64,000 nucleotides of DNA from Gemmatimonadota bacterium (GTDB lineage: Bacteria > Gemmatimonadota > Gemmatimonadetes > Longimicrobiales > Gaopeijiaceae): assembly GCA_028874905.1 (NCBI GenBank), contig JAPPGZ010000073.1, forward strand, positions 1 through 64,000, written 5' to 3'. Positions 1 to 64,000 of this stretch are shown here, one piece after another (the stretch's first letter is position 1; every line of letters begins with the position of its first letter). A program made the translations under genes and the position numbers. The notes under the pieces were generated by a model. It was not told the origin of the DNA and ran no database searches. It saw only the letters and a program-made list of their open reading frames with translations.

Positions 1-108
1 AGTTAGACTTACGTGATCTCCTGCCGGGATTTGCGCTTCACTTGCTCTGTCGGGCTGGCAGGGCCTGGAGCCGGCACGTTCGTCAGTTCGCATCTCCGGG
101 ACCAAAAA

Positions 109-151
109 GTCAACTATAGTTTACATTATGTAATGTAGACGTTACATTCCG
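109..151 (+). promoter_or_regulatory. Putative operator/promoter of the molybdate regulator operon
   Basis: This AT-rich stretch stands out in GC-rich surroundings. It contains GTCAACTATAGTTTAC (109-124), whose core AACTATAGTT is a perfect palindrome, then TACATTATGTAATGTA (122-137), a 7-bp inverted repeat with a 2-bp centre, then another TTACATT half-site (142-148). It ends about 40 bases before the start of the regulator at 190. The same 43-base layout recurs at 19540-19582. Binding by the XRE regulator is an inference. Confidence 0.55.
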
Positions 152-189
152 ACGACCCGGTCCCTATTCGGCCAACCAGGAGAGATGCG

Positions 190-1302
190 ATGAGCGAGCA
201 CGGATTCGAGAACCAGCTGAAGAACAGGCGGAAGGAAGTCAGGCTGTCGCAGACGGCTTTGGCGGAGCAGGTCGGGGTATCCCGGCAAGCCATCCTCGCG
301 ATCGAAGCGGGCCGCAACGTCCCGTCCACGCGGCTCGCGCTGCGCATCGCCTATTCGCTGGGGTGCGGGATCGAGGAGATCTTCCGACTGGCCGCCGACA
401 GCGGGATCAGCGCCCGCCTCGCGCCCTCCGCCGAGGGAGACGGCGGCGGGTCGCGCGTGTCCCTCGGCCGGATCGGAGACCGCTGGGTCGCGCACCGCCT
501 GCCCGCGCACGCAACCAGCGCCGCCGACGGGATCATCACCTCCGAGGGGAGCGGCGCGGAGGTCACGGTGCGTCCACTGGGCACGACGACGCAGCTCCGC
601 CAGAACGTTCTCGTCGCCGGCTGTGCGCCGCTCCTCGGCGCCCTGGCCCACCGGGTGGACCGCCGTTTCCGGGATGCGCGGGTGACATGGCTGTCGGCGG
701 GAAATCGCCGCGCAATGGACCTGCTCGGCGCCGGGCTCGTGCACGTCGCGGGTCTGCACCTGTCGAGTGACGATCCCGATGGCGGCACGGCAGCCGCCGC
801 CCGGCGCGCGCTTCCGGACCAGCGGCTACTCGTGGCCAACCTGACGCGCTGGCGCCAGGGTCTCGTCGTTCGTGCGGGTAATCCGCTGGGGATCAGAGGC
901 GGCGCCGACCTGCTCCGCGAGGGGCTGCGCGTCGTTCGCCGAGAAGCGGGATCCGGGGCGCACGACCTCGCCGCGCGTCTGACCGAAGAGGCGGGCGGCC
1001 GCGCTCCGGACGACAGCGGACCCCTGGCCGCGAATCACCGCGACGTGGCGCGGCTGGTGCAATGGGGAGCGGCGGACGTCGGCATCGCGATCGAAAGCGC
1101 CGCGCTGGCCGAGGGTTTGGACTTCGTAGCTCTCACCGAGGAGCGCTTTGACCTGGTGCTGCCGGCCGACCAGACCTCGAAGTCGCCGGTCCCGCGGTTG
1201 CTCGAAACCCTCGACGACCCGGATTTCCGAGCCGAAATGGAACACCTTCCGGGTTACGACGGATCCCTCAGCGGACAGGTCACTACGGTGGAAGCCGCGT
1301 GA
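190..1302 (+). CDS. XRE-family regulator with periplasmic-binding-like sensor domain
   Basis: The N-terminus (about residues 10-62) is a Cro/CI-type helix-turn-helix with the typical run [15 protein letters not shown] followed by IEAGRNVPS. The remaining roughly 300 residues resemble the PBP-like ligand domain found in one-component regulators of molybdate uptake. An AGGAG at 178-182 supports the start at 190. The stop overlaps the GTG of modA (GTGA), so the gene heads the mod operon and probably represses it when molybdate or a related oxyanion is abundant. The sensor assignment rests on family knowledge and on the operon. The ligand itself is inferred. Confidence 0.8.
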
Positions 1303-2072
1303 GAACGGCGCTCGCGGCGATCCTGCTTGCGGGGTGCGCCGGGGGCGAACCGGAGCGCAAGGTGCTTCGTGTCTTCGCCGCTTCGTCGCTGACCGAGGCG
1401 TTCCAGGAGTTGGCGGGCGCGTTCGAAGCGGCCTACCCGGAGATCGACGTGGTGCCGATCTTCGCGGGCAGCCAGGTGCTGCGTCTCCAGATCGAGCAGG
1501 GAGCCCGCGCGGATGTGTTCGCGTCCGCCGACCAGCGCCACCTCGACGCCCTGGTGCGCGCGGGCCTGGTCACCGGCGGCAGGGTGTTCGCGGGCAACGA
1601 ACTCGTGGTGATCGTGCCGCGCGACAACCCCGCCGCGATCGCGACGTTCGCCGACCTTCCCCGCGCACGGCACCTGGTGATCGGGACCGAGCACGTCCCG
1701 GCGGGCCAGTACGCGCGCGTGGCCCTGCGACGGGCCGCGACGCAGCGCCACGCCGACTTCGAGGCAGCGGTTCTGGAAAGCGTCGCGTCCGAGGAAAGCA
1801 ACGTCCGCCTGGCCCGCGCCAAGGTCGAGCTTGGCGTGGCCGACGCCGCCATCGTGTACCGCACCGACGCGGTCCCGGGTCGCGTGCGGGTCGTCCCGCT
1901 GCCAGACGGGGTGAATGTCCGCGCCGACTACCTGATGGGCGCCCTCACCGCAGCCGCCAACCCGGAAGGCGCGGAGCTGTGGATCGACTTCGCGGCGTCG
2001 CCGGCGGGTCAGGACATCATGAAGCGCCGGGGCTTTCTGGCAGCCCGTGGACAAAATCCCCCCGCGCGATGA
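1299..2072 (+). CDS. modA: Molybdate ABC transporter substrate-binding lipoprotein ModA
   Basis: Periplasmic molybdate-binding protein of 257 residues. A short lipoprotein signal ending in LLAGC places it on the cell surface or outer face of the inner membrane. ModA hallmarks are [11 protein letters not shown] near the N-terminus, [22 protein letters not shown], and the C-terminal [17 protein letters not shown]. The GTG start overlaps the regulator stop and the end overlaps modB. The last codons (2039-2062) are made of a dispersed repeat also found at 32.7 and 60.0 kb, so the C-terminus GQNPPAR is probably repeat-derived. Confidence 0.92.
2039..2062 (-). repeat. Dispersed 24-bp repeat, copy 1 (inside modA end)
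   Basis: Read on the minus strand this begins GGGGGATTTTGTCCACGGGC. It differs at 1 of 24 positions from the copy at 60010-60033 and at 2 of 24 from the copy at 32696-32719. Here it has been taken into the coding end of modA just before the modB start. Confidence 0.7.
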
Positions 2073-2941
2073 GGCAGCCGGGCGGGGGGGTGGCGGCGGG
2101 GCGGTGGGGGTTCCTCGCCGCACTGCCGATGCTCGGGCTCCTCGCGATCCCCCTGATCGCGCTGGCAAGCGCCTCTGCGCCCGCCGACATCGCCGCGGGC
2201 GCGCAGAGCCCGCTGTTCGGCCCTGCGCTGTGGCTCAGCGCACGCACAACGGTCGCCAGCCTCGTGATCGTCCTGGTGACGGGCACTCCGCTCGCCTGGT
2301 GGATGGCCAACCGGACCTCCCGGCGCACCCGGGTTGTGGAACTCCTGGTCGACCTTCCCATCGTCATCCCCCCCGCCGTCATGGGAATCGCACTCCTGCA
2401 GACCTTTGGACGACAGGGGCTGCTCGGACCCGCAATGTCGGTGCTGGGTGTCCAGGTCCCCTTCACAACCGCGGCCGTGGTCGTGGCGCAGACCGTCGTC
2501 TCCGCGCCCTTCTACGTACAGGCCGCGGCGGCCGCGTTTCGGCGCGTCGACGAGGACCTGCTCATCGTCGCCCGCACGCTGGGTCAGTCTCCAACGGGCG
2601 CGTTCTTCCGCGTGGCTGTACCCATGGCCCTTCCCGGCCTGGTCGTTGGCGCGGCACTGTCGTGGGCTCGCGCACTCGGTGAGTTCGGGGCCACGCTGTT
2701 CTTCGCCGGGAATTTCATCGGCTCCACGCAGACGATGCCGCTGGCCATCTACACCGCCCTGGAGTCCGATACGCGGGTCGCCGTCGCGCTGGCCCTGGTG
2801 CTGGCCGCGGCGAGCGGGCTCCTCCTGGTGCCTCTCCGGACACTGCCGTCCGTGCTCGCCCGCCGATTCGGCGGAGCGCCGGCGCCGCGGGAACGAACGG
2901 TGGCGGTCGCGCCTCCACCGCCCCCCAACAGAGGACGCTGA
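2069..2941 (+). CDS. modB: Molybdate ABC transporter permease ModB
   Basis: Inner-membrane permease of 290 residues with several hydrophobic helices. It has the EAA-type loop at [31 protein letters not shown] followed by [14 protein letters not shown], the combination typical of ModB/CysT permeases. The ATG at 2069 overlaps the modA stop (ATGA), which supports this start over in-frame upstream codons. It is somewhat longer than a typical ModB (about 225-230), with extra residues at the N-terminus and a proline-rich tail. It works with ModA and ModC in high-affinity molybdate uptake. Confidence 0.92.
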
Positions 2942-2947
2942 TTTTCC

Positions 2948-3688
2948 GTGCACTGGTCGGTCGGAGTCGAGGTGCAGGCCGGTTCGTTCGATCTGAACGC
3001 GACCATCGAAGGCGGTGGCGCTCCGGTGCTCCTGATCGGTCCCAACGGCTCCGGGAAAACCACGCTGCTGCGAGTCATCGCGGGTGCCTACCAGCCCACC
3101 AGCGGCCGCATCCGGGTGGGCGAACGGGTCCTCTACGATTCCGGGCAGGGAATCTCGCTTGCGCCGGAGAAACGCCGAGTCGGCTACGTTCCGCAGGGGT
3201 ACGGCCTGTTCCCCCATCTCACCGTCGTCGAGAACGTCGCGTTCGGACTCGCGGCGACCCGGCCGAGACCACCCCGGACGGACCGTCTGGCCACTGCCGC
3301 GAAGGTGCTCGCGCAGATCGGATGCGGTCACCTGTCACGACGCTTTCCCCCCAACCTGTCGGGTGGCGAGAAACAGCGCGTCGCCCTGGCCCGGGCACTT
3401 CTTCCCGAACCCGACCTGCTGCTCCTCGACGAGCCACTCGCCGCCATGGACACGGCCGCTCGGCGCAGGTTCCGCGGCTACCTTGCCCGGCACCTCGCGG
3501 AACGGGACACGCCCGCAATCGTCGTCACGCACGATGTCCGCGACATTCACGCTCTCGGGCAACCGGCCGTCTACGCGCTCGAAGCGGGACGCGTCGTGCA
3601 GCACGGTTCGCCGGAAGACCTGGCCGCGCACCCCGCCACGGATTTCCTGTCAGAGTTCTTCAGCGCGCCCAGGTGTACCTCACCGTGA
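2948..3688 (+). CDS. modC: Molybdate ABC transporter ATP-binding protein ModC, short form
   Basis: ABC ATPase of 246 residues. Walker A is GPNGSGKTT, the signature is LSGGEKQRVALARAL, Walker B is LLLLDEPLAAMD and the switch histidine is in VVTHD. E. coli ModC has a C-terminal Mop/TOBE molybdate-sensing domain. This protein stops after the nucleotide-binding domain, so sensing may rest on the upstream regulator. The GTG start is 6 bases after modB. The 3' end overlaps the convergent barrel gene by 29 bases. Confidence 0.9.
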   Translation: MHWSVGVEVQAGSFDLNATIEGGGAPVLLIGPNGSGKTTLLRVIAGAYQPTSGRIRVGERVLYDSGQGISLAPEKRRVGYVPQGYGLFPHLTVVENVAFGLAATRPRPPRTDRLATAAKVLAQIGCGHLSRRFPPNLSGGEKQRVALARALLPEPDLLLLDEPLAAMDTAARRRFRGYLARHLAERDTPAIVVTHDVRDIHALGQPAVYALEAGRVVQHGSPEDLAAHPATDFLSEFFSAPRCTSP

Positions 3689-4268
3689 ACGCGAGCGTGC
3701 CGTTTCTCACCTCTCCACCGGTCGCCGCCGGCAGCACCGAGGTCATGCCGGCTTCGTAGCGAGCCCCGATTCCCAGCCCGCGAAAGTCGATCTCCGCACC
3801 GAACAGCAAGCCGAAATCGTAGGAAACAAGGCGGAAATGATCGACTCCGCTACAGCTCTGGTTGGCCACCTTGCACCTGACGGGCACCGCCGAAGATACG
3901 CCAAAAAAGGTGCGCGACCGGAGAGGAACCGCAACCGGGGTCTGCAACTGGACGAGGACCGGAAGTTGCAGGTAGGCGAGCTTCAACGCGTCCTGCCGAA
4001 GGCCGTCTCCCAAGCCCGTTCGCACCTGTGGCGACCCCTTGGTCGCGACGTATAACTCCATCCTAAGGGACAGGATCTGGTCCGTCGGAATCTCGACCAG
4101 CGCCCCGGCCAGGGCGGACGTCCTCCACGGAACGTCGGTGGAGCCGGCGCCGGTGAACGCGGAGCGGCTGACACCGGCAATCACCCCGAAACCGTACTGG
4201 GCCTGAGCGGCCCCCGCGGGGATCAACGTCATGCCCAACGCTATCAGCGCCACGAGCTGTTTCCGCAT
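3660..4268 (-). CDS. Small outer-membrane beta-barrel protein
   Basis: A protein of 202 residues with a Sec signal peptide ending near AGAAQA, followed by alternating polar and hydrophobic stretches with repeated glycine and aromatic residues and a C-terminal strand ending in a charged aromatic (TVRYTWAR). This is the pattern of PorT-like or OMP_b-brl_2 barrels. No enzymatic motif is visible. It converges on modC with a 29-base overlap. Ligand and role are unknown. Confidence 0.7.
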   Translation of the reverse strand: MRKQLVALIALGMTLIPAGAAQAQYGFGVIAGVSRSAFTGAGSTDVPWRTSALAGALVEIPTDQILSLRMELYVATKGSPQVRTGLGDGLRQDALKLAYLQLPVLVQLQTPVAVPLRSRTFFGVSSAVPVRCKVANQSCSGVDHFRLVSYDFGLLFGAEIDFRGLGIGARYEAGMTSVLPAATGGEVRNGTLAFTVRYTWAR

Positions 4269-4356
4269 CTCGTCTCCGGATGGGACCCTTGAGCCCGGGG
4301 ACGCCCGCCACCAGTGCGATCATGACGCTAATTCCCCGCGCGCGGCCAAAGGAATG

Positions 4357-5958
4357 CTAGCGATTCGGTCCAGCCGGGGGAACATGCCATTCCCGGAGCA
4401 GCCGTTTGGAGACCTTTTCCGTGGGAGTCTTGGGCAACGCGTCCAGGAAGCGCACGTGGTCCGGAACCATGTACCGCGCGATCCGGTCCCGACAGTACTC
4501 CAGGATCTCGCCGGTGCCGAGTTCGTGACCGTCCCTGACCACCACCGCGAGCGCCACATCCTCTTCCGTGAATTCGCTCGGCACGCCGTACGCCGCCGCC
4601 TCCACGACAGCCGGGTGGGACTCGATCACCTGCTCGATCTCGAAGGCCGAGATGTTCTCGCCGCGTCGTCGAATCGCGTCCTTCTTTCGACCCTCGAAGT
4701 ACAGGTTGCCCGCCTCGTCCAGGCGGCCCAGGTCGCCCGTGTGGAACCAGCCGTCGTGAAATGCCTCGCGGTTCGCCTCGGCCATCTGGTAGTAGCCCGT
4801 CATCATCAGGTGCCGGTCGTCGGCAGCCGCGGGCCTCGCCGCGATTTCGCCGACGCTCCCCGGGGGAAGCGGTCGCCCGCCGTCGTCGACGATGCGCAGC
4901 CGAAACTCGGGCAGGCACCGGCCGCACGACCCCGGCGGTGGCGGGCGGGTGTCGTCCAGGTCGTGAAACACGATCACGCCCAACTCCGTCGATCCGTAGC
5001 CCTCGGCAAGACGGACACCGAAACGCCGCTCGAAGTCGGCCTGGAACGCCGGCATCGGGACGCCCCATCCGAGTCGCGCGGGATTGTCGGCGTCGTCCTC
5101 GCGGGGCTCCTGATTGTAGATGAAGGTCAGGGTCGCGCCCATGAAGTCGAACACCGTCACTCCGTAGCGCCGCACGTCCGCCCAGAAGCGCGAAACGCTG
5201 AAACGTTCCGTGATCACAGCGGTTGCTCCCAGGTGCAGGGCCGGGCCTACGGTCCCGATGGTGGCATCCCAGTGAAACACGGGATACGGGCAGAAAATGA
5301 CGTCGTCCGCGTGCACCTGGGCGGCCCCGGCGAGGAGTGCGGCCTGACCCAGAACGTACCTGTGGGACAGTTCGCAGGCCTTCGAAACTCCGGTCGTTCC
5401 CGACGTGTAGATGAGAAGCGACGGGTCCGCAGGTGACGACGGGCCGTGGGGCGACGCTCCGTCGTCGGCGCACACAACCGCCTCGAACGGCAACACCGTG
5501 AGTCGACGGCCCAGTCGTGACAGCGCCCCGGACGCCTCTTCGTCCAGGCCGCGCACGAAAAGCCTTTCCAGGTGTTCCAGGTGTTTGACGGCGCCGAGAA
5601 GAGGGTCCACCAGCGACCGGTCCACGATAAGGTCGCGAGAACCCGTCAGGTTGACCGCGTGCGCCAGTCCGATGCCGCGAAAACCGGTATTGAGCGGCGC
5701 CCAGATCGCCCCTGCACGGCTGGCGGCAAACCAGAGCGCAACCGCGTCGGCGCAGTTGGGAAGAAGCGTCGGGACCACACCACCCATGCCTTGCGCCCTG
5801 ATTCCCGAGGCCAGCGACCGGACACGACGATCGAAGTCGACATAGGTGAAGTCGGCCTCGCGAAAGCGGACAAAGTGCTTGTCGGCGTGGGTCCTTGCCC
5901 GCTCGGCGAGGAGAGTCGCGATGGTCGGCACCGTGGACCGGCGCGCCGTGGACGTCAT
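4357..5958 (-). CDS. AMP-forming acyl-CoA ligase, carnitine/crotonobetaine-CoA ligase-like
   Basis: ANL-superfamily enzyme of 533 residues that would activate a carboxylic acid to its CoA thioester with ATP. The P-loop is LIYTSGTTGVSKACELSHRY, the core motif is EGYGSTELG, and the C-terminal hinge and adenylate motifs are YFEGRKKDAIRRRGENIS and PTEKVSKRLLRE, with the catalytic lysine in TEKV. The best general match is the CaiC/fatty-acyl ligase branch. The acid substrate cannot be read from sequence. It follows the MaoC gene by 46 bases on the same strand, so the two probably form an operon. Confidence 0.82.
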   Translation of the reverse strand: MTSTARRSTVPTIATLLAERARTHADKHFVRFREADFTYVDFDRRVRSLASGIRAQGMGGVVPTLLPNCADAVALWFAASRAGAIWAPLNTGFRGIGLAHAVNLTGSRDLIVDRSLVDPLLGAVKHLEHLERLFVRGLDEEASGALSRLGRRLTVLPFEAVVCADDGASPHGPSSPADPSLLIYTSGTTGVSKACELSHRYVLGQAALLAGAAQVHADDVIFCPYPVFHWDATIGTVGPALHLGATAVITERFSVSRFWADVRRYGVTVFDFMGATLTFIYNQEPREDDADNPARLGWGVPMPAFQADFERRFGVRLAEGYGSTELGVIVFHDLDDTRPPPPGSCGRCLPEFRLRIVDDGGRPLPPGSVGEIAARPAAADDRHLMMTGYYQMAEANREAFHDGWFHTGDLGRLDEAGNLYFEGRKKDAIRRRGENISAFEIEQVIESHPAVVEAAAYGVPSEFTEEDVALAVVVRDGHELGTGEILEYCRDRIARYMVPDHVRFLDALPKTPTEKVSKRLLREWHVPPAGPNR

Positions 5959-6004
5959 TCCCCGCGTCCCAGCCCCAGCCGACGTCGGGCGGGCTCGAGG
6001 CGTG

Positions 6005-6487
6005 TCACTCCCCTGCCGGCGGCGTCAGCCACAGCGAAAGCCATTCTCCAACGAGGGCGGGTCTCTCCTCGCCCTCGATCTCGACCCGACAGCCGAAGGT
6101 AATCTTGAGTTGACCCGGCTTGCGCTCAGCGACGTCCTTGACGGTGAAATGCCCCCGAATCCGCGACCCCGACGGAACGGGAGCCACGAATCGGACCTTG
6201 TCGAAGCCGTAGCTGGCCGGATACCCGTCCTCGCGCCCCCCGTCCATGCGGTATCGGTAGACCTGGTACAACATCGGGGTCATCAGCGACAGGGTCAGGA
6301 AGCCGAAGGAAATCGTGCCGCCCCATGGGCTGTGCTCTGCGGCATACGCGGGATCCACATGGTGGGGATCCAGGTCCTCGGTGACGTGGCCGAAGGTGGT
6401 GATGCGCTCCTGGCCGACCTCGATCCAGTCGGACACGAACGTCCGTCCCAACGCCCCATGGGCGGTTTCGGGAGTCAGGTAGCGCAT
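6005..6487 (-). CDS. MaoC-like (hot-dog fold) enoyl-CoA hydratase
   Basis: A 160-residue single hot-dog domain. The active-site block HVTEDLDPHHVDPAYAAEHSPWGGTISFGFLTLSL matches the MaoC/R-hydratase pattern D-x4-H with the downstream glycine-rich turn. The start at 6487 (MRYLTPETAHG) is chosen because the hydratase fold begins there; longer in-frame starts add only unstructured sequence. It lies just upstream of the CoA ligase and may hydrate the enoyl-CoA that the ligase route produces. Substrate unknown. Confidence 0.78.
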   Translation of the reverse strand: MRYLTPETAHGALGRTFVSDWIEVGQERITTFGHVTEDLDPHHVDPAYAAEHSPWGGTISFGFLTLSLMTPMLYQVYRYRMDGGREDGYPASYGFDKVRFVAPVPSGSRIRGHFTVKDVAERKPGQLKITFGCRVEIEGEERPALVGEWLSLWLTPPAGE

Positions 6488-6645
6488 GGCCGTATTGTGC
6501 CCCGCTGACTTGTCCATTCGAAGGGACGGAAACTCGTCTCGAACGGACAGCATTCGTCGATTCGGGCCCTCCGGCAAGTCCCCTGCTTCCTGGACGAACC
6601 GGACGTCTCGTACGTCGTGAGGATTCCTCTCACCGCGCTCACGTC

Positions 6646-6676
6646 TTGACAGCGTCCGCTCCCGGAGACTTACAAT
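6646..6676 (+). promoter_or_regulatory. Candidate sigma-70 promoter
   Basis: A consensus TTGACA at 6646-6651 and TACAAT at 6671-6676, with a slightly long 19-base spacer. It lies about 70 bases upstream of the lipoprotein start at 6747, which also has AAAGGAG at 6734-6740. Confidence 0.5.
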
Positions 6677-6746
6677 GTCCACCCCAGGAAGTCCCGGTCA
6701 CGGCTTCTGCACGAGGGTTTGCCTCCCGCCGACAAAGGAGTACGGA

Positions 6747-7151
6747 ATGCGCCTGAATCGTTCGCATATGACGTTGAGCTTCATCATCGCGTTCGGCCTC
6801 GCAACGGCCCTCGCAGCCTGTTCCAGCACGGGAGGCCCCAGTGGTCCGCGGCGGGATCCCAATCTCATCACCGCCGAGGAATTGAGCGAATACGCCACGC
6901 TCTCCGCCCTCGATGTCATCCGGCGCCTCCGGCCCCGTTGGCTGACCGGACGCGGGCAGGGTTCGGGAGGCATGAATCGGCCCCAGGTCATACAGGACGG
7001 CGCCCGGCTCGGGGACCCCGAGAACGCGCTGCGCTCGATCGCCGTATCCGACATCGAGTCGCTCCGGTATCTCAACGCCTCGGACGCCACAATGCGCTAC
7101 GGGACCAACTACCCCGGGGGCGCCATCGTTGTGACGAGCCGGGCGCGGTAG
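6747..7151 (+). CDS. Lipoprotein with a stand-alone TonB-plug-like domain
   Basis: A 134-residue protein with a lipobox LAAC at residues 22-25. The C-terminal half (VIQDGARLGD, then SIAVSDIESLRYLNASDA, YGTNYPGGAIVVTSR) follows the plug domain of TonB-dependent receptors, but no barrel follows. Such barrel-less plug proteins occur in Gemmatimonadota-like genomes and have no assigned role. It has a consensus promoter and a good ribosome-binding site, and it stands alone between two minus-strand genes. Confidence 0.7.
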   Translation: MRLNRSHMTLSFIIAFGLATALAACSSTGGPSGPRRDPNLITAEELSEYATLSALDVIRRLRPRWLTGRGQGSGGMNRPQVIQDGARLGDPENALRSIAVSDIESLRYLNASDATMRYGTNYPGGAIVVTSRAR

Positions 7152-7165
7152 CCCGGCGTTCCGCC

Positions 7166-8323
7166 TCAGCCGGCCAGAAACCGGCGCGAAAAGTCGGCCA
7201 GCACCCGGGCACAGGTCTCGATCTCTGCCACGCTTACCCATTCGTCGGCCGTGTGGGCCTGCGCGATCGATCCTGGTCCGAAGCACACGGCCGGGGTGCC
7301 GCTCTCGTTGAGGAAGCAGGCGTCCACCCACGCCGACATCCCCTTGACGTCGCCGGGGACGCCTGCGCGCGCGCAGGCCCGGCGGAGCCCCTGCACCAGC
7401 GGTGAAGAGACCGGCACTTCCGTAGCGGCGCGAAACAGTCCCGCTTCGACTGCCGCCTCCAGCTCCGGACACCGCCGCCGGGCCGTCGCCATCACCCGCT
7501 TCGTCTCGCTCATGACGGTCGCCGACGTCTCGCCCGGGAGCGTTCGCCGTTCGACCACGAGGTGACACCGGTCCGGGTAGACCGACGGCGCGCTCCCGCC
7601 CTTGATCGTGCCCGCGTGAAGCGACGCCGGTCCCAGCAGGCCGTGGCCGGCTTCCCGGCCGAGGCGTTTCGCCTCCTCTTCGAACGCGACCAGGACGTGG
7701 CCCATGTGCGCGATCGCGTCGACCCCGGCGTCGGGCCTGGACCCGTGTGCCGCACGACCCTCCACCCGCACGTCGATCCACAGGAACCCCTTGTGGGCCG
7801 GCATGACGGCCAGCCCGGTGGGCTCACAAACGATCGCCGCATCGGCCGCGGCTCCCGACGCGACCAGCGCCTCCATGCCGATGGACGCATGCTCCTCGTC
7901 GGCGGTGAGGGCGACGATCAACTCTCCCGGGATGTCCTCGGTCGCCAGGTCGGCCGCCACGGCCAGGATGCAGGCGACGCCGGACTTCATGTCGGCGGCG
8001 CCGCGGCCGTACAGTCGGCCCCCGCGCACGGCCCCGGAAAACGGCTCGGTCATTCCGGACACGCCGACCGTGTCCAGATGGCCGTTGAGAAGCAGTGACG
8101 GGCCCTTTCCCCCGCCGCGCCGGGAGACCACGTTGCAGCGGCCTGCAGCCACTTCGGTGATCGCCGTTTCGTATCCCCAGCCGGCCAGCCAGTCCGCTGT
8201 CATTGCGGCGACGGCGGCTTCACCCGTACCGCCTTTTTCCAGCCTGGGGTTGACCGAAGGCGTGCGAACCAGCCTGCGCGTCATGTCGACGGGATCGGCC
8301 CGCTTCCCGGTGCGTAAGTCCAT
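7166..8323 (-). CDS. M20-family metallopeptidase/deacylase (ArgE/DapE/CPG2 group)
   Basis: A di-zinc hydrolase of 385 residues. Metal ligands are visible as LLNGHLDTVG, GRGAADMKSG and TADEEHAS (catalytic glutamate pair), with AAHGSRPD in the dimerisation domain and QAHTADEW near the end. The start at 8323 (MDLRTGKRADPVDMTRRLVRTPSVNP) is chosen because the family begins about 10-15 residues before the LVRTPSVNP helix; the longer frame adds an unlikely tail. It probably removes an N-acyl or amino-acid group. The exact substrate is not decidable here. Confidence 0.8.
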   Translation of the reverse strand: MDLRTGKRADPVDMTRRLVRTPSVNPRLEKGGTGEAAVAAMTADWLAGWGYETAITEVAAGRCNVVSRRGGGKGPSLLLNGHLDTVGVSGMTEPFSGAVRGGRLYGRGAADMKSGVACILAVAADLATEDIPGELIVALTADEEHASIGMEALVASGAAADAAIVCEPTGLAVMPAHKGFLWIDVRVEGRAAHGSRPDAGVDAIAHMGHVLVAFEEEAKRLGREAGHGLLGPASLHAGTIKGGSAPSVYPDRCHLVVERRTLPGETSATVMSETKRVMATARRRCPELEAAVEAGLFRAATEVPVSSPLVQGLRRACARAGVPGDVKGMSAWVDACFLNESGTPAVCFGPGSIAQAHTADEWVSVAEIETCARVLADFSRRFLAG

Positions 8324-8477
8324 TTTTCGGTTGCCCGTCAGGAAAGTGGGACATGCGGAAGCCGTGCATGGCGTGACGACCGCTGGATCCGAAGTCGCCA
8401 GAACCGTAGATAAATCCATGGAGCACCGAACGTTGAGTCCAGTCCACCCCCCAACGCCAGACCATTGGCACGGATAT

Positions 8478-8516
8478 TGCCGATATAATATGTCGTTCGC
8501 GTGAAAGATATCGGCA
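8478..8516 (+). promoter_or_regulatory. Promoter -10 inside a 9-bp inverted repeat
   Basis: A perfect TATAAT sits at 8484-8489. It overlaps the left arm of the inverted repeat TGCCGATAT (8478-8486) and ATATCGGCA (8508-8516). A good -35 is not evident. The placement suggests a regulated promoter for the small gene starting near 8545. Confidence 0.45.
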
Positions 8517-8544
8517 TTCACACTCTGGACAACAGGAGGGAGCG

Positions 8545-8724
8545 ATTCGAAAGTCCACTGTCAACCTGCTTGGTGCGGCCGCTCTTATGGCCGCGGGCGT
8601 CGCGCTTCTCCGGCAGGGTAATCAAAAGCCGGAGCCCGTCGAGACCAAGCTCGACACGGTTCCGCCCGGCGAGACCATTCCCGGGAAGATCCGGCTGGAG
8701 AAGCTGAGGGAGTTGGGGATCTAG
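8545..8724 (+). CDS. Small secreted or membrane-anchored protein, possible ATT start
   Basis: The frame reads KSTVNLLGAAALMAAGVALLR then a charged tail ending KIRLEKLRELGI, which looks like one N-terminal hydrophobic anchor plus a short extracytoplasmic tail. An ideal AGGAGG (8534-8539) lies 5 bases before ATT at 8545, which would give 59 residues. The first conventional start is ATG at 8587 (45 residues), which has no ribosome-binding site and would cut into the hydrophobic segment. A promoter upstream and a strong terminator downstream support a real transcript. Function unknown. Confidence 0.55.
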   Translation: MRKSTVNLLGAAALMAAGVALLRQGNQKPEPVETKLDTVPPGETIPGKIRLEKLRELGI

Positions 8725-8828
8725 GAATCTCTGGCGAACGGAGCCCGTGCAGCGTCGCGCCAACGCAGGCCGGGTGGTTCTGCCAGGGGTGGGAAGACCC
8801 CATCCCCGAGCGAGCCCAAATCGAAGGC

Positions 8829-8861
8829 AAGGGGGGTGACCGATCACCGGTCGCCCCCCTT
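8829..8861. terminator. Rho-independent terminator, bidirectional
   Basis: A 13-bp stem AAGGGGGGTGACC / GGTCGCCCCCCTT (one G-U pair) with a 7-base loop, followed on the plus strand by TGTTGTT. It lies between the plus-strand small gene and the minus-strand ferredoxin and probably ends both transcripts. Confidence 0.75.
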
Positions 8862-8913
8862 GTTGTTCACGGTTCTCGCCGCGGGCGCGGCGCGGAACCA
8901 TTCGATCCCTGAC

Positions 8914-9147
8914 CTACTCGAAGTAGGAAATGTTCTTCTCGATGTAGTCGTTCCATTCGGGTGGAACATCGGTATCCGGGAAGATCGCCTGCACGGGACA
9001 CTCCGGTTCGCAGGCACCGCAGTCGATGCACTCGTCGGGGTGAATGAGGTACTGATCCTCGGTCTCGTAGATGCAATCGACCGGGCAGACCTCGACGCAA
9101 CTCGCATCCTTGGTTCCGATGCAGGGCTCGGTAATGATATATGTCAC
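8914..9147 (-). CDS. fdxA: 7Fe-type (3Fe-4S/4Fe-4S) ferredoxin
   Basis: A soluble electron carrier of 77 residues. The first cluster motif C-x7-C-x3-CP ([18 protein letters not shown]) and the second [12 protein letters not shown] are the FdxA pattern, in which the first site binds a 3Fe-4S and the second a 4Fe-4S cluster. It is a little shorter than Pseudomonas FdxA (about 107). No partner oxidoreductase is adjacent. The redox partner is unknown. Confidence 0.9.
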
Positions 9148-9259
9148 CAGGCACCTCTGGTCATCTTGTCTCTGTCATCCCGTCCGTCCCTCGACGGGAC
9201 TCAGCAGTCGTCGAGAATGATTGTCGAATGGCACCCGCGTCGCAACCCTGACGCCTCCA

Positions 9260-10120
9260 TTACCGGCCGCGCCCAGGAGATCGACGGAAGTGCCGCAGGG
9301 ATGCGTCGACCGCCGCAATCAGGCCGGGAGTGGGACCCCGTGGCGGGTGCACGGCCTCGAAGGTGTGGCCGGAACCGTCGACTATCCGCAGCGACGAGGC
9401 CGACCCCGCCTCGTGCAGACGCCGCGCTTCGGCGACGGGGACCGTCGCGTCCTCGGAACCGTGGACGATGAGCCACGGCACGCGCACCCGCGCCGCCGCC
9501 GCAAGCACGTCCAGCCGTGCGCCGTTGTCGCTCAGGTCTTCCCACAAGGTTCTGTACAGAGGCATTTCCTGCCCGGTACGGGCGTTGGCGATCCAGGTCA
9601 CTCCCCGTGTCTTCCAATCCGCCACCTGCTGCTCGCTCCACCGTTGCAACGTGGCAACCGCGGCCCACGTCACCAACGCGGAAATCCCTTGGTGCTCGGC
9701 AGCCGCAATCAGGCCCGTGCCCCCGCCGCGGCTGTGACCTAGAAGTCCCACCGACTCCGGCGCCGTGCCATCGCTCCATTCGCCGGCGAGCATCCGGTCT
9801 ACCATCCAGTGCAGGTCTTCCAGTTCACGGGACAGGGTGTTCCGGCCAAAGGCGTCCAGGTCCGTGAATTCAAGAAGGTCCGGTCCCGTACCGTTGAGTG
9901 AAAAGTTGAACGACACGACCAGGTGGCCGTCTTGCGCAAGGCGTTCGCACAGATAGGGGAAGAAACCCCAGTCCTTGAACCCCTTGAAGCCGTGAGCAAC
10001 CAGGATCGCCGAGCGGGATTCGCCGTGGGCCGGGCGCCGGACGTCGAGGCGGATGACATCGCCGTGGGGCGGGGTCGTTTCGCCGCGTTCGTGAATCAGC
10101 GACCCGGTCATGCCCGCCAC
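9260..10120 (-). CDS. Alpha/beta-hydrolase
   Basis: A 286-residue hydrolase with oxyanion region AHGFKGFKDWG, nucleophile elbow GHSRGG, acid in HGSEDATVP and histidine in GSGHTF, so a complete Ser-Asp-His triad. No signal peptide is visible, so it is probably cytoplasmic. It overlaps the PduO gene by 13 bases (a shorter start at 10111 would still overlap) and is likely co-transcribed with it. Substrate unknown; an esterase or dienelactone-hydrolase-like role is possible. Confidence 0.8.
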   Translation of the reverse strand: MAGMTGSLIHERGETTPPHGDVIRLDVRRPAHGESRSAILVAHGFKGFKDWGFFPYLCERLAQDGHLVVSFNFSLNGTGPDLLEFTDLDAFGRNTLSRELEDLHWMVDRMLAGEWSDGTAPESVGLLGHSRGGGTGLIAAAEHQGISALVTWAAVATLQRWSEQQVADWKTRGVTWIANARTGQEMPLYRTLWEDLSDNGARLDVLAAAARVRVPWLIVHGSEDATVPVAEARRLHEAGSASSLRIVDGSGHTFEAVHPPRGPTPGLIAAVDASLRHFRRSPGRGR

Positions 10121-10659
10121 TCGATGTCCGACCCGCCGCCGCCAGCGTTCTCTTGCCGGGCCGCTGCGAAGAGGTAGTCGGACAGCCGGTTGAGGTACCG
10201 CACGATTTCGGGGTCGACATCCGAGGAGGCGGCCAGCGTCACGACGCGCCGTTCAGCTCTTCGGCAGACGGCTCGCGCGAGGTGCAGTTCGGTAGCGCCG
10301 GGATTGCCGGCGGGAAGGATGAAGTTGCGCAGCGGAGGCGTGGCGGACATCGCCTGGTCAATCCACGATTCCATGGCCGCGACGCGCTCCACCGGCAGGT
10401 CCGGCAGCGCGGGGGCCCGCCGGTCTCCGGTTGGCGGCGGTGTGGCAAGGTGCGCACCGATGGCAAAAAGATCCGATTGTACGCGCCGCAGACGCCGGAT
10501 GATTGCCCGCTCCGTCACCTGGTTGAGCGTGCCGCCGATGACCGCGTTGAGTTCATCCACCGTACCGTATGCTTCAACGCGAACGTCGTCCTTACTCGTT
10601 CTCCCGCCTCCGAACAGGCCGGTGCTGCCGTTGTCGCCGCGTCTGGTGTAGATCTTCAC
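10108..10659 (-). CDS. pduO: Cob(I)alamin adenosyltransferase, PduO type
   Basis: A 183-residue enzyme that transfers the 5'-deoxyadenosyl group of ATP to cob(I)alamin. The N-terminal ATP site KIYTRRGDNGSTGLFGGGR and the helix RVEAYGTVDELNA are diagnostic, and the C-terminal ARAVCRRAERRV and YLNRLSDYLFAAAR complete the PduO fold. It overlaps the upstream 85-residue gene by 4 bases. It implies that the host uses adenosylcobalamin, but no B12-dependent enzyme lies in this window. Confidence 0.92.
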   Translation of the reverse strand: MKIYTRRGDNGSTGLFGGGRTSKDDVRVEAYGTVDELNAVIGGTLNQVTERAIIRRLRRVQSDLFAIGAHLATPPPTGDRRAPALPDLPVERVAAMESWIDQAMSATPPLRNFILPAGNPGATELHLARAVCRRAERRVVTLAASSDVDPEIVRYLNRLSDYLFAAARQENAGGGGSDIEWRA

Positions 10660-10913
10660 CGCGGTCTCAGCCTGGTGAGATCACGAATGGCCAAGGCCTT
10701 GTCCAGCAGACTGGGCTCGTCAGGCGCCTCGCCGTGGCTGAGACCGGCCAGACTCCCACGTACATCCAGCAATACCTCAAGTAGGACCTGGTCCCTCTGG
10801 AAGCCGAAATCGAGCCGGTCCATGCGCGCCTGGTCCTTCGACTCGGCCGCCTTTTCGAAGGCTTCCCTGTAAACCCGTTCGAGGCTTCCGATGACTTTCG
10901 CTCTTGAGCGCAT
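10656..10913 (-). CDS. Conserved small hypothetical protein upstream of pduO
   Basis: An 85-residue, charged, probably helical protein (MRSRAKVIGSLERVYREAFEKA...). It has no transmembrane segment and no recognised motif. The start at 10913 is chosen because the preceding in-frame part is low-complexity leader. It overlaps pduO (ATGA) and is transcribed divergently from the HTH gene at 11056. Function not recognised. Confidence 0.55.
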   Translation of the reverse strand: MRSRAKVIGSLERVYREAFEKAAESKDQARMDRLDFGFQRDQVLLEVLLDVRGSLAGLSHGEAPDEPSLLDKALAIRDLTRLRPR

Positions 10914-11055
10914 GCGATTCCTTGTTGGTTGGCGTGGCTGGAGCCGGAGGGACGGCGGCGCCCCTGCCCGTGTATACATCGTATCGCCCGCTGTACCTTT
11001 ATGGGTAGCGCGTGCCACGATCCGCGCAGGTTGTCCCACGACTCTGGTTTCCAAG

Positions 11056-11520
11056 ATGGTGACGTTCGACGAATTTCCGGGTGCCTCGAAACAGATCCCG
11101 GAAGAAGTGGTCAGGCGGGCGAACGAGCAGTACTGGAACTCCGGCGCCGGCGTGAACCAGTTGGCGCGGGAACTGGAGCTGTCGAAGGGGACCCTCTACG
11201 AAATCATCGCCCCGCTACCTGCAGGCGTACCGTGCCCACACGGCGACGGCGAACTCGCCTTTACGAACCGCACCGCGCGCGAACGCGGCTTCGTTTCGTG
11301 CCCGGCCTGCGGACTCGAGGACGACAGGGAGCGCATCCTTGCCCGGCTGGACGAGGTCGCGCACGACTCAACGATCGTGGACGCACCCACCGCGCACGAC
11401 CCGACCATCAAGGCCGCGCCCAGCGCGCCGGCCCGGAGCCTGGAGACCCTGCTGGTCGTGACCGCTCTGGCGGGAATGGCGGCCGGCCTCATCCTGGGCG
11501 GGATCCTTCGGCGCCGCTGA
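11056..11520 (+). CDS. HTH / zinc-ribbon-like / single-TM protein
   Basis: A 154-residue protein in three parts. A helix-turn-helix-like block (ANEQYWNSGAGVNQLARELELSKGTLYEII) comes first, then a small cysteine motif PCPHGDGEL...SCPAC that could hold zinc, then a hydrophobic C-terminal helix (LLVVTALAGMAAGLILGGIL) ending in RRR. This suggests a membrane-tethered DNA-binding or adaptor protein. It lies 7 bases before the RDD gene and is likely co-transcribed with it. No experimentally known homologue is recognised. Confidence 0.6.
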   Translation: MVTFDEFPGASKQIPEEVVRRANEQYWNSGAGVNQLARELELSKGTLYEIIAPLPAGVPCPHGDGELAFTNRTARERGFVSCPACGLEDDRERILARLDEVAHDSTIVDAPTAHDPTIKAAPSAPARSLETLLVVTALAGMAAGLILGGILRRR

Positions 11521-11527
11521 GGCCCTG

Positions 11528-12649
11528 ATGAACGGCGACCCGAGGTCGATCGTCACGCCCGACGCGTTTTCGGTCACACCCGATCTTCTGGGCACCCCGC
11601 TCGCTGAACCCTGGCGCCGCCTCGTCGCCCTGCTCCTGGATCTGGTCCTCATCGGATTCCTGCAACTGCTGGGCTGGCGAGTCCTCGGCGGGATTGCGGG
11701 CCTGATGCTCCTCCGGATGGCGATGAAGCGAACGGACGGCGCAACCACGACGCGCACACAGAAGCTCGCGCTGGGATGCGCGGGCGCGACGGTGTTCGTC
11801 GTCGCCATCGGGGTCACCACGGTCGTCCCGGCCATGATACGCATGATGGCGGAACCGGACGGCGAGGTGGCCGTGCCCGCGGCCGAGGGCACCCTGAGCG
11901 GAACGCCGGAAGGAGGTGCCGTGCCGCAGGAAACCGACGCGGCGATGGACATCGCGGCGACCGTGATAAGGGCGCTGCAGGATACCCTTGGCGTCCCCGG
12001 TCTTGACCTGGCGACGTCCGCGCTGCCGTCCGGTGCCGATTCCGTCCGAACCGGGGAGTTCGAGGGGGAGGCGGGAGACAGCATCGCCGCGCTCCTCGCC
12101 CGCGTGGACGACCTCGAGGACGACCTCGCCGACAGCCGCGAGGACCACGAGGAGCTGCGCGGACAACTGGCCGCAGCCGAATCCCAATCTACCCTCTTCA
12201 CCTGGATCCGGGACGCCGCCGACGAAGCCGGCCTGGTCTTCGGGTGGGGCACCGTCTACCTCACCCTCTTCCTCGCGCTGTGGCAGGGCCGAACCCCCGG
12301 CAAGAAGGCGATGGGCCTGCGCGTGGTACGGCTTAATGGCGAGCCGCTGGGCCTCTACATGTCGCTCGAGCGAGCCGGTGGCTACATGGCCGGCCTCGCG
12401 ACCGGCCTGCTCGGGTTCGCCCAGGTATGGTGGGACCCGAACCGGCAGGCGATCCACGACAAGATCACCGAGACCGTTGTGATCCGCGAGCGGTTGCCCA
12501 ACCGGTTGCACCCCGGCCGCGTCTATGGTGAAGGGGTGGCGGAACGGGCCGGACAGCGTCAGGATTCGAGTTCGGCGGACATCGTCGCCGGGGCTGCCCA
12601 GGACGTCGCGGACGCGACACCGAAGGACACAGGAGAACGGGAATCGTGA
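11528..12649 (+). CDS. RDD-family membrane protein with a large internal insertion
   Basis: A 373-residue protein. The N-terminal part has PWRRLVALLLDLVLIGF (RDD helix 1) and the C-terminal part has QGRTPGKKAMGLRVVRLNG and WWDPNRQAIHDKITETVVI (RDD end). Between them sits a non-membrane region of roughly 120 residues with acidic heptad-like sequence (ARVDDLEDDLADSREDHEELRGQL), probably a coiled coil. RDD proteins are often transport-linked, but no function can be given. The stop overlaps the next GTG (GTGA). Confidence 0.75.
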   Translation: MNGDPRSIVTPDAFSVTPDLLGTPLAEPWRRLVALLLDLVLIGFLQLLGWRVLGGIAGLMLLRMAMKRTDGATTTRTQKLALGCAGATVFVVAIGVTTVVPAMIRMMAEPDGEVAVPAAEGTLSGTPEGGAVPQETDAAMDIAATVIRALQDTLGVPGLDLATSALPSGADSVRTGEFEGEAGDSIAALLARVDDLEDDLADSREDHEELRGQLAAAESQSTLFTWIRDAADEAGLVFGWGTVYLTLFLALWQGRTPGKKAMGLRVVRLNGEPLGLYMSLERAGGYMAGLATGLLGFAQVWWDPNRQAIHDKITETVVIRERLPNRLHPGRVYGEGVAERAGQRQDSSSADIVAGAAQDVADATPKDTGERES

Positions 12650-13419
12650 GAAGGCATATGAAAAGGGCGCTCGTGCCGGTCGCAGCACTGCTCGCCGCGC
12701 TCGCATGCGACGGCAGCGGGGCGTCCCAGGACGGGAGCGGAGGAGCTGACGCCCGCGATAGCGGCTCAACACCGGGGAGCACGTCCCAGTCGATCCCGAC
12801 CTCGATGCTGTCCGAGGGCGGCACTACGGTCAAGCCGCCGGCCCAGGAATTCTCGTTGGCCGAGATCGGCTTCGACTTCGGGTCCGAGGACGCCCCCATC
12901 GCCGTGATCGAGTTCAGCGACTATGGCTGCGGATACTGCCGCCGATTCCATACCGAGACGTTCCCCACGCTCATGGAGGAATACGTCGAGACCGGCGAGG
13001 TCCGCTGGAAGTACGTGACCTACGTCAGCGGCATGTTCGCCAACGGGCTTCCCGCAGCCTATGCGGCCGAGTGCGCGGGCGACCAGGACCTCTTCTCGCC
13101 CATGAGCAGACTGCTCTACGAGCGCCAGGCCGACTGGAAGAGCCTGAGCGACCCGAGCCCCGTCTTCGAAGAGCTCGCTCGCGAGGTCGGCGTGGACACG
13201 GCTGAGTTTCAGGCCTGCGTGGCGGAGGAACGCCACAAGCCGAGGATCCGCAGCGGCATCATCTCCGGCGGCCGCCTCGGCGTACGGGGGACGCCGTCGT
13301 TTCTGGTCAACGGCGTGCCCCTGGTGGGCGCTCAACCCATCGAGTGGTGGCGTGACGCCTTTACCGCCATTGCGGCCTCGAACGAGGAGGGGACGGGCGA
13401 CGGCGGGAGCGGGATCTGA
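12646..13419 (+). CDS. DsbA-like thioredoxin-fold lipoprotein
   Basis: A 257-residue exported protein. The signal ends at a lipobox-like LAALAC, followed by a Gly/Ser-rich linker and a DsbA-type thioredoxin domain. The active site is CGYC in SDYGCGYCRRFH, and the cis-proline loop is RGTPSFLVNG. It is likely to form or isomerise disulfides outside the cytoplasm, or to act as a thiol oxidoreductase for cytochromes. The GTG start overlaps the RDD stop; ATG at 12658 is an alternative. Its 3' end overlaps the convergent gene by 59 bases. Confidence 0.82.
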   Translation: MRRHMKRALVPVAALLAALACDGSGASQDGSGGADARDSGSTPGSTSQSIPTSMLSEGGTTVKPPAQEFSLAEIGFDFGSEDAPIAVIEFSDYGCGYCRRFHTETFPTLMEEYVETGEVRWKYVTYVSGMFANGLPAAYAAECAGDQDLFSPMSRLLYERQADWKSLSDPSPVFEELAREVGVDTAEFQACVAEERHKPRIRSGIISGGRLGVRGTPSFLVNGVPLVGAQPIEWWRDAFTAIAASNEEGTGDGGSGI

Positions 13420-14986
13420 CCCGCGCGGGGCGCTTGTCCTCCATCACCACCTCGAAGTCCTCCTCGTACCCCACCTCGCCGGGAGACGGCAGGTAGCGAG
13501 AGACGTCCACCTCGGCACGCATCAACTCGCGGTCGAAAGCCTCGAGATCACGTTTCGAAGCCTCTTCGTTCGTGTCGGAGGTCGCGTAGACGATCCGGCC
13601 GAGCTTCTGGTCCCCAAGCTTGAGCATGCGGCGCGTCAACTCCGCCTCCACGAATGTCTCGCGGATGGCCGGGAAGCGATACCGGAACCCGTCGTCATCC
13701 GCCTCGACCTCGGCGTTGAACTCGGCCGCCAGCGTCTCCAGTTCCCTGAGCACGACCCGCGGGCTGACATCCCAGTTCTTCAGCCTTTGCGCAACGTGCC
13801 GAATCGCGTCGTTGACACTTACCCAGCGCACGGTCCCGACGCTCTTGCCGTAGACCAGGCCGATCAGCAGACGGCGCACGTTCCGGCGCAGGCGTCCCGC
13901 GTTCTCGCTCCTGAGCCCCAGTGACCGCACCAGCGGTATCCCGAAAAACATGCTGCTGAACGTCAGCGGTACGACTCCGAGTCCCCAGAACCACAGCGGA
14001 TCGACAGCCACCGCCGCCGCGGTCGCGGTCTGCAATGCCGGACCCAGCCCGATTACGGTCGCGGCAATCAGGTTGAAGCCGTTCATCGCGCCGATGCCCC
14101 AGTTCGCCCCGGCGTTGTTGCCGGTCAGCTTCTTCGGGTATTCCAGGCGAAGCCATGCAGGCTTGGGTTCGCGTGCCCTGACCTTCCCATGGGCGCTTTT
14201 CATCAGGCCGGGGAAGGCGTATACCACCTCACCCTGCTCGGAAACTCCCGGGTCGCCCCCGTGGGCACCGGTCAGGCGTCCCATCTCCTCGTGCGCGTCC
14301 GTTAGTGACAGCCCCGTGTGTTCGACCAGTTCGGCCGAAGTAAGCACGCCGTTGCGCGCCCGGATCAGCTGCAGCGCGCTCCTGTCCTTCTGCAGTTGGG
14401 TCGGTCGTGGTTCCTCGGGACCGAAGATGAAGGCGAAGACCTTCTTGTAGAACGGGGGCCTGGCGTCCTTCGGCAACCGCCTGGCGTGGCTGTGACCGTA
14501 GTAGAGGCTTCCCCGGCTCCATCCCCTGCCCCCCATGAGCCAGTGGAGGATGAAGAGATCGCCCAGACCGAAACCGCCGCGCCGACCGAAGCCGCGACCG
14601 TCCCGGTTCGCGGTCATGGCCGCGATGATCAGGGCCACAAAGACGATGAAATAGACGACCAGCATGACGGCCGTCCACACCTTGAAGCCCGTCTTGAACG
14701 CGGACCACGCGACCCTCCGAAAGCGGACCCCGAAGGGCTCCCGGGCCCGCTCGATCAGCTTGCGGTCGAACTGGTAGAGGAGATCGCCCGAATCGGAGAC
14801 CTCCAGGTGGCCCCGATGGGTCTCCAGCAGGCCCTTGAGCGCGGGCTCGACCTGGTCCTCGGGCATGCCGGTGGCCGACACGACATCGCCAAGGGTGGCG
14901 CGACCGCGCAGGCGGCGCAGCGCGGTCAGCAGCGTCGTGTCTGTCTCGGCGGCGGATACTGTGGCTATTTCAGGCAATTTCGGCAA
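13361..14986 (-). CDS. Unknown membrane protein with repeated winged-helix-like segments
   Basis: A 541-residue protein starting at TTG 14986, since no ATG fits. It has an N-terminal helix-turn-helix-like segment (LRRLRGRATLGDVVSATGMPEDQVEPALKGLL), a membrane helix (VWTAVMLVVYFIVFVALIIAAM), a second similar HTH-like segment (SALQLIRARNGVLTSAELVEHTGLSLTDAHEEM), two more hydrophobic segments, and an Arg/Pro-rich tail. The two internal segments look related. I do not recognise the family. A membrane-anchored regulator or stress protein is one guess. Confidence 0.6.
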   Translation of the reverse strand: MPKLPEIATVSAAETDTTLLTALRRLRGRATLGDVVSATGMPEDQVEPALKGLLETHRGHLEVSDSGDLLYQFDRKLIERAREPFGVRFRRVAWSAFKTGFKVWTAVMLVVYFIVFVALIIAAMTANRDGRGFGRRGGFGLGDLFILHWLMGGRGWSRGSLYYGHSHARRLPKDARPPFYKKVFAFIFGPEEPRPTQLQKDRSALQLIRARNGVLTSAELVEHTGLSLTDAHEEMGRLTGAHGGDPGVSEQGEVVYAFPGLMKSAHGKVRAREPKPAWLRLEYPKKLTGNNAGANWGIGAMNGFNLIAATVIGLGPALQTATAAAVAVDPLWFWGLGVVPLTFSSMFFGIPLVRSLGLRSENAGRLRRNVRRLLIGLVYGKSVGTVRWVSVNDAIRHVAQRLKNWDVSPRVVLRELETLAAEFNAEVEADDDGFRYRFPAIRETFVEAELTRRMLKLGDQKLGRIVYATSDTNEEASKRDLEAFDRELMRAEVDVSRYLPSPGEVGYEEDFEVVMEDKRPARVRSRSRRRPSPPRSRPQWR

Positions 14987-15281
14987 TCACTCGATGTTGG
15001 AATCAGGGGAGAACTGACGGGCAACCAGACGTACGTTTCAGCCCGCAAGATCCATTCGTTCACGGACCGCGCGCAAGTTGCGGGCCGACCGGCTGAAATC
15101 GGTGACCAAAAGACACGAAGAGCGTCCGAACAAACACGGTGGCTGCTCGTTTTCAGCGCAATCACGCCGCGCTGTGTCCTTGTGGGCGGGAAGAGGGGTG
15201 GGGCGGCGGTGATCGGTCAGTGATGGTAGCAAACTAGCCTGACTGGGCAAAGAACCGCCCAAGCCAGGAGCAACCATCAAA
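14987..15281. other. Divergent intergenic region
   Basis: About 295 bases between the minus-strand membrane protein and the plus-strand AraC gene. I see no RNA gene, repeat or clear promoter hexamers. It must hold both divergent promoters. Confidence 0.5.
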
Positions 15282-16145
15282 ATGCCGAACAGCCGAAGCC
15301 GCCGTCGTGCGGTGTCCCTGTTGGGGCCGCCGTACAGCCGTCTTCAGGAAGTCGACCTCGCAGATCCGACTCAGCCGCACGGAGGCGGCTGGATCATGGC
15401 TTGGGATCTCGAGGCCGACGGGTGGAGCGAAGCCACCGACTTCGTCGCCAGCCGACCCGCCGGCGTGGCCCTCGCGATCATTCTGCCCGACAGTGACGAG
15501 CGCGCCCCGCTGGTGCCGATTCTCCGGGCTGTTCAGAAAACCAGGCCCCAGGCGGTTCTGCCGTACCACGAATCGCCGCGTCCTCACGAGATCGCGCAGG
15601 TCATACGCCGACCTCCGGTATCGCTTGCGTCCAGCGTTACGGACTACATGGCCTGGCGGGGCTTTTCGGTCGATCCTACGACCAGGAACATCATTCAACG
15701 CACGATCGAACTCAGTGCCAGGCTCAGCACCATCACCGACCTGGCCAGAAACCTTTACGTGTCCAGGCGCGCCCTCGGCCGCAGGCTTCTCAACAGCGGC
15801 CTTCCCGTTCCGTCCCATTGGCTCCACATCGCGCGCTTGATACGCGCGACGCTCAAGCTGCAGAACAGCACGGAGAGCCTCTTCAAGGTGGCCACCTCGC
15901 TGGGCTACCCGGACGGCTTTTCCATGAGCAACCAGATGCAGCGCCTTTGCGGCATCCGCCCCCAGCACACTCGGGAGCGGTACGGCTGGGAATGGGTCTT
16001 CGAATCCTGGCTGGTTCGCGAGCTGGCCATCGGCGGCGTCACCTCGAAGGTTGTGGGTTCCCGACCCTCCGTAGCCGGAACCGCCATCGAGTCCTCCGCC
16101 TCCGTCAGCCGGCGGGCCACCGGGGCCGTCGCCAACTCTCGATGA
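15282..16145 (+). CDS. AraC-family transcriptional regulator
   Basis: A 287-residue protein. The N-terminal 125 residues look like a degenerate response/sensor domain. Residues about 135-235 hold two helix-turn-helix units of the AraC type (ITDLARNLYVSRRALGRRLLNSGLPVPSHWLHIARL and FKVATSLGYPDGFSMSNQMQRLCGIRP). A loosely conserved tail follows. The stop overlaps the ATG of the large ATPase regulator (ATGA), so the two are translationally coupled. Known QHNDH operons use an AraC regulator (QhpR), and this gene lies 7 kb away, but a link is only a guess. Confidence 0.8.
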   Translation: MPNSRSRRRAVSLLGPPYSRLQEVDLADPTQPHGGGWIMAWDLEADGWSEATDFVASRPAGVALAIILPDSDERAPLVPILRAVQKTRPQAVLPYHESPRPHEIAQVIRRPPVSLASSVTDYMAWRGFSVDPTTRNIIQRTIELSARLSTITDLARNLYVSRRALGRRLLNSGLPVPSHWLHIARLIRATLKLQNSTESLFKVATSLGYPDGFSMSNQMQRLCGIRPQHTRERYGWEWVFESWLVRELAIGGVTSKVVGSRPSVAGTAIESSASVSRRATGAVANSR

Positions 16146-19100
16146 TCAGCACGCCCGTGTCGACAAGCCATCGCACTGACGGACACACCGGGCTTCTCCT
16201 CCGCCTCTTCGGCGGCCCGATCCTGATTCGGGAGGGCAGCCCCGTCAAGCTCTCGCCGTTCCAGAGTGCGCTGGTGGCCATCACGTACGGACTCCCTGCG
16301 ACGGAAATACCTCGTGCCACCGTGCAGGAACATCTCTGGGGCGGCACCGGCACGAAGGCCGTGCGCCACCGGCTCAGCCAACTCGTGTACCAGACCAACC
16401 ATCGGTGCGGAGCCACGGTTGTTTCACTGGACGGCGAGTTCGTACGCGCCCACCCTGATGTGGTGGCCACCGACCTGCGGGAATTCGACCGACTGATTGG
16501 CGCGGAGAACTTCAAGGCGGCCGCGGAGCTCATGGAATCCGGGTTCCTTTCCGCGCTACCCAAGAAGTTCGTCGAATCCTGTGCCGACTGGATCCGTGGC
16601 CAGCAGGTCGCCCATCAGGCCAAGCTGGAGACAGCCGCACACGCGAGCTGGAAGAACGCGGAACTGACCCGCAACGGGATCGTCGCCGAACAGGCTGTGG
16701 GGACGCTTTTCAGGCTGTCTCCGAACGAGGAGGAAGCACTCAGGAGGGCGATGCATGCACGCGCGCTGTACGGGTCGGTCCGGGAGGCGGAGTCCGTCTA
16801 TCGGGCGTTCGCCGAACGGGCCCTCGCGGACGACGATTGGGTGCCGCAACCGGAAACCAGAGCGCTTCTCAAGGCCCTTAGAAACGTCTACGGCGAGACG
16901 GCCTCGCTGGCGTCCGTACCCTACACGAGACTTGGCAGGAAGATTCCCTTTCTCGGACGCGCTACCGAAAGGGCAACGCTGACGAAGCGCATGCTGCAGA
17001 GCCCGGACGTCCGTCCCTGGGGCACGATCACGGTCCACGGCGCCGCCGGCGTCGGCAAGACCAGGTTCCTGGAAGAGGCGCTCAAGGGCCTCTCATCCCG
17101 CCAGGTTCGGGTGATCCGGATACGTCCGGAGGAACTGGCCGCGGACATCCCCCTGAGCTCTCTCGCGCAGGGACTGAAGGCCCCCTGGGTGTTGCCCTTC
17201 CTGCGCGAGCTGCACAACCCGTGGCGCTCCGTCATGCTGTCGCTCCTGCCCCAGTTCGCCGAGGACACCCATATGCCGCGGCGCGTTCCGCTGCCCGATG
17301 GCCACGCATCGCGGTACGCGGGCGATGCGTTCCTCCAACTGTTTTCCACGATGGCGAAGACCGAGCCGATCCTTCTCGTCGTGGACGACTTCCACTTCGT
17401 TGACGACGAGTCGGCCATGGTGCTGCAGTACCTGCACCGGCACTGGTCCCAGGGCTACTTCAACCTCGTCGTCGCCTACCGTCCCGAGGAGTTGGCGAGG
17501 AACACCCGTCTCTCGCGCTTCACCGAGGAGCTGAAACGCGGTCCCGACGCCGAATCCATCCGCCTCGGCGAACTGAGCGCGACCGATTCGACAAACCTGG
17601 CCCAGTCGATATCTCCCATCACCCTCACCGACCGCTGGCTGGGACGGATGTCGCAACTGGCCCGCGGAAACCCGCTCTTCGTCGTCGAGCTCGCCACCCG
17701 GCCCGAGCGGCTGCCGGCACCGGACGAGTGGGATGTCCCCATCCCCGTGTCAGTAGAGCACATCGTTGCCCGGCACCTGGCCGGGCTGGACGACGCCGGA
17801 AAACAGGTGTTCTACGCGTTGGCCGTGCTCCGCGCTGCGGCCAGCGCCGCGGAGTTGGCACAGATCTCGGAGGCAACGACCGAAAAGTGCATCGGTGCTC
17901 TGGATCGACTTGAGGCGTCGAGCCTGATCTCCTGGACGGGCGACCGGGCTCGTGTTCGCCACGGCCTCGTCCGCCGGGCGGTCTATAGGACGCTCAGCCC
18001 CGCTCGCCGGTCGAGTCTCCACCGGTCGGTGGCCGATCTCCTGGTAAGCCGTTCCGACAACGCCGTGTTGGCGGCGGCTTCAATCCACTACCACCGTGCC
18101 GGAGACAGTGATCGGGCACAGCTGTTCGCCGTCCAGGCACTCGAGCGGGCCCCGAAGGAAGGCGTCGCCACCCGGCTCCCGGTACTCATGGCCGCCTATC
18201 ACGTAAGCGAGGAGCAGGGCCGGGCGCAGATCGGGGTTCGCGTTGCCTGGGCATGCTATCGGTCGCGGCGGCTGGCCGGCGTGCTCCATGTAACCGAGGG
18301 GATCATGTCTCCCGGCAATCAGCTGGCTCCCTCCAATGCCATTCAGTTGGGGCTGGCGCTAACCGATGCGCGTCATCTTCTCGGCCTGGACAATACCAGG
18401 ACCGTGCTCGCCGAGCTGAAGAGACTCCTCGACGAAGCCGGGAACGTCGGCGAGGGGTGGCTGGGGCCCGTCATTCGGGACACGATTCTCCAGGTCCTGC
18501 ACAGGTCGGCGGACTACGAGGCGATGGACGAACTCCTGGCCGAGATCGGAAGGAGGCCGCAGTGCCGGGAAGATGTCGCGCGCTGCCGTACCGAAGCCTC
18601 CCTGGCCATGAAGGTCTTGTGCGGCGACCGCGCAGGTGGCCTGGCACACGCGAAGCGGGCCGTCGAGATCGCGATGCGGGCGCGTCTGAAAGATGAGATG
18701 ATGTACGCGCTGCATCGTCACGCGGTCGCCCTGATTGCCGTGGGCAGGCTCGCGACGCCGGAGGGCCAGGAGCTGCAGGCCAAGGTCACCGCAGCCGCCA
18801 GGTCGGTGGAAGACCCCGCCTCGTACGTGCAGCTCCTGCTGGACCTCACCGAATGGCATACGAATACCGGCAGTCTCGAGCCGGCGGCTCAGATGCTCAA
18901 TGAAGCAAGGGCCGTCGCAGAGCACATGGACTGCCCCGTGGTAAGGTGCACGGAGCGGATGGCAAGGGCGGCGCTGGCCCTTGCCCAGGGCGATCCGCAG
19001 GGCGCGAAATCCGCGATCGAAGCGGTGGCCGGCAGAAACCCGGCTTTCGGCGATGCGGCCGCGGACGAGTCCGGTGTCACCAGCAACGCGATCGACCAAG

Positions 19101-19498
19101 CGAAACGGACCGTCCCTCCGAATCTGAGGGCCCGGCACACGAGCATTCTGGGGAACTGCCTTCTGGAGTTGGGGAAGCTCGGACAAGCCAAACGCATCGC
19201 CAGGGGATTTCCGCCCGACACGGCCCCTGGAGGCACATCGGTCTGCCTCATCCTGTTCCACGCACGTCTGCGATCGCGCACCGGAGACGGAGACGGCGCG
19301 CTAAAGATGCTGGAGGACGGTGCCGCGGCCACCCGGAAAGCCGATCCGGTGGCGTGGCTGCGCCTCACGCTGGAGCAGGTCCGTCTGGGGCGGAGAAGTG
19401 GTCTGCCGCTACCGGATCTGGCTGACGAAGCCCACGAACTGGCCCTGTCGCTCGAACTGCCGGGACTCGCTCACGAATTCCTGCCCTTCCAGGAGTGA
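16142..19498 (+). CDS. Large BTAD-like / AAA ATPase / TPR transcriptional regulator
   Basis: A 1118-residue protein. The N-terminus (about 20-110) looks like a winged-helix DNA-binding domain of the SARP/OmpR type, followed by a BTAD-like helical region. Next is a P-loop NTPase with Walker A HGAAGVGKTRFLEEA and Walker B PILLVVDDFHFVDDESA, then a winged-helix tail, then long helical TPR-like repeats to the end. This is the architecture of MalT/SARP-like STAND regulators. The ATG overlaps the AraC stop. The inducer is unknown. The plus-strand gene following it is the Rieske protein, after 164 bases. Confidence 0.75.
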   Translation: MISTPVSTSHRTDGHTGLLLRLFGGPILIREGSPVKLSPFQSALVAITYGLPATEIPRATVQEHLWGGTGTKAVRHRLSQLVYQTNHRCGATVVSLDGEFVRAHPDVVATDLREFDRLIGAENFKAAAELMESGFLSALPKKFVESCADWIRGQQVAHQAKLETAAHASWKNAELTRNGIVAEQAVGTLFRLSPNEEEALRRAMHARALYGSVREAESVYRAFAERALADDDWVPQPETRALLKALRNVYGETASLASVPYTRLGRKIPFLGRATERATLTKRMLQSPDVRPWGTITVHGAAGVGKTRFLEEALKGLSSRQVRVIRIRPEELAADIPLSSLAQGLKAPWVLPFLRELHNPWRSVMLSLLPQFAEDTHMPRRVPLPDGHASRYAGDAFLQLFSTMAKTEPILLVVDDFHFVDDESAMVLQYLHRHWSQGYFNLVVAYRPEELARNTRLSRFTEELKRGPDAESIRLGELSATDSTNLAQSISPITLTDRWLGRMSQLARGNPLFVVELATRPERLPAPDEWDVPIPVSVEHIVARHLAGLDDAGKQVFYALAVLRAAASAAELAQISEATTEKCIGALDRLEASSLISWTGDRARVRHGLVRRAVYRTLSPARRSSLHRSVADLLVSRSDNAVLAAASIHYHRAGDSDRAQLFAVQALERAPKEGVATRLPVLMAAYHVSEEQGRAQIGVRVAWACYRSRRLAGVLHVTEGIMSPGNQLAPSNAIQLGLALTDARHLLGLDNTRTVLAELKRLLDEAGNVGEGWLGPVIRDTILQVLHRSADYEAMDELLAEIGRRPQCREDVARCRTEASLAMKVLCGDRAGGLAHAKRAVEIAMRARLKDEMMYALHRHAVALIAVGRLATPEGQELQAKVTAAARSVEDPASYVQLLLDLTEWHTNTGSLEPAAQMLNEARAVAEHMDCPVVRCTERMARAALALAQGDPQGAKSAIEAVAGRNPAFGDAAADESGVTSNAIDQAKRTVPPNLRARHTSILGNCLLELGKLGQAKRIARGFPPDTAPGGTSVCLILFHARLRSRTGDGDGALKMLEDGAAATRKADPVAWLRLTLEQVRLGRRSGLPLPDLADEAHELALSLELPGLAHEFLPFQE

Positions 19499-19539
19499 CT
19501 GTCCGGCCCCGTGCCAGCCCGCCCGCAATACCGCAGTAT

Positions 19540-19582
19540 GTATACTAAAGATTACAATATGTAAAGTATACATTACATTGCG
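19540..19582 (+). promoter_or_regulatory. Putative operator/promoter of the Rieske-cytochrome b operon
   Basis: A 43-base AT-rich element with 34 of 43 bases identical, without gaps, to 109-151 upstream of the molybdate regulator. It includes GTATACTAAAGATTAC (19540-19555), TTACAATATGTAA and TTACATT. A 9-bp inverted repeat ATGTATACT (19538-19546) / AGTATACAT (19565-19573) also spans it. It ends 80 bases before the Rieske start. Confidence 0.55.
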
Positions 19583-19662
19583 GTGTCTCACGCTCGTCCG
19601 TAACTTCCGCCGGCACCCTCACCAACGAGGCAACGACACCGGAAGCCGGATATCCAAACGCG

Positions 19663-20235
19663 ATGAGCAGCCAAGCGCCGCATCCACCCAGGGAAGAGAC
19701 CACCGGCACCAGCGGCCAGGCCCGCCGGGGCTTTCTTGCCGGGGCCGGAGCGATCGCGGCGGCCGGACTCGCCTTCCTCGCTCCCGTCTGGTCGGGCCTT
19801 CGCGTCGTGTTCGACCCGCTTCGGCGCACCGCAAGGGACCCGGCACTGGTTCCGGTCACGCGGCTCGCGGCCGTGCCCGCCGACGGTGTACCGCGAAAGT
19901 TCCGCGTCGTGACGGACCGGGTCGACGCGTGGAACACACAACGCAACATGCCGGTGGGCGCGGTCTACCTCCGCCGCACCGAGGATTCGCTGCAGGCGTT
20001 CAACGTCATCTGCCCCCACGCCGGCTGCTTCGTGAACCTGGCGGCCGACCACTCCCGGTTCGTGTGTCCCTGCCACAAGAGCAGCTTCGACCTCGAGGGC
20101 GCCGTCGACGACCCCGCAAGCCCGAGCCCCCGCGACATGGACGAGCTCGAAGTGGAGGTCCGTGAGGGGGACGAGATCTGGGTGCGGTTCCAGAACTTCC
20201 TTCCCGGCCGCTCCGACAAGACTCCGGTCGCGTGA
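19663..20235 (+). CDS. Rieske 2Fe-2S protein of a cytochrome bc complex
   Basis: A 190-residue protein. The twin-arginine signal RRGFLAGAGAIAAAG (from residue 21) doubles as a membrane anchor. Cluster ligands are C117 and H119 (CPHAGC) and C135 and H138 (CPCHKS), with the disulfide pair C122/C137 conserved. It takes electrons from quinol at the outer face and passes them to cytochrome c. The stop overlaps the cytochrome b GTG (GTGA). No strong ribosome-binding site is seen at 19663. Confidence 0.92.
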   Translation: MSSQAPHPPREETTGTSGQARRGFLAGAGAIAAAGLAFLAPVWSGLRVVFDPLRRTARDPALVPVTRLAAVPADGVPRKFRVVTDRVDAWNTQRNMPVGAVYLRRTEDSLQAFNVICPHAGCFVNLAADHSRFVCPCHKSSFDLEGAVDDPASPSPRDMDELEVEVREGDEIWVRFQNFLPGRSDKTPVA

Positions 20236-22100
20236 AATCGCTTCTCGCCTGGCTCGACGACCGGACGGGGTATCGGGCGATGCTCCGCAAGGCGCTCGTG
20301 GAGTCCATTCCAGGCGGAGCGAAGTGGCGCTACGTGTGGGGCAGCACGCTGACCTTCGCGATCGCCGTGCAGTTCGTGACCGGGGTGATCCTGTGGGCCG
20401 CGTACAGTCCCAACGCGCAGGGCGCCTGGGAGAGCGTCTACTACATCGAGCACGTGATGGCCGGCGGCTGGATGCTGCGCGGAATCCACCACTACATGGC
20501 CCACGCCACCATGATCCTGCTCGTCCTCCACCTCATGCAGGTGGTCGTGGCGGGCGCGTACAAGGCCCCCCGCGAGGTCAACTTCTGGTTCGGCATCGTC
20601 CTGCTGCACATCGTGCTCGGCCTGTCCCTGACAGGCTACCTGCTCCCCTGGGACCAGAAGGGCTACTGGGCGACCAAGGTGGCCACGAGCATCGCGTCGA
20701 TCACGCCGTTGGTGGGCCCGGCCATGCAGAAGGTCCTCGTCGGCGGCGCGGACTACGGCCATCTCACCCTGACCCGCTTCTTCGCGCTCCACGCGGGCGT
20801 GCTGCCGGGCGCGCTGATCGCACTGATCGCCGGCCACGTGTACCTGTTCCGGCGGCACGGGGTGACGACCGGGGGGCCCGGCGCGCAGATGGCCGATACC
20901 GGACCCGGGGCCGTGTTGGCGGGAGATGAGGGCGGCGATCCGGCCCCGGCCGCCGATGCGGCGCGGACCGGCCAGTTCTGGCCCGATCAGGCCCTGCGGG
21001 ACGCCGTGGCCTGCCTCGCGGTGACGGCGGCCGTGCTCTACCTCGTGATCCGCACGGGGGGAGCGCCGCTGGGGGGACCCGCGGACGCTGCAGAGCCCTA
21101 CGCGGCCGCGCGGCCGGAATGGTACTTCATGTTCCTGTTCCAGTGGCTGAAGTACTTCCCTGCGGGCACCGAGGTCATCGGGGCGATCGTGATTCCCGGG
21201 ATGGTGGTGACCCTGATCGCGCTGATGCCGCTGGCCGGGCGGTGGCGCCTGGGTCATCGCTTCAACCTGGGCCTGACGGGCGGCGTCCTCGCAGGCGTCG
21301 CGCTCCTCACCTGGCTGGCATACGCTCAGGATCGGGCCGACCCGGACTTCGTCTTCGCCCAGACCAACGCCGAAGCCGAAGCCGAGCGCGCCGTGGAGTT
21401 GGCCGGAGCGGGCGGCGGGATTCCCGCGAGCGGGGCTCTGGCGTTGCTTCGGGAGGATCCGCTGACCCAGGGCCCGCGTCTCTTCGCCGAGCGGTGCGCC
21501 AGCTGCCACACCTACGATGGCCATGACGGCATGGGACGCCCATTGCCGGAACCCCAGACCGCCGCCGACCTGAAACGGTTCGCCAGCCGGGAGTGGATCG
21601 AGGGGCTGCTGGATCCGGAGCGGATCGCCACGCCCGAGTACTTCGGCGGCACCGATTTCGCCCGCGGCCGGATGGTGCGGATGGTGCAGAGCCGGGTCGC
21701 CGGCTTCACCCACGAGCAGCAGGAGGATCTGGCCAAAGTGATCAAGGCCGTGTCGGCGCAGGCGGTGCTGCCGTATCAGGCGCAAGCCGACGAGGCGGAC
21801 CAGGCGGAGATCATGGAGGGCACGGCGCTGATCTCATCGGCGTCGGTCGGGTGCACCGAGTGCCACGAATTCCAGGATGTGGTCGAGCAGCCTCTCGGTC
21901 CGACGCTGACCGGGTTCGGGTCGGAGGAGTGGCTGACCGCGTTCATCCGCGACGCCTCGCACCCGCGCTTCTACGGCGACCGCAACGACCGCATGCCGGC
22001 GTTCGGCCCCGAGGAGATCCTCACCGACGAAGAAATCCGGCTGCTGGTGGACTGGCTTCGAGAGGATTGGCACCGAGGAGGGGAGGAGGGCGGGTCGTGA
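20232..22100 (+). CDS. Cytochrome b fused to a di-haem cytochrome c domain
   Basis: A 622-residue fusion. Residues 1-400 are cytochrome b with haem ligands H86, H100, H187 and H202; the 14-residue gap in the second pair is b6-like. The quinone-site motif PEWY is in RPEWYFMFLFQWL. The C-terminal 220 residues hold two CxxCH haem c sites, C422-H426 (CASCH) and C541-H545 (CTECH). With the Rieske protein this makes a compact quinol:acceptor oxidoreductase without a separate cytochrome c1 gene. It ends 24 bases from the convergent qhpE stop. Confidence 0.9.
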   Translation: MKSLLAWLDDRTGYRAMLRKALVESIPGGAKWRYVWGSTLTFAIAVQFVTGVILWAAYSPNAQGAWESVYYIEHVMAGGWMLRGIHHYMAHATMILLVLHLMQVVVAGAYKAPREVNFWFGIVLLHIVLGLSLTGYLLPWDQKGYWATKVATSIASITPLVGPAMQKVLVGGADYGHLTLTRFFALHAGVLPGALIALIAGHVYLFRRHGVTTGGPGAQMADTGPGAVLAGDEGGDPAPAADAARTGQFWPDQALRDAVACLAVTAAVLYLVIRTGGAPLGGPADAAEPYAAARPEWYFMFLFQWLKYFPAGTEVIGAIVIPGMVVTLIALMPLAGRWRLGHRFNLGLTGGVLAGVALLTWLAYAQDRADPDFVFAQTNAEAEAERAVELAGAGGGIPASGALALLREDPLTQGPRLFAERCASCHTYDGHDGMGRPLPEPQTAADLKRFASREWIEGLLDPERIATPEYFGGTDFARGRMVRMVQSRVAGFTHEQQEDLAKVIKAVSAQAVLPYQAQADEADQAEIMEGTALISSASVGCTECHEFQDVVEQPLGPTLTGFGSEEWLTAFIRDASHPRFYGDRNDRMPAFGPEEILTDEEIRLLVDWLREDWHRGGEEGGS

Positions 22101-22124
22101 TGAGCGAGATCGTCCGCCGGCCGG

Positions 22125-22838
22125 TCAGCCGTCGGACTTCGCCCCCAGCAACCCCCGACAGACGTCCGGCGTCAGCGGACCGCTGAACCCCTCCACACGG
22201 CGCGCCAAAATGCCCGTCACGTTGGCGACCGCGAAGCTGATTCCGTTCAGGTTGCGCTCCACCGCCACGCCCGGGATCGGCCTGGGGTAGGGCGAGGCCG
22301 CGACCACCCAATCCCTGCCAGGACTCTCCACGTCTTCGCCCTGCCCGTGCTCCCGCACCTCCACGCATTCACGCGGGACTGCCGCGTCCATCACAACCCC
22401 CACCGCCGACGGCAACGAGCCCGGCCACCACTGTTGCCCGTCCGCTTCGGCCGCGGCCACCACCACGCCCCCGGCGCGCCCCAGCCGCTCCACTGCCTCA
22501 TTCAGCATGCCAGCATGCTCCTCGCGCAACGTCCCGAGGCTCAGGTTGACGACCCGGATGCGCCGCTCCACCGCCCAGTCGACCGCGGCGACCAGCGCCT
22601 GCATGCTGGTCCTCAGCCGATCCTCGAAGACGCGCACCGCGAAGATGTCGGCCGCCGGCGCCTTCTCCTGGATTGCGGCGAAGACCGCGGTGCCGTGGCC
22701 GAGCCGATCGACGTAGTCATGCGACACGTCTCCGGCGAGGTCGATCCGCACGCCCCCCGCGACGCCGCTCACATGCGGGTGATCCGGGTTGACGCCGCTG
22801 TCGATGACGGCGACGGTGACGCTGCGATCACCCACCAC
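22125..22838 (-). CDS. qhpE: QHNDH gamma-subunit maturation protease QhpE (subtilisin-like)
   Basis: A 237-residue S8 protease without signal peptide, so cytoplasmic. The triad is complete: D13 in VIDSGV, H48 in GHGTAV and S201 in NGISFAVAN. It is shorter than secreted subtilisins, as known for QhpE, which cuts the leader from the cross-linked gamma subunit. Its start overlaps the end of qhpF by 11 bases. It is the last gene of the cluster. Confidence 0.85.
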   Translation of the reverse strand: MVGDRSVTVAVIDSGVNPDHPHVSGVAGGVRIDLAGDVSHDYVDRLGHGTAVFAAIQEKAPAADIFAVRVFEDRLRTSMQALVAAVDWAVERRIRVVNLSLGTLREEHAGMLNEAVERLGRAGGVVVAAAEADGQQWWPGSLPSAVGVVMDAAVPRECVEVREHGQGEDVESPGRDWVVAASPYPRPIPGVAVERNLNGISFAVANVTGILARRVEGFSGPLTPDVCRGLLGAKSDG

Positions 22839-24477
22839 CCACCTCCACCACCCGGTCCACCCCCCGCAGCATCTCCTCCCGGTGTGTGATCAGCACGGTC
22901 GTCCTGCCCCTCATGACTTCGCGGTAGGCGCCCACCACGTGCGCCTGGGCCTCCGCGTCCAGCGCGCTCGTCGCTTCGTCCAGCACTAGCACGGCCGGAT
23001 CGGCCAGCAGCGCCCGCGCGATCGCCACGCGCTGCCGCTCGCCCGCCGAAAGCTGCCGGCCTTCCTCGCCCACCACCGTGCCGAGGCCGTCGGGGAGCCC
23101 CGCCACGAAGTCGCCCAGTCCCGCGCGCTCGACGGCCCGCATCACCGCCGCTTCGTCCGCGTCCGGCCGCGCGTACCGCACGTTCTCCAGGATCGAGGTG
23201 TTGAAGACGAATGCGGCCTGGTCGACAAGGGAGACATTCGTACGCAACTCCGCCAGGCCGATGTCCCGAACATCCCTCCCGTCCAGCAATACACGCCCTG
23301 AATCGGGATCGAGATGGCGGACGATCAGGTCGGCCACCGTCGACTTCCCACCCCCGGAAGGACCCACCAGAGCCACCACCTCACCCGGCGCGACGGTCAT
23401 CCCGAACCCCTCGAGCACCGCGCCGCCACGGCCGTGCCCGCACGACACGTCCTCGAAGACCAGCTCGCCGCGCACGGGACCCAGCGCGGCCGGCGACTCG
23501 GCGTCTGCCACCTCGATCGGCTCGTCGAGCAGCTCGTGCACGCGGCGCAGCGAGACCCGCGCGGTCGCGATCCCCGTGTACAGCCCCATGAGCCCCTGCA
23601 CCGGGCCGATCAGGCGCATCTGGTAGGCCATGAACGCGGTGAAGGTGCCCAGCGTGATCACGCCGCCGATCACGCGCGACCCGCCGTACAGGAACACCAC
23701 CGCCGTGCTGGCCGACAGCAGCAGCCCAGGCAGTCCGCCCGCCAGGTAGCGCAGCCGCTGCATCTTCATCAGCGAGTCCACGAACGAGTCGTTCCGCTCG
23801 CGGAATCGGGCTGCTTCGCGTGCGGCGGCGTTCGAGGCGGCGACCAGGCGGACCCCCCGCAGGGTCTCGATCAGGAAGGTGCCGATGTCGGCGCTGCGCT
23901 CGCGCATCACGCGGACGCGCACCTCAAGGCGGCGCCGGTAGCGCACCAGCGCCCAGATCGCGGGCGGCAGCAGCACAGCAGCGGCCAGGAACAGCCGCCA
24001 GTCGAGCCACAGCAGCATGCCGACCGTTCCCACCAGAAACGCCACGTTCCCCACCCACGCCAGCGCCGTGTCCGCGAGCACGCGCTGGATCTCGCCCACG
24101 TCGTTGTTGATCCGCGACATGATCTCGCCGAGCGGGGTGCGGGCGAAAAAGCGGGGCGACAGGCGCTGCAGGTGCCGGTAGACCGCGAGCCGCATGTCGA
24201 AGAGGATTTCGGCCGACACCTTCGTGTACCGCAGCCCGCTCGCCACGTTCAGGCCGAAGCTGGCGGCGGTGACGGCGAGGAAGAGGCCGACCACGCGCAC
24301 GAGTGCGCCGAGATCGCCGCCCAGGAGCGCATCGTCGACCAGGGTGCGGGTCAGGTAGGGCACGTAGAGGGCGAGTGCCGTGCCAACCAGGTTGAGTCCG
24401 AGAATGACGGCTAGCCGACCCCTGTAGGGGACAACGTAGGCGAGGCCGCGGCGGAGTTCGGGGTCCAGGATGGCCAT
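22828..24477 (-). CDS. qhpF: QHNDH ABC exporter QhpF
   Basis: A 549-residue half-transporter. The N-terminal 300 residues form a six-helix exporter domain, and the C-terminal ATPase has Walker A GPSGGGKST, signature LSAGERQRVAIARAL and Walker B VLVLDEATSALD. In characterised QHNDH clusters QhpF is needed to move the cross-linked gamma subunit, which lacks a Sec signal, to the periplasm. Position between qhpB and qhpE fits this role. The lipid-flippase branch (MsbA-like) is the alternative if context is ignored. Confidence 0.83.
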   Translation of the reverse strand: MAILDPELRRGLAYVVPYRGRLAVILGLNLVGTALALYVPYLTRTLVDDALLGGDLGALVRVVGLFLAVTAASFGLNVASGLRYTKVSAEILFDMRLAVYRHLQRLSPRFFARTPLGEIMSRINNDVGEIQRVLADTALAWVGNVAFLVGTVGMLLWLDWRLFLAAAVLLPPAIWALVRYRRRLEVRVRVMRERSADIGTFLIETLRGVRLVAASNAAAREAARFRERNDSFVDSLMKMQRLRYLAGGLPGLLLSASTAVVFLYGGSRVIGGVITLGTFTAFMAYQMRLIGPVQGLMGLYTGIATARVSLRRVHELLDEPIEVADAESPAALGPVRGELVFEDVSCGHGRGGAVLEGFGMTVAPGEVVALVGPSGGGKSTVADLIVRHLDPDSGRVLLDGRDVRDIGLAELRTNVSLVDQAAFVFNTSILENVRYARPDADEAAVMRAVERAGLGDFVAGLPDGLGTVVGEEGRQLSAGERQRVAIARALLADPAVLVLDEATSALDAEAQAHVVGAYREVMRGRTTVLITHREEMLRGVDRVVEVGGG

Positions 24478-24509
24478 TCAGCGCGCCTCCGGTCGGGGCT
24501 CGCCCCCCC

Positions 24510-25652
24510 TTACCCCGCCCGCCCCGTCCCCTCCGGAATCATGACAAAGCTTGTCATATCCGCGTCGAAGGTCACGGTCCGGATGAACTCGTAGGTAACG
24601 GCGTCGTAGACGTCGATCGTCGCGCCGGCGTTGTAGATGTACAGCAGCTCGCCGTTGGAGCTGACCTCCAGGCCCATGCGCGGACGCCCCGCAAAGCGCT
24701 GCCGGTTCTCGACGCGGCGGCCTTCCAGATCGAAGGTCCAGAACTCGTAGTTCCCGATCTGCTGCACCAGGCCGTAGCCCTTGTTGCCGCCGGGCGCGAG
24801 ACGGAAGCTGACCGGAGAGCTCGGCCCCAGGGTGAAGAAGTCGACATCCCGCTCCGCCAGGTTGACCCGCGCGATGCCCATCATGCGGCGGTTCTGCACG
24901 GGGTCGGTGAAGTTGAAGAGGCCGGTGTGGAAGCCCCTTTCGTCGTGCAGGCTGGTGGGGAACCCGAAGCTGAAGCGGCCCAGTCCCTCTTCGAACGGAC
25001 GCGAGAGGTCCCAGCGGTCCACTTCCGTGAAGCCCTCGGTCTCGAGCACGATGATACTGCCCCGGCTGAAGAAGTACAGGTACTCCCCCTCCGGCGAGAA
25101 CATGAGGCGCGCCCTGCGGCCACCTTCGCCCTCCGGCCAGGGAATAGTGTCGGTGACCGCCTTCTCCTCCAGATCGTACTTGAGCAGTACCGCTTCGTCG
25201 ATCTCCCAGCGGTCGATTCGCTTCGTGTACCGCATGGTGTTGAGGACGACGAATTCCTCAGCGGGGTCGACCTCCATCCCCCAGATCCGGACCTTCCGGT
25301 TCCCGCGGCTCAGGGTGAAGCTGTCGAGGGACCGGCGGGTGGCCACGTCGAAGATCTCGATCTCCTCGAACTCCGCGTCGCGGACGTAGATGCGCTCGTG
25401 ATTGGCGGACAGCGTCAGCCCGATCGGGATCCCGATGGACGTCTCGAACTCGTCCACGATTTCGAGCGAATTCTCGTCGATGACCTTGATCGAATGGTCG
25501 TACGCCGCCATGTAGATGACGCCGTTACCGCCGCCCTGGGCGTGGGCGGGGCTGGGGGTGCCGGCCAGGCCGACCAGCCCGGCGGTCAGAAGCGCCGCGC
25601 GGCCGATGGCCGGCGGGCGGGCGGGCCGTAGTAACAGGCTCGGACGTATCAC
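24510..25652 (-). CDS. qhpB: QHNDH beta subunit
   Basis: A 380-residue periplasmic beta-propeller subunit. The signal peptide ends near SPAHAQ, and propeller blades appear as repeated YD.. and V.DE.. strands (YMAAYDHSIKVIDENSLEIVDEFETSIG). This resembles the amine-dehydrogenase beta-chain and YVTN-like families. The GTG start at 25652 overlaps the gamma stop (GTGA). It sits next to gamma, as in known operons, and caps the CTQ site. Confidence 0.88.
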   Translation of the reverse strand: MIRPSLLLRPARPPAIGRAALLTAGLVGLAGTPSPAHAQGGGNGVIYMAAYDHSIKVIDENSLEIVDEFETSIGIPIGLTLSANHERIYVRDAEFEEIEIFDVATRRSLDSFTLSRGNRKVRIWGMEVDPAEEFVVLNTMRYTKRIDRWEIDEAVLLKYDLEEKAVTDTIPWPEGEGGRRARLMFSPEGEYLYFFSRGSIIVLETEGFTEVDRWDLSRPFEEGLGRFSFGFPTSLHDERGFHTGLFNFTDPVQNRRMMGIARVNLAERDVDFFTLGPSSPVSFRLAPGGNKGYGLVQQIGNYEFWTFDLEGRRVENRQRFAGRPRMGLEVSSNGELLYIYNAGATIDVYDAVTYEFIRTVTFDADMTSFVMIPEGTGRAG

Positions 25653-26041
25653 GGGAAGATCAGGTCGATCTTGCGCCAGTCCTTCTGCGCTGCGGCGCAC
25701 TTGCCGGTCCAGTCCGGCGCGTGGTTGAGCTGGTCCGGGACGTGAGCGGGCCAGAAGCAGGCCAAGTGGCAGTCGAAGAGGTCACGTTCGACGGGCTGAC
25801 AGAGTCCGGCGGTTCCCCCGGTCGAGTCCACTTCCCAACCGGGGGCGAACACAAGCGAGCACCCCAGCGGGATGTGCGGCCCCTCGCGGCTCTCCAAGCC
25901 GACGACGTCGAGGTCGCCCGGATCGGCGGGCAGGGGCGAGGGCACCGGCGCACCGCCCGCGGCCGCCGACCCGCCACCCGGCGGCGCGACATGCTCCTGG
26001 ATCCGCCGCGCCTTCTGATTGATGGCTTTCAGGTGGTCCAC
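25649..26041 (-). CDS. qhpC: QHNDH gamma subunit precursor (CTQ-bearing peptide)
   Basis: A 130-residue precursor. Counting from a constant offset of 54 to the Paracoccus mature numbering, all eight cross-link positions are present with no gap: C61-E70, C81-D87 and C95-D103 for the thioethers, and C91-W97 for the cysteine tryptophylquinone. The leader is about 54 residues with a Gly/Ala/Pro-rich stretch, about twice the 28 of Paracoccus. The GTG start at 26041 has a strong AAGGAGG about 8 bases upstream. No Sec signal is seen, consistent with export by QhpF after modification. Confidence 0.93.
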   Translation of the reverse strand: MDHLKAINQKARRIQEHVAPPGGGSAAAGGAPVPSPLPADPGDLDVVGLESREGPHIPLGCSLVFAPGWEVDSTGGTAGLCQPVERDLFDCHLACFWPAHVPDQLNHAPDWTGKCAAAQKDWRKIDLIFP

Positions 26042-26057
26042 TTGTCCGCCTCCTTCC

Positions 26058-27548
26058 TCATGATTCGAACTGCTCCAGGTACCCCGGGTTCTTGACCGCG
26101 ATCTCGCCGTAGACCTCCAGGCAGGTGTTGGTCCAGCTCCGGATCCAGTCGCAGTAGTGCAGGTTCGCCACGCCCGTGTCGCCGTAGCGCACGTGCGCTT
26201 CGTGATAACAGCCGCCGGCGCACAGCGGGCGCGCCCAGCATGTGCTGCAGTCGGTCTTGTTGGCCACGTGATGGTGTCCGAGGAACTCGAACTGGCGCTT
26301 GCGGTCGAGCCCGGTGTGCACCGACCCGATGCTGTGGTCGTCCGACCCCGCGAACCGGTGGCAGAGCGCCACGTCGCCGTCGGTGGCCACGCCCATCAGC
26401 CCCAGCCCGGCGCCGCACGGGAAGGCCTTGCTGACACCCTTGTGGATCTCCTCGATCGTGTCCTTGACGTTCGAGAACCCGTGGTGCCGGTCGTCGACCG
26501 CGAACTCGAGGAACTCCTGCGCCAGCTCCTCGAACTGGCCGAGCATGCGGTCGAACCCGGCGTCTTGAATAGCGTAGCCGCGGCCGTCGGCGGTCGTCAC
26601 GGGAGCGAACCCGACCTCCCAGAACCCTACCTCGTCGCGCAGATGGTGAAAGATGCGCGGGACGTCGAGGGTTTGGCGGGTGAGCGTCACGCGGGCCCCG
26701 ATCGGCCGCGTGCGGTGGCGCTCCAGCAGGCGCTTGATCTTCGGCAGGGCGTAGTCGTAGCTGCCCATTCCGTTCTTGAAGACGCGGAACTTGTCCTGCA
26801 TCTCCTTAGGCCCGTCGATGCTGACGGTGACGCCGATCCGGTTCTCGGCCAGCCAGTCGATCACCTTGTCGCGCAGCAGCGTGCCGTTGGTGGTCAGCGA
26901 GAAGTCGACATCCTTCCCCAACTCCACGGCGCGCTCGCGCGCGTAGGCCACGGTGCTCCTGAGGACCTTGAAGTTGAGCAGCGTCTCGCCGCCGAAGAAG
27001 GTGAGGTGCGCGACCGGCAGATCGCCCGACTGCTCGAACATGAAGTCGACGCTCTTCCGTGCGGTCTCCTCGCTCATGTAGTTGGGCGCGGGATCGCACG
27101 TGGTGTCGACGATCTTGTCCTCGCCGTACTCGTAGCAGTACGTGCACGCCAGGTTGCACTTGTTGGTGACGTTGAGGACCATCGTGGTGAGCGGGAAGTC
27201 CGCCTGGGGCAGTACCCGCGGGAAGGTCTGTTTCGGGGCCGTGGTGAGGCCGATCGCCTGCACGCGCACCAGCTCGGCCAGGCTCCGCCGCACGGCGGGT
27301 TCGCCGAAGCGGGGGGCGAGCGCGGTGACGAGGTCGTCTTCGCTCGCGGCACCCGCGTCGAGGGCCTGCAGAACCGCGACGGACGGCTCGTCGAGGTAGA
27401 AGACGGCGGCCGACGGCACCAGGTAGAGGAAGGTCTCGCCCGCCGCCTCGAATGGGTGGAACTCGCGCTGGGCGAGGAAGACGGGGTCGGCGGCGCTGGC
27501 GCCGTTGCTGGCGGTCCCCGGCGTGCCGGTCGTTGCCCCCGCGCTCAT
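26058..27548 (-). CDS. qhpD: Radical SAM/SPASM peptide-modifying enzyme QhpD
   Basis: A 496-residue enzyme that forms the Cys-Asp/Glu thioether bridges in the gamma subunit. Residues about 25-100 look like a PqqD-type leader-recognition domain. The radical SAM cluster is C131-x3-C135-x2-C138 (CNLACTYC). C-terminal SPASM cysteines follow in CGAGLGLMG...ALCHRF and CSTCWARPLCAGGCYHEA, giving two auxiliary clusters. The ATG at 27548 overlaps the alpha stop (ATGA), and it sits directly upstream of gamma, its substrate. Confidence 0.92.
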   Translation of the reverse strand: MSAGATTGTPGTASNGASAADPVFLAQREFHPFEAAGETFLYLVPSAAVFYLDEPSVAVLQALDAGAASEDDLVTALAPRFGEPAVRRSLAELVRVQAIGLTTAPKQTFPRVLPQADFPLTTMVLNVTNKCNLACTYCYEYGEDKIVDTTCDPAPNYMSEETARKSVDFMFEQSGDLPVAHLTFFGGETLLNFKVLRSTVAYARERAVELGKDVDFSLTTNGTLLRDKVIDWLAENRIGVTVSIDGPKEMQDKFRVFKNGMGSYDYALPKIKRLLERHRTRPIGARVTLTRQTLDVPRIFHHLRDEVGFWEVGFAPVTTADGRGYAIQDAGFDRMLGQFEELAQEFLEFAVDDRHHGFSNVKDTIEEIHKGVSKAFPCGAGLGLMGVATDGDVALCHRFAGSDDHSIGSVHTGLDRKRQFEFLGHHHVANKTDCSTCWARPLCAGGCYHEAHVRYGDTGVANLHYCDWIRSWTNTCLEVYGEIAVKNPGYLEQFES

Positions 27549-29278
27549 CGCTCGTTCCCCATGTCCGAGGTCCGCCGCCGCGGGATCGGCATCTCCTGCA
27601 CCCGCCACGGTTCCCAACGCATGTAGAGCGGCACCGTGACGATCAGATGGGCGCGCCCCCGCACCTCCTTGCCGTCCGGGCCGCGGTAGGTCGCCACCGT
27701 CCAGACGTCGCCGACGTTGTTGCGCAGGCCGTCGCGGTTCGGATTGGGGCCGTCCAGCGCCGGCTGGAAGAGACCGTCGGTGCCCAGCGTGCCCACGTAT
27801 TCGATGTCGTCGTCGTCGAAGATCGCGGAGTACTCTTCCATGGACCACTCGACGTCGACGAAGCCGAGATTCAGATCGTCGTCCGTCTCGGGCTTCCCGT
27901 CGGGGCCGTCGCTGAACGCGGTGGCCTCGAACTGCGCGAAGCCCTTCGGGAAAGCGCCGCCACCGAGCCGCGCCATGCCCGCCTCGGGCGTGACCAGGAT
28001 CCGGTCGACGGTTTCATAGACCGTCAGGTGGCCGGGCACCGGACGACCCGCCAGGAACACGTCCCGGGCGCCCACCGCGGCATTGTCGCTCGCGGTCACC
28101 TCGGCGGCCAGGACCTCGGAGTCGCTACGCGCCACGCTCACGACCTCGACGCCAGGTCCCAGGTCCAGGTCCGCGGTGCCCAGGCCGGTGGGCAGGTTGA
28201 CGCCGTGGACGGTGACGGTCGTGGTGCTGCCCGAGCGCATGGCGACCGGGTGGAGACCCAGCACGACCGGCCCGTCCGCGCGCAACAGCGTTACGTCGGG
28301 CCCGAACTCGTCGTAGTCGCCGGCGAACCAGCGACCGTTGATCTCGCCCCAGCCGCGCTCAACCATCATCACTTCGCGGAGCACGCTCATCGCATCCGCG
28401 CCCTCGAAGGAACGGCCGCGCCACTGGTAGCCCGTGTAGATGATCGCGCGGCCCTCGCGCTCCACCTGCTCGCCCGACCGCGCGTACGCATAGCTAACAC
28501 GGGTCGTGAAGTCGGCCCCGTCGGCCGCTTCCGAAATCTCGACCATGCCGTAGATGGGCCCCTTGCCGGGATCGTGGCCCTTCAGCGCCCAGGTGCCCGC
28601 GAGGCGCGGCGGCCGCATCGTCGCCGACCACGAAGTCCACTGCGCGGTCGTCAGGGGGAACTTGCCCGACAACTCGGCCACCGCCTTGTCCATTGGCTGC
28701 CGCGTGTCGGTCGCGCCAGGGGCGGGCGGGCCGAAGCGGCGGAACCCCTGCGTGTCGGAAAGGGGGTAGTAGCCCCGGTGCATGGCCATGAGGAGATCCC
28801 ACTCTTCCTTCGTCCTGCGCTGGATGACGACCCGCCCCATCGAGTGACAGCTGCTGCACACCCGATCGACGTCCTCATCCCCCTCATGCGACTCCTCGTA
28901 CGACCAGTCGATCAGCCGGCGCTCCACCTCGAAGCGGCCCGGGCGGAGTTCTTCGGGCGCGAGTCCGTGGCTGTCGGAGAGGTAGCGGACGATGTCGCGC
29001 GCGACCTCCGGATCCAGCTCCACGTCGTTGAGGGTCACCATGCGGCGAATCGACTGCTGCCAGCCCTCCGGGGTCTTCCGCATGTAGGAGACCCGCGTCA
29101 TCATGCCGTCGTCGTCGACCGCGTGGCAGCGGTCGCAACTGTCGATGACGAGCTGGTCGGTGACGGGGATACCGGTGTTCGTGGTGTCGGCGCCGGACTC
29201 TTGGGCGGAGGCGAACGCGGGCGCCAGCAACAACAGCGGGACCGCCGCTCCGCCGACCTGGAGTGCGAGGCGTTTCAT
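27545..29278 (-). CDS. qhpA: QHNDH alpha subunit, di-haem cytochrome
   Basis: A 577-residue periplasmic subunit. The signal peptide ends near AFASAQ, and two haem c sites are C48-H52 (CDRCH) and C141-H145 (CSSCH). Downstream there are beta-rich domains (IgG-like repeats), as in the known alpha subunit. It carries electrons from the CTQ of gamma to an external acceptor. The start at 29278 is chosen because the signal peptide begins there; the in-frame Arg-rich extension is unlikely. The adjacent cytochrome b-c may be a downstream partner. Confidence 0.92.
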   Translation of the reverse strand: MKRLALQVGGAAVPLLLLAPAFASAQESGADTTNTGIPVTDQLVIDSCDRCHAVDDDGMMTRVSYMRKTPEGWQQSIRRMVTLNDVELDPEVARDIVRYLSDSHGLAPEELRPGRFEVERRLIDWSYEESHEGDEDVDRVCSSCHSMGRVVIQRRTKEEWDLLMAMHRGYYPLSDTQGFRRFGPPAPGATDTRQPMDKAVAELSGKFPLTTAQWTSWSATMRPPRLAGTWALKGHDPGKGPIYGMVEISEAADGADFTTRVSYAYARSGEQVEREGRAIIYTGYQWRGRSFEGADAMSVLREVMMVERGWGEINGRWFAGDYDEFGPDVTLLRADGPVVLGLHPVAMRSGSTTTVTVHGVNLPTGLGTADLDLGPGVEVVSVARSDSEVLAAEVTASDNAAVGARDVFLAGRPVPGHLTVYETVDRILVTPEAGMARLGGGAFPKGFAQFEATAFSDGPDGKPETDDDLNLGFVDVEWSMEEYSAIFDDDDIEYVGTLGTDGLFQPALDGPNPNRDGLRNNVGDVWTVATYRGPDGKEVRGRAHLIVTVPLYMRWEPWRVQEMPIPRRRTSDMGNER

Positions 29279-29405
29279 CCGGTGGGATCGTCTCCGTCTG
29301 CGGGTGTCGTGAGCCAGCGGCCGCCTTCTCCTGCGACCCATTGATTTAGCACGGGGCCCCGACGCGCGTCAAAAGTCGCTGGCATCAGCGCGCCACCCCC
29401 CGGCA

Positions 29406-30938
29406 TCAGGGCGCCGTACCCGGCACCAGCACCCCGTCGGCGATTAGCAGCGCCACCACGCCCAGGAAGTTGGCCAGGTCGACCGGCGGCAGATCCTCAC
29501 GCGCCGCCCACTCGGAATAGGACTCGTAGAGGGCGCCGGGATTCGCCGAGCCCGTGGCCAGATGGACGACGCGGAGCAGGTCCACATCCCGGAAATAGCG
29601 CACGCCGCCGGGGAAGCGCGGGGTGACCAGCGCCGGGGCCAGCCGGATCCGGTTTCCGATCACCAGGGGCCGGTCGGCGGTATCGCGGCGACCGACGCGG
29701 AGCCGTCCCGATCCCAGACGCAGGGCGTGGAAGGCCGCACGCACCTCGGGGTCGTCGCGGAGCGCTTCGGCGGATGGGCCGTCGGGCAGGTTCGCGGCAT
29801 CCTCAGCCCCGGATCGATCCACGAGCCAGCGCGCGCGCCGATCCCAGAAGGCGTCGTCGGGTACCGCCTGGGTGCCAGCCACCTGCGTCGCCAGCCCCTC
29901 CCGCAACGACTCGTACATCGCCTGCTCCCGGCGGCCGTAGAAGTCGGCCGCGGTCCCAGCCAGCTCCGGCGTGCGGATCGCGGTGTTGACCGTGACCGCA
30001 GCCAGCCACGCCGAGGCCAGCGCCTTCTTCACCCCATACGACGACATCGGGTCCGCGAACGAGGCCGCGTCTCCCACGAGCAGCCCGCGGCCCGACGCGA
30101 ACCGAAACGACGTATACATCGACGCGGTCACCGCCCAGGCGTCACCGACAGGCACGGCGGGAGTTGTGATCGAGTGCATGAGGGCGGTGTTGGCGATCTC
30201 GGCCTCGAAGGCAGCCGAGAGATCGGCGGCCCCCTCCATGACGGCGTGGAGTTGAGGGTCCAGCATGACCGCGACATGACGTTCGGTCTCCGAGGTGGGC
30301 ACCGACCACGCCCAGCCACGCCCGAAGCTCTCCACGAGGGCGTGGGTGGCAACCACGTTCTCCCACCGGCTGTCGTTGCGGTACCGCCGAACCACGGCCA
30401 GCGTCGGCGCTTCCGATTCCAGGACCCGGTAGCGCCGTGCCAGCACGCCGACCCTGCCGGTGCAGTCGAGTATCCAGCCCGGTCGGACCTCGACGCGCTT
30501 CCCCCCGTCCAGCGCGACCTCGACCCGCCACCCCTCCCCGTCCGCGTCTCGTTCCGGCAACCTGGCCACGCCCCGCACGATCTCCGCCCCGGCCTCCACC
30601 GCCGCCCCGCGCAGCACGTTGTCGAACCGCGACCGCAGGATGTGGAACCCGGCGGCGCCCCCCGCGAAATCGTCACGGCGGCCCTCACCGCCCCACAACG
30701 CGGTGTTCCCGCTGTTCGCGAGGAATCCCCCCGCCTCCACCACCCCCAGCAGCCCCGTTGCGGCCAGCACCTTGCGCGCGCTCGGGGGCAGCGATTCGGC
30801 CAGGGACGGCGCGGCCAGGTCAGGGGCCGGCGACCGCTCGACGACCACGGCCTCCAGGCCCCACCGGGCGAGGAGGCGGGCGGCCCCGGCACCAGCCGGG
30901 CCGCCACCGAGGATGAGGACTTGGGAGGTTGGATTCAC
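29406..30938 (-). CDS. qhpG: FAD monooxygenase QhpG for CTQ biogenesis
   Basis: A 510-residue flavoprotein. The FAD motif GGGPAGAGAARLLARWG lies at the N-terminus, and GRGLLVGDAASFADPMSSYGVKKALASA is the second FAD (GD) motif typical of tryptophan-halogenase-like monooxygenases. In known systems QhpG dihydroxylates the gamma tryptophan before CTQ closes. The GTG start at 30938 (VNPTSQVLILGGG) is chosen because the family starts just before the Rossmann motif. It precedes qhpA by 127 bases and is the first gene of the cluster. Confidence 0.88.
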   Translation of the reverse strand: MNPTSQVLILGGGPAGAGAARLLARWGLEAVVVERSPAPDLAAPSLAESLPPSARKVLAATGLLGVVEAGGFLANSGNTALWGGEGRRDDFAGGAAGFHILRSRFDNVLRGAAVEAGAEIVRGVARLPERDADGEGWRVEVALDGGKRVEVRPGWILDCTGRVGVLARRYRVLESEAPTLAVVRRYRNDSRWENVVATHALVESFGRGWAWSVPTSETERHVAVMLDPQLHAVMEGAADLSAAFEAEIANTALMHSITTPAVPVGDAWAVTASMYTSFRFASGRGLLVGDAASFADPMSSYGVKKALASAWLAAVTVNTAIRTPELAGTAADFYGRREQAMYESLREGLATQVAGTQAVPDDAFWDRRARWLVDRSGAEDAANLPDGPSAEALRDDPEVRAAFHALRLGSGRLRVGRRDTADRPLVIGNRIRLAPALVTPRFPGGVRYFRDVDLLRVVHLATGSANPGALYESYSEWAAREDLPPVDLANFLGVVALLIADGVLVPGTAP

Positions 30939-31068
30939 CGGGGGCGTTTCGCTTGGTGCTTGGCTTCGTGGTGTCCGATTCGTCCCACAACGCGGCGGAC
31001 GCGTGCGATTGTAGCCAGAGGCAACCGACGCCCCGCGCTTGTGCGTGGCTCCTAATCTGTCGCCTGAA

Positions 31069-31476
31069 ATGCGAAACGCGAGGGGCACCAACGTCGTGTC
31101 GGAGCTCCGCCGGCCTCAGCCTCACCGGTCTGTGCTGCGATGGATTGCCGGGGTGCCGTGCGATCAGCTCTTTCTGTCCGCCGTCACCGTGGGCGAGATG
31201 CAGGCGGGCATCGAGAACGTTCGCGAACGGGATCCTCACAAGGCTCATGAACTGGAAGCCTGGCTGGAGCAGGTGATCGACTCGTACGGCGTGTTGCCCA
31301 TGGATGCGGCGGCACTTCGGGAGTGGGCCCGGTTGAAGCGGCAGCGTTCGCGGACCCTGCTGGAGGACGCGATGATCGCTGCCACGGCCACAGTCCACCG
31401 GCTGACGGTAGTGACTCGCGACGTCCGTGACTTCCGCGGGCTGGGCGTGCCGTTGCTGAATCCGTTCGAGGTGTAA
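31069..31476 (+). pseudogene. 5'-truncated PIN-domain (VapC-like) toxin
   Basis: A 135-residue frame. From TNVVSELRRP to the end (FRGLGVPLLNPFEV) it is a clear PIN-domain toxin with later acidic residues in TVGEM, LEDAMIAA and TRDVRDF. The expected beginning LDTNVVSE is replaced by MRNARGTNVVSE, so the first catalytic aspartate is a glycine (codon GGC) and the first strand is missing. No antitoxin gene lies upstream. I read it as an inactive remnant; a functional variant is less likely. Confidence 0.6.
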
Positions 31477-31589
31477 GGGGCTGCTCAGGCACCGCAGAGA
31501 CTCGTACTTGAGCCGTCCGCTGATTCCCTTTAGCTTATCTGCCCCTCGCCTCCGGCGTCATGCAAGCCTCGCCGGACGCGGGTACGGAC

Positions 31590-31662
31590 GCCCCCATCGT
31601 CTAGTGGACTAGGATACCTGGTTCTCAGCCAGGAGACCGGGGTTCGATTCCCCGTGGGGGTA
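31590..31662 (+). tRNA. tRNA-Glu (anticodon CTC)
   Basis: The cloverleaf folds fully: acceptor GCCCCCA with TGGGGGT (one G-U at the end), anticodon stem CCTGG/CCAGG with loop TTCTCAG (anticodon CTC), and T-loop GGTTCGATTCC. CCA is not encoded. It is 5 bases before tRNA-Val. Confidence 0.95.
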
Positions 31663-31667
31663 CTCAA

Positions 31668-31740
31668 GGTCGCTTAGCTCAGTCGGTAGAGCACTACGCT
31701 CACATCGTAGGGGTCGCTGGTTCGAGTCCAGCAGCGACCA
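31668..31740 (+). tRNA. tRNA-Val (anticodon CAC)
   Basis: Acceptor GGTCGCT pairs with AGCGACC, the anticodon stem CTACG/CGTAG encloses CTCACAT (anticodon CAC), and the T-arm is CTGGTTCGAGTCCAG. It forms a pair with tRNA-Glu and is probably co-transcribed with it. Confidence 0.95.
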
Positions 31741-31793
31741 TTCCAGCCCCTTCATCGTCAGCTCCCGACCTACTTGCGTCGCCAGTAAAACCA

Positions 31794-31810
31794 ACTAGTC
31801 TTAGACTAGT
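31794..31810. repeat. Perfect palindrome upstream of VapBC
   Basis: ACTAGTCT-T-AGACTAGT, an 8-bp perfect inverted repeat around one base. It lies 44 bases before the antitoxin start and may be an operator or part of the preceding tRNA terminator. Confidence 0.5.
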
Positions 31811-31832
31811 CTGAATTCTCATCGAGCCAAAA

Positions 31833-31848
31833 CGTTTCAGCTGAAACG
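31833..31848. promoter_or_regulatory. Probable VapB operator palindrome
   Basis: CGTTTCAGCTGAAACG is a perfect 16-bp palindrome ending 6 bases before the ATG of the antitoxin. Antitoxins of this type bind such palindromes to repress their own operon. Binding here is inferred. Confidence 0.6.
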
Positions 31849-31854
31849 CATCTC

Positions 31855-32097
31855 ATGTCCCGTATCGGAGCCTTCGAAGCCAAGACTCACCTCCCCCGTC
31901 TCCTGCGGCGGGTGGAGGCCGGGGAGCGGTTTGTCATCACCAGACACAATCGCCCCGTCGCGGAGTTGATACCCTTTCAAGCCCGCGACACGACCAGGGT
32001 CCGCGCCGCAATCGAGGACCTGAAGGCCTTCCAGAAGACCCATAGCCTGGGCGGGCTCTCGATTCGCGACATGATCGAAGAGGGCCGCAGACGCTGA
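31855..32097 (+). CDS. vapB: Phd/YefM-type antitoxin (VapB-like)
   Basis: An 80-residue antitoxin. The N-terminal dimer/DNA-binding part is RIGAFEAKTHLPRLLRRVEAGERFVITRHNRPVAELIPF, the classic Phd/YefM pattern, and the C-terminal helix (LSIRDMIEEGRRR) should bind the toxin. Perfect palindromes lie immediately upstream. No ribosome-binding site is visible before the ATG at 31855, which suits a leaderless or operator-overlapping start. The stop overlaps the toxin start. Confidence 0.88.
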   Translation: MSRIGAFEAKTHLPRLLRRVEAGERFVITRHNRPVAELIPFQARDTTRVRAAIEDLKAFQKTHSLGGLSIRDMIEEGRRR

Positions 32098-32516
32098 CGT
32101 TCGTCCTCGATTGTTCGGTGACCATGGCGTGGGTGTTCGCGGACGAGGCCACGCCGGAGACCGATCGGCTGCGTGAATCCCTGATCGGCGGCAGGGCCTT
32201 CGTTCCCGCTCTCTGGCCGATCGAAGTGGGCAACGTCCTGTGGGTCGCCACCAACCGAGGCCGAATCACCAGGGACGAATGCACGAGAGTCCGCAACAGC
32301 CTCAGGGCTCTGCCGGTGGAGATCGAACCCGTTTCGGCCGGCCGGGTCTGGGAGGCCGTGCTCACGCTCGCTGACGAGCACGGGCTGTCCGTCTACGATG
32401 CGATGTACCTGGAGCTGGCCCTTCGCATGCAACTGCCGCTCGCGACGCTCGACCGCAGACTGGCCGTAGCCGCAATCGCAGCGGGAATCGAGGTGCCGAC
32501 GCTCGTGAGTGGGTGA
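32094..32516 (+). CDS. vapC: PIN-domain toxin (VapC-like)
   Basis: A 140-residue ribonuclease toxin. The first catalytic aspartate is in FVLDCSV, and others follow in WPIEVGN, LSVYDAMYLELA and ATLDRR. The aspartate lies upstream of the first conventional start (GTG 32118), so that start would be inactive. The only fitting start is CTG at 32094, which overlaps the antitoxin stop as CTGA. The overlap mimics the usual ATGA coupling, so I propose a CTG start. Confidence 0.8.
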   Translation: MTFVLDCSVTMAWVFADEATPETDRLRESLIGGRAFVPALWPIEVGNVLWVATNRGRITRDECTRVRNSLRALPVEIEPVSAGRVWEAVLTLADEHGLSVYDAMYLELALRMQLPLATLDRRLAVAAIAAGIEVPTLVSG

Positions 32517-32544
32517 AGACCGCGCGCTTGGCGTGTCGTCCCCC

Positions 32545-32718
32545 CTGCAGTCCGTGGATAAAGCCGCCCGAGCACCGAGAGCGGCAAGGCGCCGGGCCGG
32601 CAAGGCGCGACGAAGGGCCAGTAGCAGCGCTACGGGCCCGAGGAGCAACGCAGAGCGAAGCGGTCCGGCCCGGATGCATCGCCGCTCGAATGCCGGGGGG
32701 ATTTTGTCCACGGACTGC
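32545..32718. repeat. Palindromic MITE-like element with inverted ends
   Basis: The ends GCAGTCCGTGGATAAAG (32545-32561) and TTTTGTCCACGGACTGC (32702-32718) are inverted repeats with 15 of 17 bases matching. A central hairpin GGGCC-A-GTAGC / GCTAC-G-GGCCC sits near 32616-32640. No ORF is supported. The right end runs into the aconitase stop and includes copy 2 of the dispersed 24-bp repeat (32696-32719). No transposase is present, so a non-autonomous element or structured RNA is possible. Confidence 0.6.
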
Positions 32719-34898
32719 TAAGCCAGCACCGGCACTCTCGGCGCCCCCGCCCCGGCCCGCTCCATCCGCACCCCCGGCTCCCACGCCGCCACCCTCCCGG
32801 CCACCGCCGACGCGGCCACCGAGTAGGGCGACACGAGGTACAGCTGGCCCGGCCCGCTACGGCCGGGGAAGTTGCGGTTCTGCGACGACACCGACACCTG
32901 GTCGGGCGAGCGGGTGACCCCCGGCCCGGCGGCAATGCACGCGCCGCACCCCGGCTCAATGAACTCGGCGCCGATCTCGCGGAACAGGTCCAGGTAGCCC
33001 TGCTCCCGCGCGTATTCGCGCACGTCGGTCGAGCCGCACTGGATGTAGCAATTCACGTCGGGGTGGACGCCGAGGCCCCACCGGTCCCGGGCCTCGCGGA
33101 AGACGCGCGCGTACATGTCCATGTCCTCCTTCTTGCCGGCCGTGCACGATCCGGCGTAGGCGATCTCGATGGGAACCGCGTCGGTGAGCTCGTCGATGTA
33201 GAGGCCGTTTCCGGGGTCGCCGGGCAGCGCGACCATGGGGCGCAGGCGCGTCGCGTCGATCTCGATGACCTTCACGTATTCGGCGCCGGGGTCGCTGTGC
33301 ACGCCTTCGACCAGCGCCCGCGCACGTGCCATGGGCATGCCCCGCTCCTGCACGAGGAACTCGACCGTTCTCTCGTCGGCCGCGACCAAGCCCGTGAACG
33401 CGCCCACTTCCGCGGCCATGTTGGTCATGGTCGCTCTTTCGTCCACCGACAGCCCTTCCACGACCGGGCCCGCATACTCGATGATCTGGCCGATGGCGTG
33501 GCCGTCGCGCACGTAGGGATGGCGCAGGATCTCGAGCATCAGGTCCTTTGCGGTCGCGTTGGCGGGAAGCCGCCCGCCCACCACGACCTTGAACGACGGC
33601 GGAATGCGCGCGCGCACGTCCTTCGTGATCCACGAATTGAAGATCGCCGTGGTGCCGACCCCGAACGCCAGCGCGCCGACCGCACCCGCGTGGGGCGTGT
33701 GGGAATCGGTGCCGATCACGAGCATGCCCGGCTCGGCGTAGTCCTCGAGGATCTTGGAGTGGCAGATCGCCTCGGAGCCCATGACGTGGCCCTGCTGCTC
33801 GCCGTAGAGGCGAATCCCCTGCTTCTCGGAGAACTCGCGCTGCTTGACCTCGAGCTGGTTGGCGACCTCCAGCAACCCCTGCTCGATCCGCTCCTGGCTC
33901 ATCACCTTGTGCAGGAAGGTCAGGTGGTCGCGGAAGAAGAGGATCGAGTCGGGATCGAGAACCTTCGCGTCGGCGCCCAGCTTCTGCTCGAAGAAGATGG
34001 CGGCCATCGGGGTAACGTACTCGTGGCTGAAGCGGATGTCGGCGCGGAAGAAGCCCGCCTCGCCGGGTTCGGTCCAGTCGGTGCCGACGTGGTCGGAGGA
34101 AGCGTCGACGACCCATTTGCGGGCGAAGATCTTCTCGCCGAGCGTCATGGGGCGGGGGGAGGGAGCACGGCCGCCTGCTCGCGGCTGGCCGTTCGGCGCG
34201 GCGGTTGGCGGCTGCCCCGCGTCGCCTGCGGGAGGGTCGGCCAGCGCGCGCGGCGACGGGAGCGTCACCTGGCCCCCCATGCGGGCCATGTTGAACTCGA
34301 ACAGGCCGCCGTACTCGATGATCTGCCGGGTGATGTCGTCGGTCCCGGCCGTGAACTCGCTCAGCGGGATCGGCTCGCCCGAGCGGATGCGGTCGATCAC
34401 GCCGAAGTCGGTCGTGGTGAGGATGCCCAGGTTCTGGCAGTTCTCGTTGTAGATGCGCTCGATGCTCTCGCTGACGACGACCTTGATCCCGGCCATCAGC
34501 TCGGCGTAGGGGCTCTGTTCACGGCTTGACCCCTTGCCGCGGCGCTTGCCGGCGACGGAACAGATGAAGCCGGCGTTTTTGACGCTGCCGCGCTCGATGG
34601 GGGCTTCGGTGCCGCCGCGGCCTGCCTGCCCGCCCCCACTCCTGACCTCAAGCCCCAGGTAGGGGAATTCGCCCAGCGTCTCGTCGTAGAAGAAGCAGAT
34701 GTAGGCGGGTGTGATCTCGTCGGTGCTGATCTGGTCGCGGAGACTGGCCTTGAGCTCGGGCGTGAGGTCGAGGTCGAGCCCCTCGTGGAGCTGGCGGCGG
34801 ATCAGGTAGGCGTCGTCCGCCAGGAAAAGGACGCGCCCGCCGAAGGAGACCTCCGGCGGGCGTTTGGCGACGCGTGGGGGGGGCGGGCCGCTGGTCAC
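32718..34898 (-). CDS. Aconitase-family hydro-lyase with N-terminal swivel domain
   Basis: A 726-residue enzyme. The swivel domain comes first (ISTDEITPAYICFF, GKGSSREQSPYAELMAGI, NCQNLGI), then a Pro/Ala/Gly-rich linker of about 45 residues, then the 4Fe-4S core with TDSHTPHAGAVGALAFGVG and cluster cysteines in AGSCTAGK and EPGCGACIA. The order resembles AcnB without its HEAT domain, unlike AcnA or LeuCD. Aconitate hydratase or an isopropylmalate/homoaconitate isomerase are both possible. GTG start at 34898. Confidence 0.8.
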   Translation of the reverse strand: MTSGPPPPRVAKRPPEVSFGGRVLFLADDAYLIRRQLHEGLDLDLTPELKASLRDQISTDEITPAYICFFYDETLGEFPYLGLEVRSGGGQAGRGGTEAPIERGSVKNAGFICSVAGKRRGKGSSREQSPYAELMAGIKVVVSESIERIYNENCQNLGILTTTDFGVIDRIRSGEPIPLSEFTAGTDDITRQIIEYGGLFEFNMARMGGQVTLPSPRALADPPAGDAGQPPTAAPNGQPRAGGRAPSPRPMTLGEKIFARKWVVDASSDHVGTDWTEPGEAGFFRADIRFSHEYVTPMAAIFFEQKLGADAKVLDPDSILFFRDHLTFLHKVMSQERIEQGLLEVANQLEVKQREFSEKQGIRLYGEQQGHVMGSEAICHSKILEDYAEPGMLVIGTDSHTPHAGAVGALAFGVGTTAIFNSWITKDVRARIPPSFKVVVGGRLPANATAKDLMLEILRHPYVRDGHAIGQIIEYAGPVVEGLSVDERATMTNMAAEVGAFTGLVAADERTVEFLVQERGMPMARARALVEGVHSDPGAEYVKVIEIDATRLRPMVALPGDPGNGLYIDELTDAVPIEIAYAGSCTAGKKEDMDMYARVFREARDRWGLGVHPDVNCYIQCGSTDVREYAREQGYLDLFREIGAEFIEPGCGACIAAGPGVTRSPDQVSVSSQNRNFPGRSGPGQLYLVSPYSVAASAVAGRVAAWEPGVRMERAGAGAPRVPVLA

Positions 34899-34911
34899 CG
34901 ATTCCTGTCCG

Positions 34912-36336
34912 TCAACTGAAGTCCGTCCCGAGGATCACGAAGTAGATGATCACTGCCACGGCGATCGGAGCCACCCAGCGGATGAAGAAGCGCCAGGCGC
35001 CGTAGTGGAACCAGCGCGGTTCGGTGCCGTCCATCAGCTCACTCATCGTGTCCTTGCGGGTCATGAACCAGCCGGCCGCCAGCGTGATGAAGAACCCGCC
35101 CGTCGGCAGCATCCAGTTGGAGACGAAGTGGTCGGCGGTGGCGAACCAGCCGACCTTGCCATCGAAAAGCTCCATTGTGGACAGGAAGCCTGCCGCGGGG
35201 ACCCCCAGAAGTCCCGGAATCGACAGGACGGCGAAGCTGGTGAACAGGAAAATCGCAGCCCCGGCACCGATGGTTGCCTTGTGACGGGCCAGGCCACGCT
35301 CGTCGATCAGGTAGGCGGACACGACTTCCAGCAGCGAGATCGTCGACGTCAGCGCGGCCAGGGCGACGAGTACGTAGAAGAGCGGTCCCAGGACGACGCC
35401 GAACGGCACCTCGGTGTAGAACAGTTCTGGCAGCGAGATGAAGAGCATCCCGACCGTGGAGCCGCCGACCTCGTCGCGCATCCCCGCTACCGAGAAGATG
35501 ACCGAGAACATGATCACTGTCGCGACAAGGGCGATCAGGGTGTCCAGCGCCACGATTGCCCCCGAGGCCTTCACGACGGAGTGCTTGCGGGAGATGTAGG
35601 AGCCGTAGGTGATCATGGCCCCCATGCCGAGCGACAGCGTGAAGAAGGAGTGACCGAGAGCCTCCAGAATCCCCTCCATCCCCAGTTCACTGAAGTTGGG
35701 GCGGAAAATGAAGCCCAACGCCTCGGCGGACCCGCTCATGCCAAGCGCACTGACGAGCATCAGCAGCAGGATGCCGAACAGGATCGGCAGGAAGATCCGG
35801 GCGATCTTTTCGATCCCCTTGCTCACGCCGAAATAGACCACGGCGATCGTCCCGAGGCTGAACCCCAGCGACAGCAACAACTGCAGGCCGGTGTTGAGCG
35901 CCTGCGTGTTGAAGAGGTCCCCCGCCGACATTCCTACAGGGTAGCCGCCGAAGGTCCAGCCGATCGACTGCGTGAAGTAGTAGAGCGACCACCCCGCGAT
36001 GACCGTGTAGTAGCTGAGCAGGATGAAGCCGGCCAGCACGCCCCATCCTCCCACCAGTCCCCCGAGTGCACGGCCACCGGGCCACTTGGACGCCACGGCG
36101 TCCTTCAGCGCTCCCACTGCGCTCTTCTGGCTGCGCCGCCCGATCAGCAGCTCAGCCATCATGATCGGCAGGCCGACCGCCGCGATGCAGATCAGGTAGA
36201 CGAGGACGAACGCTCCCCCTTCGTTCTCCCAGGTGATGAACGGGAACTTCCAGAGGTTGCCGAGGCCGATCGCGCTGCCGGTTGCGGCCAGCACGAGGCC
36301 GGTGTTGGAACTCCAATGGTCGCGGGGTTGGCTCAT
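34912..36336 (-). CDS. Sodium:solute symporter, neurotransmitter (SNF/LeuT) family
   Basis: A 474-residue inner-membrane symporter with 11-12 hydrophobic helices. The TM1 sodium and substrate motif is GSAIGLGNLWKFPFITWENEGGAFVLVYL, the hallmark of the NSS family. The likely substrate is an amino acid or related amine, but the sequence does not fix it. The start at 36336 (MSQPRDHW) is chosen because the longer frame adds only Pro/Arg-rich residues. It ends 13 bases from the aconitase start. Confidence 0.9.
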   Translation of the reverse strand: MSQPRDHWSSNTGLVLAATGSAIGLGNLWKFPFITWENEGGAFVLVYLICIAAVGLPIMMAELLIGRRSQKSAVGALKDAVASKWPGGRALGGLVGGWGVLAGFILLSYYTVIAGWSLYYFTQSIGWTFGGYPVGMSAGDLFNTQALNTGLQLLLSLGFSLGTIAVVYFGVSKGIEKIARIFLPILFGILLLMLVSALGMSGSAEALGFIFRPNFSELGMEGILEALGHSFFTLSLGMGAMITYGSYISRKHSVVKASGAIVALDTLIALVATVIMFSVIFSVAGMRDEVGGSTVGMLFISLPELFYTEVPFGVVLGPLFYVLVALAALTSTISLLEVVSAYLIDERGLARHKATIGAGAAIFLFTSFAVLSIPGLLGVPAAGFLSTMELFDGKVGWFATADHFVSNWMLPTGGFFITLAAGWFMTRKDTMSELMDGTEPRWFHYGAWRFFIRWVAPIAVAVIIYFVILGTDFS

Positions 36337-36686
36337 GAGGGGCTTCCGGTTGCGAGGTGGGCGGGGCATTCGAGAGTCAGGGAGCACCTGGGGGGTCCCG
36401 CGCAGCACTTGACGCGCAGCGAGATCCGATTCTCTAATCCTACCCTGTGCTTCGGCGGGCCACCAGCCGAGCGGACACCGCCTGGCACGAGTTCGGGGCC
36501 GGAGACCCGGCCAACCGTGCGGTCACCGTTGGCGTGAGGCTGCAGAAGTAGACAAGGGCGCACGTCGGCCCGGAGTCCACGAGGCTGGCTGGCGTGGTAC
36601 CTTTCAGGTCCGCACGGACCGGCCAGGTGTCGCCCGCGGCGAGCCGGCTGACCCAACATCCGAAACCTCCTTCGGGAAGGCGCGAC
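36337..36686. other. Long intergenic leader, no gene seen
   Basis: A 350-base gap between the minus-strand symporter and the plus-strand BMP lipoprotein. It holds a candidate promoter at 36409-36438. The rest (about 240 bases up to the TTG start) is GC-rich with a small CCTTC-GG-GAAGG hairpin just before the gene. I recognise no known riboswitch. Confidence 0.5.
36409..36438 (+). promoter_or_regulatory. Candidate sigma-70 promoter of the BMP importer operon
   Basis: TTGACG at 36409-36414 and TCTAAT at 36433-36438, with an 18-base spacer. It would give a leader of about 240 bases before the lipoprotein gene. Confidence 0.45.
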
Positions 36687-37751
36687 TTGAACCGCCATTT
36701 GCGTCATACGACGGCCCTCTCGCTACTGGCCATCCTTGCCTGCAATCCCGCCCCCGATCCGGCAGGCGAGCAAGCCACCCCTTCTGTCGCCCTCCTCACC
36801 TCCGGCCCCGTCAGCGACGCCGGCTGGCACGCGGGCGCCTACGAGGGCCTGCAACTGATCGGCGACTCGCTGGGGGTTCGCATCTCCCACCAGCAAACGC
36901 GGACCCCGGCCGAGTTCGACGAGGCCTTTATCTCGTACGCAGAGGCCGGCTACGGCCTGATCTTCGGGCACGGATTCGAGTACCAGGACGCCGCCAGCCG
37001 TGCCGCTGCGCAGTATCCGGACGTCACGTTTGTCATCTCGTCGGGATCGCGCCCGTCGGCCAACGTGGTGCCGCTGATCTTTCATCTCAACGAGGCGACC
37101 TACCTGGCGGGGATGGCCGCGGCCGCGGTGAGCCAAAGCGGAGTGCTCGGCATGGTGGGCGGCGTCGAGATCCCTTCGGCCAAGGGCACTTTCGTCGCGT
37201 TCGAGGCCGGAGTACGGGCAGTGAACCCGGACGCGACGGTGTTCGAGACCTTCATCGGCAACTGGGACGACGTGTCCGCGGCCAAGGAGGCGGCGGCCGC
37301 CCAGCTGAGGCAGGGAGCGGACGTTCTGATCCACAACGTTGACGCGGCCAGCTTCGGCTTCTTCCAGGCGGTGCGCGAGGCCCGCGAGGGCGGACGCGAA
37401 GCGTGGGCGTTCGGGATGAACCGCAACCAGAACGACGTGGCGCCCGACGTGATCGTGGGGAGCGCGGTGATCGACATTCCGGCCATGTTCCTGCGGACCG
37501 CGACGGCGTGGCAGGCGGGGACCCTGTCCGGCGAGGTTTTGTACTCGGGGATCGCTGCGGGCGCGGTGGACTTCGTGCCCAATCCGGTTCAGGAGGGGGT
37601 GATCCCGGATGATGTGCTCGCCGCCATCGACAGGGCCCGGGACGAGATCGTAGCGGGGACGCTGGACGTGCCGCGGATCGAGTTCGTGGAAGGGGCGGCG
37701 GGGGGCGACGCGGAGGACGCCGATGCCCAGGGAGCCCCGCCCCGGCCGTAG
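36687..37751 (+). CDS. BMP-family (Bmp/Med) substrate-binding lipoprotein
   Basis: A 354-residue binding protein. A short signal with lipobox LAILAC is followed by the BMP fold: VALLTSGPVSDAGWHAGAYEGLQ, YGLIFGHGFEYQDA, FHLNEATYLAGMAAAAVSQSG. BMP proteins bind nucleosides or related compounds. The TTG start at 36687 is chosen because it begins the lipoprotein signal; the upstream frame has no membrane signal. First gene of a four-gene importer. Confidence 0.85.
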   Translation: MNRHLRHTTALSLLAILACNPAPDPAGEQATPSVALLTSGPVSDAGWHAGAYEGLQLIGDSLGVRISHQQTRTPAEFDEAFISYAEAGYGLIFGHGFEYQDAASRAAAQYPDVTFVISSGSRPSANVVPLIFHLNEATYLAGMAAAAVSQSGVLGMVGGVEIPSAKGTFVAFEAGVRAVNPDATVFETFIGNWDDVSAAKEAAAAQLRQGADVLIHNVDAASFGFFQAVREAREGGREAWAFGMNRNQNDVAPDVIVGSAVIDIPAMFLRTATAWQAGTLSGEVLYSGIAAGAVDFVPNPVQEGVIPDDVLAAIDRARDEIVAGTLDVPRIEFVEGAAGGDAEDADAQGAPPRP

Positions 37752-37773
37752 CCCCGGGGGAAAGGCGCCGCTT

Positions 37774-39279
37774 GTGACAGCCGCCGCGCGACTCGACAGC
37801 ATCACGAGGCGGTTCGGCGCCGTGACGGCCCTGGACGCGGTCGACTTCGAGCTCGTGCCGGGTGAGATCCATGGGCTGCTCGGTGAGAACGGGGCCGGGA
37901 AGACGACGCTGGCGAACATCCTCGGCGGGCTTCTGGTCGCGGACGCGGGCGTCATCGAGATCGGGGGGCGATCGGTTGAGTTGCGGAGCGCCCGCGACGC
38001 CCGGGCTCTCGGCGTGGCCATGGTGCATCAGCACTTCTCGCTGGTGCCCCGGTTCACAGGGTTCGAGAACGTCGCGCTGTTCAACGGGGAGGCGTGGGCA
38101 CGGCGGGGCGTGATTGCGCCGGGCTACCGCAGGCAGGTGGAGGTGCGTGCCCGCGAGCTGAAGCTGGACGTGGAGCTGGACGCGCCGGTGGCTGCGCTGG
38201 GCGTCGGCGAGCGCCAGCGGATAGAGATTCTAAAGGCGCTGATGAGCGACACGCGCGTGCTCCTGCTCGACGAGCCCACCGCCGTGCTGGCCCCGCAGGA
38301 GGTGGAGGGGCTCTTCGCTGTGCTCCGCGAGGTGGCGGGCGCCGGGACGGCGATCGTGCTGGTCGCGCACAAGCTGGACGAGGTGCTGGCGGTGGCCGAC
38401 CGGGTCACTGTGCTCAGGCGGGGACGGCGGGTGCTTACCGAGGAGGCCACGAAGTTGTCGGCCCGCGAGCTGGCGGAGGCCATGGTGGGGAGGGCCCTCG
38501 CGGCCGAGCAACCCGCGGAAGGGGAAGGTGGGCGGACGGGACAGCCCAAGCCGGATTTCGCCCCCGTGGCGTTTCTCGAGGACGTGACGGTAGGCACCGG
38601 CGACGCACCCTCGCTCCGCGATGTCTGTCTGACCGTGCACCGAGGCGAGGTCCTCGGCATCGCCGGGGTCGACGGGAACGGACAGCGCATGCTCGCCGCG
38701 GTCCTCGCAGGCGTCGTCGCGCCTGAGCGGGGCCGGGCGAGGCTTCCGGACGAGGTCGGCTGGATCCCGCAGGACCGGGGCGAGGAAGGGCTTGTGAGGG
38801 ATTTCACAATCGCTGAGAACGTGGCTCTCGCCCTCCATGGAAAGCGTGCGTACCGGCGGGGCCCGTGGCTGGACTGGCCCCGAATCGGCGAGACCTCGGC
38901 CACCCTGGTAAACGAGCTGAATGTGCTTGTCGGGTCGCCGGAGGCCAGCGCCGACACGCTATCCGGCGGCAATCAGCAGAAGGTCGTCACGGGCCGGGAA
39001 TTCCTGAGGGCTGGTCAACTCCTGGTGGCCGAGTCGCCCACGCGCGGCCTGGACGTGAGGGCGACAAGGGCGGTGCGGGACCGGATCGTCCGGCTTGCGC
39101 GCGCGGCGAGCCGCCCGCCCGGAGTCGTCCTGATCTCGGCCGACCTCGACGAGGTCCTGGAACTCGCGGACCGGATCGCGGTCATGGTCCGAGGCCGTCT
39201 GATTCCGGTGGGGCCGAAGGACCAAAACGCCGCTGCAATCGGGGCGCTGATGCTGAGCGCGGGGAGCAGCACCCCGTGA
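37774..39279 (+). CDS. Nucleoside-type ABC transporter ATPase, two ABC domains
   Basis: A 501-residue double ATPase of the RbsA/YufO class. The N-terminal domain has GENGAGKTT and LGVGERQRIEILKAL, and the C-terminal half has LSGGNQQKVVTGREF with the Walker A position GVDGNGQRM altered, as is usual for the second domain of this class. GTG at 37774 is the likely start; an ATG at 37723 would overlap the previous gene. It powers the two permeases that follow. Confidence 0.87.
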   Translation: MTAAARLDSITRRFGAVTALDAVDFELVPGEIHGLLGENGAGKTTLANILGGLLVADAGVIEIGGRSVELRSARDARALGVAMVHQHFSLVPRFTGFENVALFNGEAWARRGVIAPGYRRQVEVRARELKLDVELDAPVAALGVGERQRIEILKALMSDTRVLLLDEPTAVLAPQEVEGLFAVLREVAGAGTAIVLVAHKLDEVLAVADRVTVLRRGRRVLTEEATKLSARELAEAMVGRALAAEQPAEGEGGRTGQPKPDFAPVAFLEDVTVGTGDAPSLRDVCLTVHRGEVLGIAGVDGNGQRMLAAVLAGVVAPERGRARLPDEVGWIPQDRGEEGLVRDFTIAENVALALHGKRAYRRGPWLDWPRIGETSATLVNELNVLVGSPEASADTLSGGNQQKVVTGREFLRAGQLLVAESPTRGLDVRATRAVRDRIVRLARAASRPPGVVLISADLDEVLELADRIAVMVRGRLIPVGPKDQNAAAIGALMLSAGSSTP

Positions 39280-40409
39280 CCCCCCGCCCCCTCGCCCTCG
39301 CCCGGCTTCGACCCGAGCTCATGGCCACCATCACGGCCGCGGCCGCCGTCCTCGCCACCCTGGCCGTCGCGGCGGCGCTCCTCGCACTCGGCGGCCACTC
39401 GCCCGGCGACGCCTTCGCCGCCCTCGCACGGGGCGCTTTCGGCACCTGGGACCGCTTCGTCTCATTCACGCTGGTGCGGGCCACGCCCCTGCTACTCACC
39501 GGCCTGGCCGTCGCGTTCGCCTTCCGCGCCCGCGTCTGGAACATCGGCGCCGAGGGACAGCTGCACGCGGGCGCGCTTGCCGGCGTCGCCGTCGCGCTCG
39601 CGCTCCCTGGCGCGGGCGCGCTCCTCGTCCTGCCCGTCACCCTCCTCGCGGCCGCGGCCGCCGGCGCGCTGTGGGCATCCGTCCCGGCGGCGATGAAGAC
39701 CGGGATGGGGGTGGGCGAGGTGATCACGACCCTGCTCATGAACTTCGTGGCCCTGTTCCTCGCCCAGTTCCTCGTTCAGGGACCGTTGCGCGAAGCACGG
39801 GGAGTGTTCAACCAGACCGACGAGATACCCGCGGCCGCCCACCTGCCGGCCCTGCTACCCGACACGCGGCTGCACCTGGGCTTCCTGCTCGGCGTTATGA
39901 TCGCCGTGGGCCTCTGGCTGTATCTGGCCCGCACGCCCGGTGGCTTCCGGCTTCGCGCGGCCGGCGCCTCGGCGAGGGCCGCCGAGGTGAGCGGACGGTT
40001 CAGCGTGACCCCGGTGATCTGGCTGTCGTTCCTGGTCTCGGGCGCGATCGCCGGGCTGGCCGGGTGGATCCAGATCGCGGGCGTGACGCACCGAATGTAC
40101 GAGGGGCTCTCACCGGGCTGGGGCTACACGGCGATTGCGGTGGCGCTCCTTGCGCGGCTTCACCCGCTTGCGGTCGTGGTCACGGCGATTGTCTTCGGGG
40201 CACTGAGCGCGGGTGGTGGAGCCATGCAGCGTGAGGCGGGCGTGCCGGAAGTGTGGGTCCGCGGGATCGAGGCGCTGGTCATTCTCGCCGTGCTCACCGC
40301 CGATCGAATCGTCCAGGGGATGGCGCGGAGGGCGGCCCACGGCGGAGCGCCGCGTCGCCAGCGGAGCGGCGAGGCGGGGACTGCCCCGGGGGGCGCCGGC
40401 GTCCAGTGA
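39276..40409 (+). CDS. BMP-type ABC transporter permease 1
   Basis: A 377-residue permease of the BPD_transp_2 family with repeated hydrophobic helices and the diagnostic block FRARVWNIGAEGQLHAGALAG. The GTG overlaps the ATPase stop and the end overlaps the next permease (GTGA both times). It pairs with the next gene as in nucleoside importers (YufP/YufQ). Confidence 0.87.
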   Translation: MTPRPLALARLRPELMATITAAAAVLATLAVAAALLALGGHSPGDAFAALARGAFGTWDRFVSFTLVRATPLLLTGLAVAFAFRARVWNIGAEGQLHAGALAGVAVALALPGAGALLVLPVTLLAAAAAGALWASVPAAMKTGMGVGEVITTLLMNFVALFLAQFLVQGPLREARGVFNQTDEIPAAAHLPALLPDTRLHLGFLLGVMIAVGLWLYLARTPGGFRLRAAGASARAAEVSGRFSVTPVIWLSFLVSGAIAGLAGWIQIAGVTHRMYEGLSPGWGYTAIAVALLARLHPLAVVVTAIVFGALSAGGGAMQREAGVPEVWVRGIEALVILAVLTADRIVQGMARRAAHGGAPRRQRSGEAGTAPGGAGVQ

Positions 40410-41326
40410 CTGACCTCGCCGCCCTCTCATCCTTCCTCGTTGCTGCCGTGGGACTTGCGGTGCCGCTCGCGCTGGCGGCTCTCGGTGAAACGGTGTCGGA
40501 ACGATCCGGGGTGATCAACATCGGGCTGGAGGGATCGGTGATCTGGGGCGCGCTCGGCGGGGCGCTCGGGGCGTTGGCGATGGGGCCCTATGCGGGACTA
40601 GCGGCGGGCGCGGTTGCGGGCGGACTGGCGGCGCTGGCGTTCGCCGCCTTCGCGGTGCGGCTGGGCACGGACCAGATCATCACCGGGACGGCGGTCACCA
40701 TCGGCAGCCTGGGCTTCACGGGTGCGGTGTTCCAAAGCCGTTTCGGCGCGACCGGGCTGGCGCTGGAGCTGCAGACCGTGCCGGCGTGGGAGGTGCCGCT
40801 GCTGTCGCGGATTCCGGTGCTCGGCCCTGCGTTCTTCGAGCAGGCTGTAACGGCGTATCTGGCCTACGCGATGGTGCCGCTGCTGGGATGGTTCCTCTTT
40901 CGCACTCGCTGGGGTCTGGCGCTGCGGGCGGCCGGGGAATCGCCGGAGGCCGCGCACGCGGCGGGCGTTCCGGTGGTGGGCACCCGGATGCTGGCGGCGG
41001 TGCTCGGCGGGGCCATGGCCGGGCTGGCGGGCGCGCACCTGAGCCTCGTACACACGGGGACCTTCGCGGAGAACATGTCCGCCGGGAAGGGCTTCATCGC
41101 CATCGCGGTCGTGGTGCTGGGGCGGTGGAGACCCTGGGGAGTCTTCGCGGCGGCCCTGTTCTTCGGCGGGGCGGAGGCGCTGCAGTTCACGCTTCAGGCC
41201 CTCGACGCAGATCTGCCGTACCCCCTCTTCCTGGCATTGCCCTATGTTTTGAGCCTGGCGGCCCTGGCCGGATGGTTCGGCAGGTCTCGAGCCCCGGAGG
41301 GACTCGCGCTGCCCTGGCCACGCTGA
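40406..41326 (+). CDS. BMP-type ABC transporter permease 2
   Basis: A 306-residue permease with ETVSERSGVINIGLEGSVIWGALGG, the second-permease signature of the same family, then helices ending at ALPYVLSLAALAGWFG. The GTG overlaps permease 1. The four-gene operon (binding protein, ATPase, two permeases) is complete, so a purine or nucleoside importer is the best inference. Confidence 0.87.
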   Translation: MTDLAALSSFLVAAVGLAVPLALAALGETVSERSGVINIGLEGSVIWGALGGALGALAMGPYAGLAAGAVAGGLAALAFAAFAVRLGTDQIITGTAVTIGSLGFTGAVFQSRFGATGLALELQTVPAWEVPLLSRIPVLGPAFFEQAVTAYLAYAMVPLLGWFLFRTRWGLALRAAGESPEAAHAAGVPVVGTRMLAAVLGGAMAGLAGAHLSLVHTGTFAENMSAGKGFIAIAVVVLGRWRPWGVFAAALFFGGAEALQFTLQALDADLPYPLFLALPYVLSLAALAGWFGRSRAPEGLALPWPR

Positions 41327-41392
41327 GGCGCGGGACTCGCGCTGTCCCACGCCGAAGCGGGTCGCTCTACGCGAAAATGGAAACCGCAGTGT

Positions 41393-41419
41393 ACCAAAAA
41401 TGTCATCTATAGTATACAT
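41393..41419 (+). promoter_or_regulatory. Shared regulatory element, copy C
   Basis: ACCAAAAA followed, after one base, by GTCATCTATAGTATAC (41402-41417) and AT. It matches 101-126 upstream of the molybdate regulator, with one extra base here, and the 16-mer differs from the reverse complement of 19540-19555 at only 2 positions. It overlaps the annotated start of the barrel gene. Confidence 0.5.
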
Positions 41420-42221
41420 CTGGCTTCGGCGTGGGCGCACCTTGCTGGTTCTGGCCGGCCTGTCGGTGCTTGCGTTGCCGGCGGGACCCGCCAAGGCCCA
41501 GTCGCTCGTCGCGGACCGTCCCGACTTCACGGAGGCGACCAGCACCGTGGGACTCGGCGTATTCCAGCTCGAACTCGGCTATACGCTTGGATCAGACACC
41601 GACGGCGGAACCACTACCCGGGTCCACTCCTACGGCGAACCCCTGCTTCGGGTGGGGGTGTTCGTCGAGCGGCTGGAGCTGCGGGTCGGGACCAGTGTGA
41701 CGACGGAGGTTGTCGACGCGTCCGCCACCGGCGTTGCCACCTCCGGGCTGGAGGACCTCTATGTGGGCGCCAAGATCGCGCTCTCGGGGCAGCGCGGCGT
41801 CCTCCCAGCCACCGCGATCCTGCCGCAGGTGACGGTCGCCACGGGCAGTTCCGCGTTTTCGGCCGGCCGGACGCTTCCGGGCATCAACATTCTGTACAGT
41901 TGGGAGCTGAGCGAGACGTTGTCGTTGGCCGGCAGCACGCAGGTGAACGCCGCCGTCGGGGACATGGACGAGGACTACAGAGAGTGGGCTCAGTCGCTGT
42001 CGTGGGGCATCGCGACGGGGCAGCGCAGCGGGATCTACGCCGAGTGGTACGCCTTCCTCCCGACGGGGCTGGACGGCGGGGAAACGCAGCACTACGTGAA
42101 CAGCGGGCTGACCTGGCTGGCGAATGACGACCTCCAGTGGGACTTCCGCTTCGGGATGGGCCTGAACGCCGCGGCCGAGGACATGTACGTGGGCGCCGGG
42201 GTGGTGATGCGGGTGCGTTGA
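41400..42221 (+). CDS. Putative outer-membrane transporter of the phenol-degradation meta-pathway family
   Basis: A 273-residue protein with a signal peptide ending near AGPAKAQ, then a barrel-like sequence (SLVADRPDFTEATSTVGLGVFQLELGYTLG... to VGAGVVMRVR) similar to MetA-pathway (PF13557) proteins. The start is doubtful: ATG 41400 lies inside a promoter-like element (41393-41417) that also occurs at 101-124, and an alternative TTG at 41442 would give a signal without positive residues. Cargo unknown. Confidence 0.7.
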   Translation: MSSIVYIWLRRGRTLLVLAGLSVLALPAGPAKAQSLVADRPDFTEATSTVGLGVFQLELGYTLGSDTDGGTTTRVHSYGEPLLRVGVFVERLELRVGTSVTTEVVDASATGVATSGLEDLYVGAKIALSGQRGVLPATAILPQVTVATGSSAFSAGRTLPGINILYSWELSETLSLAGSTQVNAAVGDMDEDYREWAQSLSWGIATGQRSGIYAEWYAFLPTGLDGGETQHYVNSGLTWLANDDLQWDFRFGMGLNAAAEDMYVGAGVVMRVR

Positions 42222-42226
42222 CTGAG

Positions 42227-42244
42227 GTAGCTACATGTAGCTAC
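42227..42244. promoter_or_regulatory. Perfect 18-bp palindrome, probable TA operator
   Basis: GTAGCTACATGTAGCTAC is a perfect palindrome ending 10 bases before the antitoxin ATG at 42255. Such sites are bound by the antitoxin in related systems. Its sequence differs from the palindromes of the other TA pair. Confidence 0.6.
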
Positions 42245-42254
42245 ATTGTCGCTC

Positions 42255-42548
42255 ATGAGATCCATCGGAATCAGGGCGTTGAACAGCAGGCTCAGCGAGT
42301 ATGTGCGCCTGGCAGCTGGCGGCGAGACCGTTCTGGTCACGGACCGCGGGCGCGTCGTAGCCGAAATCGGCCCTCCTCGAGAAACGAGGAGTCCCATTCT
42401 GGCAGACGCCATGCTTGCCGACGCGGTGCGGAAGGGTTGGTTGACGCCCGCACTCTCTCCGGGATCCGAGCCCCCCCGCGGCGGACCTCCGGAGCTCGCG
42501 CTATCGGCGTTGCTGGGTGAACTGGGGGCCGACAGAAGCGACCGGTGA
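42255..42548 (+). CDS. vapB: Phd/YefM-type antitoxin (VapB-like)
   Basis: A 97-residue antitoxin. RSIGIRALNSRLSEYVRLAAGGETVLVTDRGRVVAEIGP is the Phd/YefM N-terminal pattern, and the C-terminal 40 residues are variable. ATG at 42255 is preferred over TTG at 42246 because the fold begins there. The palindrome lies just upstream and the stop overlaps the toxin GTG (GTGA). Confidence 0.85.
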   Translation: MRSIGIRALNSRLSEYVRLAAGGETVLVTDRGRVVAEIGPPRETRSPILADAMLADAVRKGWLTPALSPGSEPPRGGPPELALSALLGELGADRSDR

Positions 42549-42934
42549 TCTACGTCGACACCTCGGTCGCCCTGGCCCACCTGTTCGCGGAAGACCGGCG
42601 ACCCCCGGCTTCGTTCTGGACCGAAACCCTTGTTTCGAGCCGCCTGCTCGAGTACGAGATGTGGACACGCCTGCACGCCCGAGAGGCGACGGCGGCACGC
42701 GCCGAGGCCGCGCAGCAGGTGATCGCTCGCATCTCGTTGCTGGAGCTCGCTCCCCTCGTGTTGGCCCGCGCCCTCGACCCGTTCCCGGTACCGGTACGCA
42801 CGCTCGACGCGCTGCACCTCGCGTCATGCCAGTTTCTCCGGGGCCGGGGCCAGCACGTCGAACTCGCCAGCTACGATGATCGAATGGCCAACGCCGGTCG
42901 CGCCCTCGGCATCCCGCTGCGGGATTTGCATTGA
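42545..42934 (+). CDS. vapC: PIN-domain toxin (VapC-like)
   Basis: A 129-residue toxin with catalytic acidic residues in IYVDTSVAL, SRLLEYEMW, RTLDALHLA and ASYDDRM. The GTG start overlaps the antitoxin stop, so toxin and antitoxin are translationally coupled. It is an intact pair, unlike the truncated PIN frame at 31069. Confidence 0.88.
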   Translation: MIYVDTSVALAHLFAEDRRPPASFWTETLVSSRLLEYEMWTRLHAREATAARAEAAQQVIARISLLELAPLVLARALDPFPVPVRTLDALHLASCQFLRGRGQHVELASYDDRMANAGRALGIPLRDLH

Positions 42935-42962
42935 CCTCGCCGACGCGACGGCAAGGTGGCCC

Positions 42963-43499
42963 CTAGCGCCGGATCGCGGCGCGCGCGTGCCGTATGCGCA
43001 CCTTCACCGCGGCAGTTTCGGTCTTCTCCGCCCGGCTGAACAGGCCCTCGACCTCGTCCCGCAACGCCGGGTTTCGCGCCGCCAGGAGCCCCAAACCGTT
43101 GTATGCCCACGCCCGTACGAAAACGCGGTCGGACTCGACCAAGCGCAGCAGTGCGCGGTGGAGCGCCGCTTCGTCGCCGGCGCCAAGGTCGGCGGGAAGG
43201 TCCATGTGCGGCAGGGTCTGAAGCAGGTGAAGGAGGGCGTCCGGCGCCAAAGGGCGACGCAATAGCCGCAGCAGCGCCACGGCCTCGTCATCGCGCGGCG
43301 CCAAATGCCGCTCGGCAAGGTACTTGAGCACCCATGTCGCGCCCGTCTGGAGAGCCGTCTCGTCCGAAGCGGCGAGCGCGACCAGCTCGCCGACGGCATC
43401 CTCCCCGCGATCCGGGCGCTGCGAGAGCGCGTCGGCCACTGTGCGGAACGGCGCGACGCGCTTCCCGTCGTAGCTGCGCAACGTGGCGGCGATATCCAT
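42963..43499 (-). CDS. HEAT-repeat-like helical protein
   Basis: A 178-residue protein composed of paired helices (ALVALAASDETALQTGATWVLKYLAERHL, ALHRALLRLVESDRVFVRAWAYNGLGLL) that resemble HEAT or Armadillo repeats. No membrane segment or enzyme motif. Such proteins usually bind other proteins. Its start is close to, and divergent from, the PIG-L gene. Function not recognised. Confidence 0.65.
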   Translation of the reverse strand: MDIAATLRSYDGKRVAPFRTVADALSQRPDRGEDAVGELVALAASDETALQTGATWVLKYLAERHLAPRDDEAVALLRLLRRPLAPDALLHLLQTLPHMDLPADLGAGDEAALHRALLRLVESDRVFVRAWAYNGLGLLAARNPALRDEVEGLFSRAEKTETAAVKVRIRHARAAIRR

Positions 43500-43521
43500 G
43501 GCGGATAGTTACCTTCCCGGG

Positions 43522-46311
43522 ATGAAATTCGGCAAGGTTGAAACAGCTACGCCAGCGACCATCGCGCTACTCGCACTCGCGGCGGCTTTCCCGGCGCCCG
43601 GCCCGTCCGGCTCCGGCCAACTCGCCGCGCAGGTCGCCACGGCGCAGCTTCCCGGCGGGCAAGACCATGGCCTGGTGGGCACGGCGCTCGGGCTTCGCCA
43701 ACTCGACGGCGTGAAGCGCGTGCTGATGATCGCCGCCCACCCCGACGACGAGGACACCAGCCTGCTGGCCACCCTCGCTCGCGGCATGGGAGCCGAGACG
43801 GCGTACCTGTCGCTCAGCCGGGGCGAAGGCGGCCAGAACCTCATCGGACACCGGCTGCACGAAGGTCTCGGCGTGATCCGGACGGGCGAACTCCTCGCCG
43901 CCCGCGCCCTCGACGGCGGAGGCCAGTATTTCACGCGCGCCTTCGACTTCGGGTACTCCAAGAGCATCGACGAGACGCTGCGTTTCTGGCCTCTCGACGA
44001 GGTCCTGCGCGACGTCGTCTTCGTGGTGCGCAAGTTCCGGCCGCATGTGATCGTGTCGGTCTTCTCGGGTACGCCCCGGGACGGCCATGGTCAGCATCAG
44101 ATCGCGGGCGTCGCGGCGCGCGAGGCCTTTGCGGCGGCCGGCGATCCGGACCGCTACCCCGAACTCGCCGCGCACGGCGTGACCCCCTGGCAGCCTGTCA
44201 AGCTGTACCGGTCCACGCGGTTTTCCCCCGTTGACGCGACCCTCAGCGTGCCGACAGGCCGCTTCGATCCCGTGTTGGGGCGGTCGCATTTCCAACTGGC
44301 AATGGAAAGCCGCAGCCAGCACCAGTCCCAGGACATGGGGTCGGGCCAGTCAATGGGCCCACGGGCCAGTTCGCTGAGTCTGCTGGCGTCGGTGGTGGAG
44401 GGGGTGGTGGACGTCGGCATCTTCGCAGGCGTCGACACCACGCTGATCGGGCAATTGGGCGCACCGTTGCCTGCGGGATGGCCGGCGGAAACCGAGCAGC
44501 GGCTGGAGCGATATCGTGGGGCCCTGGCCGACGCGGCGCGCGGCCTCTCGGCGATCCGGTCGGGCGGACCCGCGGCGGCGCTGGCGGAAGCCGCTGCGAT
44601 CCTCGGCGGCCTCGTCGCCGAGGCCCCGGCCGGCGAGGGACGCCGACTGCTTGAACGGCGGCTGTCGCAGGTGACGGAGACGTTGCTCGCCGCGGCCGGG
44701 ATCGTCACCGAAGTGCGGGTCGGGCGGGCCACGCTGACGCCGGGCGAGTCCGTCGTCGTGGACGTGAATGTCTGGAACGGCGGCAGCCTCGAGCTTTCGG
44801 ACATCGCGCCCGAGTTGCTGCTGCCTTCCGGATGGGACGCGACGCCCACCGAGGAATCCACGGTCGGGCCGTCGCGCTCGTTCTTCTTCCGGCCACCGGT
44901 GGCCGAGACGCCCGTGGACGGGCGCCTCGGACCCGGCGAGATCGGGCGCTGGAGCTGGCGGGTCGCGGTTCCGCCGGAAGCGCGGGTGTCGGCGCCCTGG
45001 TATCTGGAACAGGAGCCCTCGGGCGGGATGTACAGGTGGCCGGCGGACGCCGGACTGTGGGCGCGGCCCTTCGCACCGGCCCCGGTCCGGGCCCGTGTGG
45101 CCATGGCGCTGACCCAGGCTGCCGCAACCGCGGCCGTCGAGCGCGACGGCTGGTACGTGGGCGTCGACGGGGCCACGGGCGAATACCGGGACCGGGTGCT
45201 GGTCCTGCCCGCGATCGACGTCGCCGTGAACCCCCCGTCGATGGTGTGGCCAACCGGTGCGACGGGTGTGCGTGAGGTCGGGGTGGTGCTCACCAACACT
45301 TCGGCCACGGCCCGCTCCGGGACCGTGAGGCTGGAGGTGCCGGAACGGTGGGCGGTGGCACCCGCCGCGGTCCCGTTCTCGCTGGGTCCGGACGGCGCCA
45401 GCAGGTCGGTCGCCTTCACGGTTACATCGACCAATGACAAAATCGGTGGTGAATTCGTCCTTCAGGCAGTCGCCAGCGAGCACACGGAGGGCTTGGACAT
45501 CGCAGCGGTGACGATAACGGCCAAAATCAATAATGATTTTGTCATAATGTCCGACATCATCGACTACCCGCACATACCGCGCAGCGTGCTGGTGCGCGAC
45601 GCGGCAGTTCGGGTCTCGGCTTTTCCCGTGGCCGCTGACACCGACTTGCGGGTGGGCTACGTCATGGGGTCCGGGGACGGAGGGGCCGACGCGCTCCGCC
45701 AGATCGGGATGGAGGTCGAGGAACTCGGCGAGGCGGAACTGAGCCGGGGCGACTTCTCCCGCTTCGACGTGCTGGTGCTGGGGGTGCGCGCCTACGAGAC
45801 GCGGCTCGATCTCGCCGCCGCCAACGACGCGGTCCTCGACTTCGCGCGGGCCGGCGGCACGGTGATCGTGCAGTACAACCGGTACGAGTTCGCGGCGGGC
45901 GGATTCGCGCCCTACCCGGTCACGATAAGCAGGCCGCACGACCGCGTGACCGACGAGACGGCCCCGGTCACGGTCCTGGCGCCCGAGTCCCCCGTCTTCT
46001 CCACACCGAACCGGATCGGCCCGGCCGACTTCGACGGATGGGTGCAGGAAAGGGGGCTCTACTTCCTGGGCGAGTGGGACGAGCGCTACACGCCCGTCAT
46101 GGGGATGGCCGACCCGGGCGAGGACCCGAAGCGGGGCGGCCTTTTGGTGGCCGAGCTGGGTGAGGGGCTGTACGTCTACACCGGGCTCGCGTTCTTCCGC
46201 CAGTTTCCCGTGGGTGTTCCAGGCGCGTACCGGCTCTTCGCCAACCTCGTGTCGATGCGGGCGGAGGACTGGCGGCGCTACACGGGAAGGCCTGCCACGA
46301 GCTTCCAGTAG
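43522..46311 (+). CDS. Large PIG-L/LmbE-family deacetylase-like protein
   Basis: A 929-residue exported protein (hydrophobic N-terminus, Sec-like signal near AAFPAPGPSG). The PIG-L zinc motif is AAHPDDED, followed by SRGEGGQN and the second histidine in PRDGHGQHQIAG. The rest holds beta-sandwich (NEW3-like) segments and a C-terminal domain like the glutamine-amidotransferase-related trailer. PIG-L enzymes remove N-acetyl groups from sugars; the substrate here is unknown. The start at 43522 is preferred because the signal begins there. Confidence 0.78.
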   Translation: MKFGKVETATPATIALLALAAAFPAPGPSGSGQLAAQVATAQLPGGQDHGLVGTALGLRQLDGVKRVLMIAAHPDDEDTSLLATLARGMGAETAYLSLSRGEGGQNLIGHRLHEGLGVIRTGELLAARALDGGGQYFTRAFDFGYSKSIDETLRFWPLDEVLRDVVFVVRKFRPHVIVSVFSGTPRDGHGQHQIAGVAAREAFAAAGDPDRYPELAAHGVTPWQPVKLYRSTRFSPVDATLSVPTGRFDPVLGRSHFQLAMESRSQHQSQDMGSGQSMGPRASSLSLLASVVEGVVDVGIFAGVDTTLIGQLGAPLPAGWPAETEQRLERYRGALADAARGLSAIRSGGPAAALAEAAAILGGLVAEAPAGEGRRLLERRLSQVTETLLAAAGIVTEVRVGRATLTPGESVVVDVNVWNGGSLELSDIAPELLLPSGWDATPTEESTVGPSRSFFFRPPVAETPVDGRLGPGEIGRWSWRVAVPPEARVSAPWYLEQEPSGGMYRWPADAGLWARPFAPAPVRARVAMALTQAAATAAVERDGWYVGVDGATGEYRDRVLVLPAIDVAVNPPSMVWPTGATGVREVGVVLTNTSATARSGTVRLEVPERWAVAPAAVPFSLGPDGASRSVAFTVTSTNDKIGGEFVLQAVASEHTEGLDIAAVTITAKINNDFVIMSDIIDYPHIPRSVLVRDAAVRVSAFPVAADTDLRVGYVMGSGDGGADALRQIGMEVEELGEAELSRGDFSRFDVLVLGVRAYETRLDLAAANDAVLDFARAGGTVIVQYNRYEFAAGGFAPYPVTISRPHDRVTDETAPVTVLAPESPVFSTPNRIGPADFDGWVQERGLYFLGEWDERYTPVMGMADPGEDPKRGGLLVAELGEGLYVYTGLAFFRQFPVGVPGAYRLFANLVSMRAEDWRRYTGRPATSFQ

Positions 46312-46368
46312 GGCGCGGGGGCCAGAGGCCCGGAGCCAGGGCGCGGGGGGCGGGAGCCGCGCTGACTG

Positions 46369-47448
46369 CTAGTCCCCGAACGAAATCCCCATCGCCCGCG
46401 CCGCCCTGACCATGTCGCCGTCCACGGGGACGGCCTTGGTGGCCCGAACCGCGTCGGCCAGGGGGACGGCGGTGACTGTAGGCGCATCCAGCGCCACCAT
46501 GCACCCGAACCGCCCCTGTGCGGCGAGATTGATCGCCGCGGTCCCGAAAAGCAGAGAAAGGATCCGGTCGAAGGCGATCGGGCGGCCGCCACGCTGGAGG
46601 TGGCCGAGCACAAGGCTTCGCGTCTCGTGCCCGGTAAGCTCTTCGAGGCGGATGGAGATCCGCTTCCCGACCCCGCCGAGACGCCGCCGGCCACCCTTCC
46701 CGAGCTCTTCGAGGTAGGAGGCCTCTCCGCCCTTGGGCATCGCCCCCTCCGCGACCACGATGATCGCAAACTCGGAGCCCTCCTTCCAGCGTGCTTCGAT
46801 CTTCGCGGCCACCCTGGTCAGATCGTAGGGGATCTCGGGGATCAGGATGGCGTCGGCGGTCGCCGCGAAGCCCGCAAACAGCGCGATCCAGCCGGCGTTA
46901 CGGCCCATCAGTTCCACCACCATCACCCGCCGGTGGGCCTGGGCGGTCGAATGCAGCTTGTCGATCGCGTCGGTAGCGGTCTGTACGGCGGTATGGAACC
47001 CGAAGGTGAAGGTTGTGCCCGGCAGGTCGTTGTCGATCGTCTTGGGCACGCCGATCACCCTGAGGCCCTTCTCCGCAAGCTCGCTGGCGATCCTCAGCGA
47101 CCCGTCGCCGCCCACCGCGATCAGGCAGTCGATCTCCAGTTCCTGAATCCTGCTGATGACCTCGTCGGATCGGTCCACCATCCGGAGGCCGCCGTCGGCC
47201 TGTCTGACAGGGAACGAAAACGGGCTGCCGCGGTTCGTCGTTCCGAGGATCGTTCCGCCGAGGTGGGTGATCCCCCGCACCGAACCGGTATTGAGGGACA
47301 CGACGCCGTCGTCCATGAAGAGTCCGTCGTATCCGCGGCGAATGCCGACCACGTCCCATCCCCGCCGTTCCGCGGCGAGTACCGCGGCGCGTACAACCGC
47401 GTTCAGCCCCGGCGCATCGCCGCCGCCGGTGTTGATGGCAACTCGCAT
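46369..47448 (-). CDS. pfkA: 6-phosphofructokinase, mixed ATP/PPi-type residues
   Basis: A 359-residue kinase phosphorylating fructose 6-phosphate. The substrate motifs are VGGDGSLR, GVPKTIDNDLPGTTFTFGFHTA and MVVELMGRNAGW. GGDG is the ATP-type signature, while PKTIDND carries the lysine typical of PPi-type enzymes, a combination seen in group III (Amycolatopsis-like) ATP enzymes. ATP is the better guess. The start at 47448 is chosen because MRVAINTGGGDAPGLNAV is the family start. Confidence 0.85.
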   Translation of the reverse strand: MRVAINTGGGDAPGLNAVVRAAVLAAERRGWDVVGIRRGYDGLFMDDGVVSLNTGSVRGITHLGGTILGTTNRGSPFSFPVRQADGGLRMVDRSDEVISRIQELEIDCLIAVGGDGSLRIASELAEKGLRVIGVPKTIDNDLPGTTFTFGFHTAVQTATDAIDKLHSTAQAHRRVMVVELMGRNAGWIALFAGFAATADAILIPEIPYDLTRVAAKIEARWKEGSEFAIIVVAEGAMPKGGEASYLEELGKGGRRRLGGVGKRISIRLEELTGHETRSLVLGHLQRGGRPIAFDRILSLLFGTAAINLAAQGRFGCMVALDAPTVTAVPLADAVRATKAVPVDGDMVRAARAMGISFGD

Positions 47449-47511
47449 GAGGCGAATGTACCGACATGGGACTAGATTAGCGAAGCCCGCAAACGCCGGA
47501 GGTCGCAAAGC

Positions 47512-47814
47512 GTGTCCGAAGTCACCGAGAAAGCCGTCCGCAACGCTCTCAAGACCGTCAAGGACCCGGAACTCAATCTGGACCTCGTGGTGCTCGGGCT
47601 GGTGTACGACATCGAGATCGAGGGCAGTAGCGCAAAAGTCGCAATCTCGCTGACGACGCCGATGTGTCCGGCCGCCGGCCAGATACTCGAGGAGGCCCGC
47701 GAGGCCGTAGCCGGCGTGGAGGGAGTCGAGGACTCCGAGGTCGAGCTGACCTTCGACCCGCCATGGACTCCGGAGCGCATCAGCCCCCTGATCCGCTCCG
47801 CGCTGGGGATCTAG
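47512..47814 (+). CDS. MIP18/SufT-family (DUF59) metal-sulfur assembly protein
   Basis: A 100-residue single MIP18 domain: VRNALKTVKDPELNLDLVVLGLVYDIEI, TTPMCPAAGQILEEAREAV, DPPWTPERIS. The family helps to insert iron-sulfur or other metal sites. It starts 63 bases from the phosphofructokinase and 16 bases before paaA, and it is the first of two MIP18 genes flanking paaA. Confidence 0.85.
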   Translation: MSEVTEKAVRNALKTVKDPELNLDLVVLGLVYDIEIEGSSAKVAISLTTPMCPAAGQILEEAREAVAGVEGVEDSEVELTFDPPWTPERISPLIRSALGI

Positions 47815-47830
47815 CCAACGGGAAAGCGCC

Positions 47831-48769
47831 ATGACGCCTTACACGGAAGACGAACTGAAGAAGAAGATCCGGGGCGGATACATTCTCGAGTCGCCCGAGG
47901 AGATGACGCCCGGCTACAGGAGGGCGCTCATCGTGCAGCTGACCGTCCAGGCGGACACCGAGCTCATGAGCGCCCCGGCCTACTGGTTCGCCGCCCGGCA
48001 CGCGCCGTCCACCAATACCCAGGTGAGCGCGCACGCGATCATCCAGGACGAGCTGGCCCACGCCAACATCGCGTACCGGCTGCTGGAGGACCTCGGCGTC
48101 TCGAAGGAGCAGCTCGTCTATGGACGCGAACCGCACGAGTTCAAGCACCCTTACGGCTTCGACCAGCCGCTCGACAACTGGGCCGAACTGGTCGTGGCGA
48201 ACGGGTTCTTCGACCGGGCGGGCATCTGCCTGCTGGGCGACGTGCATCGCAACACTTCCTACGGGCCCTTGAAGCGCGCACTGGTCAAGGTCGACATGGA
48301 AGAGACCTTTCATCTTCGCCACGGAGAGGTCTGGATGCGCCGGCTGGCACGCGCCGGAGGGGCCGCGACCGAGTTGCTGCAGCGCTGCGTCGACTGGATG
48401 TTCCCGATGACCATCGAGTGGTTCGGCCTGCCGGACGACCTCAAGCATCACAGCGGACAGCTGGACTACAAGCTCAAGGGGTTGACGAACGACGAACTCC
48501 GGCAGGTGTGGATGTCGTCGACGGTGCCGCTGTGCGAGAGCCTGGGACTGTCGGTGCCCGCCCACTACGACGAGGACGGCGACGAGTACGTGCTGGAATA
48601 CCCCTTCCCGTGCGAGTACGACCCCGACGCCAAGCGCTGGCTGTTCGAAGACGGCGAAATCACGTGGCAAGCCGTGTTCGAGCGCTGGAAGGGTCGCGGC
48701 CCGATGAACGAGATCTACGTGGATTCGGTGCGCAGATCGCGCGGGTCGGTGACGTCGTGGCTGAATTGA
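47831..48769 (+). CDS. paaA: Phenylacetyl-CoA epoxidase catalytic subunit PaaA-like
   Basis: A 312-residue ferritin-like di-iron protein. Iron ligands appear as E44, E74 and H77 (QDELAHA) and E157/E158 and H161 (EETFH). PaaA/PaaC pairs oxidise CoA-linked aromatic rings. The length is close to E. coli PaaA (309). It is followed by paaD, paaB and paaC homologues. No PaaE reductase and no ring-cleavage genes occur nearby, so the CoA substrate may differ. Confidence 0.85.
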   Translation: MTPYTEDELKKKIRGGYILESPEEMTPGYRRALIVQLTVQADTELMSAPAYWFAARHAPSTNTQVSAHAIIQDELAHANIAYRLLEDLGVSKEQLVYGREPHEFKHPYGFDQPLDNWAELVVANGFFDRAGICLLGDVHRNTSYGPLKRALVKVDMEETFHLRHGEVWMRRLARAGGAATELLQRCVDWMFPMTIEWFGLPDDLKHHSGQLDYKLKGLTNDELRQVWMSSTVPLCESLGLSVPAHYDEDGDEYVLEYPFPCEYDPDAKRWLFEDGEITWQAVFERWKGRGPMNEIYVDSVRRSRGSVTSWLN

Positions 48770-49227
48770 TGCAGTCGGTGGTCCCCGGCAAGGCACGCCA
48801 GGGGCCGGTCCGGCGACGGCGCTCGCTGGCCACCATCCTCGCCGGCCAGCCCGCCCCGGCCGTTCACGCCTCGGGGGGCCGCGACCGGTGGTCCGCGCCG
48901 CTGAGCGAGGCTCCCGCCGACAAGGAAGCGGCGCTCAGGGCCGCTCTCGGCGAGGTACTGGACCCGGAACTGCCGATTTCGCTGCTGGAACTGGGCCTCG
49001 TGTACGGCGTCGGTTTCGACCGCGGCACCGCGCGCGTGGATCTCACCTTCACCGCCACTGCCTGCCCCTGCATGGACTTCATCAAGCAGGACGTGCGCGA
49101 TCGGGTCGGCATGGAGCCCTGGGTGGACACGGTCGAGATCAACGAGGTGTGGGATCCGCCGTGGACCACGGCCAGGATGACCGACGAAGGCAGGCGGAAG
49201 CTGCGACGCTTCGGGGTGGGCACATGA
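48769..49227 (+). CDS. paaD: PaaD N-terminal (MIP18) part
   Basis: A 152-residue protein equal to the first domain of PaaD: ALGEVLDPELPISLLELGLVYGVGFD, TATACPCMDFIKQDV, WDPPWTTARMTDEGRRKL. In E. coli PaaD this domain is followed by a zinc ribbon in the same protein. Here the ribbon is separate, at 50227. The ATG overlaps the paaA stop by one base (TGATG), and the end overlaps paaB. Likely helps to load the di-iron site of PaaA. Confidence 0.82.
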   Translation: MQSVVPGKARQGPVRRRRSLATILAGQPAPAVHASGGRDRWSAPLSEAPADKEAALRAALGEVLDPELPISLLELGLVYGVGFDRGTARVDLTFTATACPCMDFIKQDVRDRVGMEPWVDTVEINEVWDPPWTTARMTDEGRRKLRRFGVGT

Positions 49228-49469
49228 GAACGGGCCTGGGCGAGGACGTCTACGAGGTCTTCGCCCGCAAGAACCGTGGCGAGCCGTTGCGTCACATAGG
49301 GTACATCGACGCACCGGGCGACGAACTGGCGCGCGTCTACGCCTGGAAGACCTACGACGAAGAGAACTGGTTCGAGATGTGCGTGGTCCCGCGCGGCGCG
49401 GTCATTCCGGTCAACCGGGTGGAGGGGCCGTGGGCTGGGAACGTGCCGGAGGGGACTCACGGGCCATGA
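49224..49469 (+). CDS. paaB: Phenylacetyl-CoA epoxidase subunit PaaB-like
   Basis: An 81-residue protein slightly shorter than E. coli PaaB (95). The PaaB core is YEVFARKNRGEPLRHIGYIDAPG and ALARVYAWKTYDEE-like sequence ending in WFEMCVVPRGAVIPV. It bridges the PaaA-PaaC subcomplexes in the known enzyme. Overlaps with both neighbours suggest tight co-translation. Confidence 0.82.
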   Translation: MRTGLGEDVYEVFARKNRGEPLRHIGYIDAPGDELARVYAWKTYDEENWFEMCVVPRGAVIPVNRVEGPWAGNVPEGTHGP

Positions 49470-50221
49470 CCCCCGCACCCCTCGCGCGCCACATACTGAG
49501 TCTCGCGGACACCAAGCGACTGCTCGGCATCCGCTACAGCGACTGGCTGCTGGGAAGCCCCTCGATCGAAACGGGGATCGCCGCCTCGTCCATGTCACAG
49601 GACGAGTGGGGCCATGCGCGGCTTCTCTACGCCATGCTCAAGCGCCTGGGGTTCGACCCGTTCGAGGTCGAGCACGAGCGACCGGCGGCCCGCTACTATT
49701 CGGCGCCCGCGCTGGACCGTCCCTTCAGCGACTGGGCCCACTTCGTCGCAGCCGTGGTGGTGGTCGACGGCGCGCTATCGGTTGCGCTCGAGAGCTTCGC
49801 GAGCGGGAACTTTGCGCTCGCACGCTCGCGCGTCCCCAAGATGCTCGCCGAAGAGGCGTATCACCGCCGCTTCGGCACGGCGTGGTTCACCCGTCTTGCA
49901 GCTGCCGGGGGCGAGGGCGCGGCACGCCTGCGGGATTCCGCCGGGGCCATGCTGCCCACGACCCTCGCGTGGCTCCTCCCGGCCGACGATGCCCACGACG
50001 CCCTGGTGGCCGACGGGAACGTCTGGCCGGAGGATCGTGTCCGTGACCAGTGCAGCCGACTGCTGGGCGGCACGCTCGCCACCGCCGGGATCGACCTGGA
50101 CGCGGTCGAGCCCGCACGCGACGGATGGGATCCGGAGCGCCGCAGAGGCTCCGGAGCACCTGGCGAGGAAGCCGTGGAGCGGGCGCGGGGAGATCGGAAC
50201 CGCGACCTCTTCGTGGAGTAG
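49466..50221 (+). CDS. paaC: Phenylacetyl-CoA epoxidase structural subunit PaaC-like
   Basis: A 251-residue ferritin-like protein close to E. coli PaaC (248). The ligand-like motifs are QDEWGHA (E47, H50) and LAEEAYHRRFG. It pairs with PaaA in the heterodimer. The ATG at 49466 overlaps the paaB stop (ATGA). It ends 5 bases before the zinc-ribbon gene. Confidence 0.83.
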   Translation: MTPAPLARHILSLADTKRLLGIRYSDWLLGSPSIETGIAASSMSQDEWGHARLLYAMLKRLGFDPFEVEHERPAARYYSAPALDRPFSDWAHFVAAVVVVDGALSVALESFASGNFALARSRVPKMLAEEAYHRRFGTAWFTRLAAAGGEGAARLRDSAGAMLPTTLAWLLPADDAHDALVADGNVWPEDRVRDQCSRLLGGTLATAGIDLDAVEPARDGWDPERRRGSGAPGEEAVERARGDRNRDLFVE

Positions 50222-50226
50222 CGAGC

Positions 50227-50451
50227 ATGGACGCGACGCCCGCCGCCCCCAGCCGCGGTGACGTACCCCCGTGCCCGTTCTGCGGCGGTAAGCGCACCGA
50301 GCTGATGTCCCTCTTCGGGAGCCACGCGTCGCTAACCACCTGCTGGTGCGCCGACTGCCGCAGCCCCTTCGAGTTCCTCCGCTGGCGAGACGTGGCTCCG
50401 GATGACATGGTAGCGAACGAGATGGAACATGGACCCCCCGAGACGGGTTGA
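50227..50451 (+). CDS. PaaD C-terminal zinc-ribbon part, separate gene
   Basis: A 74-residue protein matching the PaaD C-terminal domain: PCPFCGGKRTELMSLFGSHA and CADCRSPFEFLRW. Zinc ligands are C16, C19, C41 and C44. The usual cysteine in the FGSTAC position is a serine. With the MIP18 part at 48769 it would rebuild one PaaD protein, split by paaB and paaC. Confidence 0.8.
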   Translation: MDATPAAPSRGDVPPCPFCGGKRTELMSLFGSHASLTTCWCADCRSPFEFLRWRDVAPDDMVANEMEHGPPETG

Positions 50452-50497
50452 GTAACGTGGTCACACGCTCTTCCGTTCCCACAGTCGCCACAGCGCC

Positions 50498-51199
50498 ATG
50501 AAGATGCTCACTGCCCTGAACGTTCGCCGCGCACTTCTCGCGGTCGCCGCTTTCGCAACGGTTGCCTGTGGCGCCGGCCAGTTCGTGCTTCCCGAACCAC
50601 GGCGCCTCGTCATCCTTTCCGGCGAACGGCTCGCACCCACCAGAGAGCGCATGGAAGAGGTGGATACGTGGCTGCGGGAACAGGTGGACAGCATCGAGCT
50701 GGACCCCTCTTTCATGATCTACACCAACGGGCAGGAAGGGCCGGTCTACCCCTGGGAGCGGCTCGAGGTCAACGAACGGGGCGATACCGCGAACGTGAGC
50801 GCGCAAGCGACACCGGGTATCTCCTGGCCATACACGATCTATGCGCATCTCCACCTGATGGCTGCGCAGAACCGGCTGGATCGATGGCTGCCCGAGGCGG
50901 TCGGCGCGAGCGACTTCGAACTCGAGAAGGCGATCCTGGCCCGCGTGTCGGATTCCTGGCTGTATCAGCGGTCGATCTTCGACGCGCCGCCCTATGGCAT
51001 CCTTGACGAATTGATGTACTCGAACGAGAACGGCTACCTGGACGCTTTCATACTGACGGCGCGTCCCGATGCCTTTGTCGAGGCCAGGAGGGACTGGCTT
51101 GCAGCCGACCCGGGTGCCCAGGACGCCTATGTGGCGTGGTTCCGGCGCGCATTCGAACGAAATCCGCCGGGGGCCCGGGGCGCCACGGGAGCGCGCTAG
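50498..51199 (+). CDS. Exported lipoprotein, unknown
   Basis: A 233-residue protein with a signal ending in the lipobox VACGAG. The mature part is rich in charged and aromatic residues, with no known domain recognised. It lies after a 46-base gap from the Paa-like cluster and could be unrelated. I cannot suggest a function. Confidence 0.65.
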   Translation: MKMLTALNVRRALLAVAAFATVACGAGQFVLPEPRRLVILSGERLAPTRERMEEVDTWLREQVDSIELDPSFMIYTNGQEGPVYPWERLEVNERGDTANVSAQATPGISWPYTIYAHLHLMAAQNRLDRWLPEAVGASDFELEKAILARVSDSWLYQRSIFDAPPYGILDELMYSNENGYLDAFILTARPDAFVEARRDWLAADPGAQDAYVAWFRRAFERNPPGARGATGAR

Positions 51200-51266
51200 T
51201 CGCCGCGTTCACCCGAGGTGCCGGAGAGAGCCCGAAGCCCGGTGCCACGAACGGACGGCTTGTACG

Positions 51267-51578
51267 TCAGGCCGGTCCCGCGAGCGTCCACCCGACGTCG
51301 ACCAACCGCGCGGCTTCGTCCGTCGTGTGGACATCCACTCGACCCGTTCTGGCCAGCCGCGAGTCCGACGGTCTTCCGCCAAACAGTGCGAAGCCGTCCA
51401 CGGAGATACGCTCCTCCCTGCCGTCCGGCGCCCTGGCCGTCATGACGCAGCTCTTCAGTTCCTTGACGCGCAGGGCCTCGCCCTTCCCGAGGCGGAGGCG
51501 CAGAATACGGCCCCCATGGGGATGATTGTACGCATCGATCACGCGATACGTTGCTCTGGGCGGTGCCGATGTGGCCAA
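51267..51578 (-). CDS. Small hypothetical protein
   Basis: A 103-residue, mostly beta-like protein (YRVIDAYNHPHGGRILRLRLG, VKELKSCVMTARAPDG). No motif is recognised. It sits between two plus-strand genes and is transcribed divergently from the decarboxylase. The frame is long enough to be real in this GC-rich DNA, but a chance frame is possible. Confidence 0.45.
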   Translation of the reverse strand: MATSAPPRATYRVIDAYNHPHGGRILRLRLGKGEALRVKELKSCVMTARAPDGREERISVDGFALFGGRPSDSRLARTGRVDVHTTDEAARLVDVGWTLAGPA

Positions 51579-51655
51579 CTGTCGTCCTCCGTGGACTTGG
51601 AACCGGTGCGGGACGCGACACTACACTAGAACCCTTCGAACCAAGGCGTCAACGG

Positions 51656-53119
51656 ATGAAAGCAGAGCAGCCGAGAGCCGCCGCGGACGCACGCGGTACC
51701 CCGACGTCGGACCGCTCACTCCTGGAAGACCCGGAGGAGATGCGGCTTTCCGGATATCGGGTGGTCGACGCAATTGTGGATCGCTGGGCGATTCTCGGGG
51801 AAGGACCGGCCTGGCGGGGGGCGGCGCGGGAGGTTACGGAGCCCCTGCTTCACGGTCCGCCACCCGAATCCGGCCAGCCGCTCGAACCGGTCCTCGAGAC
51901 CGTGCTGCAGGACGTGATGCCGCTCGCCGGACGGATCGATCATCCACGTTTCCTCGCCTTCATCCCATCAAGCCCGTCATGGGCTTCGGTCCTCGCCAGC
52001 TTCCTGGTCAACGGCTTCAACGTGTTTCAGGGCACCTGGCTCGAATCTTCCGGCCCGTCCCAAATCGAAGTCACGGTCACGGAATGGTTCCGTGAGTGGC
52101 TTGGGTATCCCCGGACCGCCGGGGGCCTGTTCACCAGCGGCGGCTCGGCCGCAAACCTGATCGCCCTCGTCGCCGCCAGAGAGGCCGCCGGCAATCCGCG
52201 CTCGGGTATCGTGTACGTCTCCGAGCAGACACATGCCTCCGCCGTCCGGGCCGCCCGCATCGCCGGGATCCACGGCACTCGCGTCCGCCACCTGCCCGTC
52301 GACGCCGAATTCCGGATCGTGCCTTCGGGCCTCCGCGAAGCCGTCCACCGGGATCGGGAGGACGGTTTTGCACCGTTTTGCGTGATCGCGAACGCGGGCA
52401 CCACCAATACCGGGACGATCGACCCCCTGGCCGAAATCGCGCACGTCGCGGACGAGGAGGGACTCTGGTACCACATCGACGCGGCCTACGGCGGTTTTGC
52501 GGTACTGGACGCGAATACCAGACCTCTGCTCTCGGGGCTGGAACTGGGCGACAGCGTGAGCCTGGATCCGCACAAGTGGTTCTTTCAGCCCTACGAGACA
52601 GGCTGCCTCATGGTACGGGATGTGGCCAGGCTGGAAGCGGCCTTCCGGATGCTCCCCGAGTACCTGCAGGACGCCGACTGGGGACCGGAGCACGTCAATT
52701 TCTGCGACCGCGGCCTGCAGCTTACCCGGACCTTTCGCGCGCTGCGGGTCTGGCTTTCGGTCCAGCGCTACGGCCTTGACGCACATCGCAGGGAGATTGC
52801 GCGCGCCATCGAACTGGCCAAACGGACGGCGGGGCGGATCCAGGAAGAGGCCGAGCTGGAACTCCTGTCGCCGCAAAGTCTCGGTGTCGTCTGCTTCCGT
52901 TACATCGGTCGTCCGGCCGCCGCGCCACACAGCCTGAACGAGCTGAACCGGGAGATTCAGAACCGAATCGTACAGTCGGGCGTGGCCATGCTCTCCTCCA
53001 CTCGCCTCGGACGCGCGTTCTCGTTGCGGTTCTGCATTCTGAATACACGCACGACCGCCGCCGACGTAGATCTCGTGATTGACGAAATCCTGCGAACGGG
53101 AAGAGAGTTGAACGCATGA
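51656..53119 (+). CDS. PLP-dependent group II amino-acid decarboxylase
   Basis: A 487-residue fold-type I enzyme of the aromatic/glutamate decarboxylase class. The PLP-lysine is in SLDPHKWFFQPYETG, the substrate pocket motif is HIDAAYGGFA and GGSAANLIALVAAREAA binds the phosphate. It would release CO2 from an amino acid (aromatic L-amino acid is the usual substrate). ATG at 51656 is chosen over the longer frame. The stop overlaps the CPBP gene. Confidence 0.87.
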   Translation: MKAEQPRAAADARGTPTSDRSLLEDPEEMRLSGYRVVDAIVDRWAILGEGPAWRGAAREVTEPLLHGPPPESGQPLEPVLETVLQDVMPLAGRIDHPRFLAFIPSSPSWASVLASFLVNGFNVFQGTWLESSGPSQIEVTVTEWFREWLGYPRTAGGLFTSGGSAANLIALVAAREAAGNPRSGIVYVSEQTHASAVRAARIAGIHGTRVRHLPVDAEFRIVPSGLREAVHRDREDGFAPFCVIANAGTTNTGTIDPLAEIAHVADEEGLWYHIDAAYGGFAVLDANTRPLLSGLELGDSVSLDPHKWFFQPYETGCLMVRDVARLEAAFRMLPEYLQDADWGPEHVNFCDRGLQLTRTFRALRVWLSVQRYGLDAHRREIARAIELAKRTAGRIQEEAELELLSPQSLGVVCFRYIGRPAAAPHSLNELNREIQNRIVQSGVAMLSSTRLGRAFSLRFCILNTRTTAADVDLVIDEILRTGRELNA

Positions 53120-53901
53120 GAATCGGCCAGGCGCTGGCGGGCGTGGGAGGCACGGCGGCGCTGGCGGCGTTCTTTATGGTCTCGGGCCTGGGTGGGGCGA
53201 TCCCGTCCCTGTTGGCTGCCGCGTGGCTGGTCGCGATTCCGGTGCTTGCCGTGATCGGGGAGCCCCCGCCCACCGAGCAGATTCGCGCCGACCGGGCAGC
53301 GGTCTACAAGGGCTCCACCGTTCTGCTTGCGGTTGCCGGACTGCTGGCCGCCTGGGCACTCGCCCGGCTTCCACATCCCGCCGCATCCGCGCTGCTGGCA
53401 TGGCCTCCAGGGACTGCCGGGCTCGTGGGTCCAGCCATTCTCCTGACCGCGGCAGGCGTCCTGGTGGCCTATGGATTCCGGACTCTCTCGCGCCGGTTCG
53501 GCTGGCAGGAAACCGAAACGGTCCGGGCGATCATGCCCGAGACGCGACGCGAGAAGGGGGCCTTTGCGGTTCTGTCCATCGCCGCCGGGTTCTCGGAAGA
53601 GATCGTCTTCCGCGCCTTTCTCCCCGCGTTTCTGCTGCCCTGGACCGGGTCGTACCTGGCTGGTGCCTTGCCTGCCGCAGGTGTTTTTGGCTTCCTTCAT
53701 GCGTATCAGGGCCGACTGGGGATCGTGCGGACCACGGTGATCGGGGTTGTGATGGCCGTTGGCGTGGCGTGGACCGGCAGCGTGTGGCCGTCGGTTTTCG
53801 CCCACGCGGCCCTGGATCTGCTGTTCGGCCTGGTGCTGGCCAGGTCACTCTTGGGAGAGCCGCGCGCCGGCGCGGCCGGGGAAGGAGCTTCGTGGACGTA
53901 G
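53116..53901 (+). CDS. CPBP-family intramembrane metalloprotease-like protein
   Basis: A 261-residue membrane protein with about seven hydrophobic helices. The CPBP motifs are EEIVFRAFL (glutamate pair and arginine), FGFLHAYQG (first histidine) and FAHAALDLLFG (second). These residues make a metal or acid site, so it is either a prenyl-protease-type enzyme or a bacteriocin-self-immunity relative. The ATG overlaps the decarboxylase stop (ATGA). Confidence 0.83.
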   Translation: MRIGQALAGVGGTAALAAFFMVSGLGGAIPSLLAAAWLVAIPVLAVIGEPPPTEQIRADRAAVYKGSTVLLAVAGLLAAWALARLPHPAASALLAWPPGTAGLVGPAILLTAAGVLVAYGFRTLSRRFGWQETETVRAIMPETRREKGAFAVLSIAAGFSEEIVFRAFLPAFLLPWTGSYLAGALPAAGVFGFLHAYQGRLGIVRTTVIGVVMAVGVAWTGSVWPSVFAHAALDLLFGLVLARSLLGEPRAGAAGEGASWT

Positions 53902-54308
53902 ACCTCGTACTCATCGCCGACGCGGCCACCATCGACGGGTCGGGCAAGCTGAACCTGCTCGGCGTCTTCGATCAGATCAGCGTGGCACGGTTCCCGGCTC
54001 GGCACGGTCGTCTTTCCCTGGTTCTGCGCTTCCTCGGCGGTGCCAACGACGCCGGAACCCACAAGCTCACCATCAAGCTCGCGTCACCGTCCGGGAAAGA
54101 GATCGTCTCGCTGAGCGGCGAACTCAAGGTGGCGCCCAGCCCTGCGAGTCTTCAGACCGGAATCCGGGTTCCGCACGTGATCAACCTCGACGGCATCGTC
54201 TTCCAGGAGGCCGGGATCCACACTTTCCACGTCCTGGTCAACGGACGTCACCAGGCCACGCTTCCGCTGACGATCGTCAGCCGCAACCTCGATGCGGTGG
54301 TGACTTGA
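53892..54308 (+). CDS. Conserved hypothetical protein, beta-sandwich-like
   Basis: A 138-residue protein (VDVDLVLIADAATIDGSGKLNLLGVFDQI...). Predicted strands alternate through HKLTIKLASPSGKEIVSLSGEL and IHTFHVLVNGRHQATLPLTIV. The GTG at 53892 overlaps the CPBP end by 10 bases. Such short proteins are common in this phylum, with no function assigned. Confidence 0.7.
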   Translation: MDVDLVLIADAATIDGSGKLNLLGVFDQISVARFPARHGRLSLVLRFLGGANDAGTHKLTIKLASPSGKEIVSLSGELKVAPSPASLQTGIRVPHVINLDGIVFQEAGIHTFHVLVNGRHQATLPLTIVSRNLDAVVT

Positions 54309-55165
54309 CTGGCACGCGCCCGGAACCGTCCCGGTCCGGCAGCGGGCCGCTCCGCGTGACCCGCCTCCGGGTCTATCCCGTGAAAGGGACCAGGGGAATC
54401 GATCTCGAGGCCATGGAATTCGACGAACTGGGTCCCCGCTTCGATCGCCGCTGGATGATCGTGAGGCCCGACGGCGAATTCGTGAGCCAGCGCGGCACCC
54501 CCCTGCTGGCGACCATTCGTCCCCGCCTCGAAAACGGCTCGCTGGCGCTCGCAGCCCCCGGAGCGGACACCCTGACCCTTCCCATGGATTCAGGCGGCGA
54601 GACGGTCCGCGTTCGCATACACGGCTCCCGCGCGGACGCCCGCGCCGTCGGGATCGAGGCCGACGCCTGGCTGTCGTCGGTTCTGGGGGGCGAGTTCCGG
54701 CTGGTCTTCATGCGGAACCGGGACGCCCGCGCCACCGACCCTCAATACGCGGCGGGACACCGGGTGGGCTTCGCCGACGGCTTTCCGGTACTCCTCGTCA
54801 GCGAAAACTCCGTGGACGAGTTGAACCGGCGCGTCGGCCGGCCGCTGCCGGTGGAGCGATTCCGGCCCAACATCGTCGTGACCAGCGACTCACCGCACGA
54901 TGAGGATCGCTGGCAGCGCTTCGCCATTGGTGGGCTGGCCTTCGAGGGCGTGAAGCTGTGCGCCCGCTGCAAGGTCACGACCGTCGACCAGGACTCGGGC
55001 GTCCGCGACCCCGCCTCCGAGCCGCTCAGGACGCTGGCGTACTACCGCCGCATCGAGTCTCACGTCTACTTCGGAGTCAACGTGGTGCACCGGGAACGTG
55101 GCCGGATCGCCGTGGGCGACACGGTCGAAGTGCTGGAGCGGGGGTACATACCGGGACGGCAGTGA
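54305..55165 (+). CDS. MOSC-domain protein (MocoS/YiiM class)
   Basis: A 286-residue protein. An N-terminal beta-barrel part (VTRLRVYPVKGTRGIDLEAMEFDELGPRFDRRWMIV) is followed by a MOSC domain with RCKVTTVDQDSGVRDP, which carries the conserved cysteine. These proteins act on sulfur or molybdenum-cofactor compounds, for example N-hydroxylated amine reduction. TTG 54305 overlaps the previous stop; GTG 54356 is an alternative start. Confidence 0.82.
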   Translation: MTGTRPEPSRSGSGPLRVTRLRVYPVKGTRGIDLEAMEFDELGPRFDRRWMIVRPDGEFVSQRGTPLLATIRPRLENGSLALAAPGADTLTLPMDSGGETVRVRIHGSRADARAVGIEADAWLSSVLGGEFRLVFMRNRDARATDPQYAAGHRVGFADGFPVLLVSENSVDELNRRVGRPLPVERFRPNIVVTSDSPHDEDRWQRFAIGGLAFEGVKLCARCKVTTVDQDSGVRDPASEPLRTLAYYRRIESHVYFGVNVVHRERGRIAVGDTVEVLERGYIPGRQ

Positions 55166-55199
55166 GCAGGAACCTCAGTGAACAGCGGCAGGAGGCCGC

Positions 55200-57683
55200 A
55201 TGAGCGTAGCCCGCGTGCGTGACCGCGTCCTGGAGCGGCACATCGAGGAGGAGATGCAGCACGCCTTCCTCGACTACTCGATGAGCGTAATCGTGAGGCG
55301 TGCCCTCCCCGACGTGAGGGACGGACTCAAGCCGGTGCACCGGCGGATTCTCGTGGCGATGCACGGGCTCGGACTGCGCCCGGACCGCGACTACAAGAAG
55401 AGCGCGACCGTGGTGGGCGAGGTGCTGGGGAAGTACCACCCGCACGGAGACACGGCCGTGTACGACGCGCTCGTCCGGATGGTGCAGGAGTTTTCGCTAC
55501 GCTATCCGCTCGTCGACGGACAGGGCAACTTCGGCTCGATCGATGGTGACTCGGCGGCCGCGTACCGGTACACGGAAGTACGTCTCGCAAGCGTCGCCAC
55601 CGAGCTGCTCGCCGAGATCGAGAAGGACACGGTCGACTGGGAAAACAACTTCGACGACCGTCTCAAGGAGCCGGCCGTGCTGCCGACCACGGTCCCGAAC
55701 CTGCTCGTCAACGGCTGCTCGGGTATCGCCGTGGGCATGAGCACGAACGTGCCGCCGCACAATCTGCGTGAGGTGGCCGACGCGTTGCGCACGCTGGTCA
55801 GCGACCCGGACTGCGACACGGCCGAACTGATGGAGCAGCTTCCCGGGCCCGACTTCCCGACGGGCGGCTACATCGTCGGGCGCGCCGGCATTCGTAGCAT
55901 GTACAGGAACGGGCGGGGCCGGATGACGATGCGGGCGCGCGTGGTGACCGAAGCCGTGCGCGGGGGACGCAAGCAGCTCGTGGTGACCGAGTTGCCGTAC
56001 GCGGTGTCCAAGTCCCGGATTATCGCGCAGATTGCCGGACTGTCGCGCAAGGGCAGTTTGCCGGACGTGGCCGACCTGCGTGACGAGTCGGACCGGGAGG
56101 GCATTCGCCTCGTAATCGAGTTGAAGCGCGGGGCCGATGTCAGCGGCATCATGGCGCTGCTCTTCAAGAGGACCGCGCTCCAGAGCACGTTCGGCGCGAT
56201 TCTCCTGGCCCTCGACGGCGGCAAGCAGCCCGAGGAGTTCACCCTGAAGGAGCTTCTGGAGCGCTTCCGCGACCATCGCCTGGACGTGATCCGGCGCAGG
56301 TCGCGTTTCGACCTGGACAAGGCCGAGGCGGACCTGCACGTCACCCTGGGACTCCTCCTGGCGCTGGCCAGCATCGACGAGGTGATCGCCGTGATCAGGC
56401 GCTCGACCGACCGCGCCCAGGCCTCGGCCCGGCTGCAGGAGCACTTCGGCCTGAGCGACATCCAGGCGGACGCGATCTTGCGGATGCGGCTCGCCGGACT
56501 GACCGCGCTGGAAGGCGATCAATTGCGTGCCCGCGAAGCGGGTCTGCGAGCCACGATCAGGAAGCTGCGCGGACTTCTCGGAAACGAGTCGCTCCAGCTC
56601 ACGGTCATGCTCAGGGAGCTCGACGAGGTCGTCGAGCGCTATGGTGACGCCCGCCGCACCGTGATTCTGGAGGGGAAGGACAAGGCCGACTTCGCCTATG
56701 TGAAGTCGAGCATCGCGGATGAAGATGTGGTCGTCACCATTTCCCACCAGGGCTACCTGAAGAGAATCCCGATGCACCTGTACAGGCGGCGCACGGCTGC
56801 AGGCCTCGCCATGGCCGCGATGGAGCGCTACCGAGGCGACTACCTGGAGACCGTGGTCGTCGCTCGAACCCGGGGTTGGCTGCTCGCCTTCACCAGCAAC
56901 GGGAAGGTGTACTTTCTGCGGGTCGAAGAGGTCCCGGAGGGCTCCCGCGCGGCGCGTGGCAAGTCGATCTGGGCGCTTCTCGGCATCGATCGCCGCGATG
57001 CGATCGTCGGTATACGTCCGATCGACGATCTCACGGAGGATCGCTACGTGGCGTTCGTCACGCGCGGCGGGCTGGCCAAGAGGACGCGTCTGCGCGAGTA
57101 CTCGAACCCGAAGCCCGCGGGCATTATCGCGATGCGGCTACGGCCGGACGACATCGTCCTGGACGTGCACGACACGTCGGGGGACACGGAGTTCCTCCTC
57201 GTCACCCGGCAGGGACGCGCACTGCGATTCCCGGAACGGGAGGTTCCGGTGATGGGCCGCGTGGCACTGGGCGTGAAGGGAATCGGCCTGCGTGGCGAAG
57301 ACGAAGTCGTCGCGTTCATCGCCGCCATGCGCGAGGCCCCCATCCTCATCGTCACCGAACGGGGCGCCGGGAAGCGGACGTCCCTCGCCGACTTCCCGAT
57401 CCGAAGGCGGAGCGGCCTTGGCGTCTCGGCGATGGCAACCCGGGACTGCGCCCACGGGGTCGTCGGGGCGCTGGAGGGGCTGGACGACGACCGGGTCGTG
57501 CTACTGTCCGCTGGCGGTGTCGCGACGGGTGCGAAGGTGGGATCGGTGCCGCTCAAGCGTCGCACCGCGCCGGCGCAGCGCATCGTGTCGCCCGGAGCCG
57601 GGGACAGAATCGTGGAAGTTACGCGCCTCAACGGCGACGAGCCCCTGCACGAGACCCAGTTCGACCTCATGGGACCCGCATGA
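55200..57683 (+). CDS. DNA gyrase/topoisomerase IV subunit A, GyrA-box lost
   Basis: An 827-residue type II topoisomerase A subunit. The breakage-reunion domain has the quinolone region [18 protein letters not shown] (threonine where E. coli GyrA has Ser83) and the catalytic tyrosine in [12 protein letters not shown]. The C-terminal pinwheel is present, but the GyrA-box QRRGGKG is replaced by RRRTAAG (residues 529-535), which is atypical for a supercoiling gyrase and closer to ParC. Whether a second gyrA exists is not visible here. The ATG has a weak ribosome-binding site. Confidence 0.87.
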
Positions 57684-58900
57684 GATTCCTCGTACTGGGC
57701 GGCGGGGCCCAAGGCTCCGCAGCCGCTTTCGACCTCCTGCGTCAAGACGCGGTTGAGGAGGTCGTCGTCGCAGATCTGCGTCCGGACGCGCTGCACCCGG
57801 CGCTTCGGCCGCATCTGGGCCGACGGCTGTCGACGCTGCCCGCGGACGCCTCCTCCTCCGACTCCATCAGGCGCGCGATGGCGGAAGTCAGCGGCGTGCT
57901 GTGCGCGCTTCCGTACCACTTCAACTACGAAATGGCGCGGATGGCGGTCGAGGCCGGCGCCCATTTCACGGACCTCGGCGGCAACACCGGGATCGTCACC
58001 CGACAGCGCGAACTCGACGCGGTGGCCCGGCAACAGGGCGTCTCGGTCGCGCCCGACATTGGGCTGGCCCCCGGCATGATCAATATCCTGGCCCAGGCTG
58101 GCATCGAGCGTTTCGACGAGGTGCAAGCGGTGCGGCTGTGGGTGGGCGGGCTGCCCCGCAATCCCCGCCCGCCGCTCAACTACCAGATCGTGTACGCGCT
58201 CGAAGGCATGTTCGACTACTACGTGACTCCGGCCGAGATTCTGAGGGACGGAAAACGGGTCCGCGTGGAGGCGCTGTCGGAGCTGGAGATCGTGGAGTTC
58301 GGGGCACCCATCGGCCGCCTCGAGGCCTTCCACACCGGAGGCGGGACCTCGACGATGCCCGCCCGGTACGAGCAACGCATCAGGAGCTTCGAGTACAAGA
58401 CGTTGCGCTACCCCGGCCATGCCCAGGTCATGCGTGCCATCCGCGAACTCGGGCTCCTGAGCGACCGGGACGTCGACTACAACGGGGCGATCGTCAATCC
58501 CCGAAAGTTCTTCATCCAGCAGGCGACGCCTTCCCTCAGGAACGAGCACGGGGACGACTTCGTCGTGGCGCGCGTCGAGGTGACGGGGGAGAAGGACGGC
58601 GTACGGTCCCGGATCCGCTACGAAGTCGTCGACCACTACGACCCGGAGACGGGAATCACGGCCATGGCCAGGACCACCGGGTTCACGCTGGCGATCGTGG
58701 CATTGATGCAGGCCCGCGGAGAGGTCGTCGCGGGCGTGGGCACACCGGATGAGGTCATCCCCTCGGCTCCCTACATCCTGGAACTGGCCGAGCGCGGAAT
58801 TCGTGCTAGGTTTGAGCGCTTGCCGGCAGTCAGCCCGGGCAATCAGCCCTCGACTGCCGAGTCCAAAAACACCGATTCCCGACAACTCCGAACGCATTGA
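57680..58900 (+). CDS. Saccharopine dehydrogenase-like oxidoreductase
   Basis: A 406-residue protein with an NAD(P) Rossmann motif [17 protein letters not shown] at the N-terminus, then [10 protein letters not shown] and APGMINILA, which are typical of the saccharopine dehydrogenase/LYS9-type family. The C-terminal domain is the usual substrate domain. Whether it acts in lysine breakdown or is a related carboxynorspermidine-type enzyme cannot be decided. The ATG overlaps the topoisomerase stop. Confidence 0.82.
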
Positions 58901-59971
58901 ATGAATACATCCCCAGCCATCATCCTGCTGGCCACAACGACCATCGCAGTACCATCCTGGGCAAGCGGCCAGGAACATCCCGACACGCCGGATCTGGTCC
59001 GGCCCGGCGAAAGCCGCTTCGGCGAGATGCAGCAGCTCACTTTCGCGGGAGAGAACGCCGAAGCCTACTGGTCGTTCGACGGTTCCACGCTGGTCTACCA
59101 GTCGACGCGCACGCCCGGAGAGGGGTGCGACCAGATCTACACATACGACCCGGCAACAGGCCAGCAGCAGCTCGTCAGCACGGGTGACGGCCGTACTACC
59201 TGCTCGTACTTCTATCCCGGCGGCGACCGGATCCTCTATTCGTCTACGCATCACTTCAGCCGCGCCTGCCCGACCCCACCCGATTTCTCGCGGGGATACG
59301 TGTGGGCGGTATACCCGAGCTTCGACATCTTCGCGGCGGACGTCGACGGAACGAACCTGCGGCAACTGACGAACGAGTTCGGCTACGACGCCGAGGCCAC
59401 GTTCTCACCCACGGGCGACCGGATCATCTTCACCTCGATTCGCGATGGCGACCTCGACCTGTACTCCATGCGGCCCGATGGCTCGGACGTTACACGGGTC
59501 ACCGACCGTCTCGGCTACGACGGCGGCGCATTCTACAGCCCCGACGGCACGAAGATCGTATGGCGGGCCCACTACCCGGAGACCGCCGAGGAGCGGGAGG
59601 ACTACCTGTCCCTTCTGGCCGAAGGCCTCATCCGTCCCTCCGCCCTCGACATCTACGTCGCCGACGCGGACGGCTCGAACATCAGACAGCTGACCGACAA
59701 CGGCGCGGCCAACTTCGCCCCCTATTGGCACCCCTCCGGAGAGCAGATCATCTTCTCGTCGAACATGGACGATCCGAGGGGGCGAGAGTTCGAGCTCTAC
59801 CTGATCAATGTGGACGGTACCGGTCTCGAGCGGATTACATGGTCGGAGGGATTCGACGGGTTCCCCGTATTCCACCCCGACGGCACCAGGCTCGTATTCG
59901 GCTCCAACCGCAACATGTCGCACGAAGGCAACACGAACCTGTTCCTGGTGGAATGGCGGGACTCGCGGTAG
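58901..59971 (+). CDS. Exported TolB-like beta-propeller protein
   Basis: A 356-residue protein with a signal peptide (IILLATTTIAVPSWASG). PD40/TolB-type propeller motifs repeat, e.g. GDRIIFTSIRDGDLDLYSM, GTKIVWRAHYPE, GEQIIFSSNMDD and GTRLVFGSNRN. Usually these bind other cell-envelope proteins. It is the last gene before a repeat element whose left arm overlaps the stop. Confidence 0.8.
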   Translation: MNTSPAIILLATTTIAVPSWASGQEHPDTPDLVRPGESRFGEMQQLTFAGENAEAYWSFDGSTLVYQSTRTPGEGCDQIYTYDPATGQQQLVSTGDGRTTCSYFYPGGDRILYSSTHHFSRACPTPPDFSRGYVWAVYPSFDIFAADVDGTNLRQLTNEFGYDAEATFSPTGDRIIFTSIRDGDLDLYSMRPDGSDVTRVTDRLGYDGGAFYSPDGTKIVWRAHYPETAEEREDYLSLLAEGLIRPSALDIYVADADGSNIRQLTDNGAANFAPYWHPSGEQIIFSSNMDDPRGREFELYLINVDGTGLERITWSEGFDGFPVFHPDGTRLVFGSNRNMSHEGNTNLFLVEWRDSR

Positions 59972-60033
59972 CCCGAGGCGCAGCGCAGAGCGCGGCCCCG
60001 ACAGGCTGAGGGGGATTTTGTCTACGGGCTGCC
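59967..60033. repeat. Repeat element with inverted ends, copy 3
   Basis: A 67-base element from GGTAGCCCG (59967-59975) to CGGGCTGCC (60025-60033), 8 of 9 bases inverted. Its right end (60010-60033) is the dispersed repeat beginning GGGGGATTTTGTCTACGG, and the body CCCGAGGCGCAGCGCAGAGCG resembles the element at 32545-32718. It overlaps the TolB stop. No gene function is seen. Confidence 0.6.
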
Positions 60034-60035
60034 GG

Positions 60036-60052
60036 GTAAACTATAGTTGAAC
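60036..60052. promoter_or_regulatory. Shared regulatory element, copy D
   Basis: GTAAACTATAGTTGAAC contains the palindromic core AACTATAGTT. Its reverse complement shares TCAACTATAGTTTAC with the site at 109-124. It lies between convergent genes (TolB-like and NUDIX), where no promoter is expected, so it may be a binding site rather than a promoter. Confidence 0.4.
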
Positions 60053-60072
60053 TTGTGCTTCGCCGCGGCCGC

Positions 60073-60726
60073 TCAAACGGGGTGCCGAAGCACTTCCAGA
60101 AACTGCATCAGGATCCGATAGGTCAGCCCCCAGATCACCTGACCTTCCAGCCGTATACACGGGAACTTCCTCACCCCCAGGCTCGGATCGCGGTACGCGT
60201 ACGAATCGCGGTTCGACGTGTCGTCGAGGGCATGAACCGGGAACCAGTGAACCGAGGCCACTTCGCCGCTGGCAATTCGGGCGTTCGCCGCCGGATCCGA
60301 CCGGAAGACAAAGGGCCAAATGGTGATCACCGGCAGCCGCACCCCCAGCGGCCGCATCGGCTCGATCCTACCCAACAGATCGCCATCCACGTCCAGGTGC
60401 AGCCCCGTCTCCTCACGCGCCTCGCGCACGGCGGCGGCCATCAGCCCGGGGTCGCTCTCGTCCAGGCTCCCGCCGGGCAGCGCCATCTGCCCCGACCACG
60501 GATCGCGAGCCGAGTCCGCCCTTCGGATCGCCAGGACCTCGCAACGGTCGACTCGAGGGTCCTGGGTCCCGGAAGGCGGACGCAGTACGAGCGCAACCGC
60601 AGCGTTCTTGCGGTGCCGATCCGGACGCGACGAGTTCGTCGGACCGAATCGGTCGGCCAGCGCGTGCGGAAGCTGCGAGAGTCGCATGCCGGATCTCGTC
60701 GCGGACCGCTTTGGCGTCCGGCTCAT
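60073..60726 (-). CDS. NUDIX hydrolase, CoA-pyrophosphatase (NudL)-like
   Basis: A 217-residue NUDIX protein. The box LPGGSLDESDPGLMAAAVRE followed by AREETGL, preceded by GQMALPGG, matches the NudL type that cleaves CoA and its derivatives. The start at 60726 is chosen because it overlaps the queE stop (ATGA); a shorter start at 60687 is possible. Co-transcription with queE is likely. Confidence 0.82.
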   Translation of the reverse strand: MSRTPKRSATRSGMRLSQLPHALADRFGPTNSSRPDRHRKNAAVALVLRPPSGTQDPRVDRCEVLAIRRADSARDPWSGQMALPGGSLDESDPGLMAAAVREAREETGLHLDVDGDLLGRIEPMRPLGVRLPVITIWPFVFRSDPAANARIASGEVASVHWFPVHALDDTSNRDSYAYRDPSLGVRKFPCIRLEGQVIWGLTYRILMQFLEVLRHPV

Positions 60727-61391
60727 ACGCCGGCGCGGTCGGGTCCCCAGATGTGCTTGTGGAGCTGGGTCTGGAACCGGACGGGCAGCCGGCTCGCCAG
60801 GATCGATGCCGCCAGTTCCTCCATCTCCTCCAGTCCCCAGACCGGAGAGACCAGCAGCGCCCCCAGCGTGCCGACGCGCACGCGCTCGTCCAGTCCGTGG
60901 CGGCGGATCACGTCGGCGGCCCACTCGAAGTCGTCAGGCCCGGAGACGACGAACTTGACCTCGTCCCGTTCCGAAAGGTGGTCCAGGTTGGTCCAGAGAT
61001 TGCGGTCGGCTTCGCCCGAACCGGGACACTTGAGGTCCATGATCGTATGGACCCGGTCGTCCAGAACGCTCACGTCGACCGCGCCCGAAGTCTCGACCAG
61101 GACCGTGTAGCCGTCGTCCAGGAGGCGTGTGGCCAACGTCGCCGCGCCCGGCTGGACCAGCGGTTCTCCGCCGGTGATCTCGACCAGCCGGCAGCTCTTT
61201 GCGGCCACGGTCTCCACCACCTCGGCAATCGGCATGCGCGTGCCCCCGTGGAAGGCGTACGCGGTATCGCACCACACACAGCGCAGCGGGCAGCCCGTCA
61301 GGCGAACGAAGGTGCACGGCAGGCCCGCCCAGGTGGACTCTCCCTGGATCGAATGGAAGATCTCCGTCACGCGCACGGACTGCGGCGTCAC
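60723..61391 (-). CDS. queE: 7-carboxy-7-deazaguanine synthase QueE
   Basis: A 222-residue radical SAM enzyme of the queuosine/archaeosine route. The cluster motif is C-x3-C-x2-C in GCPLRCVWCDT and the substrate motif ITGGEPLVQ is present. The GTG start at 61391 overlaps the upstream gene (GTGA). No queC, queD or queF lies in this window, so the partners must be elsewhere if the pathway is complete. Confidence 0.87.
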   Translation of the reverse strand: MTPQSVRVTEIFHSIQGESTWAGLPCTFVRLTGCPLRCVWCDTAYAFHGGTRMPIAEVVETVAAKSCRLVEITGGEPLVQPGAATLATRLLDDGYTVLVETSGAVDVSVLDDRVHTIMDLKCPGSGEADRNLWTNLDHLSERDEVKFVVSGPDDFEWAADVIRRHGLDERVRVGTLGALLVSPVWGLEEMEELAASILASRLPVRFQTQLHKHIWGPDRAGV

Positions 61392-61747
61392 CCCTGCCTC
61401 CCGTCGCTCTCCGCCCTGGCCACCACGGCTTCGTTCAGCATCCGCTGTACCTCGTTCAGCGTCGCGGCACGGGCAGCGTCGACCACCGCACCACGTGTGG
61501 AACCCCACCACAGCAACGGGCTCTCCACGTGCCCCACGATCCCCAATCCGGTCTCGGCCCAGCGTGGAAAGACGAGGTACCCCGCCACCGGCGCCTTGAG
61601 GTCTCCGGTCCGTTCCGTCTCAATGGAAACCGTGTACGGCTGACCGTCGACGGCCTCGAAGGCGGGCGGGCGGCTGTGCACGTCGAAATAGCCCCCCAGG
61701 GTGCGGTCGTCCTCACCTGTTCCCGGCCCCGTTGCTGACTCCGTCAC
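61388..61747 (-). CDS. Small hypothetical protein upstream of queE
   Basis: A 119-residue protein (GGYFDVHSRPPAFEAVDGQPYTV...). No recognised domain. The overlap with queE (GTGA) argues for a real co-transcribed gene; a role in the queE branch is not shown. Confidence 0.6.
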   Translation of the reverse strand: MTESATGPGTGEDDRTLGGYFDVHSRPPAFEAVDGQPYTVSIETERTGDLKAPVAGYLVFPRWAETGLGIVGHVESPLLWWGSTRGAVVDAARAATLNEVQRMLNEAVVARAESDGRQG

Positions 61748-61857
61748 GTGTTGTCCTCGTCGTATCGGTGTCCCGCCACCCCTGCCCCGCCCACGGCATC
61801 TTGCCCTTATGTTAGTGACAACAGGTCCATGTCGCCCAAAACCGCGGAGGTCCGAAG

Positions 61858-62919
61858 GTGCTGGCTGCGCTGTTTCACGAGAACGGCGGCCCCGAGGTCG
61901 TCACCGTCGAGGACGTCGACATTCCCCGGCCGGGGCCCGGCGAAGTGCGAATCCGGGTGGAGGCCTCGGCCATGAACCATTTGGATCTGTGGATGCGCCG
62001 GGGGCTGCCGATCGAGATTCCCATGCCTCACATCGGCGGCGCGGACATTGCGGGTGTTGTCGACAAGACGGGGCCCGGCGTCATGCGCTCACTCCTCGGC
62101 AAGCGCGTGGTCGTGGACCCTTCCCTGGACTACGACTGGTACCGACTCGCGTCCAGCCTCGGGACCGGCGCCGAGCCGTTCAGGATCATCGGGGAGCACA
62201 CGCAGGGCGGCTTTGCGGAGTACGCCGTCGTTCCCGCCGGGAATGTAATGGAGGTCCCCGACCACGTTTCGTCGGCAACCGCCGCCGCCGCTGCCCTTGT
62301 CGGCGTGACCGCCTGGCACGGGCTCACCTCGCGAGGCCGCGTTCGCGGCCACGAGAGGGTTCTGATCACCGGCGCGAGCGGCGGCGTGTCCTGCATGGCG
62401 GTGCAGTTCGCCAAGCACCTCGGAGCGGAAGTCTACGCGATCACGTCTTCGGAGGAGCGCGCCCGGCAAGTCCGCGCCCTGGGCGCCGACCACGTCCTGG
62501 ACCGCACCACGACCGATTGGAGCAAGGAGATCTTCAAGGCCACCGGCAAGCGGGGGATCGACGTCTGCCTCGACTCGGTCGGCGAGGCGATCTGGCCCCA
62601 ACTCGTGAGGAGCCTGGCCGTCGGGGGCCGGCTGGTGTCCTTCGGAGCGACGACCGGCCCCGGCGGAAAGATCGACATCCGGCTCCTCTTCTGGCGGCAG
62701 CTCTCGATCCTCGGCTCCACCATGGGCACGCCGGAGGAGTTCCGGAAAACGATGGAGCTTGTCTTCAGCGGGGTGGCGACTCCGCCCATCCACGCGGTGC
62801 TGCCGCTTTCCGACGCGCGGCGGGCACACGAGCTGCTTGAGGCGGGCGACGTCTTCGGCAAGCTCGTATTGGACCCGCGGCAGTCCGGCGGAGGGACGTC
62901 GCCGGGTGCGGAGGGCTGA
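61858..62919 (+). CDS. Zinc-type alcohol dehydrogenase/quinone oxidoreductase (MDR superfamily)
   Basis: A 353-residue medium-chain dehydrogenase. The catalytic-domain block GGADIAGVV and the Rossmann motif ERVLITGASGGVSCMAVQFAK are visible. The cysteine cluster for structural zinc is absent, as in quinone-oxidoreductase-like branches. The GTG start at 61858 has GCGGAGG (61844-61850) upstream. Substrate unknown. Confidence 0.83.
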   Translation: MLAALFHENGGPEVVTVEDVDIPRPGPGEVRIRVEASAMNHLDLWMRRGLPIEIPMPHIGGADIAGVVDKTGPGVMRSLLGKRVVVDPSLDYDWYRLASSLGTGAEPFRIIGEHTQGGFAEYAVVPAGNVMEVPDHVSSATAAAAALVGVTAWHGLTSRGRVRGHERVLITGASGGVSCMAVQFAKHLGAEVYAITSSEERARQVRALGADHVLDRTTTDWSKEIFKATGKRGIDVCLDSVGEAIWPQLVRSLAVGGRLVSFGATTGPGGKIDIRLLFWRQLSILGSTMGTPEEFRKTMELVFSGVATPPIHAVLPLSDARRAHELLEAGDVFGKLVLDPRQSGGGTSPGAEG

Positions 62920-62924
62920 GCCGA

Positions 62925-63269
62925 GTGGACTTCCGCGAAGCTCAGGATCGGGTGGATGAATGGATCGGCCGGTTCGAGGAGGGATACTGGCCCCCGCTCG
63001 CGATCCTCGCCCGCCTGGTTGAAGAGGTCGGCGAACTGTCGCGCGAGATCAATCATCGTTTCGGCTCCAAGCCCAAGCGGGCCGACGAGGCAGCGGCGGA
63101 ACTCGAACTGGAGATCGCGGACGTTCTCTTTGTGCTGGTTTCGCTGGCGAACCAGCAGGGAATCGACCTGGGCGAAGCGTTCGAACGGGTCATGGACAAG
63201 TACGAGCGCCGGGACCGCGGACGATGGACGCCCAAGGTCGGGCCAGGCCCGACGGAGACCGCCTCGTAA
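62925..63269 (+). CDS. MazG-like nucleotide pyrophosphohydrolase
   Basis: A 114-residue MazG fold: ILARLVEEVGELSREINHRF and AELELEIADVLFVLVSLANQ carry the EExxE and ExxD acidic motifs for Mg. It would hydrolyse NTPs such as aberrant nucleotides. The GTG start lies 6 bases from the previous stop, so probably the same operon as the dehydrogenase. Confidence 0.87.
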   Translation: MDFREAQDRVDEWIGRFEEGYWPPLAILARLVEEVGELSREINHRFGSKPKRADEAAAELELEIADVLFVLVSLANQQGIDLGEAFERVMDKYERRDRGRWTPKVGPGPTETAS

Positions 63270-63344
63270 CAAAGCTGGCGGGCTGGCTGTCCGCAAATGC
63301 GAGGGCACACGTCGTCCGAATCAACTCCAGCCATCCCGACATTC

Positions 63345-63923
63345 ATGGACAACGGGGAGACAGACGGGATCCTCGTCGAGCGTGTTCGCCGCGGCGACAA
63401 CAGCGCGTTCGATCAGTTGGTCCGGCGGCACCTGAGAACCGCGCACGCGGTGGCCAGGGCGAACCTGGACAACCCGAGCGACGCGGATGGCGTGTGTCAG
63501 GATGCTTTCATAAAGGCGTTGCAGCAGATCGACGCGTGCCGCAACCCCGACCGATTCGGTGCATGGCTCATGGTCATCGTTCGCAACACCGCGCACAACC
63601 GCCGCGACTACAACCGCGTGCGGTCCGCGATCCCGCTGGAGAGCGCAACATCGGCGGCGTCGGGCCACGACCCGCTTGCCGACACGGCCAGGGCCGAGTT
63701 GCGCGGCCGGCTCCGAGAGGCCATGGCACACCTGACGGAACTGCAGCGCCGGGTGCTCGTTCTCTACGATCTGGAGGGCTGGCGACACGGCGAGATCGCC
63801 GCCGAACTGGGCATTTCGGCCGGTTCGTCGCGGGTCCACCTCCATATGGCGAGAAAGACGATGAGAAAACGGCTCGCGGATTCGAGCGGCTTTTGGCCAA
63901 GGACAGTCAAGGGAGTTCCATGA
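63345..63923 (+). CDS. ECF-type RNA polymerase sigma factor
   Basis: A 192-residue sigma factor. Region 2 is FDQLVRRHLRTAHAVARANLDNPSDADGVCQDAFIKALQQID, and region 4 is HLTELQRRVLVLYDLEGWRHGEIAAELGISAGSSRVHLHMARKTMRK. The ATG at 63345 is preferred, as region 2 begins shortly after. The following gene starts 2 bases after the stop, typical of a sigma/anti-sigma pair. Confidence 0.9.
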   Translation: MDNGETDGILVERVRRGDNSAFDQLVRRHLRTAHAVARANLDNPSDADGVCQDAFIKALQQIDACRNPDRFGAWLMVIVRNTAHNRRDYNRVRSAIPLESATSAASGHDPLADTARAELRGRLREAMAHLTELQRRVLVLYDLEGWRHGEIAAELGISAGSSRVHLHMARKTMRKRLADSSGFWPRTVKGVP

Positions 63924-63924
63924 G

Positions 63925-64000
63925 ATGAACGACCACCCTAACAATGCACCGGCGGGGACGGGCGCTCCTGCCCCGGCCGGACTCGACCCGGAGACCGACC
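63925..64000 (+). CDS. Gene cut by the window end, probable anti-sigma partner
   Basis: Only 25 codons are visible (MNDHPNNAPAGTGAPAPAGL...). The start follows the sigma-factor stop by one base. Position suggests an anti-sigma factor, but no domain can be read from the visible part. Confidence 0.4.
   Translation, partial: MNDHPNNAPAGTGAPAPAGLDPETD

Follow-up and report, generated by a model that had tools for sequence, protein, structure and literature searches.

A quinohemoprotein amine dehydrogenase gene cluster of a second, Gemmatimonadota and Acidobacteriota lineage, with a predicted fourth thioether in the gamma subunit

The stretch of 64,000 nucleotides of Gemmatimonadota DNA analyzed in this study (the window) carries at 22125-30938 a qhp gene cluster that most likely encodes a quinohemoprotein amine dehydrogenase (QHNDH) of a second lineage, that of Gemmatimonadota and Acidobacteriota, in which QhpD is predicted to make a fourth thioether, Cys61-Asp72, in the gamma subunit. 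From the sequence comparisons, we assign this reading a probability of about 0.6. The small subunit of this variant would thus probably have one more crosslink than those of the known enzymes. QHNDH outside Pseudomonadota is not rare, and the new part is the variant. The initial annotation had proposed a seven-gene QHNDH set on one strand, comprising alpha, beta, gamma, QhpD, QhpE, QhpF, and QhpG, in a Gemmatimonadota host. Both proposals were confirmed: the host is a Gemmatimonadota bacterium and not a proteobacterium, and the key subunits match QHNDH families.

Gene products of the qhp cluster

All seven genes are open and lie on the minus strand in the order G-A-D-C-B-F-E, with tight spacing (intergenic gaps of 127, −4, 16, −4, 32, and −11 bases along this order). 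The features are as follows.

22125..22838, minus strand: QhpE, subtilisin-like leader protease (NF049966, 156 bits; cut-off 165)
22828..24477, minus strand: ABC exporter in the QhpF position (ABC_membrane, ABC_tran, place in the cluster)
24510..25652, minus strand: QhpB, divergent beta-propeller subunit (hhalign, 1jju_B profile match, AF2 and Foldseek)
25649..26041, minus strand: QhpC, gamma precursor of 130 aa with a long variable leader linker (NF037958, 116.5 bits; cut-off 50)
25664..25666, minus strand: gamma Asp72 codon, predicted acceptor of the fourth thioether (codon check, alignment)
25697..25699, minus strand: gamma Cys61 codon, fifth cysteine (codon check; not present in any of the 10 classical gammas examined)
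25751..25753, minus strand: gamma Trp43 codon, CTQ tryptophan (codon check, alignment)
25769..25771, minus strand: gamma Cys37 codon, CTQ cysteine (codon check, alignment)
26058..27548, minus strand: QhpD, radical SAM/SPASM thioether-forming enzyme (TIGR03906, 557 bits; cut-off 453)
27545..29278, minus strand: QhpA, alpha subunit (TIGR03908, four Pfam QHNDH alpha domains, 1jmx_A)
29406..30938, minus strand: QhpG-like FAD monooxygenase (peptidyl tryptophan dihydroxylase), GTG start (NF049967, 217 bits; cut-off 240)

The alpha subunit matches TIGR03908 with 461.9 bits (cut-off 274), all of the QHNDH domains I-IV as four Pfam domains, and 1jmx_A with an E value of 3.8e-75; its only cysteines are those of the two CxxCH haem sites, CDRCH and CSSCH. 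QhpD, whose gene adjoins that of gamma, contains CNLACTYC, and its seven C-terminal cysteines lie in the same contexts as in classical QhpD. The best NCBIfam match of QhpG is the QhpG family, and it matches PDB 7ctq with an E value of 6.5e-15, where the halogenase CmlS and others rank higher. QhpE scored slightly under its cut-off and retains all of the Asp, His, and Ser motifs. The exporter is MsbA-like by family, and its identity as QhpF comes from its place in the cluster alone.

The beta subunit reaches only 29.8 bits with TIGR03907 (cut-off 223), and its sequence has diverged to the point that a single-sequence search found no solved QHNDH beta even at E values up to 1. This hinted at an unrelated propeller, which was ruled out by three concordant lines of evidence. 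Profile-profile comparison (hhalign) gave 99.9% over 311 columns to QHNDH beta, a profile search found 1jju_B at 6e-16 (ranked after a general surface-layer propeller), and the AF2 model (pLDDT 86.9) had 1jju_B and 1jmx_B as Foldseek PDB ranks 1 and 2. By sequence profile and modeled fold, beta is a propeller subunit of the QHNDH family. The scores of QhpG, QhpE, and above all beta under their family cut-offs count against our reading of the cluster.

The gamma subunit aligns without gaps to 1jju_C and 1jmx_G, and the CTQ and crosslink residues C7, E16, C27, D33, C37, C41, W43, and D49 are all kept. They include the sites of the three known Cys-Asp/Glu thioethers, with the pairing of the residues presumed. 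For tagged QhpC, PMC7876137 gives masses of 14,875.5 (linear) and 14,869.4 (crosslinked), in line with a loss of about 6 Da for three bonds. The AF2 model of gamma (pLDDT 50) was too poor for use. Among the relatives of the window, the length of the gamma precursor ranges from 107 to 144 aa, and the leader residues N8, K10, A11, and V46 are identical in 43/43 rows; the variable stretch of the leader is read as a linker. The long leader was considered as the mark of a different system and rejected, because its length varies in relatives and parts of it are kept.

Compared with the QHNDHs of Paracoccus denitrificans and Pseudomonas putida (qhpABCDEFGR; 1JJU, 1JMX), the window shares a two-haem alpha with domains I-IV, a propeller beta, a gamma with the residues for CTQ and the crosslinks, both QhpD and QhpE, an exporter, and a QhpG-like enzyme. 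It differs in having a fifth gamma cysteine together with an acid at residue 72, Phe in place of Trp at gamma 42, a longer variable leader linker, and a beta beyond single-sequence recognition, and no QhpR-type gene was found nearby. According to PMC7876137, the qhp operon includes qhpR. Two regulators from classical clusters, searched against the 147 loci collected here (E 1e-6), matched only three of them (L048, L050, and L051) and nothing near the window cluster; QhpR is no part of the enzyme itself. The initial annotation had mentioned neither the fifth cysteine, the divergent beta, and the long leader nor the lack of a nearby QhpR-type regulator. The adjoining cytochrome b/c fusion (20232-22100) was rejected as a member of the system, since it occurred in 0 of 25 relative loci, the flanks of which were limited.

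Cys61, Asp72, and the predicted fourth thioether

Of the 70 gamma columns, only 61 and 72 separate the gammas with C61 from the classical ones. In the 88 distinct gammas with C61, residue 72 is D in 87 and E in 1, whereas the 10 classical gammas have A61 and, at residue 72, Q (six) or G (four). The latter 10 are from plasmids of four Pseudomonadota genera, with chromosomal Pseudomonadota lying outside the sample. Both PDB gammas are also without C61 and without an acidic residue 72, and the solved QHNDH structures that we found are Pseudomonadota enzymes. The gammas of L169 and L197 contain C61 and D72, yet they show at most 71% identity to classical gammas and at most 59% to those of the window's lineage. 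In all of the sequences examined, C61 came with an acid at residue 72; the gamma cores were gathered by a pattern search over the fetched loci, which counts fitting gammas only, and the relatives from the genome scan were the 80 nearest to the window of at least 588 matches.

A disulfide of Cys61 with another subunit is unlikely, since four cysteines are all that 60 of 75 alphas contain, and 61 of 79 betas are free of cysteine. There are exceptions (15/75 alphas and 18/79 betas), but most alphas and betas offer no conserved partner cysteine, and the inter-subunit disulfide was therefore rejected. Because QhpD makes Cys-to-Asp/Glu thioethers, we infer that the pair forms a fourth crosslink.

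It is possible, though less likely, that we are dealing with an ordinary, three-thioether QHNDH, in which Cys61 is free or has a lineage-specific structural role and the acidity of residue 72 serves packing or contact with alpha. The three known sites are intact, and, as judged from the QhpD trees, the C61/D72 contrast could stem from one or two old changes that were passed on together. However, such a view has to accommodate that the only two separating columns of 70 hold one cysteine and one acid, which occur together on two gamma backbones, and that the cysteine, present in 88/88 and partnerless in most alphas and betas, would be an unusual free thiol for an exported protein. Two points weigh against the fourth thioether: the contrast at these positions rests on few evolutionary events, and the acidic residue 72 may have another cause.

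Following the known route, the product would be a periplasmic quinohemoprotein amine dehydrogenase. QhpD would bind the QhpC leader and form the Cys-to-Asp/Glu thioethers, including the fourth between Cys61 and Asp72; QhpG would dihydroxylate gamma Trp43 with O2; QhpE would cleave the leader; and QhpF would export gamma. Gamma is then expected to assemble with the di-haem alpha and the propeller beta, and CTQ would oxidize primary amines and pass the electrons to the haems.

Distribution and phylogeny of the cluster

The initial annotation had implied that such a system is rare outside Pseudomonadota, and this did not hold. Gamma was found over the cut-off in 74/395 Gemmatimonadota and 28/396 Acidobacteriota genomes, and the qhp operon occurs in >1300 bacterial species according to PMC7876137. 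All seven window genes were matched in 59/147 loci; many of these loci are short, some represent the same region twice, and five are on plasmids. Genes of the relatives were called by codon usage, with a simple caller that had been trained on the window, and tblastn matches were used where the caller failed.

Trees were built for QhpD only. The window falls in a Gemmatimonadota group of 20 rows (support 100/99) placed among Acidobacteriota, while the four Pseudomonadota rows lie far away, with a long branch between the classical rows and those of Gemmatimonadota and Acidobacteriota. A recent transfer of the cluster from Pseudomonadota to this genome is highly improbable. It is true that QHNDH genes do move, since a set of the acidobacterial type is present on a plasmid of Novosphingobium sp. 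RL4, but the single, well-supported Gemmatimonadota group and the long branch argue against it, as far as the tree reaches. So does the spread of the genes: QhpD is over the cut-off in 19/23 genomes of the window's genus, and gamma was matched in 20/138 Gemmatimonadota genera, in one of these under the cut-off. As TIGR03906 also matches 12 of 14 control genomes under the cut-off, only QhpD matches over it were counted. The Novosphingobium plasmid (NZ_CP141945.1) carries A, D, C, B, F, and E of the window's lineage with C61 and D72; it has no neighbor matching the QhpG of the window, and a very divergent, shorter flavoprotein-like gene (331 aa) is located between B and F.

A UbiU/UbiV-like pair in acidobacterial relatives

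In some relatives, QhpG seems to be replaced by a UbiU/UbiV-like pair (U1-U2), which is absent from the window. In 5/31 gamma-positive Acidobacteriota genomes, U1-U2 is in the qhp cluster and QhpG is not there; in one of the genomes analyzed (G914), no QhpD was seen near gamma. U2 matches PF01136 (U32) with 116 bits and the UbiU family with 88.6 bits (cut-off 440), and for U1 neither Pfam nor NCBIfam gave a family match, so that of the two partners only U2 has the U32 domain. In alignments of four sequences each, the conserved cysteines fit CX6CX11CX44C (U2) and CXnCX18CX3C (U1). With the O2-independent hydroxylases UbiU-UbiV, as described in PMC6747719, the pair shares two adjacent genes, PF01136 (in U2), and cysteine motifs. 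It is unlike them in that U2 is far under the UbiU cut-off and has further conserved cysteines, U1 is without a family, the cysteine spacings differ in part, and the genes are located in qhp clusters. The occurrence of U1-U2 in place of QhpG suggests that the cofactor may be made independently of oxygen.

We consider it less likely than not that the pair is unrelated to CTQ and is located there by chance. All seven genomes with U1-U2 among the 396 Acidobacteriota drawn are gamma-positive, compared with 28/396 overall (hypergeometric 4.1e-9, with kinship ignored; G400 and G650 are closely related); the draws for gamma and for U1-U2 were taken as one set, as genomes listed in both agree. The profile that detected the pair in these seven genomes matched 0/395 Gemmatimonadota genomes. 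The QhpD rows of the genomes with the pair in the cluster form no single group but require four label changes, at least two of them forced by well-supported branches, in a tree in which one outgroup row (L052) is very long and many forks are weak. Moreover, stand-alone pairs have no common neighbors, save between two near relatives. A chance location would nevertheless agree with the 4/7 pair-bearing genomes of the draw in which U1-U2 is encoded at a distance from the qhp cluster, which itself contains QhpG, and with L208 and L210, two of the five cases with the pair in the cluster, where alpha and beta are not alongside. In these five genomes, a QhpG could also be encoded elsewhere; in G664, another contig gives a 190-bit flavoprotein match.

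We tentatively propose, with somewhat less than even confidence, that the QHNDH found outside Pseudomonadota represents the fuller form of the enzyme, having four gamma thioethers, and that the C61-D72 pair was later lost in the studied enzymes. The tryptophan would be dihydroxylated by the O2-using QhpG, as in the window, or by the UbiU/UbiV-like iron-sulfur pair, as in some Acidobacteriota, where CTQ formation would not need oxygen, and both routes would be kept in some bacteria.

QHNDH serves as a model of CTQ as well as of thioether formation by radical SAM enzymes, and a fourth crosslink made by QhpD, if true, would reveal how this enzyme selects its sites. If the UbiU/UbiV-like pair replaces QhpG, the O2-independent hydroxylases would gain a new type of substrate in peptidyl tryptophan, and the maturation of CTQ enzymes could do without oxygen.

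The amine dehydrogenase cluster and its divergent subunits

The initial annotation described a quinohemoprotein amine dehydrogenase (QHNDH) cluster in the window, and this reading is correct. All seven genes that it named are complete and are packed in an operon-like manner on the minus strand, with intergenic gaps of −11 to 127 bases.

Genes of the qhp cluster in the window
29406-30938, minus: QhpG, flavin monooxygenase
27545-29278, minus: QhpA, alpha subunit
26058-27548, minus: QhpD, radical SAM enzyme
25649-26041, minus: QhpC, gamma subunit
24510-25652, minus: QhpB, beta subunit
22828-24477, minus: exporter in the QhpF position
22125-22838, minus: QhpE, protease

The alpha and gamma subunits and QhpD score above the curated cut-offs of their families. 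QhpE and QhpG fall short of theirs by about one-tenth or less, and beta is far below its own and was therefore examined by three further routes. Profile-profile comparison with seven classical (Pseudomonadota-type) betas gave a probability of 99.9% over 311 aligned columns. A beta profile search of the PDB sequences recovered the betas of both solved enzymes (1jju_B, 6e-16; 1jmx_B, 5e-15), both ranked behind a general surface-layer propeller, and the two best fold matches of the predicted structure (mean pLDDT of 86.9) were QHNDH betas. The window beta is a divergent QhpB.

The window gamma can be aligned ungapped with the two solved gammas. It retains Cys37 and Trp43 of CTQ, along with the Cys and Asp/Glu positions that form the three thioethers in the residue pairing that we take these to have. 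The alpha subunit has two CxxCH sites and no cysteines elsewhere. QhpD shows the radical SAM motif together with seven C-terminal cysteines, whose contexts are those of classical QhpD, and the Asp, His, and Ser motifs are present in QhpE. The CTQ residues are named as Cys37 and Trp43 in PMC7876137. The window enzyme represents a QHNDH variant rather than a novel type of system. Its occurrence beyond the classical hosts, as claimed, was confirmed; such occurrence is no novelty in its own right, since the same paper already reports the qhp operon in >1300 species.

Convergent with the cluster are a Rieske gene and a gene for a fusion of cytochrome b with cytochrome c domains (19663-22100); 25 relative loci were searched for the fusion gene without a match. 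In a close relative (L042, genome G016), two or more QhpG-like stretches lie upstream of the cluster. PaaA-, PaaC-, and PaaD-like genes of the phenylacetyl-CoA epoxidase type (47512-50221) are located about 17 kb away from the amine dehydrogenase, and a PLP amino-acid decarboxylase (51656-53119) about 21 kb away, all below cut-offs. These genes hint at aromatic amines as the substrate.

Host, spread, and the QhpD tree

The QhpD tree that had been proposed was built with 48 rows kept of 86 after removal of near-copies. The window lies inside a group of 20 Gemmatimonadota rows (support 100/99), and the host is of Gemmatimonadota, as suggested earlier. Acidobacteriota rows are placed around this group, and four classical rows are set apart by a long branch; the tree draws on the 80 nearest of at least 588 relatives, so that sequences intermediate between the window's lineage and the classical lineage may be absent from it. 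QhpD is above the cut-off in 19 of the 23 genomes of the window's genus (window included), and gamma is above it in 74/395 Gemmatimonadota and 28/396 Acidobacteriota genomes. At the genus level, 20 of 138 Gemmatimonadota genera have a gamma match, one of them below the cut-off.

At least 588 relatives were found in a collection of genomes at species level, and the nearest 80, which were kept, are titled as Gemmatimonadota or Acidobacteriota groups save four: L082 (Rhodospirillaceae) and L091, L092, and L097 (Gammaproteobacteria). We counted the BD2-11 clade (L090) with Gemmatimonadota, where we assume it belongs. The four titles look mislabelled, because the gamma of the L091 genome agrees in contig number and position with the gamma of G396, a member of the window's own family.

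Novosphingobium sp. RL4 has a QHNDH set of acidobacterial type on a plasmid (L047, NZ_CP141945.1), in which a divergent flavoprotein-like gene of 331 aa separates B from F. In the tree, this set and a Bryobacterales row nest together, suggesting a transfer into Pseudomonadota. In L052 (NZ_CP088279.1) and similar Rhizobium/Mesorhizobium plasmid matches, QhpD-like radical SAM genes adjoin an annotated tryptophan 7-halogenase or FAD-dependent monooxygenase; the L052 annotation names no QHNDH subunit. In eight genomes of the window's genus (L022, L023, L030, L035, L037, L039, L041, and L043), one family of large genes has members next to qhpD or in the interval from A to D, antiparallel to qhpD, and the one scanned (L035 10857-14093) has ankyrin repeats by Pfam.

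A fifth gamma cysteine

Residues 115 and 126 of the window gamma are Cys61 and Asp72 in mature numbering, and neither was found in the classical gammas examined. Cys61 and an acidic residue 72 occur together in 80/80 loci among the best 80 of at least 588 relatives. The 98 distinct gamma cores from all fetched loci comprise 87 with C61/D72, 1 with C61/E72, 6 with A61/Q72, and 4 with A61/G72, and positions 61 and 72 are the only ones among 70 gamma columns that separate the C61 set from the rest. C61 and D72 are also present in one gamma each of the Acidobacteriota genomes G782 and G811, which adjoins a classical-type beta and has at most 71% identity to classical gamma and at most 59% to the window's lineage. 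Most alphas and betas examined offer no cysteine partner for C61. According to PMC7876137, QhpD links Cys to Asp or Glu inside the gamma peptide, and a fourth thioether is therefore the simplest reading; judged from sequence, C61-D72 is a predicted crosslink. The predicted gamma structure was too poor to use for this pair. One gamma (L025 1-641, genome G004) has Trp at the Cys27 position, so that loss of a known thioether is expected; this could be an assembly error.

A UbiU/UbiV-like pair in Acidobacteriota relatives

No QhpG was seen in the clusters of five Acidobacteriota genomes, G782 (L208), G811 (L210), G908 (L211), G694 (L214), and G664 (L226). Two genes, U1 and U2, there come after C or B and are followed by the exporter or protease.

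U1-U2 pair in relatives
L208 10201-12188, also in L210, L211, L214, and L226: U1-U2 pair in qhp clusters without visible QhpG

U2 is a U32 protein (PF01136, 116 bits) whose nearest named relatives, UbiU and TrhP, are both far under cut-offs. U1 has no family match, but four cysteines are conserved in it, in an arrangement resembling that of UbiV. PMC6747719 and the review PMC11574389 describe O2-independent hydroxylation by UbiU-UbiV. U1 occurs in 7/396 Acidobacteriota genomes, all seven gamma positive (hypergeometric 4.1e-9) and all with U2 adjoining.

Among 31 gamma-positive Acidobacteriota genomes (28 from the phylum draw and a further 3 from a class draw), the QhpG profile matches at 227 bits or more on the gamma contig in 19 and on another contig in 2; 4 have a weak flavoprotein match alone, about 4 kb from gamma, 5 carry U1-U2 in a cluster that shows no QhpG, and G914 is in none of these groups. 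Of the five genomes with U1-U2 in the cluster, G664 has a flavoprotein match of 190 bits on a different contig, and no match in the other four exceeds 73 bits, which leaves some chance of a QhpG elsewhere in these genomes. Four of the 19 (G400, G512, G588, and G650) also have the pair away from the qhp genes, with no neighbors in common beyond one closely related couple; this fits either parallel O2-dependent and O2-independent routes or a role of the pair unconnected with qhp. G782 and G811 have two gamma genes each, one in a set of A, D, C, and B with a classical-type beta (L207, L209) and one in a set of D, C, U1, U2, F, and E in which alpha and beta are absent (L208, L210). In the tree, the QhpD rows from clusters with U1-U2 are spread over more than one group (four changes, at least two forced by well-supported branches). 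U1 was found in 0/395 Gemmatimonadota genomes, the window's included, and the window itself carries QhpG. From gene content and arrangement, U1-U2 is likely to be an oxygen-independent alternative to QhpG in these relatives.

In the open literature, no paper was found that joins "tryptophylquinone" with "peptidase U32". A description of this QHNDH lineage or of a fourth thioether was likewise not found in the available parts of a mostly open-access literature, outside papers that name a phylum and an amine dehydrogenase (e.g., PMC4417212, PMC6662431, PMC11312239, and PMC12124388). What makes the window QHNDH of interest is the fourth crosslink predicted for it and, in related genomes, an alternative that is likely independent of oxygen.
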